Of a DNA stretch of 48,420 nt, positions 1-48,420 are shown piece after piece. The notes below the pieces were generated by a model. That model saw only the letters and a list, made by a program, of their open reading frames with translations. It did no database searches and was not told the DNA's origin. Origin of the DNA: a virus; IMG/VR virus record IMGVR_UViG_3300008110_000086, positions 1 to 48,420 of that record; one strand, 5' to 3'. Each line of letters begins with the position of its first letter. Positions within the stretch are counted from its first letter, which is position 1. A program made the position numbers and the translations under genes.

Positions 1-9
1 AGCTCCCAT
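1..9 (-). CDS. Start of a gene cut by the left window edge
   Basis: Only the first three codons (ATG GGA GCT, read leftwards from base 9) are inside the window. I call a gene because a strong Shine-Dalgarno box, TGGAGG on the minus strand (complement of bases 15-20), lies 5 bases upstream of the ATG. It is divergent from the gene at 159. The 149 bases between them are AT-rich and presumably hold both promoters; a TATAAT hexamer is at 53-58 on the plus strand without a convincing -35 box. Nothing can be said about the product. Confidence 0.6.
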
Positions 10-158
10 GTATACCTCCAAAAAAAAAGAGTCAACTTAGATATTATTTGCATATAATAAAATATTACAAAAACATAGCAAAAAGTTCCAAATGTACAAG
101 TCGCCGCATAAATAGGTTGGAACATTTTGTTTTGCAAAATAAAGAGGAGGGTACATAA

Positions 159-872
159 ATGTTTTCAAATTTGCTTATGGGATGCATGCTGCTGTTTGGG
201 CAGGATATTAAATTGCCAGAAACAATTAAAGCTGCTCCCGCTACTTTTGTCGCAATTACAGCCGAAACAAAAGGCGAAAATGTCGTATTTGTTTGTTTAG
301 ATCCGGGTCTATCCGTGTTTCCAAGCAATTTGCTTGTCGATAAAAAAACAACTGTAGTAGTAGCCTCGCAAGAGGGAAAATATAGAGTGTTGGCTTATAC
401 TGCAATAGACAACAAGCCAACACAACCAGCATTTACAACAGTAATTATCGGAAATCCAAAACCAGATGACAATAAGCCAAAGCCCGACGATAATAAACCA
501 AAACCAGATGACAACAAGCCCAATCCGCCAGACAATCCACTAGCAGGAACTCTAAGAGGCATATATGGCGGGTTACAAGAGCCAGATAAAGCCCAATCAG
601 TCAAAAGTCTTCGTCAAATTTATGACTTGGCAATAGTACAAGCAGACAATCCTGAATTTAAAACATTAGGACAATTGTATTCTAATATTAGATCAGCAGC
701 CATACAGTCAATTAAAAACGATAAAATAATCCCTATTAGGGATACTATTGCTAACGAATTGGACAATATGCTGGGGACGGATGCATCTAAGCTACTTGAT
801 CCATCTATGCGTCTCAACTGCAAGCAAGCTTTCAAAATGGTGTCTAACGCTCTCGGAGGCCTAAATGGATGA
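159..872 (+). CDS. Secreted-looking protein with Pro/Asp-rich repeat linker
   Basis: The start follows an excellent ribosome site (AGAGGAGG, 8 bases upstream). The 237-residue product has a short hydrophobic N-terminus containing LLMGC, which could be a weak lipobox although basic residues are missing before it. A beta-rich domain follows (about residues 25-98), then a linker of PKPDDNK repeats (about 100-125), then a helical C-terminal domain (130-237). The layout of Ig-like domain, proline linker and helical domain looks extracytoplasmic and resembles proteins common in Planctomycetes; that resemblance is from memory. The last 8 bases overlap the peptidase gene at 865, so the two are probably co-translated and may act together. 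Function unknown. Confidence 0.75.
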   Translation: MFSNLLMGCMLLFGQDIKLPETIKAAPATFVAITAETKGENVVFVCLDPGLSVFPSNLLVDKKTTVVVASQEGKYRVLAYTAIDNKPTQPAFTTVIIGNPKPDDNKPKPDDNKPKPDDNKPNPPDNPLAGTLRGIYGGLQEPDKAQSVKSLRQIYDLAIVQADNPEFKTLGQLYSNIRSAAIQSIKNDKIIPIRDTIANELDNMLGTDASKLLDPSMRLNCKQAFKMVSNALGGLNG

Positions 873-1803
873 CAATAATTCTGTATCAGATATAAATCTT
901 GACGATTTGCCGCCAAATGTCGCTTTTGGATGGGTAAATGATCCTGAAGCAGTAGAATCAGTAGTTGCGCAATTACCATACAGGTCTTTTGCAGATACGC
1001 CAGCCTTTGGATTTCTTGATTCTGATATGCCAGATCACGTTTATCTGTGGGAAGCAGCAATTGAAGTTACTGGAAAATTGCTGCCACCTTTCAACCAAGG
1101 TGCTATAGGAAGCTGTGTTTCGTTCGGCACAAACAGAGCTATTGAGTATACAATGTGCGTAGAAATCATGAAGCAAAAGACCGAAGAATTTCAGCATATA
1201 GTGCAAGAAATTACCTATGGAGGCAGTCGTGTAGAAGTGGGCAAGGGAGGTATACGAGGAGACGGAAGTATCGGTGCTTGGGCTGCTAAATTTGTAAGAG
1301 ATTGGGGCATCGTAGCAAGAGGAAAATACAACAAATATGATCTCAGCACCTATAGCGAATCTACATGTAGAGAATTTGGCAAAAGTGGCGTTCCATCAGA
1401 TCTTGAAGTAGAAGCCAAGAAGCATCCTGTGAAAGAAACTGTAATGGTTACCACTTGGCACCAAGCTAAGAAAGCACTTGTTCAAGGATATGGTATTGCC
1501 ATATGTAGCGGGCAAGGATTTTCTATGCGAAGAGGAGAAAATGGCATAGCAAAAGCCAGTGGATCTTGGGCACATTGCATGTGCTTATGTGGATTCACAA
1601 CCATCGACGGCAAAGAATATGGTCGTATAGATAACTCTTGGGGACCAAACGCTCACACTGGTCCTGTCGGTCCCGGCAACCCCGGACCAGAGGGATTCTA
1701 CGCTGCTGCTTCCGTTATCGAAGGCATGTTAAAGGAAAAAGATAGTTTTGCCTTTAGCTCGGTAGAAGGTTTTCCAATGAGGAAAATACACTGGAAAATC
1801 TAG
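865..1803 (+). CDS. Papain-like cysteine peptidase (C1 family)
   Basis: The 312-residue product has the papain-type catalytic elements in order: the oxyanion Gln and nucleophile in NQGAIGSCVSFG (Q78, C84), the histidine in SWAHCMCL (H237) and the asparagine in IDNSWG (N257). No signal peptide is visible, and there is no long pro-domain, only about 70 residues before the catalytic Gln. GGAGG lies just upstream of the ATG, which overlaps the end of the preceding gene by 8 bases. Peptidases of this class hydrolyse peptide bonds. Here the target could be host surface protein or phage protein. The upstream secreted-looking protein is a candidate partner or substrate; this is inference from overlap only. 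Confidence 0.85.
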   Translation: MDDNNSVSDINLDDLPPNVAFGWVNDPEAVESVVAQLPYRSFADTPAFGFLDSDMPDHVYLWEAAIEVTGKLLPPFNQGAIGSCVSFGTNRAIEYTMCVEIMKQKTEEFQHIVQEITYGGSRVEVGKGGIRGDGSIGAWAAKFVRDWGIVARGKYNKYDLSTYSESTCREFGKSGVPSDLEVEAKKHPVKETVMVTTWHQAKKALVQGYGIAICSGQGFSMRRGENGIAKASGSWAHCMCLCGFTTIDGKEYGRIDNSWGPNAHTGPVGPGNPGPEGFYAAASVIEGMLKEKDSFAFSSVEGFPMRKIHWKI

Positions 1804-1804
1804 A

Positions 1805-2398
1805 ATGCTAGATGATTGGCAGTTTGATGGAAAAAGCCTAAGAAAGTTGAGTTTCGCTAATCGTGAAAAACAAGTAGTACTGGGCACTTTACTGGGCAAT
1901 TCCAGCATCATTTTTCCGCAAAAATCCTCTTTCCCCCATTTGCAAATGCGTGAAAGCATCAGCAAAGGGGGAAATTGGATTCGTTGCAAAGCAGAAGAAC
2001 TCAAAAAATTTAGCAGAGCAAAATCTTTTGTAGCAGATAAAGATAGTTTTAGATGGAATTCTATATCAGATGAATGTTGGTTATATTTTCACCAACTTTG
2101 CTATAAAAACAATAAAAAAACCATTTCATCTGAGTGGCTGGATCAATTACAAGATTATGGCATATGCTGTTGGTTTATGGACAAAGGACAATTATTGGCA
2201 AGATCAGCGCATATTCGTGTCAGCCGTCTTGACGAAGAAAGCATCTGCGAAATCGTTAAATACTTTCAAATAATCAATATCCCCATAACCATAAAAAAAC
2301 ATGGTGGTAGCACCGTTATAAACTTCGATATGGATGCAAGAAAAAAACTTTTCAAAATCATAGGCCACTGTATTCCAGCCTACGCCAGAACAACTTAA
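1805..2398 (+). CDS. LAGLIDADG-type homing endonuclease-like protein
   Basis: The 197-residue product has two LAGLIDADG helices: VVLGTLLGNSSI (residues 25-35) and DYGICCWFMDKGQLL (117-131). This is the single-chain, two-motif layout of the family related to intron maturases and phage homing enzymes, which cut long asymmetric DNA sites. The second motif keeps its acidic residue (D126), but the first has Asn (GNS) where the catalytic Asp normally stands, so cleavage may be impaired. The gene starts one base after the stop of the papain-like gene and converges with 2395. No intron borders are obvious, so it is treated as free-standing. Confidence 0.8.
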   Translation: MLDDWQFDGKSLRKLSFANREKQVVLGTLLGNSSIIFPQKSSFPHLQMRESISKGGNWIRCKAEELKKFSRAKSFVADKDSFRWNSISDECWLYFHQLCYKNNKKTISSEWLDQLQDYGICCWFMDKGQLLARSAHIRVSRLDEESICEIVKYFQIINIPITIKKHGGSTVINFDMDARKKLFKIIGHCIPAYARTT

Positions 2399-2961
2399 GG
2401 AATTTTTTTCGCTCTGTTTATGTAAAATGGTTTTTTATTATGCCAGACTATAATGCCCAATTGATTTCTGTCTACACCTTTGTAGTCAATATCATGCCAT
2501 CGTTTTTTTAATTCGCTTTTTGGAATGTACCCACGACTGCAATTTAACATTGGATCTTCAAAATACATGTTCTGCGAATCATAGCCAATGGCTACCACAT
2601 AATGTCCGTTTCCGCTTTTATGGTACTTTTTTGCATTCCCATATGCCTGAATTGCTAATATTACAGGCTTGCCAAGATCTAATTCACTGCATATATCAAT
2701 TACAGTCATATTGTGCTTCAACTTACAAGATAAACCCACAGACTTAAAGTACCCGACTATTTTTTCTGGAAGAGTGCCATAAGACTCATCGGTTTCTAAA
2801 TACGGAAAGTAATCATAGTGCGAATCTAAGCCCAGTCCGTAATAGGCGCAAATTGAATGAACTACAGCAGCAGCACACGAAAAATGCGTTTTTTGCTGAA
2901 CTTCAGGCAGCCAAATTTTTATTGTGCCATCTTTTATAATCTTGCGATTAGTCTGTTTCAC
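2395..2961 (-). CDS. C39-like (papain-fold) cysteine peptidase
   Basis: The 188-residue product shows the peptidase C39 triad: Cys in THFSCAAAV (C29), His in NGHYVVAIGYD (H120) and Asp in FEDPM (D136). The whole protein is one domain. There is no ABC-transporter part, unlike bacteriocin-processing C39 exporters, so it belongs to the stand-alone C39_2-like type. The start codon is GTG with no clear ribosome site. It converges with the LAGLIDADG gene (4-base overlap) and is divergent from the gene at 3006. Two unrelated thiol peptidases within 3 kb suggest a proteolysis-oriented accessory region. The substrate is unknown. Confidence 0.75.
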   Translation of the reverse strand: MKQTNRKIIKDGTIKIWLPEVQQKTHFSCAAAVVHSICAYYGLGLDSHYDYFPYLETDESYGTLPEKIVGYFKSVGLSCKLKHNMTVIDICSELDLGKPVILAIQAYGNAKKYHKSGNGHYVVAIGYDSQNMYFEDPMLNCSRGYIPKSELKKRWHDIDYKGVDRNQLGIIVWHNKKPFYINRAKKIP

Positions 2962-3005
2962 ACTTATAATTTAGAAACCAATCGGTTTTTCTCAGGATTA
3001 TTGTC

Positions 3006-3404
3006 ATGTCAGCACATAATTCTTACTATGAATATCCTGTTCCTCATATTCACAATATTGGCAATGTAGGAAACTTAATTCAAATATGGCATTACTACAT
3101 AAAAAATTTTGAATTCTTTTGCGACAATATACACGTATTTTCACAAATAAATGGGGAAAATATTGATCACAAAATATCAATTAATATCAAAAATGTTGGC
3201 AGTTTTAATTTCATTTTAGATTTGGCAAAAAACATTCGTGATGCAAACAATAATAAATCACAACTGGATGTTTTATGCATTTGCCATAAAACTGAACAAA
3301 AGCCATACGTTAGCATGTATAAAAATATATTTTTACAAACAATGAACTTTGATCAAGACGAAGATGCTGTCAACTTGTCTTTTATTTGCGAAAAAGTTAC
3401 TTAG
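3006..3404 (+). CDS. Hypothetical protein, 132 aa
   Basis: I do not recognise this protein. It has a His/Asn/Tyr-rich N-terminus, alternating beta and helical stretches, and no membrane segment. An AGGA sequence about 11 bases upstream may serve as ribosome site. It diverges from the C39-like peptidase (44-base gap) and its last 8 bases overlap the convergent gene at 3397. Base composition is typical of the AT-rich surroundings. Confidence 0.55.
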   Translation: MSAHNSYYEYPVPHIHNIGNVGNLIQIWHYYIKNFEFFCDNIHVFSQINGENIDHKISINIKNVGSFNFILDLAKNIRDANNNKSQLDVLCICHKTEQKPYVSMYKNIFLQTMNFDQDEDAVNLSFICEKVT

Positions 3405-3732
3405 GTGCAGCCGCAGCAGGCGCTGCGCCACCCCCACCAGCCTTGACTCCGGGGCCACCAGATTCACCGCTTGGGTCAATATCGGGGCATGCAGAACTAC
3501 CTCCACGCCTGACTCCCGGTCCACCCCTGCATCCCGAATTGTCGATTTTGTTTTTGCCAGCTAAGTCGCTGGGTTTGGGTTGCTTTGAAATTGTTCCTGA
3601 AGTACCCATTAAGCCTTGAGCACTTTGATCTTCTAACATGGTTAAAAAATGTTTAAATGAAAGTTCCATTAAGTTGCTAGGCTTTGCGCCGTTTTGGTTT
3701 GAAAACAATATGTTAGTAGATAATGTGCGCAT
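3397..3732 (-). CDS. Small Gly/Pro/Ala-rich protein, possibly capsid-targeted
   Basis: The 111-residue product has two parts. The N-terminal half contains MELSFKHFLTMLEDQ (about residues 22-36), similar to the short N-terminal motif of other small proteins here (see 3753, 30307, 20028). The C-terminal half is low-complexity, with GGPGVRRGG, a pair of cysteines and an Ala/Gly tail. I place the start at the ATG at 3732, because the longer in-frame extension begins in the divergent intergenic region. It has no ribosome site. An internal ATG at 3669 is an alternative. The start lies inside one copy of the 19-nt motif (3722-3740) and is only 20 bases from the divergent ATG at 3753. Confidence 0.5.
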   Translation of the reverse strand: MRTLSTNILFSNQNGAKPSNLMELSFKHFLTMLEDQSAQGLMGTSGTISKQPKPSDLAGKNKIDNSGCRGGPGVRRGGSSACPDIDPSGESGGPGVKAGGGGAAPAAAAPK

Positions 3733-3740
3733 GGTCACAC
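3722..3740 (-). repeat. 19-nt CRP-site-like motif, copy 1 (3 mismatches)
   Basis: The minus strand reads GTGTGACCATGCGCACATT. It belongs to a six-member family with consensus GTGTGACTTTGCACACATT, in which a TGTGA-type half faces a CACA half across a short spacer. This copy covers the start codon of the minus-strand gene at 3732 and lies 12 bases before the plus-strand ATG at 3753, so a bound protein could affect both. That role is inference. Confidence 0.5.
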
Positions 3741-3752
3741 ATATATAGATGC

Positions 3753-3926
3753 ATGAATACATTTACTGAATGGCTTAAAATCAAAGAAGCTTTTATTGTT
3801 GGCACTGATTGTAGAAAAAACAAACCCTACAATGTTTGGGGCGCTCAATCAGATGCAAGAGGTGGAAAAGGTTGTCCCGGTGATAATCCAATTAAAAAAA
3901 TACCGCTAATTACAAAAAGCAAATAA
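3753..3926 (+). CDS. 57-aa protein with capsid-targeting-like N-terminus
   Basis: The peptide begins MNTFTEWLKIKEAF and continues with a polar, Gly/Lys-rich tail containing two cysteines. The start resembles the T4 capsid-targeting sequence, which begins MKTYQEFIAEA. IKE followed by A fits the gp21 protease rule [IL]-x-E. In-frame ATGs lie upstream at 3723 (inside the 19-nt motif), but the motif is reproduced only from 3753. No ribosome site is visible. Followed at once by the convergent membrane gene at 3927. Confidence 0.5.
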   Translation: MNTFTEWLKIKEAFIVGTDCRKNKPYNVWGAQSDARGGKGCPGDNPIKKIPLITKSK

Positions 3927-4487
3927 TCACCTGTCTGGTTTTTTCATGAACAGACTTGGCGGCAAAATGTAGAAATTATGCTCTGCTAAAAATCTGTTTA
4001 GGCTATTTCCCTCTGACCCATCACTGTTTTGTTGTCTTTGCAATTTGCGCAATTGCTCCGCATCCAAAATATTATTTTTAGATCCAATCACATAAGCTCC
4101 TTTCAACGCCCTTTCCTGAGCAGCTTCGAGTCTTTCGTGCATTTCCTTAGAATATGGCAATTTGTGAAGCCTTATGGTGTCCGATGCCTGATAGTTAAAA
4201 GATTCAGTAATAGAACGAGGTTTTTCATCTCCATGTTTATCAACTAAAACAAATAAACTTTTTGGCTCTTCAGGATAAAATGCCAAAAATCTAAATGTGT
4301 CAGGCAAAGGATTATCCGTTGGCCAACCAAGGTAAGATGAAACGCTACTCCAAAAAATTAATACAAATATCAAACTTAAATTAATCAACCAAAATTTTGC
4401 AAACCACCATCCCTTGCAACCAATAATTACCCACAAAACTAAAACGAACAAAATTAATATTAAAACAGGAAATAAAAGTGTTCCCAT
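3927..4487 (-). CDS. Membrane protein, third gene of the ExbB/ExbD-like operon
   Basis: The 186-residue product has two adjacent N-terminal membrane segments (about residues 4-24 and 30-52). A soluble domain follows, with a helical charged stretch (about 110-150) and a Pro-containing C-terminus. The AGTGAGG ribosome site, 5 bases upstream, lies at the end of the preceding ExbD-like gene, so it is the last gene of a three-gene operon (5571 to 3927). I do not recognise the family. By position it is a likely subunit or effector of the channel complex encoded upstream. Confidence 0.65.
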   Translation of the reverse strand: MGTLLFPVLILILFVLVLWVIIGCKGWWFAKFWLINLSLIFVLIFWSSVSSYLGWPTDNPLPDTFRFLAFYPEEPKSLFVLVDKHGDEKPRSITESFNYQASDTIRLHKLPYSKEMHERLEAAQERALKGAYVIGSKNNILDAEQLRKLQRQQNSDGSEGNSLNRFLAEHNFYILPPSLFMKKPDR

Positions 4488-4493
4488 GTTGCC

Positions 4494-5099
4494 TCACTTT
4501 ATTTTTATCAATTTTCTCTGAGGTCCGTCGCTCACACTCACTACGTCGCCATCTTTGTTAACCTTAAAACGAAACGCTGTTTTTTCATCACCACCATTTT
4601 CCAATAATACGTTTTTAACCGTGACAAGCTTATATGGATTCAATTTTTCCAAACGAATATTCACGTAATTGTCTGTAACAGGAGTTCTTTTTGTAAACAT
4701 ATGCACATTCACAACATATTCTCCCGGCACTATGCCACGTATGCTGACAATCTCTCTGTTTTCTTTATATTCAAATCTTGTACCATCAGGCAAAACTAAC
4801 ATGTCATTCTTCGCACCTAAATCATCTCTGTCAAGATGCATCAATCCATCTTCTTTTCTATTGAAAGAAGTTATATGCTCAAGCGGATCAACAACATAAG
4901 TGTCTACGTCATTGTCTTGCTCATACGGCCAAGTCACTGTAATCATGAACTCTATTTTCATTTCAGCACTTGTCTTTTTTTCAGATTCTTCATTAATCAA
5001 AAGTAAAGATAAAACAAAAAAAGCAACAAATGCCAACAAAGAATTGAAAAGCAAATCCAAAAAACTCGTTTGCGACCCATAATTTCTATGCCTTGTCAT
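4494..5099 (-). CDS. ExbD/TolR/MotB-like protein with DUF2135-like domain
   Basis: The 201-residue product has a short cytoplasmic N-terminus and one membrane helix containing SFLDLLFNSLLAFV. The Asp at residue 16 stands where ExbD, TolR and MotB carry their proton-path aspartate. The extracytoplasmic part (about residues 50-150) contains DVDTYVVDP, LDRDDLG and PGEYVVNVHMF. These recall the DUF2135/YfaP-type beta-sandwich rather than the usual peptidoglycan-binding OmpA domain or the TolR fold. The start overlaps the 3' end of the ExbB-like gene by 14 bases, as expected for partner subunits. Reading as a proton-driven stator is by family knowledge; the DUF2135 resemblance is by eye. Confidence 0.7.
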   Translation of the reverse strand: MTRHRNYGSQTSFLDLLFNSLLAFVAFFVLSLLLINEESEKKTSAEMKIEFMITVTWPYEQDNDVDTYVVDPLEHITSFNRKEDGLMHLDRDDLGAKNDMLVLPDGTRFEYKENREIVSIRGIVPGEYVVNVHMFTKRTPVTDNYVNIRLEKLNPYKLVTVKNVLLENGGDEKTAFRFKVNKDGDVVSVSDGPQRKLIKIK

Positions 5100-5571
5100 T
5101 CAAACGCTCTTTCTTTTCATAAAATCTCTCTATCTTGAAACATTGAAGTTTAAGAATGTTGCCAAAAATCAAACCTACTAAAGTTGTGTATAGTGCGGTT
5201 GACATCCCATAACTCATCTTGCCTATCAAGGCCTGTATAGCTTTGGTTCCACCAGAATCTAATCCAGAAAACCCACTCAGCATCTGAATAAAACCAATCA
5301 CAGTGCCAATCATGCCCAAAGACAAACATAACTCGGACATAAACCAGCCCCACTCTAATTCCCCAGATTCAACACCTGATCTCTTACACAAATAGCCGTT
5401 ATATCCAGAAACACAAACATAAATACCCATAATTACAAAACATAAATAACTGCTGTCTTTGTGATAAATTTCATGAAAGAGGCCAAATCTAAAAGAAATT
5501 ACACCCATCACAAACACAAAAAAATTCAACAACCACCATTGCAAAAATAAATTGTTTTTATTTTCATTCAT
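5086..5571 (-). CDS. MotA/TolQ/ExbB-like proton-channel protein
   Basis: From the ATG at 5571 the product is 161 residues. It has two membrane segments near the N-terminus and a conserved-looking C-terminal pair, with LSLGMIGTVIGFIQML and MSYGMSTALYTTLVGLIFG, the classic ExbB/TolQ/MotA pore signature. This ATG has AGGTG about 8 bases upstream. A longer reading from TTG at 5646 overlaps the divergent deaminase gene and lacks a ribosome site. It is the first gene of the operon with an ExbD-like partner and a third membrane protein. Family members form pentamers around two ExbD/MotB chains and turn ion flow into motion or force across the envelope. Confidence 0.8.
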   Translation of the reverse strand: MNENKNNLFLQWWLLNFFVFVMGVISFRFGLFHEIYHKDSSYLCFVIMGIYVCVSGYNGYLCKRSGVESGELEWGWFMSELCLSLGMIGTVIGFIQMLSGFSGLDSGGTKAIQALIGKMSYGMSTALYTTLVGLIFGNILKLQCFKIERFYEKKERLNDKA

Positions 5572-5633
5572 TCTTTGGCACCTCGCATGATATAATTTAG
5601 TTATAAGTTCAGAATGCGAAAATCGGTTGTTAA

Positions 5634-6080
5634 ATGAAAAATTCAACCATCCAACAATGTGTCAAAATTTTGCTTCAAGACTGGAATAATAACCAGAGCA
5701 GACCCACTTTTCATTACGCATTTGCAATTAAAAAAAATAGAATAATTGAAATAGGCAAAAATAATCCAAACTATCCATCATTCAAGGCGCTAAATCTTGG
5801 AAGAACATACAACATCGAGAAATGGAAAAACTTTCCATACCTCCACGCCGAAAGCGACTTAATTACAAAATTGCAAAAAGACGAAATTAACAGACATCTC
5901 GAAATCCTTAGCATCAGAATAAACAGACATGGGGAATTTAGGTTGGCCAAACCATGCCAAAATTGCCAAAACCTACTCAGCCAACTTAATATCCAAAAAG
6001 TAAGCTGGAGTTGTAATTGTCCAGAAAGAAAAAAGAATAATCTTATATTGCAAAGCCAACACAGTATATCAGTAGTGTGA
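5634..6080 (+). CDS. Cytidine/deoxycytidylate deaminase-like protein
   Basis: The 148-residue product has the zinc-binding deaminase signature: HAE in PYLHAESDL (residues 71-73) and PCxxC in KPCQNCQNL (C108, C111), about 35 residues apart as in the superfamily. The Glu of HAE would be the proton shuttle. Members act on free cytidine nucleotides or on bases in RNA or DNA. The short length and basic N-terminal half do not tell which. No strong ribosome site precedes the ATG. The stop codon lies inside the first copy of a 71-nt direct repeat. Confidence 0.75.
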   Translation: MKNSTIQQCVKILLQDWNNNQSRPTFHYAFAIKKNRIIEIGKNNPNYPSFKALNLGRTYNIEKWKNFPYLHAESDLITKLQKDEINRHLEILSIRINRHGEFRLAKPCQNCQNLLSQLNIQKVSWSCNCPERKKNNLILQSQHSISVV

Positions 6081-6144
6081 CTTTGCACACATTCACTTAC
6101 AACTACTATTACACACAATGTTTAAACCGAAGTCAACAAAAAAA
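6074..6144 (+). repeat. 71-nt direct repeat, copy A (post-stop element)
   Basis: Bases 6074-6144 match 7923-7993 at all but 4 positions. Each copy begins in the last sense codon of the upstream gene, includes its TGA stop, and continues through GTGTGACTTTGCACAC (a 5-bp inverted repeat with 6-base loop) and CAATGTTTAAACCG to an A-tract. On the minus strand the repeat also reads TTGACT, 17 bases, TGTAAT, a possible promoter pointing back into the gene. A shortened relative follows the portal stop codon near 20354. A 3'-end or regulatory role is inferred. Confidence 0.8.
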
Positions 6145-6156
6145 CAATAAAAAAGT

Positions 6157-6184
6157 TTGACATATTTTTTGTCTCGCATATAGT
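6157..6184 (+). promoter_or_regulatory. Strong sigma70-type promoter
   Basis: A perfect -35 box TTGACA (6157-6162) is separated by 16 bases from TATAGT (6179-6184). A ribosome site TAGGAG (6194-6199) and the ATG at 6203 follow directly, leaving a leader of only about 10-15 bases. A CRP-like 19-nt motif covers the start codon (6202-6220), which would suit a repressor. This is the best consensus promoter I see in the window and drives the plus-strand cluster from 6203 to 7929. Confidence 0.6.
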
Positions 6185-6201
6185 TAAGGTCAGTAGGAGA
6201 A

Positions 6202-6220
6202 AATGTGTGCAAAGTCACAC
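6202..6220 (-). repeat. 19-nt CRP-site-like motif, copy 3 (exact)
   Basis: The minus strand reads GTGTGACTTTGCACACATT, identical to the copies at 6075 and 7924. With the one at 6075-6093 it forms an inverted pair about 110 bases apart that brackets the promoter at 6157, an arrangement that would allow looping by a dimeric regulator. The copy overlaps the ATG at 6203. Confidence 0.6.
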
Positions 6221-6334
6221 CCAGTGACGAACCCGACTAAAAAGAGAATGTGCGTAATGTCACATATGAAACCACCGATTTTTGCCACTTTGGCCAATCT
6301 ACTAATTGGCTTTAAAGTATTTGCTGGCGATTGA
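6203..6334 (+). CDS. 43-aa ORF in frame with 6371, ended by TGA
   Basis: The ATG has a good TAGGAG ribosome site and a strong promoter. The peptide starts MCAKSHPVTNPTKKRM, repeats a similar MCVMSHM element (encoded by a second 19-nt motif), and ends in a hydrophobic stretch, ATLANLLIGFKVFAGD. The TGA at 6332-6334 is followed in the same frame, with no other stop, by the open frame called at 6371. Either this is a leader peptide, or one gene of about 237 codons is interrupted by a nonsense codon or read through. Confidence 0.5.
   Translation: MCAKSHPVTNPTKKRMCVMSHMKPPIFATLANLLIGFKVFAGD
6247..6265 (-). repeat. 19-nt CRP-site-like motif, copy 5 (degenerate)
   Basis: The minus strand reads ATGTGACATTACGCACATT, four or five changes from consensus, but with the outer TGTGAC and GCACATT kept. 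It lies 27 bases beyond copy 3, inside the short ORF at 6203. A tandem pair of sites downstream of a promoter fits operator spacing, though coding repetition (MCAKSH / MCVMSH) is the alternative explanation. Confidence 0.4.
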
Positions 6335-6370
6335 AACGATTCTTCCATTCCCGGTCTGGGTCCAGACAAC

Positions 6371-6916
6371 GTGGGTGGAAATCCTTTTATTGTCCCCGGT
6401 AGCACACCCGGTCAAGGCAATATTATGCCCGGTAGCGTACCCGGCCTAAGTAACAACGGATATGATCCTCTGAGCAATCTTTCGTTGGATCAGATTAATG
6501 CTATCAAAACCAAATCGATGAAACTTGCCAAGGTTCTCATGGATGAAAATGATAAAGATTTGATTGATATTGCTATCCATTCCAAAGATTTTCAACACAG
6601 AATCGCAGCAGCTTGGCATTTTGGACTCGCAAAAAAAATCGATGATTGCCTGTTCAAGCTGCTCACAGATGAACACCCGCTCGTTTCATTTGCAGCAAGA
6701 GAATCTTGCAAATCGATAGCATCTAAAAAGTTCGGGGCTAGAAATGTAGACTTCGGCCCAGAAGCAAATGCTAGCCAAGAACATAAAAACGATGCAGCAG
6801 AACTATGGAGAGTATATTTTGATAAAAAAATCAAATCCACTCCAGTCAAACCAGTGCCACTTTCACCAAAAGAAAAAACCACTGCCGAAATTTTAGGATT
6901 GCCTAAAGATAATTGA
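6371..6916 (+). CDS. HEAT-repeat-like protein
   Basis: The product of up to 181 residues (from GTG at 6371; ATG at 6425 is preceded by a weak AAGG) has a Pro/Gly-rich N-terminus with PGSTPGQG and PGSVPGL. One or two HEAT-like helical pairs follow (about residues 60-120: RIAAAWHFGLAKKIDD, LVSFAARESCKSIASKKFG), and then ELWRVYFDKK. The order of HEAT repeats followed by an 'FG...W..Y' tail is familiar from planctomycete proteins. Upstream the frame stays open back to a TGA at 6332 that ends the 6203 ORF. HEAT domains bind proteins; the partner is unknown. Confidence 0.65.
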   Translation: MGGNPFIVPGSTPGQGNIMPGSVPGLSNNGYDPLSNLSLDQINAIKTKSMKLAKVLMDENDKDLIDIAIHSKDFQHRIAAAWHFGLAKKIDDCLFKLLTDEHPLVSFAARESCKSIASKKFGARNVDFGPEANASQEHKNDAAELWRVYFDKKIKSTPVKPVPLSPKEKTTAEILGLPKDN

Positions 6917-6931
6917 TTACTATTTTATAGT

Positions 6932-7177
6932 ATGAACGACACAAACGATATCGAATCAATGAAGGCAGAGGTTGAACATTATAAAAAACTCTGCATTCGT
7001 TCTCAGTTTTTGTTAGATGAAGGCATAGATGCTATGATAGGCATAAAAGATGCTTTGTCTAAATTGCTTAATGCAATTAAATTACATAAATTTTCCATAG
7101 AAGATAATAAAAATATCGATGAATGTAACGCTAAACTATGGGATTTGTTGGATGATGAAACTTTTAGTGAATGGTGA
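6932..7177 (+). CDS. Small helical protein, 81 aa
   Basis: I do not recognise the family. The acidic product is almost entirely helical, with a heptad-like pattern suggesting a short coiled coil (residues 5-60). It starts 15 bases after the HEAT-like gene and ends 6 bases before the next start, so it belongs to the plus-strand operon 6203-7929. No good ribosome site precedes its ATG. Confidence 0.6.
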   Translation: MNDTNDIESMKAEVEHYKKLCIRSQFLLDEGIDAMIGIKDALSKLLNAIKLHKFSIEDNKNIDECNAKLWDLLDDETFSEW

Positions 7178-7183
7178 TAAACT

Positions 7184-7411
7184 ATGGATATCAAATTTTT
7201 TAATTTTAAAAATCAGGAATCAGAAGCCGCCAAATTATCAGAACCTAACCAAGAAGATATTACCAAATTTCTCAGGGCAGATTTCAAAAGATTGCAAAAA
7301 ATTGATCGCAAAATAAAAATTATAAATGTGTCATACAAATTAGCATCTGTGATTACACTTTTAATCATGTTCACCATTATTTTTTACATAACATATTTGA
7401 AAACCAAATGA
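7184..7411 (+). CDS. Small tail-anchored membrane protein, 75 aa
   Basis: The product has a charged cytoplasmic N-terminal part (1-50) and one membrane helix near the C-terminus (about residues 52-71, YKLASVITLLIMFTIIFYIT). GGTGAT upstream may serve as ribosome site. The stop overlaps the start of the phosphoesterase gene (ATGA), which points to translational coupling. Function unknown; it could anchor a partner from the same operon at the membrane. Confidence 0.6.
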   Translation: MDIKFFNFKNQESEAAKLSEPNQEDITKFLRADFKRLQKIDRKIKIINVSYKLASVITLLIMFTIIFYITYLKTK

Positions 7412-7929
7412 GCAATACATTTTTCATTTCAGATACACACTTTGGCCATCAAGGCATGTGTTTTTTTACCAAAGATGATGGTACAAAAGTCAGACCTTGG
7501 AATAATGCCAATGATATGGATGATTGCATGGTCGCAAACTGGAATGCAATCGTCAAACCTAAAGACAAAATTTACCATCTTGGCGATGTAGCTATAAAAA
7601 GAAAGCACCTAGAAACCCTTGCAAAACTAAATGGGGAAAAAATACTCATCCGTGGCAATCACGATATTTTCAAACTAAATGACTACGCACTGTATTTCAA
7701 GGATATCAGAGGCACTCATAAATTTGATAAGTTTATACTGTCACATTATCCCATACACAAGGAATCTATTCCACATTGGTGCAAAGCAAACTTGCACGGT
7801 CATACCCACTACAAAAAAGTAATGATAAATAGTCTGCCTGATCCACTATATGTCAACTTGTGCGTTGAATGCACTAACTATAAACCAGTACCTATAGAAG
7901 AACTAAATAATTATCTGCCATCAGTGTGA
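7408..7929 (+). CDS. Calcineurin-like metallophosphoesterase
   Basis: The 173-residue product has all metal-binding blocks of the family: SDTHFGH (D9, H11), GDV (D60), GNHD (N84, H85), SHYP (H113) and GHTH (H132, H134). The compact single-domain form is typical of small phage and bacterial phosphoesterases acting on nucleotides or phosphoproteins. The substrate cannot be told. Its start overlaps the preceding membrane-protein gene by 4 bases, and its TGA stop lies inside copy B of the 71-nt repeat. Confidence 0.88.
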   Translation: MSNTFFISDTHFGHQGMCFFTKDDGTKVRPWNNANDMDDCMVANWNAIVKPKDKIYHLGDVAIKRKHLETLAKLNGEKILIRGNHDIFKLNDYALYFKDIRGTHKFDKFILSHYPIHKESIPHWCKANLHGHTHYKKVMINSLPDPLYVNLCVECTNYKPVPIEELNNYLPSV

Positions 7930-7993
7930 CTTTGCACACATTCACTTGCAACAAGTATTACACACAATGTTTAAACCGAAGCCAACAAAAAAA
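7923..7993 (+). repeat. 71-nt direct repeat, copy B (post-stop element)
   Basis: Nearly identical to 6074-6144, differing at four positions. It again begins with AGTGTGA so that the stop codon of the upstream gene (7927-7929) is part of the repeat, and contains the exact 19-nt motif at 7924-7942. It fills the convergent gap between the phosphoesterase and the sulfotransferase-like gene. Copying by recombination or a shared 3'-end function could both explain it. Confidence 0.8.
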
Positions 7994-8007
7994 AGCTGGA
8001 CTAAAAA

Positions 8008-8640
8008 TTAGTTCAGATAACCATTCATCTTTAACCAATCCGCAAAAGCATCCTGAACAACCTGCAAAGTTTCTGAGTCTAACCTATCCCTATATGTGGA
8101 ATCAGCCTTGTTACTGATATGCTTTTTGCTAATATACTCCCCAACCAAAGCCTTGTTATTTCTATTCTCGGCAATATAATCTATTCTCCTTAACACTTCA
8201 TCCACATCAACTCGCAATTTGCAAATTTCAAATATTCTCGTAATTACTTGACGCTTATTTTCTTCAAAACTTTCAAAAATAACTTCAAGATCAGAATTCT
8301 GCTTCCAATAATTGTACTTTTCAACTATATCATTCAAAAAAATATTAATTTTTTCTTCGCTTAAAAAACGTATATCCAACATGCCAAAATCTATGCTGCT
8401 AGCCAAAATATCACGCAAATCCCTCTTCGTTGTAAAAATCACATCAGCCCAATCCCTTAGTCCGTCATCACAACTGTGGACCTTTAAAATATTAAATTTC
8501 TTTTCAGACTTTTCAACAAAATTATTCTCATAACCAAAATTAATTTCATGCTTAGGAAATAATTGCTCCAAACCAACCCTGACAATGTTGAAAATTCTTA
8601 AACTGCCAGACCTAGGTATCCCAGCTACTAATATGTTCAT
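8008..8640 (-). CDS. Sulfotransferase-like protein, second of a tandem pair
   Basis: The 210-residue product begins MNILVAGIPRSGSLRIFN. The P-loop-like GIPRSGS matches the PAPS 5'-phosphosulfate loop, and TKRDLRDILASS (about residues 91-102) matches the 3'-phosphate-binding RDPRD-x-x-x-S element. Sulfotransferases move sulfate from PAPS to carbohydrate or protein hydroxyls. Its ATG overlaps the stop of the paralogue at 8637 (ATGA), so the two are co-translated. Targets could be host or virion glycans, by inference. A related P-loop kinase is less likely because the second motif fits sulfotransferases well. Confidence 0.7.
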   Translation of the reverse strand: MNILVAGIPRSGSLRIFNIVRVGLEQLFPKHEINFGYENNFVEKSEKKFNILKVHSCDDGLRDWADVIFTTKRDLRDILASSIDFGMLDIRFLSEEKINIFLNDIVEKYNYWKQNSDLEVIFESFEENKRQVITRIFEICKLRVDVDEVLRRIDYIAENRNNKALVGEYISKKHISNKADSTYRDRLDSETLQVVQDAFADWLKMNGYLN

Positions 8641-9281
8641 ATTTTATACCCGTTGTCTAAAAGCCAATGACCAAAATTGTCATTTATTAATTTAGTTTGA
8701 TCTTCGCTTAATCTCTCACTGAAATGCAAATTTGTGTTCTCGCTAATATGATAATGACTCATTAAAGTCACCCAATCATATTGATCACGCTCCAAAACAG
8801 AATTTTTCTTTATCTCCTCCACACCATCCAAAACATGACCATAATTCGTATCAAATAACCCAAGTTTTTCAGAAACATTCATTATGTCTCTTAATCCAAA
8901 CCTGCCATACTCCTCATACACTAGCTCATAATCCGAATAAACCCCCCACAAATCATGCATCGCAATCACAGCATGCAAGAAGTTAAGTAAAACTTCATCG
9001 CCATAAACTCTCCCACGATGCTTGTGGAACTCCAAACTACTAGCTGCAACATCACGCAAATCCCTCTTCGTTGTAAAAATCACATCAGCCCAATCACACC
9101 ACTTTTGATCAAAATAATGTAACTTGATTATGTTGTGTACGCCAGCTTTTTGTAAATCAAATTTGTCATGCCAACCACAATGCAAACTCTCAAAAGAAAA
9201 TTTTTGCAGTAAAATCAATCTTATGATATTATACAACCTCGTACTCCCACTACGAGGTATGCCAGCTACTAAAATGTTCAT
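8637..9281 (-). CDS. Sulfotransferase-like protein, first of a tandem pair
   Basis: The 214-residue paralogue of the 8008 gene starts MNILVAGIPRSGSTRLYN and carries TKRDLRDVAASSLEF in the middle. Overall the two are well diverged, but they share a 45-base stretch with no differences (8410-8454 and 9051-9095) covering WADVIFTTKRDLRD. The DNA at the start of both genes is also very similar. This points to duplication followed by local conversion or strong constraint. No Shine-Dalgarno box is evident before its start. Confidence 0.7.
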   Translation of the reverse strand: MNILVAGIPRSGSTRLYNIIRLILLQKFSFESLHCGWHDKFDLQKAGVHNIIKLHYFDQKWCDWADVIFTTKRDLRDVAASSLEFHKHRGRVYGDEVLLNFLHAVIAMHDLWGVYSDYELVYEEYGRFGLRDIMNVSEKLGLFDTNYGHVLDGVEEIKKNSVLERDQYDWVTLMSHYHISENTNLHFSERLSEDQTKLINDNFGHWLLDNGYKI

Positions 9282-9298
9282 GACGTAAAAGAGAAATT

Positions 9299-9415
9299 AT
9301 GAATCCCTTTTTTCAAATTATCGCTATCAAAATTTTTGAATACATTTTGTTCTTGGCCATCATGGCCTTAATCATCTGCCTGTTAAGCATCGGAGAATTC
9401 AACAAAAAAGATTAA
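9299..9415 (+). CDS. 38-aa single-pass membrane peptide
   Basis: The short frame encodes a peptide that is nearly all hydrophobic from residue 7 to 31 (including FLAIMALIICLLSIG) and ends with EFNKKD, consistent with one membrane helix and a charged tail. AGAG lies 6 bases upstream. It diverges from the sulfotransferase-like pair by 17 bases and its stop touches the convergent gene at 9412. The size recalls phage holin- or inhibitor-like peptides, but there is no evidence for a specific role. Confidence 0.5.
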   Translation: MNPFFQIIAIKIFEYILFLAIMALIICLLSIGEFNKKD

Positions 9416-10041
9416 TCAGATTCGACCCCCTCGCTATCTATTATCTCATAATAAAAACTATCAGTGTGTTCACTAGTCCACCTGTCAGATCTCTCACACA
9501 CAAACTCCTCCTTGTCTACTTTATACCTAGGTATATTGTTTACATCCAAAGGCTTAGTTATAAAATTAGAATCCCTCCACAAAATCCGATTGTTTGGCTG
9601 CAACGCAAAACAACCATTGTCCAATTTAATCAAGTGAGCGTTTTTGTAATCCTGCGGTGTCAAACTGTAACTATTGTTCTCCCAATCAAACGTCATCATG
9701 TACGTACCCCATTCCAACGATTTGTCCTTCAAAATCACCCTGCAACGAAAATTATTCAAATAACTAAATTTACACACCGTCATCTCATTTCCAAAACAAT
9801 TCCATAATTGCAAAAAATCTAAACATGTAGATGCAGCATCCGTTTTATGCACCAACGCAGATATTGGCACGTTTGCCCTCTGCACCCCACTCTCAGTCAT
9901 ACAATGAAATAACATAGCCCTCTGGTGTACACTCCTAGCAGAAAATACACATGCCCTTTCATACTCCCCATGACCCTCCTCATAAGCAAACATGTGCTCT
10001 CTCCTAATGTACGCATAAAAAGGCTCAATATTAACATTCAC
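9412..10041 (-). CDS. Hypothetical protein, 209 aa
   Basis: The soluble product starts MNVNIEPFYAYIRREHMF and continues with a beta-rich, Trp/Tyr/Cys-containing sequence (LDFLQLWNCFG, FDWENNSYSLTPQDYKN, LQPNNRILW). It has the look of a compact single domain conserved in large phages, but I cannot name a family. It is convergent with the 9299 peptide and is followed, across 89 bases, by the divergent ABC-domain gene. Confidence 0.65.
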   Translation of the reverse strand: MNVNIEPFYAYIRREHMFAYEEGHGEYERACVFSARSVHQRAMLFHCMTESGVQRANVPISALVHKTDAASTCLDFLQLWNCFGNEMTVCKFSYLNNFRCRVILKDKSLEWGTYMMTFDWENNSYSLTPQDYKNAHLIKLDNGCFALQPNNRILWRDSNFITKPLDVNNIPRYKVDKEEFVCERSDRWTSEHTDSFYYEIIDSEGVESD

Positions 10042-10130
10042 AAATCACCACAATCTTTCTCTTTAACCATTGCAATCAAATTAGTTATCACATACAATTT
10101 ATTTGAAACATTCATCAAGGATGGAATTAA

Positions 10131-10958
10131 ATGATCAAAGAAATCCTCAAAGAAAATAAATTACAAATTGCCTCAATTTACTCGCTACTTATCATTCAAT
10201 ATGGTTTGTTTGCTATAATGCCATATCTCCTCGGCAAAGCCATTGACGATTTGCTCAAAAAAAATAGCACCGGCCTCGTCACACTTCTTATAGCCGAAAT
10301 TGCCGCCCTACTTCTAGGATTCTTCCTCAAAAGATATGACACAAAAGTATTCATGAAAATATTTTGCGATAAAGCAATCAAAGCAGTACAAATTCTAAGA
10401 GACAAAAATATTCTGCCATCCAAAATCGCCGCCAGATACCAACTAGTAGGCTTTTACTCGGATTTCTTCGAATATAGCTTGCCACAAATCATAAACTCAT
10501 TCATCGGCGCAGGAACAGCCCTAACCATGCTTTATATCACCGATCATAAAATTGGCCTAATAGCCAGCATCCTTTTCTTCCTCATGATTCTGGTAAACAA
10601 AATTTATAGCTTCAAAACACAAAAAATAGATCTCGATATTCAAAATAATAAAGAAAATGTTAACCACACCCTTATCGAAAATCTTGAATACAAACCACAT
10701 CTCATCAACCTAAGTGCAAACTATGTAAAAAAATCAAATCTCGATGCTGCTAACTTCTTTTTTAATGATTCGCTATCAATCATTATGCACGTATCCATAA
10801 TGATGATACTCGTTTACACAAATCCTACAGTAGGCGCTATTACATCCACACTACTGTATGTCGATAAATTATATGGCGTGACTTACAATATATTCTACTT
10901 CTTTATGTTCATGCGATCCATAGAAAATACCAACAAATTACTCCACGAAATGGATTAA
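10131..10958 (+). CDS. ABC-transporter membrane domain without ATPase
   Basis: The 275-residue product has about six hydrophobic segments (near residues 13-35, 45-65, 120-140, 143-163, 218-235 and 245-262) arranged as in ABC exporter membrane domains. No Walker A, signature or Walker B motif follows; the protein simply ends. It resembles the stand-alone six-helix ABC_membrane_3 type. An AAGGA ribosome site lies 8 bases upstream. No separate ATPase subunit is visible in the window, so it may pair with a host ATPase or act alone. Confidence 0.7.
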   Translation: MIKEILKENKLQIASIYSLLIIQYGLFAIMPYLLGKAIDDLLKKNSTGLVTLLIAEIAALLLGFFLKRYDTKVFMKIFCDKAIKAVQILRDKNILPSKIAARYQLVGFYSDFFEYSLPQIINSFIGAGTALTMLYITDHKIGLIASILFFLMILVNKIYSFKTQKIDLDIQNNKENVNHTLIENLEYKPHLINLSANYVKKSNLDAANFFFNDSLSIIMHVSIMMILVYTNPTVGAITSTLLYVDKLYGVTYNIFYFFMFMRSIENTNKLLHEMD

Positions 10959-11413
10959 CAACATCCACTACTACCACACGACCCACTTACCCCACATTTG
11001 TCTGGAGCTAAACAATTAGCATTAACACTCTTCAAATGAATAGTTACCGTCTGTTCACTCAATTGCACCAAATTGATAAAATATAAACCCAAAGTTTCAG
11101 TCTGATACTCAAAAATAACAGGCAAATTACCCAAATCTAAATAACCACCAGCCTCAATAATCCTCATCAACTTGTCTAAAGTTATTTGATGATCAACATC
11201 ACTGGCAACCCAAAGTTGCATACTACAATAATCTTCTCTCCTCTTAACACCCCCACAGTCTACAAAATCCTTTTGAATCCGACCTATCTCAGTAACATGA
11301 TAATGTTCAGGCACATACTTTCCATCAGGCAAACAAAAACGAATCTTTGATTCCAAACTTAATTTATTCAATATTCCAAGAAATTCATTCAAACTCATGT
11401 CGCTGTATGTCAT
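10955..11413 (-). CDS. DUF6428-like protein with Cys-rich tail
   Basis: From the ATG at 11413 (GAGGTG 7 bases upstream; a TTG at 11428 is less likely) the product is 152 residues. The body contains FCLPDGKYVPEHYHVTEIG, FVDCGGVKRREDYCSMQLW and VASDVDHQITLDKL, which match my memory of the DUF6428 family, often seen near bacterial arsenic-resistance genes. The tail CGVSGSCGSSGCC carries four closely spaced cysteines and may bind a metal. It converges with the ABC-domain gene by a 4-base overlap. Role unknown. Confidence 0.65.
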   Translation of the reverse strand: MTYSDMSLNEFLGILNKLSLESKIRFCLPDGKYVPEHYHVTEIGRIQKDFVDCGGVKRREDYCSMQLWVASDVDHQITLDKLMRIIEAGGYLDLGNLPVIFEYQTETLGLYFINLVQLSEQTVTIHLKSVNANCLAPDKCGVSGSCGSSGCC

Positions 11414-11476
11414 TTTGCACCTCAACAATATTATAGAAAAATTTGTTTTTCAAATTGTATAAAGATAAAATTTTTT

Positions 11477-11887
11477 ATGAATAAATTTTGCAATTCCTGC
11501 AAACAAGAAAAAACAATCGAAAGTTTTAGCTATAAATCAAAAATAAAAGGCACAAGACACTCTAAATGCAAAACATGCCACAGAATTGATCAAAAAAAAC
11601 ATTACCAAAAAAACACCGATTACTACATTCAAAAAGCTAGCGAAAAAAAGAAACAAACCAGAGAATGGTGGCAAGAATATAAAAAACAATTCAAATGCGC
11701 TTGCGGCGAATCTCACCCAGCTTGCATCGAATTCCACCACCACGAAAAAAATAAAGAAGATGATGTCTCACACATCATGAATAATGGCAGTAGAAAAAAA
11801 GGCTTGGAAGAAATCAAAAAATGCATTCCTATTTGCAGCAATTGTCACAGAAAATTACACTATGAGTTGAGATATAAAAGCGGGTAA
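11477..11887 (+). CDS. HNH endonuclease
   Basis: The 136-residue product starts with a zinc ribbon (CNSCKQEK ... CKTCH, residues 5-36), followed by a basic helical linker and an HNH core. The core has CACGESHPACIEFHHHEK, with FHHHE as the first His block, and CIPICSNCHRKLHYE as the second, with CxxC and HxxxH zinc ligands. Enzymes of this type nick or cut DNA and often behave as free-standing mobile genes. Its last codons and TAA stop (AGC GGG TAA) are formed by the 3' end of a tRNA-like sequence on the other strand (11880-11949), which suggests that it moved in beside a tRNA. Confidence 0.85.
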   Translation: MNKFCNSCKQEKTIESFSYKSKIKGTRHSKCKTCHRIDQKKHYQKNTDYYIQKASEKKKQTREWWQEYKKQFKCACGESHPACIEFHHHEKNKEDDVSHIMNNGSRKKGLEEIKKCIPICSNCHRKLHYELRYKSG

Positions 11888-11949
11888 CGAGATTCAAACT
11901 CGTACTAGAAACCTGTGTAAGGATTCAGAAATTTAAAATTAATCCCGAT
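11880..11949 (-). pseudogene. Broken tRNA-Gly copy (3' half intact)
   Basis: Bases 11880-11912 are identical to 13496-13528, the T-arm and 3' acceptor strand of the intact tRNA-Gly. Beyond that, similarity continues only as AAGGATTC in the anticodon stem. The D-arm and the 5' acceptor strand (GCGGGTA in the good copy) are degenerate; TCGGG is present but does not complete the stem. The anticodon loop no longer reads TCC. It looks like a partial duplication or att-type remnant. It overlaps the stop codon of the HNH gene. Confidence 0.65.
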
Positions 11950-11957
11950 GATATGCT

Positions 11958-13355
11958 TTAAGTAATATTTTTAACTTTTTGCATCAAGTCTTCAAAGTTC
12001 ATGCGACCCATAGCCTTTGCCAATTTGATGGCGTAAGGCTGGGTGTTCCAACTGCTGACATCAAGATAAATTTTATCTTTATGCTCTTCAGGGATGACTA
12101 AGCCGCTGTCGATAAGCATTTTCAAAATTGGATCGTCAAGCTTTTCTTTGGGAACTTCAATGTTTTTAAGTTGGTATAAGACACCTCGGTAACCGTTACC
12201 CAAATCTTTTTGGATTAACTTGAAATTTTGAGTCCAATAGGAGTTTTTCAAGATTTTCTTGATCTTCTCGTCAGTGATGTCTTTGTCAAGAATGACTTGT
12301 CTTCGATTGGGAAAACCTCGGTCGTCACGAACTTCTTCTTCCCCAATAATCCCGGCATCTAATAAGGCAATGTATTCGGGATCATCATAACTAAAAAATT
12401 CGCCTTTCTTGAGTTTGGCTGTCACGGGGTGTTCTGTCACAGGCACATCTTTAAACTTTTTCCATTTTGTCTGGATACGGCTTCCAAGAGTTACTTGCTC
12501 AGCAAGCAAGAAGGGTTCTAAATTACTTGATGGGATGCGTCCTCTGTAAGCCAGTGTTGAAGAAACATCTACAGATCCTTGAGCAGTAACCGATCCTGTA
12601 TCTTCGTCTGGGGCTAAGCGGCTGGGATCGAGTCCGGTTGTATTGATGCGTATGATAAGTGGACTACCGCCATATTTATTGGCCGCTTGTTTGGCGGCTG
12701 TACGGGTAGCAGCGTCCGGGTCTGTGGATAAGTAAACTAAATCGCTATGGCTTAATGCACTAACATTCTGTGAGCCGTAGCCACCAGTAGAGCCGGTCAG
12801 ACGGCGAGGTGCCAAGCCTTTTTCTTTGATTCCTTCATACCATAGATTGGTTGAAGTGCCGTGGTAGAAATACTTGGGCATCTTGTTGGCCAGACGAACT
12901 TCTGGTCGGCTCATCCAGTATGCCACAGTTCGGTAGCGGCCATTGCCTCCCTGCATGTGCCCTGACATAAAATAATGTTCAACGGTATACTTGTCGATGT
13001 CAGGATGTTTGCTTCGTAAAGCGTTGATGATCTGGCGAAACTTCTTGGACTGTGGTCCCAACTGGTGTAGCTGAATGCGTCTATCTGAGGTCATGACTAA
13101 GTGAGGTTTATTAGTCTTGTAGTCGTAAGGAATAATGTTGCCTTTATTGTCCAATGTTAAGGCAAAATTACGACTGAGGTAAGGTTTGCCCTCATAGTTT
13201 TGAAACTTTTCGGGGTTTGTGATTTTGGGGTCAAAAATAGCTTCTGTAAGTTGCAGCCACTCCTTGAAACACCCGCACATAGTTTTGGCAGTTGTTGAGG
13301 ACAGGGTGTCGGCTAAGGGATATTTGATATGAATTTGGTCAAGAAATTTTTCCAT
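11958..13355 (-). CDS. ADP-ribosyltransferase-like protein, possibly injected
   Basis: The 465-residue product has, near residues 160-280, YFYHGTSTNLWYEGIKEKGL, LVYLSTDPDAATRTAAK, GGSPLIIRINTTGLDPSRL and SSTLAYRGRIPSSNLEPF. This order of 'YHGTS', 'VYLS' and 'YRG-IP' fits the ADP-ribosyltransferase fold of the KptA/PARP-like (H-Y type) branch, whose members use NAD to modify protein or act on 2'-phospho-RNA. Residues 26-42 hold CFKEWLQLTEAIF, resembling a capsid-targeting motif with a gp21-type cleavage site (L-T-E before A). The GC content looks higher than in neighbouring genes, like the capsid genes. It lies between the broken and intact tRNA-Gly copies. Target unknown. Confidence 0.65.
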   Translation of the reverse strand: MEKFLDQIHIKYPLADTLSSTTAKTMCGCFKEWLQLTEAIFDPKITNPEKFQNYEGKPYLSRNFALTLDNKGNIIPYDYKTNKPHLVMTSDRRIQLHQLGPQSKKFRQIINALRSKHPDIDKYTVEHYFMSGHMQGGNGRYRTVAYWMSRPEVRLANKMPKYFYHGTSTNLWYEGIKEKGLAPRRLTGSTGGYGSQNVSALSHSDLVYLSTDPDAATRTAAKQAANKYGGSPLIIRINTTGLDPSRLAPDEDTGSVTAQGSVDVSSTLAYRGRIPSSNLEPFLLAEQVTLGSRIQTKWKKFKDVPVTEHPVTAKLKKGEFFSYDDPEYIALLDAGIIGEEEVRDDRGFPNRRQVILDKDITDEKIKKILKNSYWTQNFKLIQKDLGNGYRGVLYQLKNIEVPKEKLDDPILKMLIDSGLVIPEEHKDKIYLDVSSWNTQPYAIKLAKAMGRMNFEDLMQKVKNIT

Positions 13356-13495
13356 GTTTGTATATATGAACTGTATTTATTTTTGCTGGCTCTTGCCGTC
13401 TTAAAGATAAATGCCTTGATCAGTTGTTTATCTCACCAGCGTTATTACATCTTTTAATCTAGTAAATGCAAGCCTATGCATTGTTGTTAGAAAAA

Positions 13496-13565
13496 GCGGG
13501 TAACGAGATTCAAACTCGTACTAGAAACTTGGAAGGATTCCGTGCTATCATTACACCATACCCGC
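13496..13565 (-). tRNA. tRNA-Gly (anticodon UCC)
   Basis: The minus strand folds into a full cloverleaf: acceptor GCGGGTA/TACCCGC (7 bp), D-stem GTGT/GCAC with loop AATGATA, anticodon stem GAATC/GTTTC with loop CTTCCAA (anticodon TCC), a 4-base variable loop, and T-stem ACGAG/CTCGT with loop TTTGAAT. The features GGTGTAATGATAGCAC and CTTCCAA are typical of tRNA-Gly. Oddities are a T-T mismatch in the anticodon stem and T instead of C at T-loop position 3. CCA is not encoded. It would supply decoding of GGA and GGG codons. Confidence 0.85.
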
Positions 13566-13710
13566 AAAATATGCAGAAATCGAATAATAAATTCAATTCC
13601 AACATAAAATTAAACTAGTAAGATAAAATAGATTTGTTTGAAATGTGAATGTGGATTTTCTGCCCCAGCAAGGGTATGCAAAAAAATCAACAAAAACTGT
13701 TCTAAAATTT

Positions 13711-14853
13711 CTAATCTAGTTCTCCTCGTTTTACTTTTTGGCAAAACGATCTCATGTTTTTCTCGTTGTAGACTGCTCCAAACAAAGTAGTCTCCTCCCA
13801 TACTTCAAATGCCATTTCATGCTTGGATGCATAAGCTTTGCCAGCGTCAATCTTGGCAACAACCGTTAGATCCTGAAGCCACTTGTTAGGCTTTACTTCA
13901 ATTAGTTTTTTGGTGCCATCATCGTAATAGACAACCAAGTCTACAAGATAAGATCCGTTAATGCATTTCACAGGATTGTAATAATTTATAGCCGTTGATT
14001 CATATTCGTACTTCAAAACACTGTTGTCCTCATCCAGTTTCATAAATGCTTTTTTCTCATAAGAAGATTTGTACTTTATAACCTTGTCACATTTTTTAGA
14101 AATGTGTGTGCCCCTAGCATGATGTGTTTTTGCATCGAATCCATTAATGTGTTGTTGTATAGCAGCCTTGCTTAATTTCTCCCTTGTTGTTTTTAACAGG
14201 CCTCCTTGGGCACTAAGCATTTCCTTTCTGCCTTCACTTATGTTTTGTTTGTGTTCATCTGTGTAAACCCTTCCAGACATAAGTTTAGACATTTTACTTT
14301 TTGTTTCTATGCTATGATGCTTGCCCAGCATCCCACTTCCTCTATTTTCTGTGAGCGTTTTTTTAATTTGCGCTAATCTTTCTGGATGGGCATGCAAATA
14401 ATCTCGTAATTTTTTTTTAAATTCATCTGTTCTTTGTATGCCAGTTAATTTTTGGCTAATTTTGCAACGGTGTTCTTCTGAAATTGTTTTTTCTAACTGG
14501 ACGCAACTTTTGCACTTTTGAATGTAAGGTTGTTCTAAGTTGCCAAAATACCCGCTCATTTTCATAGTTCTGGTTTTATCACCTTTATGTCTGGGATCTG
14601 GACACACCACAACTATTTCTTCATCTGTTTGTCTTTTAGCAGCACCTTTGGTGTTCATTGGGTTCTTGTACTTCATTTGACAATCACGACAAACAAACTC
14701 TTCTCCTCCATTCTTAAGAATATTTCTTTTAGCCGAAACTTTTGCAATAGATCGTTTTCTATCTCCAGCATGGTTTGCATGATCGCAATATATTTCAACT
14801 ATTTCTTTATCTTTTAAGGTTTTAAACTTTTCATAAAACTTTTCAATATTCAT
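13711..14853 (-). CDS. Homing endonuclease: zinc ribbons, NUMOD3, PD-(D/E)XK
   Basis: From the ATG at 14853 (AAGGGG 7 bases upstream) the product is 380 residues. Two similar zinc-ribbon segments lie in the N-terminal third: YCDHANHAGDRKRS...CRDC and VCPDPRHKGDKTRT...CKSC. They are followed by NUMOD3-type DNA-binding repeats (GKHHSIETKSKMSKLMSG, RVYTDEHKQNISEGRKEM). The C-terminal domain has YKSSYEKKAF, YLVDLVVYYDDG and KLIEVKP, the E...D...ExK pattern of TnsA/PD-(D/E)XK nucleases. This is the layout of phage free-standing homing endonucleases. It lies directly downstream of the capsid gene, past the terminator, and next to the tRNA. Confidence 0.75.
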   Translation of the reverse strand: MNIEKFYEKFKTLKDKEIVEIYCDHANHAGDRKRSIAKVSAKRNILKNGGEEFVCRDCQMKYKNPMNTKGAAKRQTDEEIVVVCPDPRHKGDKTRTMKMSGYFGNLEQPYIQKCKSCVQLEKTISEEHRCKISQKLTGIQRTDEFKKKLRDYLHAHPERLAQIKKTLTENRGSGMLGKHHSIETKSKMSKLMSGRVYTDEHKQNISEGRKEMLSAQGGLLKTTREKLSKAAIQQHINGFDAKTHHARGTHISKKCDKVIKYKSSYEKKAFMKLDEDNSVLKYEYESTAINYYNPVKCINGSYLVDLVVYYDDGTKKLIEVKPNKWLQDLTVVAKIDAGKAYASKHEMAFEVWEETTLFGAVYNEKNMRSFCQKVKRGELD

Positions 14854-14962
14854 GGCTTGCCCCTTGCTTAATATCGGCAAAATTAACAACCATAGTAATT
14901 ATACACCTAGCATAAAACTTTTCAAGTTCTTTTGAAAATTTTTTTTGTTTATTAAACACAAT

Positions 14963-14999
14963 AAAAAAGAACCCCGATTTTTACATCGGGGTTCTTTTT
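14963..14999. terminator. Bidirectional rho-independent terminator
   Basis: An 11-bp perfect stem AGAACCCCGAT/ATCGGGGTTCT (14968-14978, 14985-14995) with a 6-base loop is flanked by A-runs on the left and T-runs on the right, so it can terminate on either strand. For the minus strand it lies 30 bases after the stop of the major capsid gene, which marks the end of the head operon. Confidence 0.9.
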
Positions 15000-15029
15000 A
15001 AATTCCGATACTTAAAGTATCTAAATCTA

Positions 15030-16463
15030 CTAAATCACGAAATTGGCAATCGAGAGGCGGGCGTAGAACTTTGCGCCCTCCCTGAGTAACTTTTTTCCGT
15101 ATCTTGTCAAGATTCCCTTACGTGGGCAGAAGCTCTCTGGATCGAGAACAACTGGGGTCTGGGTGAGTGGCACATAGGGGCAGTAGAAATATCCGCTGTC
15201 CATGTAGCTGTCGCCCTTATAACCCATTAGGATCTGATTGGTGGGGAATAGAGGATCCTTGTAGAGGCGATAGCGGTTGGCTACGGTGCCGACATACTGG
15301 ATGCCTAGGCTGCTGGTGAAGGTCTCGCTAGGAGCGGGAGCAAAGCCAGCGGTGGCGGTTTCGAAGATAGAAGCGACTTCAGGAGAGGTCACAAGGAAGT
15401 TAGCGCCGCCACGTAGGGTCTTCTTGTGGATGACGTTGGAAACTTCAACGATCTTCACATAGAGGGCTTCGTATTTTTCCTTGATGGTATCACCAAGGGC
15501 GGTAGCTAGATCCCATGCAGCGACAGTACCGGCGTTGTTACGCAAGTCCTGAATAACTTCACGGTCGATTTCTAGGTTGATTTCCTGAGCTAGAACGCCG
15601 GTTAGTTCGGCTTCAGCGTCGAGGTTGTGCTGGCTACGGAGGTCTTGTTGAGCCTCATAGGACCAGACGGCCTTTAGCTTACGGGTTTTGGCAGCGATCT
15701 CTTCAGATTCGATGACAAGGTTGATCTCAGGAAGATCTTGGTTGCATTCCATGTTGTACTCGTAGGAGACAACAACGGAGTTGGTGCCGGGGGCAGCGGA
15801 CCAAGTAAGGCTTAGTTCGCCGGTAGTGATGTTGAGGGAGCCGCTGCTCACTGTTGGTGAGGGGGAGCCGATAGCGGTTAGGCTTAGGCTGCTGCTACCA
15901 GATGGTACTACGAAGGTGTAGACAGCTGTAGCGCCATCATAGACGGTACCGGTGACGGTGCCAGCTAGGATTGGGGTGTGTTCTAGGACGAAACTTGATG
16001 TTACGGTGCTACCACCGTTGGTTTGGGTTTCGTTCTGAACGAACTGGCTGGAGTAGAAGATGTCGAGATTAGCTTCACCGCTAGCGAGTTGCTGTAGTGA
16101 ATTGACATCATCTCCGGGGAATCCGCCGTTGTTAGAAGCGCCACGGATGGCACCTTTGTTGCTTGAGTAGCGGAAGCGGAGATAGTACACCAAGCCGGTT
16201 GGGCCTAGTAGTGGCTGCACGCTAACAATTTTGTTAGCGATTAGCTGGGGGTAGATACGACGAACAAGTGGGATGCTGATTCTCTTGAATTGAGCAACAT
16301 CGCTTGTGTCGGTTGAAGTCTCGTTGATCAGTCTCTGGTTCTCTAGGAGAACGGCAGTAGCAGAGCGGACATAGGGATCTTCGATGCCCTTTAGAATGCC
16401 AGTCTTTGACCAACGGCCTTCAAGCTCTCTAGCTTCATTTAGAAATCGTGCGTTTGCGTTCAT
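15030..16463 (-). CDS. 23: Major capsid protein (T4 gp23-like)
   Basis: The 477-residue product matches the gp23 family in several places: RRIYPQLIANKIVSVQPLLG, GLVYYLRFRY, KAVWSYEAQQDLRSQHNLD, EINLEIDREVIQDL, GYKGDSYMDSGYFYCPYVPL and TRYGKKLL near the end. A beta-rich insert at about residues 160-240 (GSLNITTGELSLTW) looks like an Ig-like insertion. The N-terminus MNANARFLNEARELEG contains LNE before A, a possible gp21 cleavage site, but the propeptide would be far shorter than in T4. Start supported by TTGAGGT 5 bases upstream. Last gene before a strong terminator, with codon use favouring C-ending codons, consistent with very high expression. Confidence 0.95.
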   Translation of the reverse strand: MNANARFLNEARELEGRWSKTGILKGIEDPYVRSATAVLLENQRLINETSTDTSDVAQFKRISIPLVRRIYPQLIANKIVSVQPLLGPTGLVYYLRFRYSSNKGAIRGASNNGGFPGDDVNSLQQLASGEANLDIFYSSQFVQNETQTNGGSTVTSSFVLEHTPILAGTVTGTVYDGATAVYTFVVPSGSSSLSLTAIGSPSPTVSSGSLNITTGELSLTWSAAPGTNSVVVSYEYNMECNQDLPEINLVIESEEIAAKTRKLKAVWSYEAQQDLRSQHNLDAEAELTGVLAQEINLEIDREVIQDLRNNAGTVAAWDLATALGDTIKEKYEALYVKIVEVSNVIHKKTLRGGANFLVTSPEVASIFETATAGFAPAPSETFTSSLGIQYVGTVANRYRLYKDPLFPTNQILMGYKGDSYMDSGYFYCPYVPLTQTPVVLDPESFCPRKGILTRYGKKLLREGAKFYARLSIANFVI

Positions 16464-16489
16464 TTGTACCTCAAATTAAAAAGTTGAAC

Positions 16490-17395
16490 TTACTTGGTAG
16501 GCTTTTTCACGCCTGAGAGAATTAAAAGCTCGTTTGCTTCACCGTTGTTGGAGTTATATTCCGCAATAACTTTAACGTTTTCGGTGTCGATATGTCCTCT
16601 CCCACTTACATTCTTTGCTTTGACTGCTCTCTCTTTCTGTTCAGTAAGAAGTTTGGTCTTCTTATTCTGAAGAACAACGTTTGTGCGTTGTTCGTTGATC
16701 ATGGTGGATGCCTTCTTAACGGACTCATTTAGACGGGTATTGTCTGTTGAGAGTCTGATATTTCTGGCTTCCATGATTCTGAGTTGGCCCTTGAGTTCTT
16801 CGATGTTCTTGCGGGCTTCATCTAGCTTGGTGGAGGTAGCGAAGGTGCGTTCCTCATCACTTAGGTAGTCGGATGCGATGTTGACGATCTTATCTAGTGC
16901 GACTTTGTGTTCGAGGACACGTGGGTCGTTGACTAGGTCATGGCGAGCTTGTTCGTAGATTTCAGCGCCCTTCTGTTGAAGGAATTCGTCAACTTTGTCT
17001 ACGATGTAGGCTTTCATTTCGGCTAGTTTGCCGTCATATTCTTCGTAGAGGTCGGTTTCTACCTGAGACTTCTTGTTTCTTTCGTCAAGCAGCATCTGGT
17101 AGGCTTCTTCGTAGCCTTCTTCTAGGGTCTGTTCGAATTCTGCCTTTTGGACTTCTAGGCGGGTTTTAAGATCATTGATGATCTCATAAGCCTCTTGGTA
17201 TCCTGTGTAGGCGGTTTTCTCAGCTTCGGATAGTTCCTGAGAAAGCTGTGAGTAAGCTTCTTCTAGGTTCTTATTAAACTCCTTTTCCATTTCCTCTTTT
17301 GCTTCGGAGAGCATTTCGGTAACGGCAGAAGCGACCTCATTGATTTGGTCAGCGGGAACCAATTTCTTTAGTGATTCGACAATTTTGTTTTCCAT
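16490..17395 (-). CDS. 22: Prohead scaffold protein (gp22-like)
   Basis: From the ATG at 17395 (GAGGTTGGG upstream) the product is 301 residues, highly charged and almost fully helical. Long coiled-coil stretches are seen (about residues 30-150 and 190-265; EEMEKEFNKNLEEAYSQLSQ). It starts ENKIVESLKKLVPADQINEV, as gp22-type core proteins of this cluster do. The position between protease and major capsid protein is the same as in T4. Family members form the internal core around which the prohead assembles and are then degraded by the gp21 protease. Its start overlaps the protease stop (TAATG). Confidence 0.9.
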   Translation of the reverse strand: MENKIVESLKKLVPADQINEVASAVTEMLSEAKEEMEKEFNKNLEEAYSQLSQELSEAEKTAYTGYQEAYEIINDLKTRLEVQKAEFEQTLEEGYEEAYQMLLDERNKKSQVETDLYEEYDGKLAEMKAYIVDKVDEFLQQKGAEIYEQARHDLVNDPRVLEHKVALDKIVNIASDYLSDEERTFATSTKLDEARKNIEELKGQLRIMEARNIRLSTDNTRLNESVKKASTMINEQRTNVVLQNKKTKLLTEQKERAVKAKNVSGRGHIDTENVKVIAEYNSNNGEANELLILSGVKKPTK

Positions 17396-18063
17396 TATCC
17401 CAACCTCGTAATGATGTTTTTGGTTTTCTCTTTTACAAGTCCGCCCAAGCAAGCTATGAGAGCATCTTTGTTTACACTATGTATGCTGCTGGTTTCATTT
17501 TTTGTGGGCTTTCCTGATTTTTCTTCGGGAAAATGCTCCTGATTTTCCTTAGTTACCACTTTCTCTTGGAAAGCGGCGAATGTTGAGGGGTCAGCAACGA
17601 CATCGAAGGTGATGAGTTTATAAGACTCATCGATGACTAGGATGCCATTTTCATTCACCTTACCATTGCCAACGCCTCTGGATGAGACTCCTACACGGAC
17701 ACCATCATTGATTAGGGCTTTTAGAATTTTTCCATGAGGGGTGTTGAGGATTTCACCTTCGCCCATCAGGATATTTCCTTCCCACCATAATTTTGTGATT
17801 ACGTGGGATGCTTTTTCAAAATGAATGATGCTGTCTTCAGGGTGGTCGAGTTCACCAATTAGACCTCTGGCTTTAACGCATTCTTGCAATTTCTTAACAT
17901 TCTCATTTAGTACGCTGTAGCTGTACATTCTTTTGTTTTTGTTGACGGCTTCTGCCTCTTGGAACTTGCCTCTGAACCGTGTTAGACCACGGTCAGAGGA
18001 TTCGTTCAGATTCATCACCAATCCGCCGCTCATGCAGCTATCTACTAGTAATATGTCTCTCAC
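17395..18063 (-). CDS. 21: Prohead core protease (gp21-like)
   Basis: The 222-residue product has the herpesvirus/T4 prohead protease signature: His in IGELDHPED (H74) and Ser in RVGVSSRGVG (S127 or S128), with RMYSYSVLNENV upstream. The enzyme cuts scaffold and capsid N-termini during maturation; in T4 it cleaves after [IL]-x-E. The start codon is GTG with TAGGAG 5 bases upstream. The C-terminal third is poorly conserved and polar. The stop overlaps the scaffold start by one base. Confidence 0.93.
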   Translation of the reverse strand: MRDILLVDSCMSGGLVMNLNESSDRGLTRFRGKFQEAEAVNKNKRMYSYSVLNENVKKLQECVKARGLIGELDHPEDSIIHFEKASHVITKLWWEGNILMGEGEILNTPHGKILKALINDGVRVGVSSRGVGNGKVNENGILVIDESYKLITFDVVADPSTFAAFQEKVVTKENQEHFPEEKSGKPTKNETSSIHSVNKDALIACLGGLVKEKTKNIITRLG

Positions 18064-18108
18064 AATAACTCCTATTATTTACAGAATTTAAATGTTGGAG
18101 CCTTGCTT

Positions 18109-19887
18109 TCATCCTTTGCCATGAAGATGCTGAAGGCTGTCTTGCATGGTCATTCCGTGATCTGGGATGTAGGGATTCTTGAGATTAGGCCAAGTATCGC
18201 CTTGTTTGGTTCCTAGATCATCATCGTCTTCGATGCTCTTTTCGCCGTGGATTTTGAAATCTCCGGGTTTTGGAGCATAGGGATTCGCCATATCTGGGTA
18301 CATGTCTTTGCCTGACATCTTGGTGTAGTAGTCTTCGACATCGACGTGTACTGATTTGCCGTCAGAAACGGGACTTGATTTGTAAAGTCCGGCGTTTTTA
18401 GCGGGAGAGCCATCAACGGCAGCGTACTTGTGGATAGCTGGGTTATCGCCACTCAAGCTAACGTGAGCGGAGGGAACATCCCAAACGCTTCCGTTGAAAT
18501 CTGCGGCTTCGCTGATGGTCTGTAGATATAGAGCAACTTCCTCTGCTAGAGATAGGGAAGGCTCGGATTTTCTATTTAGTACGAGTTCGCACTCATGAAT
18601 CATGGATGATGTTTCGGCCTTGGTGGCTTCATCACCTAGTTTTTCAGCGGTTCTGTAGACTTCGCTGAGGGAACGGTATAGGTCAGAGAAAACTTGGTAT
18701 TGTGTGCCGAGGTTTTCATCAATTTTGTTGAAAACAGATTCTGCAACGGTTTCGAAGTTTTCGTAATCTTCAAGATTAGCGGTCTTGCCTGCAACGCCGT
18801 AGATTTTGCCTACTTTGTCGCTGAATGCTTTGTGAGCAGTTCTTAGGATGCCATCAGCGAGGAATTCGCAGGTGTTGTCATCATAATTGTTTGCTCCAAC
18901 GGCTTCTAGGGTTTCGTTGATTTTCTTTGCCAATTCTGGTCTGGTCAAATAAATCAGGTCAGGCCAAGCGGAAACAACATTTTCAAAAGCTGTTTCGAGA
19001 GCGCCATTATCGCTAACGGCGTTGAATTTCTTCATATCGCTAACAGCACGAACCCAATTTGATTCATGCATACCAACGCCCATGCCGTTTTTACGACCTT
19101 TTTCGACGGTGCTGTTGCAGCCGCTCCAAGTCATAGTGAGGACTTTGCCCTCATTACGGACTTGAGAACGAGGAATCTGGATTGATTTCACGTTGCCACT
19201 TGCGTCTTTTGCTGATTTGACATTGTTATAAACATTGCCATTGGCTTTGAAGTCAACAAACTCAAGGATGTTATTAGCAATAACATTCCATTCGTTTTTC
19301 TTGTGATCCCCGGCTTTTTTGCCAAGTTCTCCAAGGCGCTTCTTGTGGAATTTGCCCTTTTTGGCATGGCGTTTTTCTTCTTTTTCAGATGTGCCTTTGC
19401 CCTCTTTGCCAGCCATTTTCTTCTGGAAGTAAGCAACGAGTTGTGGGGGCATTTTGCCTTTTTTCTTGCCATGTTTCTTGGCTTCGCTGATGATGCCTTC
19501 ACGGAGATTTGCTTTGACAGTTGGAATAGTGAAATAGTTGGAAAAATTCTGGCTTGCTTCTACTAGTTTCTCATCCAGGATGTTGTCAACCATGCTGGTG
19601 ATTAGTTCTTTTCTGGTTTTCTCTAGGCTATTGCCTTCAATTACTAGCTCTTCAACATTCTCAAGGAGTAGTTCCTTGTCATTCATGGAGTAACTGGCAT
19701 GAACAAAGTTGCCATCAGAGTTGATGTAGGTGACATCATTTTCACTTAGGCAATATAGTTTCAAACCTGTTTGGTTGGTGGCTTTGCCAAGAATCTCAGC
19801 GGCTTCGGTGAGTTCTTTTTCGGCAGTCGTGACAGAGTTCTTCTCAATTTGCTTGAAGACATCAAAATCAATAAATTTTTTCTTCAT
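18109..19887 (-). CDS. Large basic head/core protein, unassigned
   Basis: The 592-residue product starts at the ATG at 19887, where AGGAGATAAAG gives a good ribosome site. Domains by eye: an N-terminal mixed region (1-130); a strongly basic Lys-rich stretch (about 135-205, with KKHGKKKGKMPPQ and EKRHAKKGKFHKKRLG); a folded region with MTWSGCNSTVEKGRKNGMG; a helical region; and a disordered acidic/Pro tail. It occupies the place of T4 genes 67/68 (prohead core), between portal and protease, so an internal head protein or DNA-contacting core component is likely. I do not recognise a defined family. Confidence 0.75.
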   Translation of the reverse strand: MKKKFIDFDVFKQIEKNSVTTAEKELTEAAEILGKATNQTGLKLYCLSENDVTYINSDGNFVHASYSMNDKELLLENVEELVIEGNSLEKTRKELITSMVDNILDEKLVEASQNFSNYFTIPTVKANLREGIISEAKKHGKKKGKMPPQLVAYFQKKMAGKEGKGTSEKEEKRHAKKGKFHKKRLGELGKKAGDHKKNEWNVIANNILEFVDFKANGNVYNNVKSAKDASGNVKSIQIPRSQVRNEGKVLTMTWSGCNSTVEKGRKNGMGVGMHESNWVRAVSDMKKFNAVSDNGALETAFENVVSAWPDLIYLTRPELAKKINETLEAVGANNYDDNTCEFLADGILRTAHKAFSDKVGKIYGVAGKTANLEDYENFETVAESVFNKIDENLGTQYQVFSDLYRSLSEVYRTAEKLGDEATKAETSSMIHECELVLNRKSEPSLSLAEEVALYLQTISEAADFNGSVWDVPSAHVSLSGDNPAIHKYAAVDGSPAKNAGLYKSSPVSDGKSVHVDVEDYYTKMSGKDMYPDMANPYAPKPGDFKIHGEKSIEDDDDLGTKQGDTWPNLKNPYIPDHGMTMQDSLQHLHGKG

Positions 19888-20029
19888 CTTTATCTCCTGA
19901 AAAGTTTGCAATATAATCTAGTTCGAGATTATATATTAAGGATGTTGATCTTTGTATATCGTTAACAAAGAAAACACTTTCCAACTTATTTGTTATGTAT
20001 GCAGCGGCCCTTATTTCTTGGTGACTCAT
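19868..20029 (-). CDS. Possible 53-aa DUF5659-like peptide
   Basis: A short frame from ATG at 20029 starts MSHQEIRAAAYITNKLESVF and resembles half of the duplicated domain in the 34784 gene (DLGVAAYILM...TFIFNVN). The ATG overlaps the divergent ATG at 20028 (shared CATG), its 3' end overlaps the start of the core-like gene by 20 bases, and no ribosome site is seen. I regard it as possible, supported mainly by the similarity to the other protein. Confidence 0.35.
   Translation of the reverse strand: MSHQEIRAAAYITNKLESVFFVNDIQRSTSLIYNLELDYIANFSGDKDEEKIY
19911..19934. promoter_or_regulatory. Palindrome upstream of the core-like gene
   Basis: ATATAATCT (19911-19919) and AGATTATAT (19926-19934) are perfect inverted arms around a 6-base centre, 23 bases upstream of the core-like gene start. 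This suits a repressor site or an mRNA hairpin just before the ribosome site. It also lies inside the doubtful small frame at 19868. Confidence 0.45.
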
Positions 20030-20330
20030 GAAACTATTTTCGGAATATTTGAAAGAAAATGCGGAAAATAATGGTTTTGATTTTGCCAAGTTTCCAGCTG
20101 AGATCCAGAATCAAATAGTTGACAAGTCTATGAATATTTTTGAACATATGATGAGAAAATATCCAAGTGATTGCATGGATTTTATATCAAAGTTTGTTAC
20201 TAAAGATGAATTTATAAAATCTGAATACGATACTATGAAGACTTTGGGATCAGCTTTTGGCGACAATCCCAAAGAATATGGTTTGGGTTACATTAAGGGC
20301 AATTATCCCAAAACTGGTTTGAATAATTAA
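20028..20330 (+). CDS. 100-aa protein with capsid-targeting-like N-terminus
   Basis: The product starts MKLFSEYLKENAENNGFDF. This resembles the T4 capsid-targeting sequence, with L-K-E as a possible gp21 cut. The rest is a small helical domain ending in a Gly/Asn/Pro tail. GGTGA lies 5-9 bases upstream. The gene is an isolated plus-strand gene inside the minus-strand head operon, between core-like protein and portal, a typical place for small internal head proteins. Function otherwise unknown. Confidence 0.6.
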   Translation: MKLFSEYLKENAENNGFDFAKFPAEIQNQIVDKSMNIFEHMMRKYPSDCMDFISKFVTKDEFIKSEYDTMKTLGSAFGDNPKEYGLGYIKGNYPKTGLNN

Positions 20331-20353
20331 TTATTTAACATTGATTTGAAGGC

Positions 20354-20372
20354 AATGTGTGCGAAGTCACTC
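20354..20372 (-). repeat. 19-nt CRP-site-like motif, copy 4, at the portal stop
   Basis: The minus strand reads GAGTGACTTCGCACACATT, two changes from consensus, and contains the TGA stop codon of the portal gene. The following bases, GCCTTCAAATCAATGTTAAA, resemble the continuation of the 71-nt repeats (CAATGTTTAAA), so this is a shortened, diverged third post-stop element. Confidence 0.55.
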
Positions 20373-22877
20373 ATAGTCATCATAATCAGGTGATTCAATA
20401 TCTTCTTCGTTGGCATAATCTTGAATTTCAAGATCGTACTTTTGGATATCTGCCGAATTAGGAATCGGAAGTGTTTCTGTGCTGCCAGCTTCTGGAGTTG
20501 GTGCTTCGCCGGTTGGTGAAGGTTCTGTTTCTGGTGGTGTTTCTCCGGGTGGGGACAACATTGGATTTGGTCCTTCTGGTGTCGTCCCAATTTCTTCTGC
20601 ATCTTCTTCGCTTGGAGCGGGAATTCCAACGCCAAGCAAAGCTGGATTTTGAGAAAGAATCTGTAGTTTTGCATCTTCGATTTTTTGCATTTTTGCTCTA
20701 GCCATGATGAGTTTTGCATCTTCATCGGTATAACCCATCCATTTTGTAAGGATGTCATAATCGCCCATGATGGCTGCGCTTTTAAGCCCTGTGGCATTTT
20801 GTATTCTTGCAGTGACTATTTCGGCTCTGCTCAATTCCCTCCATTCTGATGGAGGAGTCATTCTAACCTGCAAATCGTCGTAGGAGTCGAGAGGAAAACC
20901 TCGTAACTTTAAATGTCTATCAGCTACTTCCCACATTGCATCTTCAAATGGAGCTTGCAATCTTTCAATCAATCTAGCCACTCTAATGTCTTGTGCTGAG
21001 AGTGTAATTCTCGTAACAGCTGCATCTTCGACATTGAAGTAATTTTTGGGGAATTGCAATGCTGTAAAGAGTCTGTTCCGAAAGTAAACGGCATCATCTA
21101 TTTCACCTAGATTTTGCGCACCGGGAAGCGTTTCAATTTTGGTATTAGAATTGGGTCTTATTGGCAACCAATAATCTTCATCGACGGCTGGAGCGTGGTA
21201 TCTTTCTTCTACAGAATTTGGACCTTGCATGCCTGCTCTGTTGCTGCTGATTTTTTTCTTTCTGAATTGATCTTTTAATTTTTCCACAAAAGCTTCTGCT
21301 TTGAATGGAGGAAGTTGTCCTACATCGATGTAAAATACACGGCGTTCAGGACTGCGGCTTAATCTGTAAACCAGCATGGCATCTTCCATAAGTCGTAGTT
21401 GGTGTGCTGGACCTCTGGCGGCTTCTACCATGCTTACTCCATATGGGTAGAAAGTTTTTCTATCATCGCCAATTCTGGCGTGTATTATTTGCTCTGGAGA
21501 AAACCTAATTGCAGTAGCCATCATGATATCTTGCTCTGTGGCTTGAGTCACAGGCGCTCTTGTGAGGCTTTGGTAATCTGGTCCTTCCTTACTTTGTTGA
21601 AACTCTACGACCCTTCCTTTAGTGGTTTCAATTCTGTAGATGGATTCTGGCGGGAGTCTTGATATGCGCATGACTCCATTTTTAGGACTATCAAGATCAA
21701 TAATTATTTCATAAAAAAGATCGCCATAAAGCAAAAGGCTTTTGAAATCGGCCCATGCTCTGCGATCAATATTGATCATGGATTTGTGGAAAAACAAGAA
21801 TTCTAATTCTTCACGCACATCATCATTTTTGCATTCTATTGTAAGAATGTGACCTTTGTCATTTTTTTGGCAGTTGTGTACAACTGCGCTGTTTGTGCAG
21901 AAGTTTTGATGATCTTCTACAGAAAGGTCAAAAACCTCCTTTACTGATCCTTCAAGCTTGCTTACAACTCTTCTTCTATCCTTTTTGCGTGAAATTACTC
22001 GCAATTCATCTAGAGTAAAGCCTTCGGCCCGCAATCTGTTTTTAACAGTTTTCCAATCGCAATCTACCATATTGGTGATTTGGTGCATAGTCATGCCGCT
22101 TGCGATGAGTCTTGCGTACTGATTGATTCTATCAAGTTTGATATTCGATTTACCAGTTCTCCATTCGTCTACAAATTGTCTTTCATGCATCCAGCCTTTT
22201 TGGAAAGTAAATATTCTTGGATATTGTTTTGTTGGTATTTTTGTAAGGTACTGACTGGCTGGCAGCCTGTAAAAAGGCATCAATTCATCGTCTTCGTTAA
22301 TTTCGCCAGCTTGCCTCCAGCTACCATCTCTCATAAGAATTCGGTGATCTGTAGTTGTTTCAAGACTTGTGCCATCGTCGAGAACAAGAATTTGGGTTTT
22401 GGCTACTTTTGTCATTCTTGGAGAGTGTGCCCAACCAAGTGTGTAATCTTGTTTTTTAAAATCCCAGCAGTATACAAGAAACTTGTCATTTGCTTGTTTT
22501 TCAGCGAGTTCTTTTATTGGTATCATGCCAAATGGAGTGGCTATGAGGGTGTTTCCTGCCAAACATGATTCGTCGGAGAAAACGTTCAAAGCCATTTCTA
22601 TTTCTGGAATGTTTCTTAGTCTTTCGTATTCTTTGTAACGACTTTGTCTGTTTGTTACTGTTGACAGATCAATGAAGTCATTTGTTTCCCTGAGTCTAAT
22701 TAATCTTGAGTCGGAGTTTGACCAAAAACTGCCATCGGGACTTAGCGATGGTATGGAGTCTGGCTGAATGATGCCTGCGCCAACCACGTCCTTGGTTTGC
22801 AGGGTGCGTGCTAAAGGATCTTTTGTGAAGGCAAAATCAAATGTTTTGAAAAAATCTGCCCAAATAGGTGTTGGCAT
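20367..22877 (-). CDS. 20: Portal protein (gp20-like) interrupted by an intein
   Basis: The precursor is 836 residues; the intein occupies residues 105-335, leaving a mature portal of about 605. Portal parts include YKEYERLRNIPEIEMALNVF before the intein and, after it, FKSLLLYGDLFYEIIID, RLPPESIYRIE, YPYGVSMVEAARGPAHQLRL, ALQFPKNYFN and AVTRITLSAQDIRVARLIER, a typical gp20 set. The C-terminal 130 residues are Pro/Glu/Ser-rich and acidic. Portals form the dodecameric ring at one capsid vertex, used for packaging, ejection and tail joining. A TATAAT box (complement of 22911-22916) lies upstream. The stop is inside a copy of the 19-nt motif. Confidence 0.93.
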   Translation of the reverse strand: MPTPIWADFFKTFDFAFTKDPLARTLQTKDVVGAGIIQPDSIPSLSPDGSFWSNSDSRLIRLRETNDFIDLSTVTNRQSRYKEYERLRNIPEIEMALNVFSDESCLAGNTLIATPFGMIPIKELAEKQANDKFLVYCWDFKKQDYTLGWAHSPRMTKVAKTQILVLDDGTSLETTTDHRILMRDGSWRQAGEINEDDELMPFYRLPASQYLTKIPTKQYPRIFTFQKGWMHERQFVDEWRTGKSNIKLDRINQYARLIASGMTMHQITNMVDCDWKTVKNRLRAEGFTLDELRVISRKKDRRRVVSKLEGSVKEVFDLSVEDHQNFCTNSAVVHNCQKNDKGHILTIECKNDDVREELEFLFFHKSMINIDRRAWADFKSLLLYGDLFYEIIIDLDSPKNGVMRISRLPPESIYRIETTKGRVVEFQQSKEGPDYQSLTRAPVTQATEQDIMMATAIRFSPEQIIHARIGDDRKTFYPYGVSMVEAARGPAHQLRLMEDAMLVYRLSRSPERRVFYIDVGQLPPFKAEAFVEKLKDQFRKKKISSNRAGMQGPNSVEERYHAPAVDEDYWLPIRPNSNTKIETLPGAQNLGEIDDAVYFRNRLFTALQFPKNYFNVEDAAVTRITLSAQDIRVARLIERLQAPFEDAMWEVADRHLKLRGFPLDSYDDLQVRMTPPSEWRELSRAEIVTARIQNATGLKSAAIMGDYDILTKWMGYTDEDAKLIMARAKMQKIEDAKLQILSQNPALLGVGIPAPSEEDAEEIGTTPEGPNPMLSPPGETPPETEPSPTGEAPTPEAGSTETLPIPNSADIQKYDLEIQDYANEEDIESPDYDDYE
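21873..22565 (-). mobile_element. Intein inside the portal gene
   Basis: The 231-residue intein starts at C105 (CLAGNTLIATPFGMIPIKEL, block A). It has block B around ETTTDHRILMRDGSW, with the Thr-x-x-His, and ends with blocks F/G: VKEVFDLSVEDHQNF and VVHN followed by Cys as the first extein residue. All splicing residues are present, so splicing should work. There is no LAGLIDADG core. The insert (about residues 205-305) instead contains a helix-turn-helix-like stretch (MTMHQITNMVDCDWKTVKNR), probably what remains of, or replaces, a homing domain. It sits at a conserved spot of the portal (NVFSDES/CQKND). Confidence 0.92.
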
Positions 22878-22970
22878 GTTGTAGCTTCTTAACCTTTCAT
22901 TCTATGCTCTATTATAGTTAGTGTTTAAAGTGGATAATTTTGCCGCCGATAAAACTAAATTAAGAAAACA

Positions 22971-23540
22971 ATGAAACCATTTTTTGTTTATTCGCATTTG
23001 GGCGCAAATATTGATTTCTGGAATAATTTATTGTCTTCACATCGTAGAATTATGTCAATTTATGACGGCAAATCCAAAAACATGTATATGAATGGTGATC
23101 TTACAGAAAGAATACCAGAACCTAAAAAATGGTTTTTTTCTAAAGCGAAGTGGTTTGATATATTGCTACATAACAAGCAAGTTGGGTATAAAAGCTTCTA
23201 CTCTGATTATCCATCTGTAATAATTTTTTCTTTTCAATCGGGCGTTTTGGATAAAATTAAAGAAGATAATTTGTACGAAAAAAAATATGCCGACAATTAT
23301 TTGCATTTGCGATATGAAAGGTTGCTTTACATTTGCAAGAATTCAATAAAACCTTTGGTATTTGTTGAGGGCTTGTCATCTGTCGAGCATCTGCAAAACA
23401 AAATATGCGACTTTTTATCTTTAAAAAACGAATGTGTTGAAGTAAAAGATGTTTTTATTAAAAATAATTTTGAAGAAAACGAATTTTTCAAGCGACTGCT
23501 TTTGCTTAATGAATCTGGCAAAATATCATTAGCCATTTAA
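22971..23540 (+). CDS. Hypothetical protein, weakly sulfotransferase-like
   Basis: The 189-residue product starts MKPFFVYSHLGANIDFWNNL, where SHLGAN stands in the place of a nucleotide loop. Later it has LRYERLLYICKNSIKPLVF and ICDFLSLKNE, a pattern seen near the C-termini of sulfotransferases (RL..L...plvi-E-L...FL.l). The loop is not canonical, so activity is doubtful. It is divergent from the portal gene (93-base gap) and its end overlaps the convergent gene at 23529. Confidence 0.5.
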   Translation: MKPFFVYSHLGANIDFWNNLLSSHRRIMSIYDGKSKNMYMNGDLTERIPEPKKWFFSKAKWFDILLHNKQVGYKSFYSDYPSVIIFSFQSGVLDKIKEDNLYEKKYADNYLHLRYERLLYICKNSIKPLVFVEGLSSVEHLQNKICDFLSLKNECVEVKDVFIKNNFEENEFFKRLLLLNESGKISLAI

Positions 23541-23855
23541 GATGGAATCAGCGCCTTGTTGTGGCTCGGATTTTGGGGTCTCCAATTTCTTTTGTTCATC
23601 TTGCAACATTTTATCGAGTAGGTGCAAAGCTTTTTGTGCTGATTCTAATGAATTGAATTGCATTTTGTTTTGCATTTCATTTTGATACTGCTGCACATTT
23701 CTTTTATGGCGTTTATTTTGTACTTCATTTATGGCAGAAATGGTTTTCTTGAATGAGGATTTGACATTTTCTAAGGCGAATTGATCTGGCAGCTGCCTGT
23801 AAAGCTCTAGCAGGCTTTTTTTAATGTTATCAAGTTTTTTTTCGTTTGTGTTCAT
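23529..23855 (-). CDS. Small helical protein, 108 aa
   Basis: Highly charged, Lys/Gln/Glu-rich and helical (RHKRNVQQYQNEMQNKMQFN), with a polar tail ending QGADSILNG. Likely a coiled-coil protein. Its start overlaps the end of the 23852 gene (ATGA-like coupling) and it is the last gene of a short minus-strand run after the terminase (24674, 23852, 23529), just upstream of the portal. A head-assembly accessory role is possible by position only. Confidence 0.6.
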   Translation of the reverse strand: MNTNEKKLDNIKKSLLELYRQLPDQFALENVKSSFKKTISAINEVQNKRHKRNVQQYQNEMQNKMQFNSLESAQKALHLLDKMLQDEQKKLETPKSEPQQGADSILNG

Positions 23856-24652
23856 TTTATCTTGGTTATGCTTAGCACTTTGATGTCGCAGCCAGTAAGC
23901 GTCCTTTCGCAGAGTTGGTCGCTAAAGGTTTGATTTCCTCTATAAAGTATTTTAAAGTCACAATTTTCACTTGTAAGGAAACATTTTGCGACTGGTATTG
24001 GTGATTCCTTTAAATTTATAAGATCTCGAACGCAAGTCTTGTAATTATCATCAGATAATTGTTCTTTTTGCAAAAATCTTTTTTTTATATCTTTTGATTT
24101 TTGTCTGTTTTCAAAATATTGTTCAAATTTTTTGTTATCAGATGATATTTCAAGAGTACGTTCTTTTAATTCAGCGTAAAATGTTGTTTCGTCTAAATTT
24201 TTTATGCAAAAAGTGCTTATGGGCTTGGTGGTTTCTTCGATATTTTTTGGAAAAGGTATTATGGTTGCGTTTAATTTTTCTCCGGTATTTTCGCAATATT
24301 CATAAAACAAATATTTTGTTGCATTGGCATAAAGACTTGTTTTGTTGAAAATCATTTCGGCTAGTTTTACATTTGTCTTTGATTTGCCAGCTTCAAAAAT
24401 CATTTCTATTGCCTGATCCGAAAAGCACACTTGGTTTTTAGCTTTTATGAGAGATGCAATATCTTTTGTTTTTTTGTATTCATTTATTGCTTTTTTTGTC
24501 AAAACTGGATTGGATGTGTTTAGCCATTGCATGATATTTGTTTCGTTGTTGTATGCCTTGTAAACCCAATCTTCATTTAAAAGAGAAGAGTACAATGCAT
24601 CCTTGTAATCTTCAAGTTGGACATTGATATTGGGCTTACGAATATAAAACAT
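23852..24652 (-). CDS. Hypothetical protein, 266 aa
   Basis: I do not recognise the family. The start is well supported by GAGGTG 7 bases upstream, 21 bases after the terminase stop. The product is soluble and mostly helical in the first half (ITKKAINEY-like helices, DIASLIKAKNQ), with a beta-rich C-terminal part containing five cysteines in its last 120 residues. Being translated between terminase and portal, it may serve packaging or portal assembly; that is inferred from position. Confidence 0.6.
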   Translation of the reverse strand: MFYIRKPNINVQLEDYKDALYSSLLNEDWVYKAYNNETNIMQWLNTSNPVLTKKAINEYKKTKDIASLIKAKNQVCFSDQAIEMIFEAGKSKTNVKLAEMIFNKTSLYANATKYLFYEYCENTGEKLNATIIPFPKNIEETTKPISTFCIKNLDETTFYAELKERTLEISSDNKKFEQYFENRQKSKDIKKRFLQKEQLSDDNYKTCVRDLINLKESPIPVAKCFLTSENCDFKILYRGNQTFSDQLCERTLTGCDIKVLSITKIK

Positions 24653-24673
24653 ATTTTCACCTCATACTTCCCT

Positions 24674-26500
24674 TTACATGATTAATGCAAAAACCAGCCA
24701 GCCAATTGCCCACCCGAATTCTTTGAGAAGGGCGTTGTTTTTTCTGTACATGTTCATCAACAATTCGTTTTCAAATTCATCTGCCGTTCTTTCTCTCGTT
24801 CTCAACCTATCTAGGATATCTTCTTTTAAACCTTTTCTTAATTCTGTTCGAATATCGGCAGCGCTGTTTGTGCTTCTTCCAGCGCCGTCTGTAACTGCCA
24901 TGCCTAATGGAATATCTCGAATGCTTTGATCTCTAGCATATACTGCGACAGCCATAGACATGATTGCGTCATCATGTTTGCCCTTGGCAGCTTCCGCTTT
25001 CTTGCTTGTGTTGTTGAATTCAAAAGTCTTCATTTCTCTCAATAATCTTCTGCTTTTCATCTTAAGGCTATTATTCATGATTCTGGATTGGAATCCCTGC
25101 AAGAGAATTGGCCTATTGGCAACAGTCACTTTAATGCCCGGTTTAAGAGTTTTGGTATTTCTTGAAGAATAGAAAAGGTTTTCATAGGAGAAATCTAGTT
25201 GTAACATATTTAATACTATACATCCCGGACCCATATCTTCAACTGCTATCAATGCGTTATTGTATAGCAATCCCAATTCGTTTACTATACTTGCTAGATC
25301 GTGTGGAGATATATTGTTGCTGTAAAACTCAGCTACCTGTTCAAATGTTTGCATGTCAATAATTTGAATACAGGAATTATCTCCATTTTGTCCGACACCT
25401 TCGGCGCAATCCACGCCCAAAACGTATTCGTGCCCTTCAACAGGTTCTTTCCATAACCAAAAAGCTCCTCTTTGCACGTCATCAACATCTTCGTCAGCAT
25501 TATCTTTGTTTGCGTATCTGTGAAAAAGTTTTTTCAAAGGATATATGTTTTTGAGTTCTTGATCGAGAGAGGCCAGTTTATCGGATGGAATGTATGTCTC
25601 CCCAGAACCCAAGAACGACCTTAAAACTTCTTGTAAATATCCTCTTTCACCCAGCTGCGCCCTTTGCTCTTTAGCCCAGTCTGGATTGTATTTTTCGTTA
25701 TAATCTGGATGTTCCCAATAGTCTAAATCTATGACATGAAATTTGTTCTCGCCTGCTTTTGCTTTGGTATATGTTTCTTCGTACCAGTTGCCAAGACCAT
25801 TTACCGTAGAAACAAGGACGCAGCTTCCACCTGTGCTTAGCACAGGCCACATAGCTTTCCAGTGTGTTTCCATGTCGGGTATAAACGCTGCTTCGTCAAT
25901 AATAAGAAACGTCACGGACTTACCACGGGCGGCTTCTGGGCTGTAAAACTGTAAAGCTCCACCAGTATCAACAAATTGTTTAAGGTGATCGTTCCATTTA
26001 CCGTCTTTTTTTGGTCTGAGCCATTCGGGCATGTGTTCTACCGCTCTGTCAACCAGCATGCCTGTTCCTACAGCTTCACGATCTGTTTTTGACAGTGTCA
26101 TAATTTGCTGATCTAGTTCAAACATGCATTTGTATAAACCGTATAGCAAAGTAACTGTTGTCAAACCGCCTTGTCTAAATTTTGAAATAATATTAAATCT
26201 AAACTTTTTATACTCTTCGATGCATCTTGCCTGATATTTGAAAAGCAAGAATGGAATCAGGCCTTTCGTAGGATGCAGAATTTTAATATATTTGTGGCAA
26301 AAATATGGAAAGCTTTCTATGCACTTAAGTATTTCTTCCTGCTGTCTATTGACATCGTAGGCAGCTACTTCTGCTGTTGTTTCATCAGGATCAATATCCA
26401 ATTGATGTTCATCAAAGTAGTAGAAATCAGTATCGTAGGTTTTACGATAATACTCTTTGAGTGATTTGTATTTGTCTCGCCAAATTGATGTTTTTTTCAT
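24674..26500 (-). CDS. 17: Terminase large subunit (gp17-like)
   Basis: From ATG at 26500 the product is 608 residues. The ATPase half has a deviant Walker A, SKFRQGGLTT (residues 106-115), in which Leu stands where the usual Lys is (T4: RQLGKTT). It also has Walker B with the catalytic Glu, FLIIDEAA (198-205), and a coupling-type VSTVNG. The nuclease half has LGVDCAEG (D364) and HDDAIMSMAV near the end, as in RNase-H-fold terminases. It pumps DNA into the prohead through the portal and cuts it. Upstream in-frame ATGs exist but extend into the divergent promoter region. The C-terminus is hydrophobic (GWAIGWLVFALIM), which is unusual. Confidence 0.95.
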   Translation of the reverse strand: MKKTSIWRDKYKSLKEYYRKTYDTDFYYFDEHQLDIDPDETTAEVAAYDVNRQQEEILKCIESFPYFCHKYIKILHPTKGLIPFLLFKYQARCIEEYKKFRFNIISKFRQGGLTTVTLLYGLYKCMFELDQQIMTLSKTDREAVGTGMLVDRAVEHMPEWLRPKKDGKWNDHLKQFVDTGGALQFYSPEAARGKSVTFLIIDEAAFIPDMETHWKAMWPVLSTGGSCVLVSTVNGLGNWYEETYTKAKAGENKFHVIDLDYWEHPDYNEKYNPDWAKEQRAQLGERGYLQEVLRSFLGSGETYIPSDKLASLDQELKNIYPLKKLFHRYANKDNADEDVDDVQRGAFWLWKEPVEGHEYVLGVDCAEGVGQNGDNSCIQIIDMQTFEQVAEFYSNNISPHDLASIVNELGLLYNNALIAVEDMGPGCIVLNMLQLDFSYENLFYSSRNTKTLKPGIKVTVANRPILLQGFQSRIMNNSLKMKSRRLLREMKTFEFNNTSKKAEAAKGKHDDAIMSMAVAVYARDQSIRDIPLGMAVTDGAGRSTNSAADIRTELRKGLKEDILDRLRTRERTADEFENELLMNMYRKNNALLKEFGWAIGWLVFALIM

Positions 26501-26548
26501 TTTATAAGTCACACTTGCTAAAATATATATTGTTGAGGGAGTTTCAAA

Positions 26549-27007
26549 ATGATAAAAAATGAAAATTATGTCAAATTTGTACATCTGATGCTTCAGGATT
26601 TGAAAAATGAAAAGAAGCACATGTTGTTTTATTTGACGGCAGCATCAACTGTGAGCGGCTTGCACAGAGAAGAATATAAAGAACTGCTTGAGTCTGAAGC
26701 TCAATCCGAAATGAAACATGTTTTGGAGTTCCAAGACGCAATACTTGGAATGGGCGCAGATTTCATGCAAACTGATGAAGTTAAGGAGTTCAATGACTTC
26801 GAAGTCTTCTATGACCCACGTCAAATCCTTGAATATGCTTTGAAAATGGAAGAAGAAGTTGTGTTTAATTATGCTCAGAGAATTGCAAATGATTTAGGGC
26901 TTTTGGACGAACCTGAAAAACGTTGGATGGAAATATTTTATGAAGACCAACTAGAAAAAAGCAGAAAAGATGTAGATAACCTTAAAATGATTCTGCGACA
27001 GGCATAA
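26549..27007 (+). CDS. Ferritin-like four-helix protein
   Basis: The 152-residue product reads as a four-helix bundle with diiron-type ligands: Glu in LKNEKKHML (E21), SEMKH (E54, H57), KMEEEVV (E101-103) and YEDQLEKS (E132, E136). The last helix lacks the usual His of E-x-x-H. Bacterioferritins and related proteins store iron or detoxify oxidants. In a phage the bundle may also be structural. GAGGGAG lies 8 bases upstream. It is divergent from the terminase (48 bases) and followed by a virion-like gene. Confidence 0.6.
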   Translation: MIKNENYVKFVHLMLQDLKNEKKHMLFYLTAASTVSGLHREEYKELLESEAQSEMKHVLEFQDAILGMGADFMQTDEVKEFNDFEVFYDPRQILEYALKMEEEVVFNYAQRIANDLGLLDEPEKRWMEIFYEDQLEKSRKDVDNLKMILRQA

Positions 27008-27038
27008 ATAAATATTTAGTATAATTTTTGAGGTCAAT

Positions 27039-27863
27039 ATGGCATTCTTTCAAAATGTTTTCGATTTCGAGTTCAGACCAACTTTGTTTGGCGCTGATAG
27101 ACAATATCAGATGTCATTTAGGCTGCCAGCAAATGCTAACAGAAGCGATTATATGTTGAGTGGCTTGGCCGAACCATACAATTTTGCCACATACAATACA
27201 ATCACAATCAATTATGCTATTGACACTAATTTTGTAAATTATTGCCCAATTATTGTTAATGTAGCTGGTGCAACAGCGGCTGCCACAACAGCTACAGAAG
27301 TAGCTACTGCCATGAACAGCAATTCATATTTTTCAGCTATTTTTTCAGCACATGTCTATCCAAGCACTGGTGTTGCAGGTAGTGCAAACAAAGTTTTGAT
27401 AAAAGGTAAGCAATCAAGAGGTATATTCAGAGCTTATATTAGCAACAATGGCGCAGAGAGCGTAATTAGATTTAACAAAAACGCTCCAGTCAGAGAACTG
27501 CCAAGTCTTTACAGCAAATACACCATAGCAAATCGGTTTAATTATCCTAATTTGGGACCAGACAGAATCATTCAATTGAGTCCTGCTGATCCTATGGATG
27601 CCACGATTATCACTGATGCTGGTTTTAATCCATCATCTCCAAAAGCAGATTGGCAACTTTTGCAGGGTGTCAACGATGCATTCTTCTTCTACAAGAGAAC
27701 ATACAGTGGTGGAGTCATTACTCAAGAAATTAAGTATTATGCTGGAGCTTCTGCTGGCGATCTTGCCAAGAAGACATACTACACGTATTCTGGATCCGAT
27801 TTGGTTGGAGTTATGGAAACTCCATACGTTCTGCAATCTGGCGATCTCATTACACCTCCCTGA
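27039..27863 (+). CDS. Virion-like structural protein, 274 aa
   Basis: The product begins MAFFQNVFDFEFR and is rich in beta strands, Ala, Thr, Asn and Gly, with SFRLPANANRSDYM, TITINYAIDTNFVNYC and a Tyr-rich C-terminal third. No Lys/Glu-rich helices are present, so it looks like a capsid, tube or tail-surface subunit rather than an enzyme. GAGGT lies 6 bases upstream. An ATAAATA element, like the T4 late promoter core, lies at 27004-27010. I cannot assign it to a named T4 protein. Confidence 0.65.
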   Translation: MAFFQNVFDFEFRPTLFGADRQYQMSFRLPANANRSDYMLSGLAEPYNFATYNTITINYAIDTNFVNYCPIIVNVAGATAAATTATEVATAMNSNSYFSAIFSAHVYPSTGVAGSANKVLIKGKQSRGIFRAYISNNGAESVIRFNKNAPVRELPSLYSKYTIANRFNYPNLGPDRIIQLSPADPMDATIITDAGFNPSSPKADWQLLQGVNDAFFFYKRTYSGGVITQEIKYYAGASAGDLAKKTYYTYSGSDLVGVMETPYVLQSGDLITPP

Positions 27864-28385
27864 TTAAACGATATCACCCCATTTTGACCGCAATTTTTGC
27901 AATTCATGTTGAGCAAGTTCGGCAACGACTTGCTCTTCTTCTTTTTTGATCTCTTCCATTTTGCGTTTAATTTTTTCTTGGACTTTTTCATAAAGATCAT
28001 CTACTGTTTTTTCCCACATATCATGGGGAACGAACGCCATCAAGGTTCCATGCTCTTCATGATAAACTAGATAACCTTTGCAATACAATTTAATTGTTTG
28101 TTCATAATCGTTTGAAACTATTTCAATATTTCTGCCAGAGGATAAACCGTCATAGCTGTAGCCGATATTGTATGACACCGTACCTTCATCGAGAATTGGT
28201 ATAGTATTTGGGTCTGTTATGTCAAACATTTCGTCGTAGTCTATAGTTTCAGAAAATCCGCTATCTTTGATTATTTCAAATCCCAAATATTTTGCTATTC
28301 TATAAATTTTACCTTCCATTCCCATGTAATTTTTTTGTACTGCTTCGTTTGTTCTTTGTTCTAGAATTCTGGCTTCAATATCCAT
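27864..28385 (-). CDS. Hypothetical protein with C-terminal coiled coil
   Basis: The 173-residue product has a mixed N-terminal domain (IYRIAKYLGFEII, a beta-rich middle with YNIGYSYDGL) and a charged helical tail from about residue 125 (KVQEKIKRKMEEIKKEEEQV). The tail suggests oligomerisation. GGAG lies 7 bases upstream. It converges with 27039 without a gap and diverges from the metalloprotease gene by 22 bases. Confidence 0.6.
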   Translation of the reverse strand: MDIEARILEQRTNEAVQKNYMGMEGKIYRIAKYLGFEIIKDSGFSETIDYDEMFDITDPNTIPILDEGTVSYNIGYSYDGLSSGRNIEIVSNDYEQTIKLYCKGYLVYHEEHGTLMAFVPHDMWEKTVDDLYEKVQEKIKRKMEEIKKEEEQVVAELAQHELQKLRSKWGDIV

Positions 28386-28407
28386 AGATAAACTCCGGGG
28401 GTGTTAT

Positions 28408-30018
28408 ATGAGTCTAATAAATAAAACAGTGGATTTTTTTAAGAATTTGTTTTCAAAATTTTATAACAGCACAAAATCCTGTTGTAATGTGAAAAGTTTA
28501 AATAATGGCCTTGTCACATATCTTATTAATGACCCTGACTATCCAAATTTGCTGGTGCAAGTTGATAATCCCAAACCGAACGGCTTGAATATTAATGTGA
28601 AGTTTTATATTGGTGCAACTGCCGAAAATTTTGATAGTGTTCAAGGCAAAGCGGCAAATGTTTATGGACTTTTGTGTCATGGAATCAACATTTTTAATCG
28701 CAAATTGAATTTGAGAAAATGGTTTGCTACAAATGTGCTTCAAGTGGATCCTCTTGCAGGTCAGCAGGCAAACGCATATTACGATAGAAAAAGCCTTAAA
28801 TTTTTCTTTTTCGACAGAAACAACACAACTGTTTATACTTGTTTGTCATCAGACATAGTAAGTCATGAATTAGGGCATGGTTTGCTTGATGCCTTTAGAC
28901 CAGATTTTTTCAATATGGCCAATATGGAAATAGCTGCTTTTCACGAAGCGTTTGGAGATGTCACGGCAATGATTTGTACTTTACATCATCCAGCTATTGT
29001 AGATTTCATGTTGCAGGAAACTGGTGGTAATCTTAGGCAGCACAACATTGCTACAAAACTGGCAGAACAATTCGGTAGGAATTTAGGATATGCTCATGCA
29101 TTGAGAAATGCATACAACGATCACAAGTATGTTAAGCCAAACACTTTGCCGAAAAACGGACATGGTGACGGTTTGTTTAATGAACCTCATAGTTTTTCAA
29201 AAATTATGTCTGGTATTTTTTACGAATTATTTTGTGAAATTTACGAAGCTAAAGGACGCAATAGAAACGCATTAATTTTCGCAAGAGATTATATGTTTGA
29301 CACTTTCTTAGAAACCTGTATGGTTGCTCCATCGACCGCCAATTTCTTTGAGACTTTTTGTCAAACTTGGCTGTCGGTTGATGCCAAAAGGCCGGAATCA
29401 TTTAAGGATTTGTTGAACAAGGTATTTGCAAATAGGGCTGTGTTTCAGGCTAAAGCCATGTCTTCATCTTGCGAATCTGAAAAGTATCCAAAGAAACATG
29501 TGGAGAAATTAGACACTCATGATCTTGTAATTCAAAAATGCGAATTATCTTTGCCTGTAGCTGACATTTTGCCAGACTTGGTAGCAGCCCAGTCAGATGA
29601 TTTGTTTAGCAAACTAAAAGTGCAACTGCCGGTAGATGGACTGATGATGCAGTCAGTTGATGGCGATAAATTCGACATGGCTGCCAGTACAGATGAAGCT
29701 GTTGCTTGTGCAAAAGATTTTGTGATGTATATTGTTGACAACAAGCTATATGGAGATCAAGACGATCAGACATGGACAAAAGACGATGATGATAATTTAG
29801 TGCGCAAGTACATTTCATGCGACTGTTACATGCCAAATAGCACAAATCCTCAAGCTCCAGAATATCAAAAAGGATATAAACCTTTAAATAATTCGGGATG
29901 TTGCACATATGGCAGCTGTGCAAATTTAAACAATGAAACCGGCGTAGCTGTTGAAAAAACCTGCAATGTACGCTATCATAGTTCATGCAGATCAGTCTCA
30001 TATAATGGCAAATGCTAG
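28408..30018 (+). CDS. M4/M36-like zinc metalloprotease
   Basis: The 536-residue product carries HELGH (residues 153-157) and, 23 residues on, FHEAFGDVTAM, giving the third zinc ligand (E180) and the following Asp. HExxH plus E-x-x-x-D is the gluzincin pattern of thermolysin- and fungalysin-type peptidases. A second helical lobe follows (to about 330), then a linker, and a Cys-rich C-terminal part (SCDCYMPN, GCCTYGSCANL, SSCRSVSYNGKC) that may form disulfides outside the cell. There is no signal peptide, only an amphipathic N-terminus, so delivery would be on the virion or by lysis. GGGGGTG lies upstream. It could degrade host surface protein. Confidence 0.8.
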   Translation: MSLINKTVDFFKNLFSKFYNSTKSCCNVKSLNNGLVTYLINDPDYPNLLVQVDNPKPNGLNINVKFYIGATAENFDSVQGKAANVYGLLCHGINIFNRKLNLRKWFATNVLQVDPLAGQQANAYYDRKSLKFFFFDRNNTTVYTCLSSDIVSHELGHGLLDAFRPDFFNMANMEIAAFHEAFGDVTAMICTLHHPAIVDFMLQETGGNLRQHNIATKLAEQFGRNLGYAHALRNAYNDHKYVKPNTLPKNGHGDGLFNEPHSFSKIMSGIFYELFCEIYEAKGRNRNALIFARDYMFDTFLETCMVAPSTANFFETFCQTWLSVDAKRPESFKDLLNKVFANRAVFQAKAMSSSCESEKYPKKHVEKLDTHDLVIQKCELSLPVADILPDLVAAQSDDLFSKLKVQLPVDGLMMQSVDGDKFDMAASTDEAVACAKDFVMYIVDNKLYGDQDDQTWTKDDDDNLVRKYISCDCYMPNSTNPQAPEYQKGYKPLNNSGCCTYGSCANLNNETGVAVEKTCNVRYHSSCRSVSYNGKC

Positions 30019-30030
30019 AAAGGTTTTACT

Positions 30031-30306
30031 ATGTCAAGGCACAGGTGGACAGACATGTTATTTATTGAAATGTATAAACCAAGCATGGCAACTGGTTTTT
30101 CAAATGAGGATGATGAAGAAGATTACGAGGATGAAGAAGATGATGGATGGGATGAAGATGACGAGGATGAAGACGAAGACGATGAAGACGAGGACGAGGA
30201 CGACGATTACGACTGGGACGAGGATGATGAAAGCGATGAAGATTGGGACGAAGATGATGAAGATTGGGACGAAGATGAGGACGAAGAAGACGAAGACGAT
30301 TATTAA
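30031..30306 (+). CDS. Extremely acidic small protein, 91 aa
   Basis: The first 24 residues are ordinary (MSRHRWTDMLFIEMYKP). The remaining two thirds are almost only Asp and Glu with a few Trp and Tyr (short DEDW and DEDD units), so the tail has a very large negative charge and must be disordered. AAAGG precedes the ATG and the gene follows the metalloprotease by 12 bases, so they are co-transcribed. A terminator follows. Possible roles are a DNA mimic, a metal (calcium or zinc) buffer for the metalloprotease, or a chaperone-like acidic tail; none is shown. Confidence 0.7.
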   Translation: MSRHRWTDMLFIEMYKPSMATGFSNEDDEEDYEDEEDDGWDEDDEDEDEDDEDEDEDDDYDWDEDDESDEDWDEDDEDWDEDEDEEDEDDY

Positions 30307-30558
30307 TTAAATAGGTGTTTTCTCTTGTGAGCCGCCAGTCTTTTTGGGCTGGCGGTTTTTTATTCTTTTTAAAATTTCCAAGAATTCAGGTTCAATACCA
30401 CTATCTTTATTGGTAGGAGGTTTGTTTGACAGATCAATATTTCCCGGTACTGGAGCATTATACTTGCGCATCAATCCAGCTACTGGCTGCACTGGCGCAG
30501 TAAGCCATGAGTCTGTAGCAATCTCCAAAAAGTTAACATATTCCCTAAATGATAGCAT
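30307..30558 (-). CDS. 83-aa protein with capsid-targeting-like N-terminus
   Basis: From ATG at 30558 the product starts MLSFREYVNFLEIATDSW, similar to other short proteins here, with Pro-rich middle and a basic C-terminus (LKRIKNRQPKKTGG). The 3' end overlaps the terminator of the acidic-protein gene. The start is only 10 bases from the divergent ATG at 30569, with no ribosome site on either side but an AT-rich CATATATTTATG-type spacer. Possible internal head protein. Confidence 0.5.
   Translation of the reverse strand: MLSFREYVNFLEIATDSWLTAPVQPVAGLMRKYNAPVPGNIDLSNKPPTNKDSGIEPEFLEILKRIKNRQPKKTGGSQEKTPI
30331..30361 (+). terminator. Rho-independent terminator after the acidic gene
   Basis: CCGCCAG (30332-30338) pairs with CTGGCGG (30349-30355) around a 10-base loop and is followed by TTTTTT. 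It lies 25 bases after the stop of the acidic protein and inside the 3' coding end of the convergent gene at 30307. Confidence 0.85.
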
Positions 30559-30568
30559 ACATATATTT

Positions 30569-31102
30569 ATGAGCAAGACTAAAAAAGATTGGCACGGAAT
30601 TCTAAGACTTGACGAATTTATAATAAAAAGAGATGACAAAGTTCTCTTTAGTACAGGTAATTTATATAATATTCTACATACACAGGGCGAAGCACAAATA
30701 TTAAGTGCTTTGTTTTTAGGTGGGCCTACATCTAATTCTTACATTCCTACTTTGTACTATTTGGGTCTAGATGCCAGAGGAACGCTTGCTACATCTGACA
30801 CTTTGAGCAGTTTAGTTGCCGAACCATCTACTGGTGGTTACAGTCGGCAACCAGTAAGTTCAACAACTGGATTTACGATTGTGACAGAAGGCTCAACTGT
30901 TTTAGCAAAAAGCGGGGTATTAGCATTTAGTGCAACAGGCTCTAATTGGGGGCCGGTGAGCAATATGTTTCTAACAAATGTAGCAAGCGGCACAGGCGGC
31001 ATACTTTATTCAAGCGTATCTCTTGGAGTGTCTGGTGGTGTTACTGTTAACAACGGCGAAAGTGTAAGCATGAGATTCTCAATGGCTTTGAGTAACTGTT
31101 AG
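30569..31102 (+). CDS. Virion-like beta-rich protein, 177 aa
   Basis: From the ATG at 30569 the product starts MSKTKKDWHGILRLDEFI and becomes a Gly/Ser/Thr-rich beta protein (LNALFLGG-like turns; GYSRQPVSSTTGFTIV; VSGGVTVNNGESVSMRF). It ends MALSNC. The make-up is that of a tail or head surface protein; the segment 'T..LYYLGLDARGTLA..D..S.L.EPS..GYSRQ' is reminiscent of phage tail-fibre-associated proteins. Longer upstream frames run through the convergent gene and are rejected. Converges with 31099. Confidence 0.6.
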   Translation: MSKTKKDWHGILRLDEFIIKRDDKVLFSTGNLYNILHTQGEAQILSALFLGGPTSNSYIPTLYYLGLDARGTLATSDTLSSLVAEPSTGGYSRQPVSSTTGFTIVTEGSTVLAKSGVLAFSATGSNWGPVSNMFLTNVASGTGGILYSSVSLGVSGGVTVNNGESVSMRFSMALSNC

Positions 31103-31557
31103 AAATCTACAAAAGACAAACTTTTTGTAAATTCTTTTATGTCTTTTATTACGATTTTATGGAATCCTTGTAAATTAATATCATCACTTGTGTAAATTGC
31201 ATCAAAACATATGCTTGCAATTCCACCATCTTTTCTATCCACTATATCGGCCAAGTCAACTACAGACGTAGCTGACCCATCGCCAGATTTCATTTCGCCT
31301 AATGGCAAGTTGATTTGATAATGAGTTGGGAAAACTTCAACAAAATTTTCTTTAACATCAGTAGTGATAATGTATTTACTAATAACTTCATCGTGTTTTA
31401 CGCCGTATTTCCCACGAATAATTCGATACTGAGTAAGTAGTCCTGTTGCTTCTACTTCTTCAAATTCATAAAGCTTATATCTTTGTTCTCTGGTCAAAAA
31501 AACCATATGATTTACAACAATTTTATCAATGTTTTTCTTTTTTTTGTTCCAAGACAT
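31099..31557 (-). CDS. Hypothetical protein, 152 aa
   Basis: The start at 31557 (MSWNKKKKNIDKIVV) is supported by AGGAGC 8 bases upstream and overlaps the stop of the nuclease gene (TAATG). The product is a compact alpha/beta domain with charged N-terminus and conserved-looking FEEVEATGLLTQYRIIRGKY. I do not recognise it. Being coupled to a Cas4/RecB-like nuclease suggests a role in DNA metabolism. Confidence 0.6.
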   Translation of the reverse strand: MSWNKKKKNIDKIVVNHMVFLTREQRYKLYEFEEVEATGLLTQYRIIRGKYGVKHDEVISKYIITTDVKENFVEVFPTHYQINLPLGEMKSGDGSATSVVDLADIVDRKDGGIASICFDAIYTSDDINLQGFHKIVIKDIKEFTKSLSFVDF

Positions 31558-32321
31558 TAATTTTTGCTCCTGAAATATGGACAAATATTTGAATAATCAC
31601 AACGATAACAATGATTTCCAATATTTGCAAGCGCTTTGTTCTCATCAATAGATTCAATGTTTAAAAAAGTTTTTTTCAAAAGCTCTTTACATTTTTGAAG
31701 ATTTTCCATTTTGAAATTTGTGCTGACCATTTTGGAACCTTCAAGATAAAAAAGAGCAGCATGAATATTTTCCGGTTTGATTCCAAATTGCTCATTAACA
31801 ACAAATGCGTAAGCATTGAGTTGCAAATCAGATTTTATTGTTTCCTTGTTTTTTCTCCATGCATTATCTTTTGATGTTTTGTAATCAATTATCAGGGCCG
31901 TTTCGTTTTTTATGATAAGTCTATCAATAAAGCCGAGAAGTTTTTTGTTATTTGGAGGATCTAAATCGTATTCGATCTTATGTTCTAAAAGTCCATCGAA
32001 ACCAACTTTTGCTGTAAGTTTTTCCACAGCACTTAAATGCACATAAAATTTTCTTGCATAATCATTTGTGAGACGATCCAAATTTTGAGAACCCTCAAAT
32101 GGGATCTGTCCCAGCATAAGTTTTTTGCCGATTTCGTTAATCGGAGTTTTGCCTTTGTTTTCTACGTAAAGTTCAGCCGCTTTGTGGACAAGTTTTCCGT
32201 AGAGGAAATAAATTTGTTCGGGTTTATCGGGCACAACTTTCAGATGATATCTGTATTTGTATTGTTGCTGACATAGGTCGAAACATTGTGTTCGACTCAC
32301 ACTAAGATGTTCAATTAACAT
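31557..32321 (-). CDS. Cas4/RecB-like PD-(D/E)XK nuclease with Fe-S cysteines
   Basis: The 254-residue product starts with SVSRTQCFDLCQQQYKYRY, the usual N-terminal block of the family. It has HKAAELY, the catalytic core LGFIDRLIIKNETALIIDYKTSK (Asp; Asp-Tyr-Lys in place of Glu-x-Lys) and DLQLNAYAFVV (QxxxY). At the C-terminus it has CYRCDYSNICPYF, which together with C13 or C17 would bind a 4Fe-4S cluster. Such enzymes are 5'-3' or 3'-5' DNA exonucleases in recombination. It is divergent from the primase gene across about 130 AT-rich bases. Confidence 0.8.
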   Translation of the reverse strand: MLIEHLSVSRTQCFDLCQQQYKYRYHLKVVPDKPEQIYFLYGKLVHKAAELYVENKGKTPINEIGKKLMLGQIPFEGSQNLDRLTNDYARKFYVHLSAVEKLTAKVGFDGLLEHKIEYDLDPPNNKKLLGFIDRLIIKNETALIIDYKTSKDNAWRKNKETIKSDLQLNAYAFVVNEQFGIKPENIHAALFYLEGSKMVSTNFKMENLQKCKELLKKTFLNIESIDENKALANIGNHCYRCDYSNICPYFRSKN

Positions 32322-32452
32322 GTTAAATTATAGTATTTTAAATTTTGAAAATAATTTTTCGACATTTTTAAAATTTATGCTTGATGAAAAAATACATTTT
32401 CATTAGTATTAATAAGAGAAAATGCAAGCAAAGTAACACATGGAAATCTAAT

Positions 32453-33469
32453 ATGCCGATAGATTTCAATCGTTTTTTAGATTGGGCGCAAAACAAATTT
32501 GGTTCTGTCCTAGTGCGTGGCAATGAAATATTAATTAACTCTATTTTTGCAGAAAGTGATACGAAGCATCATTTGTGGTGCAATCCTGCTGGTGGTAAAA
32601 AATCAGTTGCCAGCGGTGTTTATCATTGTTGGAAAACAGACAAAAAAGGCACGCTTGTAGGCTTGGTAATGCAAGTCGAAAAGTGTTCTAAGCGTCAAGC
32701 TATGGAAACTCTTGGAATGCAATTTTTGGCAGGCAGGCCAATAGAATCTGTTGATATTGATGTGGAGGATGCAAGCAGCACGTTTGACGATGTTCTAGGA
32801 GTAGAATTTCTCAAAGCCATCGATTTACCCCCTTTTTGCTATCCTTTTGATAAAGCTCCACAAAACTGGTATCAAACGGCCAAAACTTATCTTGATAGCA
32901 GAAAAATTGACAGCACTGGGCTTTTTATCTGTGTAGGCGGGAAATTTGCAGGACGCATTATTATTCCCTACTATGATGCGGATAAAAGATTGATATATTT
33001 TAATGGCAGAACAATAGTTAATGACTATCTTCGATATAAAGGCCCAGATAAATCAATAGGAGTTGGAAAAGAAGATGTTTTGTATTTTACTACACATCCA
33101 TCTAGCCATGATAAGGTTTATTTATGTGAAGGTGAGTTTGATGCAATGACATTAAAAGCTTGTGGTTTGAATGGTGTGGCATGTGGAGGCAAAAACCTCA
33201 GTGACAAACAGGCATTACAGCTTTCTAATTACAAAGTATGCTTGGCTCTTGATTTTGATGATGCTGGACAGTCTGCTATTTCTAAAATGCAAAATAAGCT
33301 GAATGCATTTTGCTCAATTTCCTCATTTAAAAGGCTGACCGTTGTTAGACCGCCAGCACCATTTAAAGATTGGAACGAATTTTTGTGCAAGCATGAAACT
33401 AAAATAATAAAAGCATACGTAGAAAAAACGGAAGAAAGTCTAGAGAGTGAGAATCCATATGGTTACTGA
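32453..33469 (+). CDS. 61: DNA primase (TOPRIM; gp61-like)
   Basis: From ATG at 32453 (MPIDFNRFLDWAQ) the product is 338 residues; an in-frame ATG at 32381 would add 24 unlikely residues. A zinc-binding N-terminal part (HHLWCNPAGGKKS...VYHCWKTDKKG) is followed by a TOPRIM core with VYLCEGEFDAMTL (Glu and Asp ligands) and CLALDFDDAGQSA (D-x-D), then FKDWNEFL, as in DnaG/T4 gp61-type primases. It makes RNA primers for lagging-strand synthesis. No helicase domain is fused. The stretch before the start (32416-32440) resembles the leader at 6196-6222. Confidence 0.85.
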   Translation: MPIDFNRFLDWAQNKFGSVLVRGNEILINSIFAESDTKHHLWCNPAGGKKSVASGVYHCWKTDKKGTLVGLVMQVEKCSKRQAMETLGMQFLAGRPIESVDIDVEDASSTFDDVLGVEFLKAIDLPPFCYPFDKAPQNWYQTAKTYLDSRKIDSTGLFICVGGKFAGRIIIPYYDADKRLIYFNGRTIVNDYLRYKGPDKSIGVGKEDVLYFTTHPSSHDKVYLCEGEFDAMTLKACGLNGVACGGKNLSDKQALQLSNYKVCLALDFDDAGQSAISKMQNKLNAFCSISSFKRLTVVRPPAPFKDWNEFLCKHETKIIKAYVEKTEESLESENPYGY

Positions 33470-33845
33470 AAAACAAAAAAGAGGATTGGAATATTTCCAA
33501 AACAAGATTGTCACCTTTTTTGTTTCTCCAATAAATAGAAATTTCGATGAGAAACAAACGATTGATTATTTTGTAGGAAAAGTAATTAACTTAGACGAAG
33601 CCGGTATTTGGTATGAACATCCTGTGAATAAATGTAAGAATTTTATATTTTATGACAAAATAATATCAATATCTGAGGAAGAGATAATTCATGAAATTGA
33701 AGATGTTAGTGATCCATCGGTTGAAGAAAAAGAAGAAATGAACAAAAAACTTGCCAACATAGATGTTGAAAATATGGTAGTTGAAATAGAAGATAAAAAA
33801 CAAATGCCGCAATCAATAGAAGACTTTAGAAGATTTATATCATGA
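33459..33845 (+). CDS. Hypothetical acidic protein, 128 aa
   Basis: The start at ATG 33459 overlaps the primase end by 11 bases, with GAGAGTGAGA upstream; a GTG 12 bases earlier is an alternative. The first 70 residues look like a small beta barrel (IVTFFVSPINRNF, VGKVINLDEAGIWYEH, FIFYDKIISISEE) resembling Sm/TRAM-like or YorL-like folds. The rest is acidic and helical, ending SIEDFRRFIS. Co-translation with the primase suggests a replication accessory role. Confidence 0.6.
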   Translation: MVTEKQKRGLEYFQNKIVTFFVSPINRNFDEKQTIDYFVGKVINLDEAGIWYEHPVNKCKNFIFYDKIISISEEEIIHEIEDVSDPSVEEKEEMNKKLANIDVENMVVEIEDKKQMPQSIEDFRRFIS

Positions 33846-34769
33846 TCTCAATTTTTGCAAACAAATTAAAGTTCTTTCGTAAAGCGTGTCATTATTGCTA
33901 AATTCAAGATTTTCAGTTGTCTTATTTCTTATGTAGTTTATTTCTGCCAAGTGACTGCTTAGCCAGTCTGGATCGCTACCAACAGTATCATCTTCGACTT
34001 CGGCCAAAGTTTTGCATAATTTTTCCAAAAGTTCTGTCGGATCTTTTTTGTTAATTCTTCCTTTGATTTTTCTTACAAATGTAGCAGCTTCGCCGCCATG
34101 ATCTTCTAGTTTCTTAAGGATGTCTTTGATTTTTTGAGCAGTTGACATTCGTGCCATGCGAGGATTTTCACAGGGCAATGGTAATGTCTTATCGGCTTCT
34201 TCTCCCGTGGCACCGCCATCAATTTCCATAGGTATTACACGGCTAGGTAGTATTGGGCTTGGAGTAGTAACTCTGGGACCGCTTGCCATAAAAGAAGTCA
34301 AATATCTGTTGAGATCGTTTTTAAAGTCTTTTGTCCAATTATTGATGATTGCAAATAATCTTGTGTTTTCAGGTCTTGATGCAGAAACTATATTGGCTTC
34401 TAATATTGCAGTTTGTTTTTTTAAGAATGTGTAATGTTCAAGACTAATCTCTAGATGTTCTTTTTTAGTTTCAACATTGCTTGGAGCGCCCAGTGATGAT
34501 CCAAGGACATTATGGTAATAGTAAGGATTTTTTGTGCCGCTTTTTCCGTACCAAAAATTACTCCACCAGCGTTTAACTGTGTCCATTAAACCACCAGCAG
34601 CTGGAGTTCTTCTCAGCAGTTGTTGTTTAAGATCATCAACCGCCTTGTCAACTAGGTTGTTAAGGCCAGACTGCAAAGACGAAAGTATTTCGGCATCGCT
34701 TTTGTCTGCTAAAGGATTATCGGCAGAAGTTTCTTCAAGGTATTGCGATAATGATTTGCGATAGATCAT
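33840..34769 (-). CDS. Hypothetical protein, possibly an internal head protein
   Basis: The 309-residue product starts MIYRKSLSQYLEETSADNPL; SLSQYLEE fits the capsid-targeting/gp21-site pattern seen in other proteins here. A helical region, then LMDTVKRWWSNFWYGKSG (Trp-rich, amphipathic), a Pro/Thr linker (about 165-185) and a helical C-terminal domain follow. No enzymatic motif is seen. No ribosome site; TAAATATG precedes the ATG. Converges with 33459 by 6 bases. Confidence 0.6.
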   Translation of the reverse strand: MIYRKSLSQYLEETSADNPLADKSDAEILSSLQSGLNNLVDKAVDDLKQQLLRRTPAAGGLMDTVKRWWSNFWYGKSGTKNPYYYHNVLGSSLGAPSNVETKKEHLEISLEHYTFLKKQTAILEANIVSASRPENTRLFAIINNWTKDFKNDLNRYLTSFMASGPRVTTPSPILPSRVIPMEIDGGATGEEADKTLPLPCENPRMARMSTAQKIKDILKKLEDHGGEAATFVRKIKGRINKKDPTELLEKLCKTLAEVEDDTVGSDPDWLSSHLAEINYIRNKTTENLEFSNNDTLYERTLICLQKLRS

Positions 34770-34783
34770 AACATATTTAGTTA

Positions 34784-35239
34784 TTATCTCACAAATTCGC
34801 CAATTTTTTTCAAAGACATTAGTTTTGAATCAAAGTCATGAAAACTTGACGAAGTGTATTGCAAATTTAATTCATCAAATTGCTTTTCTTCTTCTTTACT
34901 ATTGATGTCAAAGTAAAAAGCTCTGCCTTTTTTACCAATCAATTTAAATTTATGCATAAGCAGGAAAGCGGCTGCCCCCAAGTCTGTCACAAATTTATTG
35001 GAATTAATTCCAAAAGGGTATTCCTCAAGCTTTTTCAGTCCCATCAAACAGTGGTCGAAATAATGAAATTCGCTAAACAAATATGATGTTTTGAGATCTT
35101 CAAATTCCACTAACTTATCTTTATTGACATTGAAAATAAATGTTTTTTCTTTTCTTCCAGCAAGTTGATAAGACTGCATTAGAATATAAGCGGCAACACC
35201 TAAATCATGTACGCTTCTTGCGATCATATCTTTTGACAT
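34784..35239 (-). CDS. Tandem-duplicated DUF5659-like protein
   Basis: The 151-residue product is two copies of one domain of about 65 residues. DLGVAAYILMQSYQLAGRKE and HYFDHCLMGLKKLEE in the first match DLGAAAFLLMHKFKLIGKKG and HDFDSKLMSLKKIGE in the second, with FIFNVN / FYFDIN between. This is the pattern of DUF5659 (small alpha/beta phage and bacterial domain of unknown role). A partial relative may exist at 19868. It is the last gene of the run after the actin-like ATPase. Confidence 0.7.
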   Translation of the reverse strand: MSKDMIARSVHDLGVAAYILMQSYQLAGRKEKTFIFNVNKDKLVEFEDLKTSYLFSEFHYFDHCLMGLKKLEEYPFGINSNKFVTDLGAAAFLLMHKFKLIGKKGRAFYFDINSKEEEKQFDELNLQYTSSSFHDFDSKLMSLKKIGEFVR

Positions 35240-35267
35240 TCTAATTACCTTTCATCGTTTCTATTTT

Positions 35268-36275
35268 TCAAGCAGCTGCTTCGGCGGCAATCAAGCATCC
35301 TTTGGCAACGCTGAAAAGTGGTTCGGCAGGCCTAATCACTTCCCCAACAGGTATTGAAAGTTTTGCGCTTTTCAAAGACTCTGAGAAAATGTCTGTAAAT
35401 CCTTTAGCCATTGATGTGCCTCCAGCGACTACAAAGTCAACTGGATTTTCAGATTTGACAGCTTTATTCGATGTGGCCAAGCCCTCTTTAATTCCTACGA
35501 TTGTTTTTTCTATCATAAGACGATATTGGGTAATAATAGCTCTTTCAACCAACGTCTCTGGATTCTTTGACAGATCTACTTTGGTTTTTTCTTTGTTTAT
35601 AAAGGTTGGGCTTTCACCCGTGGCTTTTGCCGCTTGTTTGTCAATCCAATCTCCAGAATTGACTATGGCAAATTGAAATATAGGGTTGCCATACATGGCG
35701 AAACAAACATTTACCATTCCTGCCCCGCAGCTTACGCCAACGCCTGTAAAAGCCTTTTTGCCAAGTTCTGCGTAAACAACCGCTAATGCTTCGTTGATTG
35801 GCTTGGGTTCAACTTTGTTGCCATCATCTGACTCATAGCTTTTGAAAATAGCTTCAAGAACTTTTGAGTGGTAATCAGCATCTGTTTCCTGATTTATGGC
35901 ATTGGCAGGAACGCTGTAATAAAGTTTGCTGCCATCTTTATCTACAGGATCAATAAGGCTGTGAGCCATAATACTCATAATTTGAAAAGCATCTCGTTCT
36001 TTGGGATTTACGCAGCCGTCTTTCATGGGACGCTTGAGTTCTAATGTGGGCAAAGTATATGCCATATTCACCGCTGCTTCACCTAAAGCATAAGCAACGT
36101 TTTCCCTTTCAATTAACGGCACACCTGCCTGCTTCATCATGTTGAAAACAAAGCGGTTTTCAAGCGGTAATTCCAAAAATGCATTGATTTCTTTTTTGTA
36201 AACAAAGTTGTTATCTTTGTCTCTTTTGCAGCAAACAGCCGTATATGTTCCGGCATCATATCCAATCATACCCAT
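35268..36275 (-). CDS. Actin-like ATPase
   Basis: From ATG at 36275 (AGAGG 7 bases upstream, inside the end of the 36289 gene) the product is 335 residues. Actin/Hsp70-fold motifs are visible: phosphate-1 loop GYDAGTYTAV at the N-terminus, a connect/phosphate-2 region PINEALAVVYAELG and GVGVSCGAGMVNVCFAMYG, and the adenosine motif VVAGGTSMAKGF near the C-terminus. Length and layout fit ParM/MreB/Alp-type proteins more than DnaK. These ATPases polymerise to move plasmid or phage DNA or to shape cells. It is co-transcribed with a small upstream protein. The exact family cannot be named. Confidence 0.72.
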   Translation of the reverse strand: MGMIGYDAGTYTAVCCKRDKDNNFVYKKEINAFLELPLENRFVFNMMKQAGVPLIERENVAYALGEAAVNMAYTLPTLELKRPMKDGCVNPKERDAFQIMSIMAHSLIDPVDKDGSKLYYSVPANAINQETDADYHSKVLEAIFKSYESDDGNKVEPKPINEALAVVYAELGKKAFTGVGVSCGAGMVNVCFAMYGNPIFQFAIVNSGDWIDKQAAKATGESPTFINKEKTKVDLSKNPETLVERAIITQYRLMIEKTIVGIKEGLATSNKAVKSENPVDFVVAGGTSMAKGFTDIFSESLKSAKLSIPVGEVIRPAEPLFSVAKGCLIAAEAAA

Positions 36276-36288
36276 AACAACCTCTTTC

Positions 36289-36525
36289 TTACTTTCCAAA
36301 TTTGATTTTTTCCGCAGGTTTAAAGTCCGGAATCAACCAACTACTATCTTCGTTTTCAACAGTACTGTTATTTGTCACGTTAGTATGTTTTGCCTGCACA
36401 CCACCTTCGACAACAACTGACCCAGATTGGTTCAAATTAATGTTTAGATCTATTTGCAGAGATATGAGTAATTCTCCATCTCTGGTTATAATCTTAACTT
36501 CACCCGGTTTGACTAACTGTGCCAT
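36289..36525 (-). CDS. Small protein upstream of the actin-like ATPase
   Basis: The 78-residue product starts MAQLVKPGEVKIITRDGELL and has an N-terminal beta region (ISLQIDLNINLN) followed by a polar, probably disordered tail rich in Asn, Val and Glu. Its stop is 13 bases before the ATPase start, so they form an operon. In ParMRC systems the small partner is a DNA-binding adaptor, but this protein has no ribbon-helix-helix or HTH look and its gene precedes the ATPase. Role unknown. Confidence 0.6.
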   Translation of the reverse strand: MAQLVKPGEVKIITRDGELLISLQIDLNINLNQSGSVVVEGGVQAKHTNVTNNSTVENEDSSWLIPDFKPAEKIKFGK

Positions 36526-36543
36526 AGCAAAAATAACTTAGTG

Positions 36544-37524
36544 TTAAAGTACAACTTTATTTATATGATCTATGTATTTTTCTAGCGTTTTTTGCCAACC
36601 TATTTCTAACATCTTTTGATCTACAGAAGTCAAACAAGGTTTTGTCTGACTATGTTTATCAACAGTACAATTGGTAAAATTGTTACAAGGCCCGCAGAAC
36701 TCGCCTTGGTGAATATATTTCCCCTGCACGACACAAACCTTATCATAATGTTTTGCAATATTACTGCCACTTGTATAAGAGAATATTGCCAAAGTTGGTT
36801 TTCCATATGCGCCAGATACATGCATTAGTCCAGTATCTGTTGAAACCACAACATCCGAAAGTTCAACAGCTGCCAGTGCTTCTTTTAGATTAAGTCCACA
36901 TAGCATCGGCAACTTTAGATTTAAAAATTCTAATATTGGATGGTGATGTAAAACAGTTATAAAAAAGTTGCTAGCAAAACCTTTAATTATCGCTACTTGT
37001 TCATACGTAAGGTTTTTTACAGCTATTGCAGATTTTGGAGCCAAAATAAGCACTTTCTTTGCCCCGTCCCAACCAATTTGTTTTAATTTGGTTTTTACTT
37101 GTTCTTTTTCTTTCGGATAAAAAGGCATGTATGTCTGATAATTTTCAAGATCTATGCCAATATGGTTTGCCCATATGTCCGCTCTGTTTTTATCATTTGT
37201 TTTATTTCTTGCCCATTCATAGCGTGTGCATACATTTGTAAGATTGTAAGTTTGTAAATAATTTCTCTGATCTACTTCTGAGTTTGATATTACTTCATCA
37301 ACATATGGATGCTGTTCAGCAGCCGGAAAATAATTATTTGGAACAGCCCATGTTATTTTGAATTTCGGATACTTGTTTTTGATATCTGAAAATATCATTC
37401 TCATATTAATGATATCTCCCAGACCGCCGCAATTTCTTACTATGCAGATTTTATTTTTAATCTGATCAAAATGTTTAATTGATATGTTGCTATGTTGTTT
37501 GCCAATAAGAGTAAAATTTTCCAT
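36544..37524 (-). CDS. Glycosyltransferase family 9 (heptosyltransferase-like)
   Basis: The 326-residue product has GGLGDIINMRMIFSDIK at the start of the first Rossmann domain (GT9: G-x-x-GD-x-x), WAVPNNYFP, and in the second domain VLILAPKSAIAVKNLTYEQ and VVSTDTGLMHVSGAYGKPTLAIF, the conserved D-T-G-x-x-H nucleotide-sugar site. GT9 enzymes add heptose or other sugars to lipopolysaccharide core. In a phage this could change host surface or virion glycans. C-terminal cysteines (FCGPCNNFTNC) are typical for the family. It starts 14 bases after a terminator. Confidence 0.85.
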   Translation of the reverse strand: MENFTLIGKQHSNISIKHFDQIKNKICIVRNCGGLGDIINMRMIFSDIKNKYPKFKITWAVPNNYFPAAEQHPYVDEVISNSEVDQRNYLQTYNLTNVCTRYEWARNKTNDKNRADIWANHIGIDLENYQTYMPFYPKEKEQVKTKLKQIGWDGAKKVLILAPKSAIAVKNLTYEQVAIIKGFASNFFITVLHHHPILEFLNLKLPMLCGLNLKEALAAVELSDVVVSTDTGLMHVSGAYGKPTLAIFSYTSGSNIAKHYDKVCVVQGKYIHQGEFCGPCNNFTNCTVDKHSQTKPCLTSVDQKMLEIGWQKTLEKYIDHINKVVL

Positions 37525-37537
37525 GTCAATAATGGAA

Positions 37538-37564
37538 AAAGGAGCGAGAAATTCTCGCTCCTTT
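37538..37564 (-). terminator. Rho-independent terminator after the 37586 gene
   Basis: AAAGGAGCGAGAA (37538-37550) and TTCTCGCTCCTTT (37552-37564) form a 13-bp inverted repeat. On the minus strand it ends in TTTTT and lies 21 bases after the stop of the virion-like gene at 37586. Confidence 0.9.
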
Positions 37565-37585
37565 AAATTTTATAAATTTCAAAAA

Positions 37586-38158
37586 TTAGCTATTTGCTAC
37601 TGATTTGACGCTCAAAATGACTTCAACATCAACAGCACCGCCTGATGAATTGGCAAAAGCAATTGAAGTAAGTGTCAAGTCGCCGTGATTGAAAATCTGG
37701 GTGCTATTTCCATCAAGAGTGAAAACAGCGGTGGAAAGTCCGTTGAGTTTAACTGTGACATCGCCTGCATCAAGACTTTTGATTTGGGCAAAAACAGCAT
37801 AGCTTCCGGTGTCACCAAGAATGTCAATCAAGTTGGCAGAATAAGTTGAACCGTTGGCGATGGACAAGGTCTCGACCATCGGGAAAGTATTTTCGTCTGG
37901 ATTATCTGACCAAATACTGCCATCATCTGTAAGCACAGTGACGATTGCTTGATTCAAAGGCACTTGCGGGTAAGCAAATCTTTTCCAATAGTTGCAATCC
38001 GTAAATGTAGCACCATCTACCAATTCACGCAGGGTACGATTGGGGCCTTCAACGAACATGGTTCTTTGAATAGAGGGATTTTCTTGGGCACCTGTTGCTG
38101 GATCAATATCCAACAGACCCTGTTGTGCATTGTTTAGTTGTACCTGAAATACGCTCAT
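37586..38158 (-). CDS. Virion-like structural protein, 190 aa
   Basis: The product begins MSVFQVQLNNAQQGLLDIDP and contains TMFVEGPNRTLRELVDG, FTDCNYWKRFAYPQVPL, VTVLTDDGSIWSDNP and a Ser/Val/Asp-rich beta C-terminus. A very good ribosome site (GAGGAGC), a short single-gene unit and a strong terminator point to high expression, as does its composition. A capsid decoration, neck or tail surface protein is likely. I cannot assign a T4 equivalent. Confidence 0.7.
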   Translation of the reverse strand: MSVFQVQLNNAQQGLLDIDPATGAQENPSIQRTMFVEGPNRTLRELVDGATFTDCNYWKRFAYPQVPLNQAIVTVLTDDGSIWSDNPDENTFPMVETLSIANGSTYSANLIDILGDTGSYAVFAQIKSLDAGDVTVKLNGLSTAVFTLDGNSTQIFNHGDLTLTSIAFANSSGGAVDVEVILSVKSVANS

Positions 38159-38187
38159 ATTAGCTCCTCATATGCTAAAATCTATGC

Positions 38188-38787
38188 TTATCTATTGTTC
38201 GTAGTCTCAAATAATTCTGTGTCTGGAAACATTTTTTGGAATGAAATATGTCCAATTCCTGTTGGACATAGGTATATTTTCATACCTTTAGCAGCCAAAG
38301 ATAACAATTCTGGACTTTCTTGCCCCAAAACTGCATCAAAAGCTGATAAGGAATTGGGGATGTTGTCAGTAACAACTAATTGGCCATGAAATTTTTGTTT
38401 TGCAGCCTCAATATTTATGGTTTGATTTTTAGAAATTACAGCAATTTTATGACCATTTTTGTTTCGTGAATTGCAAATAAAAGGATTAATTTCATTTGTT
38501 TCACAAAAATCTGTAATTGCATCTTTCTTTGGATCGTGACAGATTTCAGAAAATTTTATGAAATTATTTCTGTGTTTATCAAAAGTTTCCAAAGATATAA
38601 CAGATGACAGTTCAGAAAAAATTGATTTAATTCTTTCTTGAAATACATACCACAAGGAAATATCTGGATATTTTTGACTTGTATTTTTTTTAAGCAAAAT
38701 CAATTTTGCAGCTAGGGCAGAATCGTTGCCCATATAAATAATTGCAAAATTTTGTTTTATTTTTGAAAGAAAATTTATGGATACCAC
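38188..38787 (-). CDS. Hypothetical protein, 199 aa
   Basis: Starts with GTG at 38787 (overlapping the divergent small gene at 38777 by 11 bases) or ATG at 38733. The sequence looks like a Rossmann-type fold (NFAIIYMGNDSALAAKLILL; HKIAVISKNQTINIEAAK; HGQLVVTDNIPNSL; GMKIYLCPTGIGHI). It could be a glycosyltransferase- or methyltransferase-like domain, but no signature settles it. It lies between a sugar-enzyme gene neighbourhood and membrane-protein genes. Confidence 0.55.
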   Translation of the reverse strand: MVSINFLSKIKQNFAIIYMGNDSALAAKLILLKKNTSQKYPDISLWYVFQERIKSIFSELSSVISLETFDKHRNNFIKFSEICHDPKKDAITDFCETNEINPFICNSRNKNGHKIAVISKNQTINIEAAKQKFHGQLVVTDNIPNSLSAFDAVLGQESPELLSLAAKGMKIYLCPTGIGHISFQKMFPDTELFETTNNR

Positions 38788-38938
38788 TGATAAAAACCCT
38801 TGTGATGAAGATATCTTAAAAACAGCGCAGGAATCTTTGATCCAATTTGCAGATTCCCTTGGCCCTGATGATATTTATAGAGAAATATTGCTTGAAGAAT
38901 TGTTGAAGCTTTTGCTAAGCAAAAAAAGAAAGGCATAA
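38777..38938 (+). CDS. 53-aa acidic-helical small protein
   Basis: Short frame with GAAAG 6 bases before the ATG. The peptide starts MDTTDKNPCDEDILKTAQES and ends in a Leu-rich helix and basic tail (LLEELLKLLLSKKRKA). It starts divergently, overlapping the start region of 38188, and stops one base before the gene at 38940, which supports it as first gene of that plus-strand unit. Confidence 0.55.
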   Translation: MDTTDKNPCDEDILKTAQESLIQFADSLGPDDIYREILLEELLKLLLSKKRKA

Positions 38939-38939
38939 A

Positions 38940-39302
38940 ATGCAGTTTTTATATTTGGCAAGAAGAGATAAAAGTGCTGTTGAATTGATTGGAACCTACA
39001 AAAACAATAGTACGGCATCAAGTCCATCAAGAATTCAGTCAATTCACAACTTGCCGTTATCAGACAAAAACAAATTTGAATTAATAAACTACTACGAACA
39101 AAAAAAACAACTTTGGGAAATATTCATTGAAAATTTTGCCAATTTTGCCGATTTCAGAAAAAAACTTTTTGAAAGAAGGTATAAAAATATCCCTGCCAAT
39201 GCCGACCCAAAACTTTTTAATGGAAAAGATGAAATTTTAAAGCTAGATGTGAAATCGCAAAAAATTATGTTGCAGAGAAAAATCGAAAATGATACGATGT
39301 GA
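38940..39302 (+). CDS. Hypothetical protein, 120 aa
   Basis: Begins MQFLYLARRDKSAVELIGTY directly after the 38777 gene, with AAAGG 7 bases upstream. The body is basic and helical with aromatic residues (QKKQLWEIFIENFANFADFR, KKLFERRYKNIP). No known family recognised. It could bind nucleic acid by charge. A hairpin follows 6 bases after the stop. Confidence 0.6.
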   Translation: MQFLYLARRDKSAVELIGTYKNNSTASSPSRIQSIHNLPLSDKNKFELINYYEQKKQLWEIFIENFANFADFRKKLFERRYKNIPANADPKLFNGKDEILKLDVKSQKIMLQRKIENDTM

Positions 39303-39307
39303 GAGAG

Positions 39308-39332
39308 AAAGTGCGGTATATTGCACACCGCA
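39308..39332. promoter_or_regulatory. Hairpin in the gap before the 39366 gene
   Basis: AGTGCGGT (39308-39315) and ACCGCATT (39325-39332) form a stem of about 8 bp with one G-T pair around a 9-base loop containing TTGCAC. No T-run follows, so it is not a typical terminator; the loop and right arm (TTGCACACCGCATT) faintly recall the 19-nt motif. It lies 33 bases before the start at 39366. Confidence 0.4.
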
Positions 39333-39365
39333 TTATATCAATCACACATCTCTGGGAGATTTGCA

Positions 39366-39893
39366 ATGAAGCTTTCGACCACAATCGTGACCAGCATTGT
39401 TGGAATGCTTGCAACGTCTTTGGCCGTTAATGGAATTCAGTATTACAGAAGCACAAAGATGGATTTGTTGCTTGAAGTCGAAAAGAAACGAAATGAAATC
39501 AATACCGATCAAATTAATGAATTCATTCTTGCAGGAAATCGCCACAATATTTCAAACGACCCAGTCTACGCTGAAAGTCAAGGCTATGTGCGAGGAATTC
39601 TTTCGGTAGTCACAAAAGCATCTCCCCAAGATTCTGAAATTAGCAGCATTTGGCACAATGGATATGAAAGAGGTTTGTCGCAATCCGAGTTTGTTGGCGA
39701 GATGCAATACGAGAAAGGATATCAGAGCGGATTTAATATTGGTCAACAAGAAACCATGAAAGCACTGTCAACAATCATGAAAAGTGGAGATAATATTCAA
39801 AGTGCAATTAAGAATTTTGTTGATGATCAATCTAAAAAGCTTGAAAGCAAACCAGTTGAAATACAAAAACCCGTTGCCAAGGAAAACAAATGA
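39366..39893 (+). CDS. Single-pass membrane protein, 175 aa (paralogue pair, first)
   Basis: The ATG at 39366 has GGGAGA 6 bases upstream; an upstream in-frame start adds residues translated from the hairpin and is rejected. An N-terminal membrane helix (TIVTSIVGMLATSLAV) is followed by a charged segment and repeated GY-x-x-G units: SQGYVRGIL, HNGYERGLSQSE, YEKGYQSGFN. The tail is polar. The helix and repeats are shared with the next gene. Likely inserted in the inner membrane with the repeats outside or inside the cell; role unknown. Confidence 0.65.
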   Translation: MKLSTTIVTSIVGMLATSLAVNGIQYYRSTKMDLLLEVEKKRNEINTDQINEFILAGNRHNISNDPVYAESQGYVRGILSVVTKASPQDSEISSIWHNGYERGLSQSEFVGEMQYEKGYQSGFNIGQQETMKALSTIMKSGDNIQSAIKNFVDDQSKKLESKPVEIQKPVAKENK

Positions 39894-40420
39894 GGAGTTT
39901 TCAAGTGAACACAAATATCATAACACACGTAACGATGGCTGGCATGTTGATTATCAGCGCTGTATTTAGTTACATTTTATACGACGAAAATGCCAACCTC
40001 AAAAGGCTAGCAGCAGACTTGGCTGCCAATGCAGCGGACAATGACAGGAAAGTTTCTGTGAATGATCTTGCCTTGGCAAGAGAAAATGGCAAAACGGATG
40101 GAAAGATAGAGGCGTTGCTAATGATGCAAAATGTAACGCAGCCTATCGATCAAGCTTTTGCCGAAAAGATTATTTCTATCGCTGAATCTCCAAAGCCAGA
40201 TAACCTTGAAAACAACCCATCATTTCTTAGTCTTCTATCACAGGCAGCATACCATAAAGGCCTACACACCGGGCTTGAAAGTTCTGCTAAAGATGTAGAT
40301 GAAAACTATGAAAAAGGTTATCACAAGGCCTTAGAAGACTTTACGTGTCCGGCTACTGGAAATATTCTGGTACCAAATAGTGAAAAGAAACTGGATATAC
40401 CGGTTAAAAAACCAAAATAA
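39890..40420 (+). CDS. Single-pass membrane protein, 176 aa (paralogue pair, second)
   Basis: Its ATG overlaps the stop of the previous gene (ATGA). It has an N-terminal membrane helix (VTMAGMLIISAVFSYILY) and then YHKGLHTGLES and YEKGYHKALED units like those in the 39366 product. An Ala-rich helical region lies between. The shared plan and coupling suggest a duplicated pair that forms a hetero-oligomer. No named family. Confidence 0.65.
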   Translation: MRSFQVNTNIITHVTMAGMLIISAVFSYILYDENANLKRLAADLAANAADNDRKVSVNDLALARENGKTDGKIEALLMMQNVTQPIDQAFAEKIISIAESPKPDNLENNPSFLSLLSQAAYHKGLHTGLESSAKDVDENYEKGYHKALEDFTCPATGNILVPNSEKKLDIPVKKPK

Positions 40421-40422
40421 TA

Positions 40423-40731
40423 TTAAATCTCTGTTTCCAACAGATCTTCTTTGGGGAGGTAAAAACTCCCCTTTTTAGTTTTTATAAAAACAGTTTCAGC
40501 AGTATTTTCTTTTACGATACCGCCTTTTTTCAAAAAATGCTTAGCCAGAGAAACTGTGTCGCTTTCCACCTCAACACATTCCATTCTTTCGATTAAATGT
40601 TTTAGATCTAAAGTTGTACTTACATGTTTTCCAACAGTTATATCAGCAAATTCTTTTTCATGATCATGAATCCATTTTTTAAATTCGTTCATGAAGAATG
40701 GAGACCAAATATTCGTTTTCTTGTTGCTCAT
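40423..40731 (-). CDS. Hypothetical protein, 102 aa
   Basis: Starts MSNKKTNIWSPFFMNEFKKW, overlapping the stop of 40728 by 4 bases. Small alpha/beta protein with a helical first half (LDLKHLIERMECVEVES) and a beta C-terminal part (AETVFIKTKKGSFYLPKED). Not recognised. It is the last gene of the minus-strand unit that begins with the fibre gene. Confidence 0.6.
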   Translation of the reverse strand: MSNKKTNIWSPFFMNEFKKWIHDHEKEFADITVGKHVSTTLDLKHLIERMECVEVESDTVSLAKHFLKKGGIVKENTAETVFIKTKKGSFYLPKEDLLETEI

Positions 40732-41627
40732 GACAATATCATTTCTTTAAACAAATCTTTCTCTAAGTATTTAGCATATCTGAATGAATTTATAATGCCC
40801 GTATGATATATTTCTACCTCTGGCATATTTACTGAATACCAAAATATATTAGCATCAACAATTTTATCAGCTAATTTTTGTTGAGGATATTGAAAAATTC
40901 CTTCACCTATTTTTTGCGTACCGTCTCTATGTTCCTTGTAAGCATGGCTGCAATATGCCAAAAATATTCTTGATACACGCAAATTAAATGCGATCCCTAA
41001 GGCAGCACAAATTGGGTTTCTGTAATCGTCTATCAATAATGCAGATTCCTTACTAAAAGGACTTTGATAAGTAAAATCAGGGACTGGATCATAGAAATAA
41101 CCAATGTTTTTGTATCTTTTAACAAAATTGCCATATGTTCTTCTGCTTGCAAATAATTTTGGAAAAATTTTGTTTGGCAAAACAGACATGGCCGAATCTG
41201 ATGTATTGCAAATAAGATAGTATTCAGGATATGCGGAAGATTTCCAAAGACGAAGAGCTTGATTCACAGTGATTATGCAAGTGCCTGTAGGCAATTCAAC
41301 TATTGTTTCTTGATGCTCATCAAAATTAAAACCATCTGATACCACAACTATATTTTCAAAAGTAAAGTTTTCAGAACTTATATTTGCGAAGTCAAGCTTT
41401 GCGTTGTTGACTTCGTTAGAAATTAATTGTTTATATTCCGTGTCTTCATAAAAGTTATTTAAATCCCTTATTTCTACGTGTTCTTTGCCAAAATTTCTTA
41501 CCCAATAATTGTCAACTTTAAAATATTCATTTCTATTTTTATGTCTCTTTATGATAATTTGATCTTTTTTGTCATCTATAAAATTGCTGACAAAATATTG
41601 GGTAAGTCCGGGTTTAAAATTCTGCAT
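40728..41627 (-). CDS. DUF115-like / sugar-enzyme-like protein
   Basis: The ATG at 41627 has GGAGAATAAA just upstream and lies one base after the fibre stop, so translation is coupled. The 299-residue product has FENIVVVSDGFNFDEHQETI and TCIITVNQALRLWKSSAYPE followed by YYLICNTSDSA, which resembles the DUF115/MAF-type domain (flagellin glycosylation and pterin kinase relatives). A second half, NPICAALGIAFNLRVSRIF with LAYCSHAY, looks like the conserved 'G...A...A...G...I...G' part of that family. A role in modifying the fibre is inferred from coupling. Confidence 0.5.
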   Translation of the reverse strand: MQNFKPGLTQYFVSNFIDDKKDQIIIKRHKNRNEYFKVDNYWVRNFGKEHVEIRDLNNFYEDTEYKQLISNEVNNAKLDFANISSENFTFENIVVVSDGFNFDEHQETIVELPTGTCIITVNQALRLWKSSAYPEYYLICNTSDSAMSVLPNKIFPKLFASRRTYGNFVKRYKNIGYFYDPVPDFTYQSPFSKESALLIDDYRNPICAALGIAFNLRVSRIFLAYCSHAYKEHRDGTQKIGEGIFQYPQQKLADKIVDANIFWYSVNMPEVEIYHTGIINSFRYAKYLEKDLFKEMILS

Positions 41628-41628
41628 T

Positions 41629-44600
41629 TTATTCTCCAAGCAGTTCATCTCTATCAATTTTAATTGATGAATCTGTTGGAATAATTTTCATCTCATTTTT
41701 ATCTTTAGGATTAATAGTTTTTTCTAAAATGGGCAAAGACTCGGGTTTTACAACCAGATCCGATTGCACAGATAATGTTTCCGGCTTACCTAAATCATAA
41801 ACTTGCTCTTCACTTTGCTCCGTAGTCTTTACAACAGCTGAAGCTGTATCAAGCTTGGGCAAACTGTTATAAATTTGCATGGTTTCAGCTTTGAATGAAT
41901 ATCCATCTTTTGCCACCTTGTAACCTACAGAAACAGTTGTTTCAATTGCCTTGCCACTTAACTCTTCGTTGTTAAGCATTTTTTGTTTTGCTACCTGCGC
42001 TTGAGTGTAATCTGCGAAAGGACCGGCCACAAAATTATCAGTGGGCGGTTTATCTAGATCAACAACTGCCATCTTGCCATTTTTAAGTTTTACTACATAG
42101 AAATTGGAAACATCAAAGGCTTGAGAAATTTGATTTGCAAAACTCAAAGGAACAACAGCAGGAGCGGGATACGGAGAAATCGCAAAATAAGCTGGTAGGC
42201 TGCCATTCAAATTGGAGTTATTAGGTATACCATTGGCATAAGCCGCATTCAATATATAGGTAAAAATCTCCATAGTGGAATCAAACTTAAGACTTACAGC
42301 ACTTTGATTTCCAAAGTAAGCTGAAAAAGGACGTGATTGCAAGTTGCCTTGATAGGTGCCACCTTGTAATAAGGTAGATGACAAGCTTGTAAATGTATCA
42401 TTGGCATATGAGAACCTGCCAGCACCCGGATTTGTTCCTATTGAAATATATCCATTGGTTACGTTGCCATCGTTTGTCCATACATTTAAATCTGTGTTCC
42501 AACCAGTAGAGTCATTGAATGTAGAAAGCTGACTCAAGACATCCGTTGTGTAGGACAACTGGAAAACCGTCTCGACAGGATTGGTTCCGTATGTACTATA
42601 ATTGTCATTGGCAATGCCAGCCAAAATACCTCTTACCCCCTGTTGAGAAATGCTTTGATACAAAGCACCAACAAATGCAGCAGGCAAACTCGATCCTAGC
42701 AAAGAAGCAGTGTCAGAACTGTAAATCAGCTTTGAAATCTTATTGCTCGTAGTGTTATTTGCAGCAAAATAACCTTTTGTCTCGCCTTCCGAAAAACCAG
42801 AATTGCCAAAAGCATTTCCAATTGGATCAGTTGCCAATGAAACGCTACCACTTAATTGTGTACTTACTTCAGTAGCATAAGAAACTTTTGTTTTTGTGGC
42901 TATGTAACCGCTAACAGAGTTGCCAGATAAGTAGGCCAACTCATTTCCATCTTCATAGCCTGCATACAAGTCTGAACTAGTCACAGCTAGCCAGAAAATC
43001 ATGTTTGTTGCACTCCAGCTTTCAGTTGCATATGAAAACTTGTATAGATACAAGCTGTTGACTGCAAAACTACCATAAGAATAATCGGTAGAAGAAGGCG
43101 GCAATACAGTATTCACAGGCAGCATTTGAGAGAATTCGCTAATACCACTGTATGTGCTTCCAGTAGTGGCTATGAATGTGACGGAAACGGTGCTTGATGT
43201 ATCTGTTGAAAATGATATCGCATCAATATCTCCAGCGCCTGTGCCTCCAGAATAACTTGGCACAACTCCATTCCAGAAATATCCTTTATCCGCCTGATTA
43301 GAAATTGCAGAAACCAATCCTGTATTATCAGCAATGTCAGCTGGAGCTTGAAGGAACATGACTTCGTTTGCCAAATTCAATATTTCGGTTTCCGTAATTC
43401 CAGAAGTTAAAAAGCCAGAAGTGTATTCATACCCACTTGTGATATAAGCTTTAACATCGGTGTTGGCGACAGAAGCACAGGACACCCTATTCTTTTGCAG
43501 GAATGTGGAGTTGGCAAAATACAAAGTGTCTGTGGTGTAGTTCATTTTTTCAATGAATCCCGACATCACACTTTGTGTTGGAGCGCTATTGTAGCTACCA
43601 CTAAATCCATAGGAATTGCCTCCATAATATCCTCCAACAAAGTATCCCGTATAACTTGAGCCGCTTACACCCGTTCTTCCATAGTAATACAATTGCAAAT
43701 TAGAGTATTGTCCATAATCAATGGTATCAGTAGAATAATTAAATCTTTTTGTCCTAAGGCTGGGAACTCTCTGGCCCAAACCTGTTTCGGAAAAATAACC
43801 CTTTGAATTATCACCTGAACATGTTGCGACTGCATTCATGTTTTCTTGTGTGAAAAACAAAGTAGTTACGATATCTGTGCTGTAATCAACATTGTAGTAG
43901 GAAGTGCTGGAAGCTTCGATGGGGACCAAGACATCGCCGCCAACTATATTAGTCAATACATCGTAGTCTAAAATACGTACAACACCCTTGGTTCCAGATG
44001 AAATTCCATAAGATCTTCTATTTACTTCGCCATAACTGTAGCCAGAAGGAAAGACACCTGTCGTTGCAACAAAATTTTCAGTTGTGAAATCAAATTTATT
44101 CAAATATGTTCTAACTAGCGCCGTATTGGTTAGGAAATATCCCTTGGTGCCTTGGTTAGTCATACACGGATTAACAGAAATTGACGCTAGTCCGGTTCTT
44201 GCAGTCCCAAGCTTGGCACTTAGTTGTGCTGCCGTAGTGTCAGTGCTAAATAGTAATTTATCAGTATTATTAATAGCTGTGCCTGTATCGCCGCCAGCAA
44301 AGTATCCCTTACCTAGTCTTTCGCTACTGCCAGATGTCTTTTGTCTATTAATACTTAAATTTGCGCTAGCCGTTGCAGATGATATGTCTGTTGCATAATT
44401 CAAAGCGTCCGCAACGTTCGTATAAGTTGCTGCAAATCCACCAGCGAAGTAACCCTTTGCACCGTTAGACGCACCATCACATCCAGCTAAGAACCTTCTA
44501 CCAACACTTAGCTCAGCTGTGGTTACAGATGCCGCTGTTTCAGTGCTAAATGATAACTTGTCAGTAGTTTTCCAATTCGCTCTGCTAAAACCACCCGAAT

Positions 44601-47600
44601 AATAGCCTGCTGTAAGTATGTCAGATACTCCAGCCAAACCATATTTGGCTTGTGTCAAATTTGATGCAGTTTGACTGGAATTTGTATCTGTAGAGTATGT
44701 AATTCGTTCTGTTGTAGCAAGCCAAGTACCAGCGCCGTATGGGTTACTGCCGCCACTCAAATATCCCGCTGTAGCACAAGAATAGACGCTTGCTAAACTA
44801 AATCGTGGCTGAACAAGATTTGCTGTTGTTTGTGCTGTTGTTGTTTCTATTGAGTATACCATTTTGTCAGCAGAAGTGAGAGCGGACCCAGTTTGACTTG
44901 CGCTGCCAACAAAATATCCCTTTATAGAGTTTCCAGAACATCCAACAACTTCTGTTCTTGCAGATGTAAGATTAGATGAATTTAAAGTGCTTGCACTGTC
45001 GTAGGCATAGGTAATCTTTTCGTTTATATCAGTTATTGTTCCGCTTGCGTCTGTTCCCCCAGCATAATAGCTGCCTTCTAATGACGTGAGTGGACAGTTT
45101 GGAGACACAGCTAAGGGATTTGTCCTAGCGACTCCCAAAGAAGCGGAAACACTGGCAGTAGTAACATCAGTAGGATAATTTATCTTTTCAGTTACATTAG
45201 TTTCAAGAGAAGCTGCCGTGCTGCCGCCAGTTACGTATCCTTTAGATGTTCCATCAGTGCCGCCAACACAACCCGTTCTTGGAACAGTTAAATTAGCAGT
45301 TGTTGTAGCAACTGTTGTGTCAGTGCCAAATGTAATTTTGTCAGTAATGTCTGTGTAAGAAGAACTCGATGTTGAACCGCCAGCAAAATAACCCTTAGCA
45401 TAATTCCCATCCACTCCTGCCAAGAAAGCTCTGCCCAAAGACAAGTCAGCTGATCCAACTGATGAAAGTGTTTCTGTACTATATGTCAAAACTTCGGCAA
45501 AATCATAGTAAGTTGTATTGTTTGTTCCGCCTGCAAAATATCCCTTGATTATATAATTTGATATGCCAACAAGACCATAACGGCTTGTTGACAATGTTAG
45601 AGCGGATGTCGCTGTTGTGTCAGTTGAATAAGTAACTTGATTAAATGAACCTAAAACTCCAGATCCAGTTGTACCTCCAGCTATATAGCCTTTAGTCAAT
45701 ATGTTGGAAACCGAAGCCATGCCAAATCTTGCAGATGTAAGATTTGTTGTTGTAGAGGCTGTAGTGGTATCAGTGGAGTATTCAATTAAGTCGGAAGTTG
45801 CAACTGCATTGGTTGTGCGACCGCCCACAAAATAACCCTTGGCACAAGTAGCAGATAGTCCAGTTCCAAATTCTCTAGCTTGTGAAAGAGTGGCAGTGTA
45901 TATGACTGTTGAAAAATCGTTGCCAAAAATTATCTTTTCCGTCAAGTCAGTTGTCGCTGCCACATATCCGCCAGCAACATACATTCCATTCCCACCCGGA
46001 TTAAAAGTTACAGGTTTGAATGCGGAAACACCCGTCATATTACTTGTTGCATATGAAAGCTCAGCCGTCGAGGCTGTGCGTAAAACTCCCGTATTATATT
46101 CATAAATTTCAGCTATACTGTATAATGCAGAATTATAATTTGAGGATATTGATCCCCCTATTATAAAGCCCTTAGCATTTCTATCAGATATATCGATAGC
46201 CCCAAATCTTGGATTTAACAAAGACAAACCATTAATTGCCGTTGTCACGTCTGTGGTAAATGAAATTACCTCAGCTATTGCGGCAGCAACTCCGGTGTAT
46301 CCGTAAAATGTAAAACCACTTATTCCATTGCCATCTAAGGCGCTTATCAGGCTCCTTGGAGAAGTTAGATTGGCTGGATTTGGATTGTATACAGCGGCAG
46401 TTTTATACACTATCTTATCGGTTGTATTAACAACGTTGCCAGTATATCCTCCCATGAAATAACCGAATTCGCTGGTCGCATTTAGTGCAGCCAAATCTTT
46501 TCGTGCCTGAGTTAATCCCAGAGTTGCTGAAGCTGTACTTACATCAGTCGAGTAAAGAAGCTTTATAAAAGTTGACAACAATCCTTTTGCATCATTTTCA
46601 TCGTAAGCGAATGTAAGCAAAACTTCTTTGCCACCAGCGAAATAACCAGCCTCTGTGCCGTCTGAAACAGCACTGAATCCACTTCTTGCTGCCGGAAGAG
46701 ATGAAGCAGTAGATGCAGTCGTGACATCTGTGCTATATTGTAATTTGTCTACAAGATTAGTAGCTGTGTCGCCTATATTCCCGCCAGCAAAATATCCTTT
46801 TTCAGAGTTTCCTGATAAACCCGCCACATTGTATCTTGCTTCTGTTAGATTAGCAGTGTTGGCAAGTGTGGTAGTATCATTGACGAAACTTGTATTGTAA
46901 GAATACAGAGAAGTTGTTACTGGAACGTATGTGTTTATCGTGTCATTTGCAGTCGATTCGGTTGTTGTTATGCCGAACAAACCGGGGAAATTTGCGCCCG
47001 GTACTATACCACCAGTTGTTGTACCCCTGTAAGGATTAAATATGCCTGAACCGGGCAGACTACCGCCAGATGATGGTCTGGGAGGAGTCGGCACATCTCC
47101 ATATCCTTGGCATTGTCTTTGACAATCTTGTAAAGTATAGTAAAAATTTTTGTTTAAAAAGTAGCCGTTAAAACAGTTGGGATCTGGATTAGGATATGAA
47201 CAGGTAATGCACTGTGCAGTTGGCCTAGCTACGGCAGAACCAAATGGCAGATCTGTTCTTATTTGCCCGCCGATAACCACGCAACGATACCAAGTAGTCT
47301 TTGTGTTTATTGGTTGTGATATTGGAGCTTGCTCAAAAACTTGACAGTTGCCAACTGTAGCTACTGTGGTGTTGCAGGTTGGGTTTGGGGGCAAGGCATT
47401 TACAACTGCTGTTTCAAATGGATCTGGACATTGGCAGTTACCCGGACATTTTGTCACAAGATACCACTGACATACTCCGGGACTTACTGGTAAATATTCA
47501 TATTTGCATCCAATACTTGTGCAGTTTGAAGGCTGAGATATAGGCGTAGTAGGTGTTGGAGTTTCTGGCGCAACAGGGGTTGGAGTTGCAGGCGCAGGAA

Positions 47601-48420
47601 ATTCAGGATCAGCTTGGGGGGGCACAGGCTTTTTGTCATCTGGATTTGGATGAACACAAGGTACAGTGTACCTTGCGCCTTCTATATTTACATCAAAAGG
47701 TGGCTGGTGCAAGCATTCACATCCCGGTTCGCAATTACTATCTGGTGCTGTAACCCATCTGCCTTTTTCGCCGTTCGGGGGTTGGCTCCATACTTTTACA
47801 CATTCTCCGCAACTAGCGGCTGGAGTTATGGGGAAAGAAGCTGGTACTGGAATATAATCAGGAGGAAATGGAGGCTGAATTACTGGATTGCCCCAAGGAC
47901 CGGGGTAGTAAGGACCACTTGGATATGGCGGCTGAAAAGGAGTCGGATAAGGTGGTTGTTGATTTTGTGAAGTTGGAACCAAAGGAGATGGAGGTATTCC
48001 TTCACATCCAGCAGCTTTGCATTCTGCAAAATTGTTATAAGAGCCAATGCCAAATCCTACATATACGCATGCCCTTATAGCAGGATTAGCACGGTTTTGG
48101 ACGCAATCCCAACCCTGTGGATTTTGTGGTATTGGACTGGGAGATGGCGTAACGCCGCCACAGCCACTATCTGCACATTCCTGTTTTGAATCGAAAACTC
48201 CTCTGCCTACGCCCACATTAAAACAAAAACCATCATCCCAAGGACTGCCACTGCGCACACAAACCCATGCTTTGGTTTGGGGTGTCGGCACCAATGGTGA
48301 AGGAGATGGGACCGGACTTGGCGATGGCGGACTTGGCGATGGCGGACTTGGCGATGGCGGACTTGGTGGAGTTGGACTTGGTGGAGTTGGACTTGGTGAA
48401 GTCGGACTAGGTGGGGTTGG
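41629..48420 (-). CDS. Giant fibre/adhesin with Kelch-like repeats (5' end missing)
   Basis: At least 2,263 codons with no stop to the right edge; the true start is outside. From the N-terminal side: Pro/Ser-rich linker made of 15-bp repeats; two Cys modules (AWVCVRSGSPWDDGFC...C, GWDCVQNRANPAIRAC...C) and further Cys/Pro-rich domains to about 47.0 kb; then about 18-20 Kelch-like units between roughly 46.9 and 44.1 kb, each with GYFAGG, TDKL-x-YSTDT and a Leu-x-x-AR element. More degenerate units follow to about 42.2 kb, then a C-terminal region with YVVKLKNGKMAVVDLDKPP and a charged tail. Kelch units form beta-propellers that bind ligands. Receptor binding at tail tip or a long fibre is likely. 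Confidence 0.8.
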   Translation of the reverse strand, partial: PTPPSPTSPSPTPPSPTPPSPPSPSPPSPSPPSPSPVPSPSPLVPTPQTKAWVCVRSGSPWDDGFCFNVGVGRGVFDSKQECADSGCGGVTPSPSPIPQNPQGWDCVQNRANPAIRACVYVGFGIGSYNNFAECKAAGCEGIPPSPLVPTSQNQQPPYPTPFQPPYPSGPYYPGPWGNPVIQPPFPPDYIPVPASFPITPAASCGECVKVWSQPPNGEKGRWVTAPDSNCEPGCECLHQPPFDVNIEGARYTVPCVHPNPDDKKPVPPQADPEFPAPATPTPVAPETPTPTTPISQPSNCTSIGCKYEYLPVSPGVCQWYLVTKCPGNCQCPDPFETAVVNALPPNPTCNTTVATVGNCQVFEQAPISQPINTKTTWYRCVVIGGQIRTDLPFGSAVARPTAQCITCSYPNPDPNCFNGYFLNKNFYYTLQDCQRQCQGYGDVPTPPRPSSGGSLPGSGIFNPYRGTTTGGIVPGANFPGLFGITTTESTANDTINTYVPVTTSLYSYNTSFVNDTTTLANTANLTEARYNVAGLSGNSEKGYFAGGNIGDTATNLVDKLQYSTDVTTASTASSLPAARSGFSAVSDGTEAGYFAGGKEVLLTFAYDENDAKGLLSTFIKLLYSTDVSTASATLGLTQARKDLAALNATSEFGYFMGGYTGNVVNTTDKIVYKTAAVYNPNPANLTSPRSLISALDGNGISGFTFYGYTGVAAAIAEVISFTTDVTTAINGLSLLNPRFGAIDISDRNAKGFIIGGSISSNYNSALYSIAEIYEYNTGVLRTASTAELSYATSNMTGVSAFKPVTFNPGGNGMYVAGGYVAATTDLTEKIIFGNDFSTVIYTATLSQAREFGTGLSATCAKGYFVGGRTTNAVATSDLIEYSTDTTTASTTTNLTSARFGMASVSNILTKGYIAGGTTGSGVLGSFNQVTYSTDTTATSALTLSTSRYGLVGISNYIIKGYFAGGTNNTTYYDFAEVLTYSTETLSSVGSADLSLGRAFLAGVDGNYAKGYFAGGSTSSSSYTDITDKITFGTDTTVATTTANLTVPRTGCVGGTDGTSKGYVTGGSTAASLETNVTEKINYPTDVTTASVSASLGVARTNPLAVSPNCPLTSLEGSYYAGGTDASGTITDINEKITYAYDSASTLNSSNLTSARTEVVGCSGNSIKGYFVGSASQTGSALTSADKMVYSIETTTAQTTANLVQPRFSLASVYSCATAGYLSGGSNPYGAGTWLATTERITYSTDTNSSQTASNLTQAKYGLAGVSDILTAGYYSGGFSRANWKTTDKLSFSTETAASVTTAELSVGRRFLAGCDGASNGAKGYFAGGFAATYTNVADALNYATDISSATASANLSINRQKTSGSSERLGKGYFAGGDTGTAINNTDKLLFSTDTTAAQLSAKLGTARTGLASISVNPCMTNQGTKGYFLTNTALVRTYLNKFDFTTENFVATTGVFPSGYSYGEVNRRSYGISSGTKGVVRILDYDVLTNIVGGDVLVPIEASSTSYYNVDYSTDIVTTLFFTQENMNAVATCSGDNSKGYFSETGLGQRVPSLRTKRFNYSTDTIDYGQYSNLQLYYYGRTGVSGSSYTGYFVGGYYGGNSYGFSGSYNSAPTQSVMSGFIEKMNYTTDTLYFANSTFLQKNRVSCASVANTDVKAYITSGYEYTSGFLTSGITETEILNLANEVMFLQAPADIADNTGLVSAISNQADKGYFWNGVVPSYSGGTGAGDIDAISFSTDTSSTVSVTFIATTGSTYSGISEFSQMLPVNTVLPPSSTDYSYGSFAVNSLYLYKFSYATESWSATNMIFWLAVTSSDLYAGYEDGNELAYLSGNSVSGYIATKTKVSYATEVSTQLSGSVSLATDPIGNAFGNSGFSEGETKGYFAANNTTSNKISKLIYSSDTASLLGSSLPAAFVGALYQSISQQGVRGILAGIANDNYSTYGTNPVETVFQLSYTTDVLSQLSTFNDSTGWNTDLNVWTNDGNVTNGYISIGTNPGAGRFSYANDTFTSLSSTLLQGGTYQGNLQSRPFSAYFGNQSAVSLKFDSTMEIFTYILNAAYANGIPNNSNLNGSLPAYFAISPYPAPAVVPLSFANQISQAFDVSNFYVVKLKNGKMAVVDLDKPPTDNFVAGPFADYTQAQVAKQKMLNNEELSGKAIETTVSVGYKVAKDGYSFKAETMQIYNSLPKLDTASAVVKTTEQSEEQVYDLGKPETLSVQSDLVVKPESLPILEKTINPKDKNEMKIIPTDSSIKIDRDELLGE
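48314..48418. repeat. Seven 15-bp tandem repeats in the fibre gene
   Basis: Three copies of GGACTTGGCGATGGC are followed by four related units (GGACTTGGTGGAGTT twice, GGACTTGGTGAAGTC, GGACTAGGTGGGGTT), running to the window edge. On the minus strand each codes five residues of P-S-P-P/S/T type. Unit changes are in whole codons and suggest slippage-type growth of a flexible linker. Confidence 0.9.

Follow-up and report, generated by a model that had tools for sequence, protein, structure and literature searches.

A gene in a fragment of a huge T4-like phage probably encodes an ADP-ribosyltransferase (ART) that is packaged in the virus head and injected with the genome. The DNA analysed (the window) comprises positions 1 to 48,420 of IMG/VR virus record IMGVR_UViG_3300008110_000086. 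The fold, the conservation of an N-terminal tag, the insertion and the tagged neighbours of related genes were computed, and on these we infer packaging, cleavage, injection, catalysis and a target. The gene would be transcribed late in infection from a late promoter, the tag (from about Met26) would dock the protein into the prohead core, and a gp21-type protease would cut after LTE38, freeing the enzyme among the packaged DNA. In the next infection the ART would enter the cell with the DNA and use NAD to ADP-ribosylate a macromolecule of the host or of a defence by means of H165, Y208 and probably D250. The gene would be accessory cargo, a one-gene 1.6-kb cassette inserted at the 3' end of a tRNA-Gly gene that belongs to the phage itself, with relatives placed in islands of similarly tagged cargo in kin phages.

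On its minus strand the window, a 48.4-kb piece of a virus, carries a T4-type head module. The module and the small ORF associated with it consist of the following:

head module, minus strand: gp23 (PF07068, E 1.8e-88)
head module, minus strand: scaffold at the gp22 position
17395..18063, minus strand: gp21-type prohead protease (PF03420, E 1.1e-28)
20028..20330, plus strand: small tagged ORF (MKLFSEYLKENAE) between portal gp20 and gp21
20367-22877: portal gp20 (PF07230, E 8.9e-74)
head module: gp17

The gp23 protein is 78% identical to that of LR756511.1, a 595-kb uncultured phage, and 81-88% identical to those of 80 IMG/VR loci, one of which lies on a 532-kb contig; by this kinship the window therefore belongs to a huge T4-like phage. 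The gp21-type protease is the predicted processing enzyme for the tagged ART. The small tagged ORF between gp20 and gp21 recurs in the same arrangement in kin phages. In T4 this is the position of the prohead-core genes 67 and 68, and the tag of the ART also marks a small gene at the gp67/gp68 position. The portal gene contains an intein (PF14890, E 2.7e-11, residues 120-335). Adjoining gp23, the gene at 13711-14889 encodes a TnsA-like nuclease domain (PF08722, E 9e-11; PHROG 218, head closure) fused to segments like those of homing endonucleases (PHROG 314); a similar gene comes after gp23 in G001.

The ART gene and the features discussed below are as follows:

13374..13381, minus strand: AATAAATA, a motif like the late promoter of T4, 18 nt ahead of the first ATG (Met1)
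11958..13355, minus strand: ART ORF, 465 amino acids counted from Met1
13233..13271, minus strand: capsid-targeting-like signal CFKEWLQLTEAIF, residues 29-41
between 13242 and 13241, minus strand: predicted prohead-protease cut, LTE38/A39
12486..12893, minus strand: ART domain, residues about 155-290 (AlphaFold, Foldseek, VIA-align)
12852..12866, minus strand: motif 1, YHGTS, residues 164-168 (H165); YHGT invariant in nine sequences
12726..12737, minus strand: motif 2, VYLS, residues 207-210 (Y208)
12606..12608, minus strand: D250, candidate third catalytic residue, invariant in nine sequences (D96 of the domain alignment)
12531..12548, minus strand: motif 3, YRGRIP, residues 270-275 (Y270); Y, G and I invariant in nine sequences

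The first-pass annotation, made by eye, had the ORF exactly right, and the N-terminal signal that it quoted is found at residues 29-41. There are two possible starts, Met1 (13355) and Met26 (13280). Met26, which gives 440 amino acids, is likely to be the true one, because the full-length homologues L089, L090, L143 and L144 begin exactly at the equivalent position (MTTFKQWLLSEAI). A start at Met1 would put 25 extra residues ahead of the signal, which short targeting sequences do not usually have. The promoter motif AATAAATA is placed for Met1, not for Met26. The GC content of the ORF, 0.433 against a window average of 0.382, resembles that of the capsid genes (gp22 0.443, gp21 0.427, gp23 0.519) and differs from that of the neighbours (HNH, DUF6428 and a gp4-like gene, 0.333-0.359), as had been judged by eye.

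Whole-protein searches of INPHARED (E 0.01), PDB sequences, Pfam, NCBIfam and PADLOC and a single-sequence scan of IMG/VR returned nothing. Only a search with the ART piece at E up to 10 reached the Vibrio phages nt-1 and KVP40, and an alignment of two ART regions retrieved the full-length IMG/VR relatives L089 and L090, and later L143 and L144. In whole-record searches L089 and L090 scored E 2.7e-63 and 1.6e-59 over residues 29-464. No relative was found in the bacterial genomes scanned with a five-member alignment, and no ART of this family was present in the 80 gp23-kin loci or elsewhere on 13 of their contigs. The KVP40-type relative (PHROG 11974; KVP40, nt-1 and VH7D) is a 370-residue protein with an ART domain about 34-36% identical to that of the window protein; its N-terminus, MKNLKSFMEE, aligns without a gap to the T4 signal MKTYQEFIAE, and it has a weak PARP match (E 3e-5). 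Unlike the window ART it is shorter, has another C-terminus and a Phe in motif 2, and its gene adjoins phoH and asiA, away from the head genes.

PHROG 11974 was also the only ART-side profile match of the window protein (E 6.5e-5, residues 160-252). Profile searches with Pfam, NCBIfam and PADLOC gave no match, and PF01885 (KptA), PF00644 (PARP) and PF12120 (Arr) did not match. Structure prediction and comparison with KptA and Alt had been suggested as a check. When this was carried out, two AlphaFold models (mbda28fa1fb07 and mce26fb47b4ec) displayed an ART fold with the NAD lobe of KptA/Tpt1 as the best solved match. Confidence in the models was moderate. The full-length model, built from seven sequences, had a mean pLDDT of 58.5 and a pTM of 0.48, with low confidence in the N-terminal region, and the model of the domain alone, from nine sequences, had 65.8 and 0.64; loops were of low confidence in both. 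The leading seven Foldseek matches in the PDB were all ARTs, and the domain model matched KptA/Tpt1 with E 2.9e-4. In VIA-align comparisons with the two separate models KptA/Tpt1 NAD lobes ranked first (Z 11-12, rmsd mostly 2-3 Å over about 90 residues); Rhs ART toxins (Z 7.4-8.3), DarT (up to 8.0) and Arr (6.7-7.2) scored well below them. A profile search of all PDB sequences returned KptA alone (E 0.18). According to the models the protein has an ART fold, and NAD binding is predicted.

The three motifs reported by eye are present in ART order: FYHGTS with H165, VYLS with Y208 and AYRGRIP with Y270. Across nine diverse sequences FYHGT, D250 and the Y-x-G-x-I of the third motif are all kept, and residue 208 is Tyr in seven of the nine and Phe in KVP40 and VH7D. 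D250 comes after strand 3, the motif-3 strand has the sequence AYRGRIP or AYKGII, and the nine-sequence domain alignment lacks an invariant Glu. From these motifs we read the protein as an ART of H-Y-D type, distinct from Alt, KptA and PARP, with inferred activity and with H165-Y208-D250 as the likely, predicted catalytic set.

The suggestion that the enzyme is of KptA/PARP type held for the fold, which is nearest to KptA, and failed for the catalytic signatures of KptA and PARP, which are both absent. The NAD-lobe fold, YHGT with the helix that follows it and GL-x-P are shared with KptA/Tpt1. Membership in KptA was rejected on the second motif, where TkoKptA has MKRQYVHVS, the window protein SHSDLVYLS and its homologues FNY[IL]T, so that the His is replaced by Tyr and the neighbouring Arg is not kept. 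Membership in PARP (H-Y-E) was rejected on the motif-3 strand, which lacks an invariant Glu. An enzyme of the KptA/Tpt1 kind, removing the 2'-phosphate from tRNA in RNA repair, would suit both the best structural match and the tRNA neighbourhood of the gene. This role is nevertheless highly improbable: the alignment to KptA covers just chain residues 85-187, that is, the C-terminal NAD lobe, with no RNA lobe matched (the N-terminal region of the model being of low confidence), KptA VHVS is VYLS or NY[IL]T here, PF01885 is unmatched, and the tRNA is an insertion site (see below), not a conserved partner.

T4 Alt is a head-packaged mono-ADP-ribosyltransferase of the Arg-Ser-Glu clade, whose marks are an Arg on strand 1, an S-T-S strand and an E-x-E loop. 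The proposed relationship to Alt did not survive comparison of the motifs: strand 1 carries H165 (in YHGT), strand 2 carries Y208, and an invariant Glu is missing, and the R-S-E family was rejected accordingly. Alt was absent among the structural matches listed, which by itself excludes nothing.

As no Glu is conserved and Y208 is replaced by Phe in KVP40-type relatives, ART activity may be altered or lost. The product could then be a packaged, catalytically dead protein of ART fold that merely binds NAD or RNA, and the low-confidence loops of the models leave room for this. We regard it as improbable: the invariance of FYHGT, Y270 and D250 in nine diverse sequences fits a kept NAD site, and Arr-type ARTs too use Asp in place of Glu.

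The case for packaging of the presumably active ART comes from its N-terminus. The core of the tag, FKEWLQLTEAI, begins four residues past Met26, and in five full-length homologues its residues F, K, W, L, E, A and I are invariant; the tag may be written as MTTFKQWLLSEAI or MCGCFKEWLQLTEAI. The signal of T4 IPIII is ten residues long, with residues 4 and 7 directing targeting, and gp21 cuts following L/I-x-E (PMC9026906). The F-x-x-W spacing of the tag equals that of IPIII residues 4 and 7, and its L-T-E or L-S-E corresponds to a gp21 site. Thus the hallmarks of a T4-type capsid-targeting sequence, aromatics three apart and then L/I-x-E, are present, at the expected position provided that Met26 is the start. 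The claim of a T4-type signal found support in a tag that is lineage-wide, carries a gp21-type site and is accompanied in the window by a gp21-type protease; the cut, which had been placed after E39, is now predicted after LTE38, before A39.

In strict form, the tag was found at 60 of 1068 gene starts in five lineage contigs, compared with 8 of 4090 internal Met residues and about 2 expected; an earlier control gave 97 of 1137 starts against 6 expected. The tag pattern was tuned after the data had been seen. A scan of the 80 kin loci and the window with F-x-x-[WFY]-[LI]-x-hydrophobic-x-E, a strict composite form, gave 32 occurrences; 25 began no further than residue 20 of an ORF, and only four beyond residue 45. 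These patterns suggest that the tag probably loads the ART into the virus head.

The T4-late-promoter-like NATAAATA occurs within 60 bp upstream of lineage genes 47 times against about 7 expected, and ATAAATA lies within 80 bp upstream of 26 of 93 tagged genes versus 41 of 987 others. A late promoter motif upstream of tagged genes fits packaging, because packaging requires late synthesis. The late-type motif upstream of the ART gene would also suit late synthesis of an enzyme that works in the cell where it is produced, for example on superinfecting phages or host defence, the tag serving for localisation other than to the head. A general sorting tag would likewise fit its presence on proteins as diverse as a sigma factor, a Nudix hydrolase and a ParB-like protein (see below), and the KVP40-type relatives lie outside head gene clusters. 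We think this unlikely, for the tag has the L-x-E site of the prohead protease, is common to the small gene at the gp67/gp68 position and has its residues spaced in the way that matters for the targeting of IPIII.

The head-packaged ART favoured here resembles T4 Alt in several ways: it is a predicted ART, it bears a prohead signal and an L/I-x-E cut site at its N-terminus, and its phage has gp20, gp21, gp22 and gp23. Unlike Alt it belongs to a clade with His in motif 1, Tyr in motif 2 and a KptA-like lobe, and its gene is at a different position, inserted at a tRNA. Like T4 IPI-IPIII, as accessory cargo, it has aromatics spaced by three close to its N-terminus and then L/I-x-E; unlike in these, the tag is F-x-x-W-L-x-L-x-E and the cargo consists of large enzymes in islands of many genes.

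The surroundings of the gene in the window contain the following features:

13495..13565, minus strand: intact tRNA-Gly (TCC), upstream of the ART gene; its 3' half is the left repeat copy
13492..13531, minus strand: left copy of a 40-bp direct repeat, from tRNA position 35 to 3 nt beyond the tRNA end
11876..11915, minus strand: right copy, 39/40 identical, an isolated 3' half of tRNA-Gly
11876..13491, strand not assigned: 1,616-bp insertion that holds the ART gene only; its removal gives the empty site of L009
11477..11887, plus strand: HNH endonuclease gene (PHROG 2255, E 5e-25)

The repeat begins at the last anticodon base of the tRNA. In the kin contig L009 the tRNA-Gly is followed without interruption by the HNH gene, the one lying beyond the second repeat in the window, and when the window flanks were joined they aligned to L009 over 544 columns with no gap and 472 identities. 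The tRNA-Gly likewise adjoins HNH in L004, and the other three virus contigs with this tRNA end have a single copy each. Given the gapless empty site in L009, the ART gene therefore arrived as a 1,616-bp unit that left the tRNA whole. The DUF6428 gene (10955-11428; PF20001, E 1.4e-36) stays near the tRNA-Gly in the kin contigs L004, L013 and L036.

Of the features of a tRNA-integrated element, the direct repeat of the 3' end and the empty site are present; no recombinase was found in the 1,616-bp insert, where the ART gene is the only credible gene. The insert may have moved by site-specific recombination with an enzyme supplied in trans; alternatively tRNA genes may have exchanged homologously, an event that the HNH nuclease next door perhaps initiated. 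The tRNA genes of T4-like cyanophages have been suggested as recombination sites, and the present insert resembles such tRNA-targeted mobile cassettes in lying at the 3' end of a tRNA, which a direct repeat restores (PMC3037559). Unlike these, the insert has a single gene as cargo, no recombinase, and an exact empty site in a relative. Duplication of a tRNA 3' end as a general mechanism for cargo was absent in G001, G002 and G003, and the near copies seen in G006 are of other tRNA genes in full; the insertion is thus one documented event. The GC content of the ART gene, 0.433, differs from the 0.31-0.33 of its homologues, so that none of the phages found was its immediate donor.

In the window the neighbours of the ART gene are untagged. 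In kin phages, 23 of 35 genes within 5 kb of an ART homologue are tagged, compared with 56 of 945 in the background. The count covers all such genes in three non-redundant contigs, and was used instead of a Fisher test on islands picked by tag density, which would be circular. In L144 10 of 12 called genes are tagged, and L004 has a similar tagged cluster at 44-57 kb. A tagged sigma-factor homologue (PHROG 1740, E 3.1e-12; N-terminus MLTFFEYINNINLNEAQ) is encoded on the minus strand at 1278-1937 in L144 and 5-664 in L143, and is a possible head-packaged sigma factor. Two genes past the ART homologue there is a tagged Nudix hydrolase (PHROG 1198, E 7.7e-25), starting MTTFKQFLENDEE, on the plus strand at 7109-7588 in L144 and 6567-7046 in L143; it may act on ADP-ribose products. 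Three tandem tagged paralogues of 567, 621 and 725 residues (L100 7450-13221; G001 47450-53221) share an N-terminal domain, NKIGINPKS..TP.GIYFYPL, which is also tagged in G003 (44396-45589); ankyrin repeats (PF12796, E 3.8e-31) occur in the first of the three. Further tagged proteins include some that look ParB-like by eye. Several with motifs of YHGT, YHAT or YHRT type resemble other ARTs and have no profile match; an ART-like motif occurred in 14 of 102 tagged proteins versus 56 of 989 others (P 0.004), a modest excess obtained with a loose pattern.

Tentatively, and with slightly less than even confidence, we propose from these gene arrangements that huge T4-like phages may hold a modular arsenal of virion-packaged enzymes under one exchangeable N-terminal tag, with cargo genes moving singly between phages as cassettes, here into a phage tRNA gene. 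As part of this proposal most island genes (several ART-like, sigma-factor, Nudix, ParB-like and ankyrin) would be expressed late, and their products would enter the head, undergo trimming by the prohead protease and be injected together.

Packaged ARTs have been proposed widely from gene neighbourhoods, and in one survey about 44% of phage ARTs were in contexts suggesting packaging (PMC9503650). Head-packaged ARTs are already known from T4 Alt; the new elements are an ART clade with this tag, its form as a tRNA cassette and the tagged islands. A short and incomplete literature search found no description of tag-marked cargo islands in huge phages. Previously sequence gave no means of recognising such cargo. 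With a conserved tag that includes a protease site, one could list from sequence alone what uncultured huge phages inject, and a packaged sigma factor and several types of ART would be among the entries. The insertion at the tRNA, for which a relative has the exact empty site, shows one such cargo gene arriving as a unit.

Some other genes of the window are of separate interest. At 10131-10958 an ABC-transporter membrane domain (PF13748, E 1.7e-20) is encoded with no obvious ATPase partner, in a phage. Two tandem paralogues at 8008-9281, beginning MNILVAGIPRSGS, look sulfotransferase-like by eye and have relatives in kin contigs. The 536-residue product of 28408-30018 is by eye a predicted zinc metallopeptidase (VSHELGHGLLDAF), unusual in a phage, and the 2221-residue ORF at 41629-48294, with many GYFAGG-type repeats, is probably a tail fibre or adhesin.
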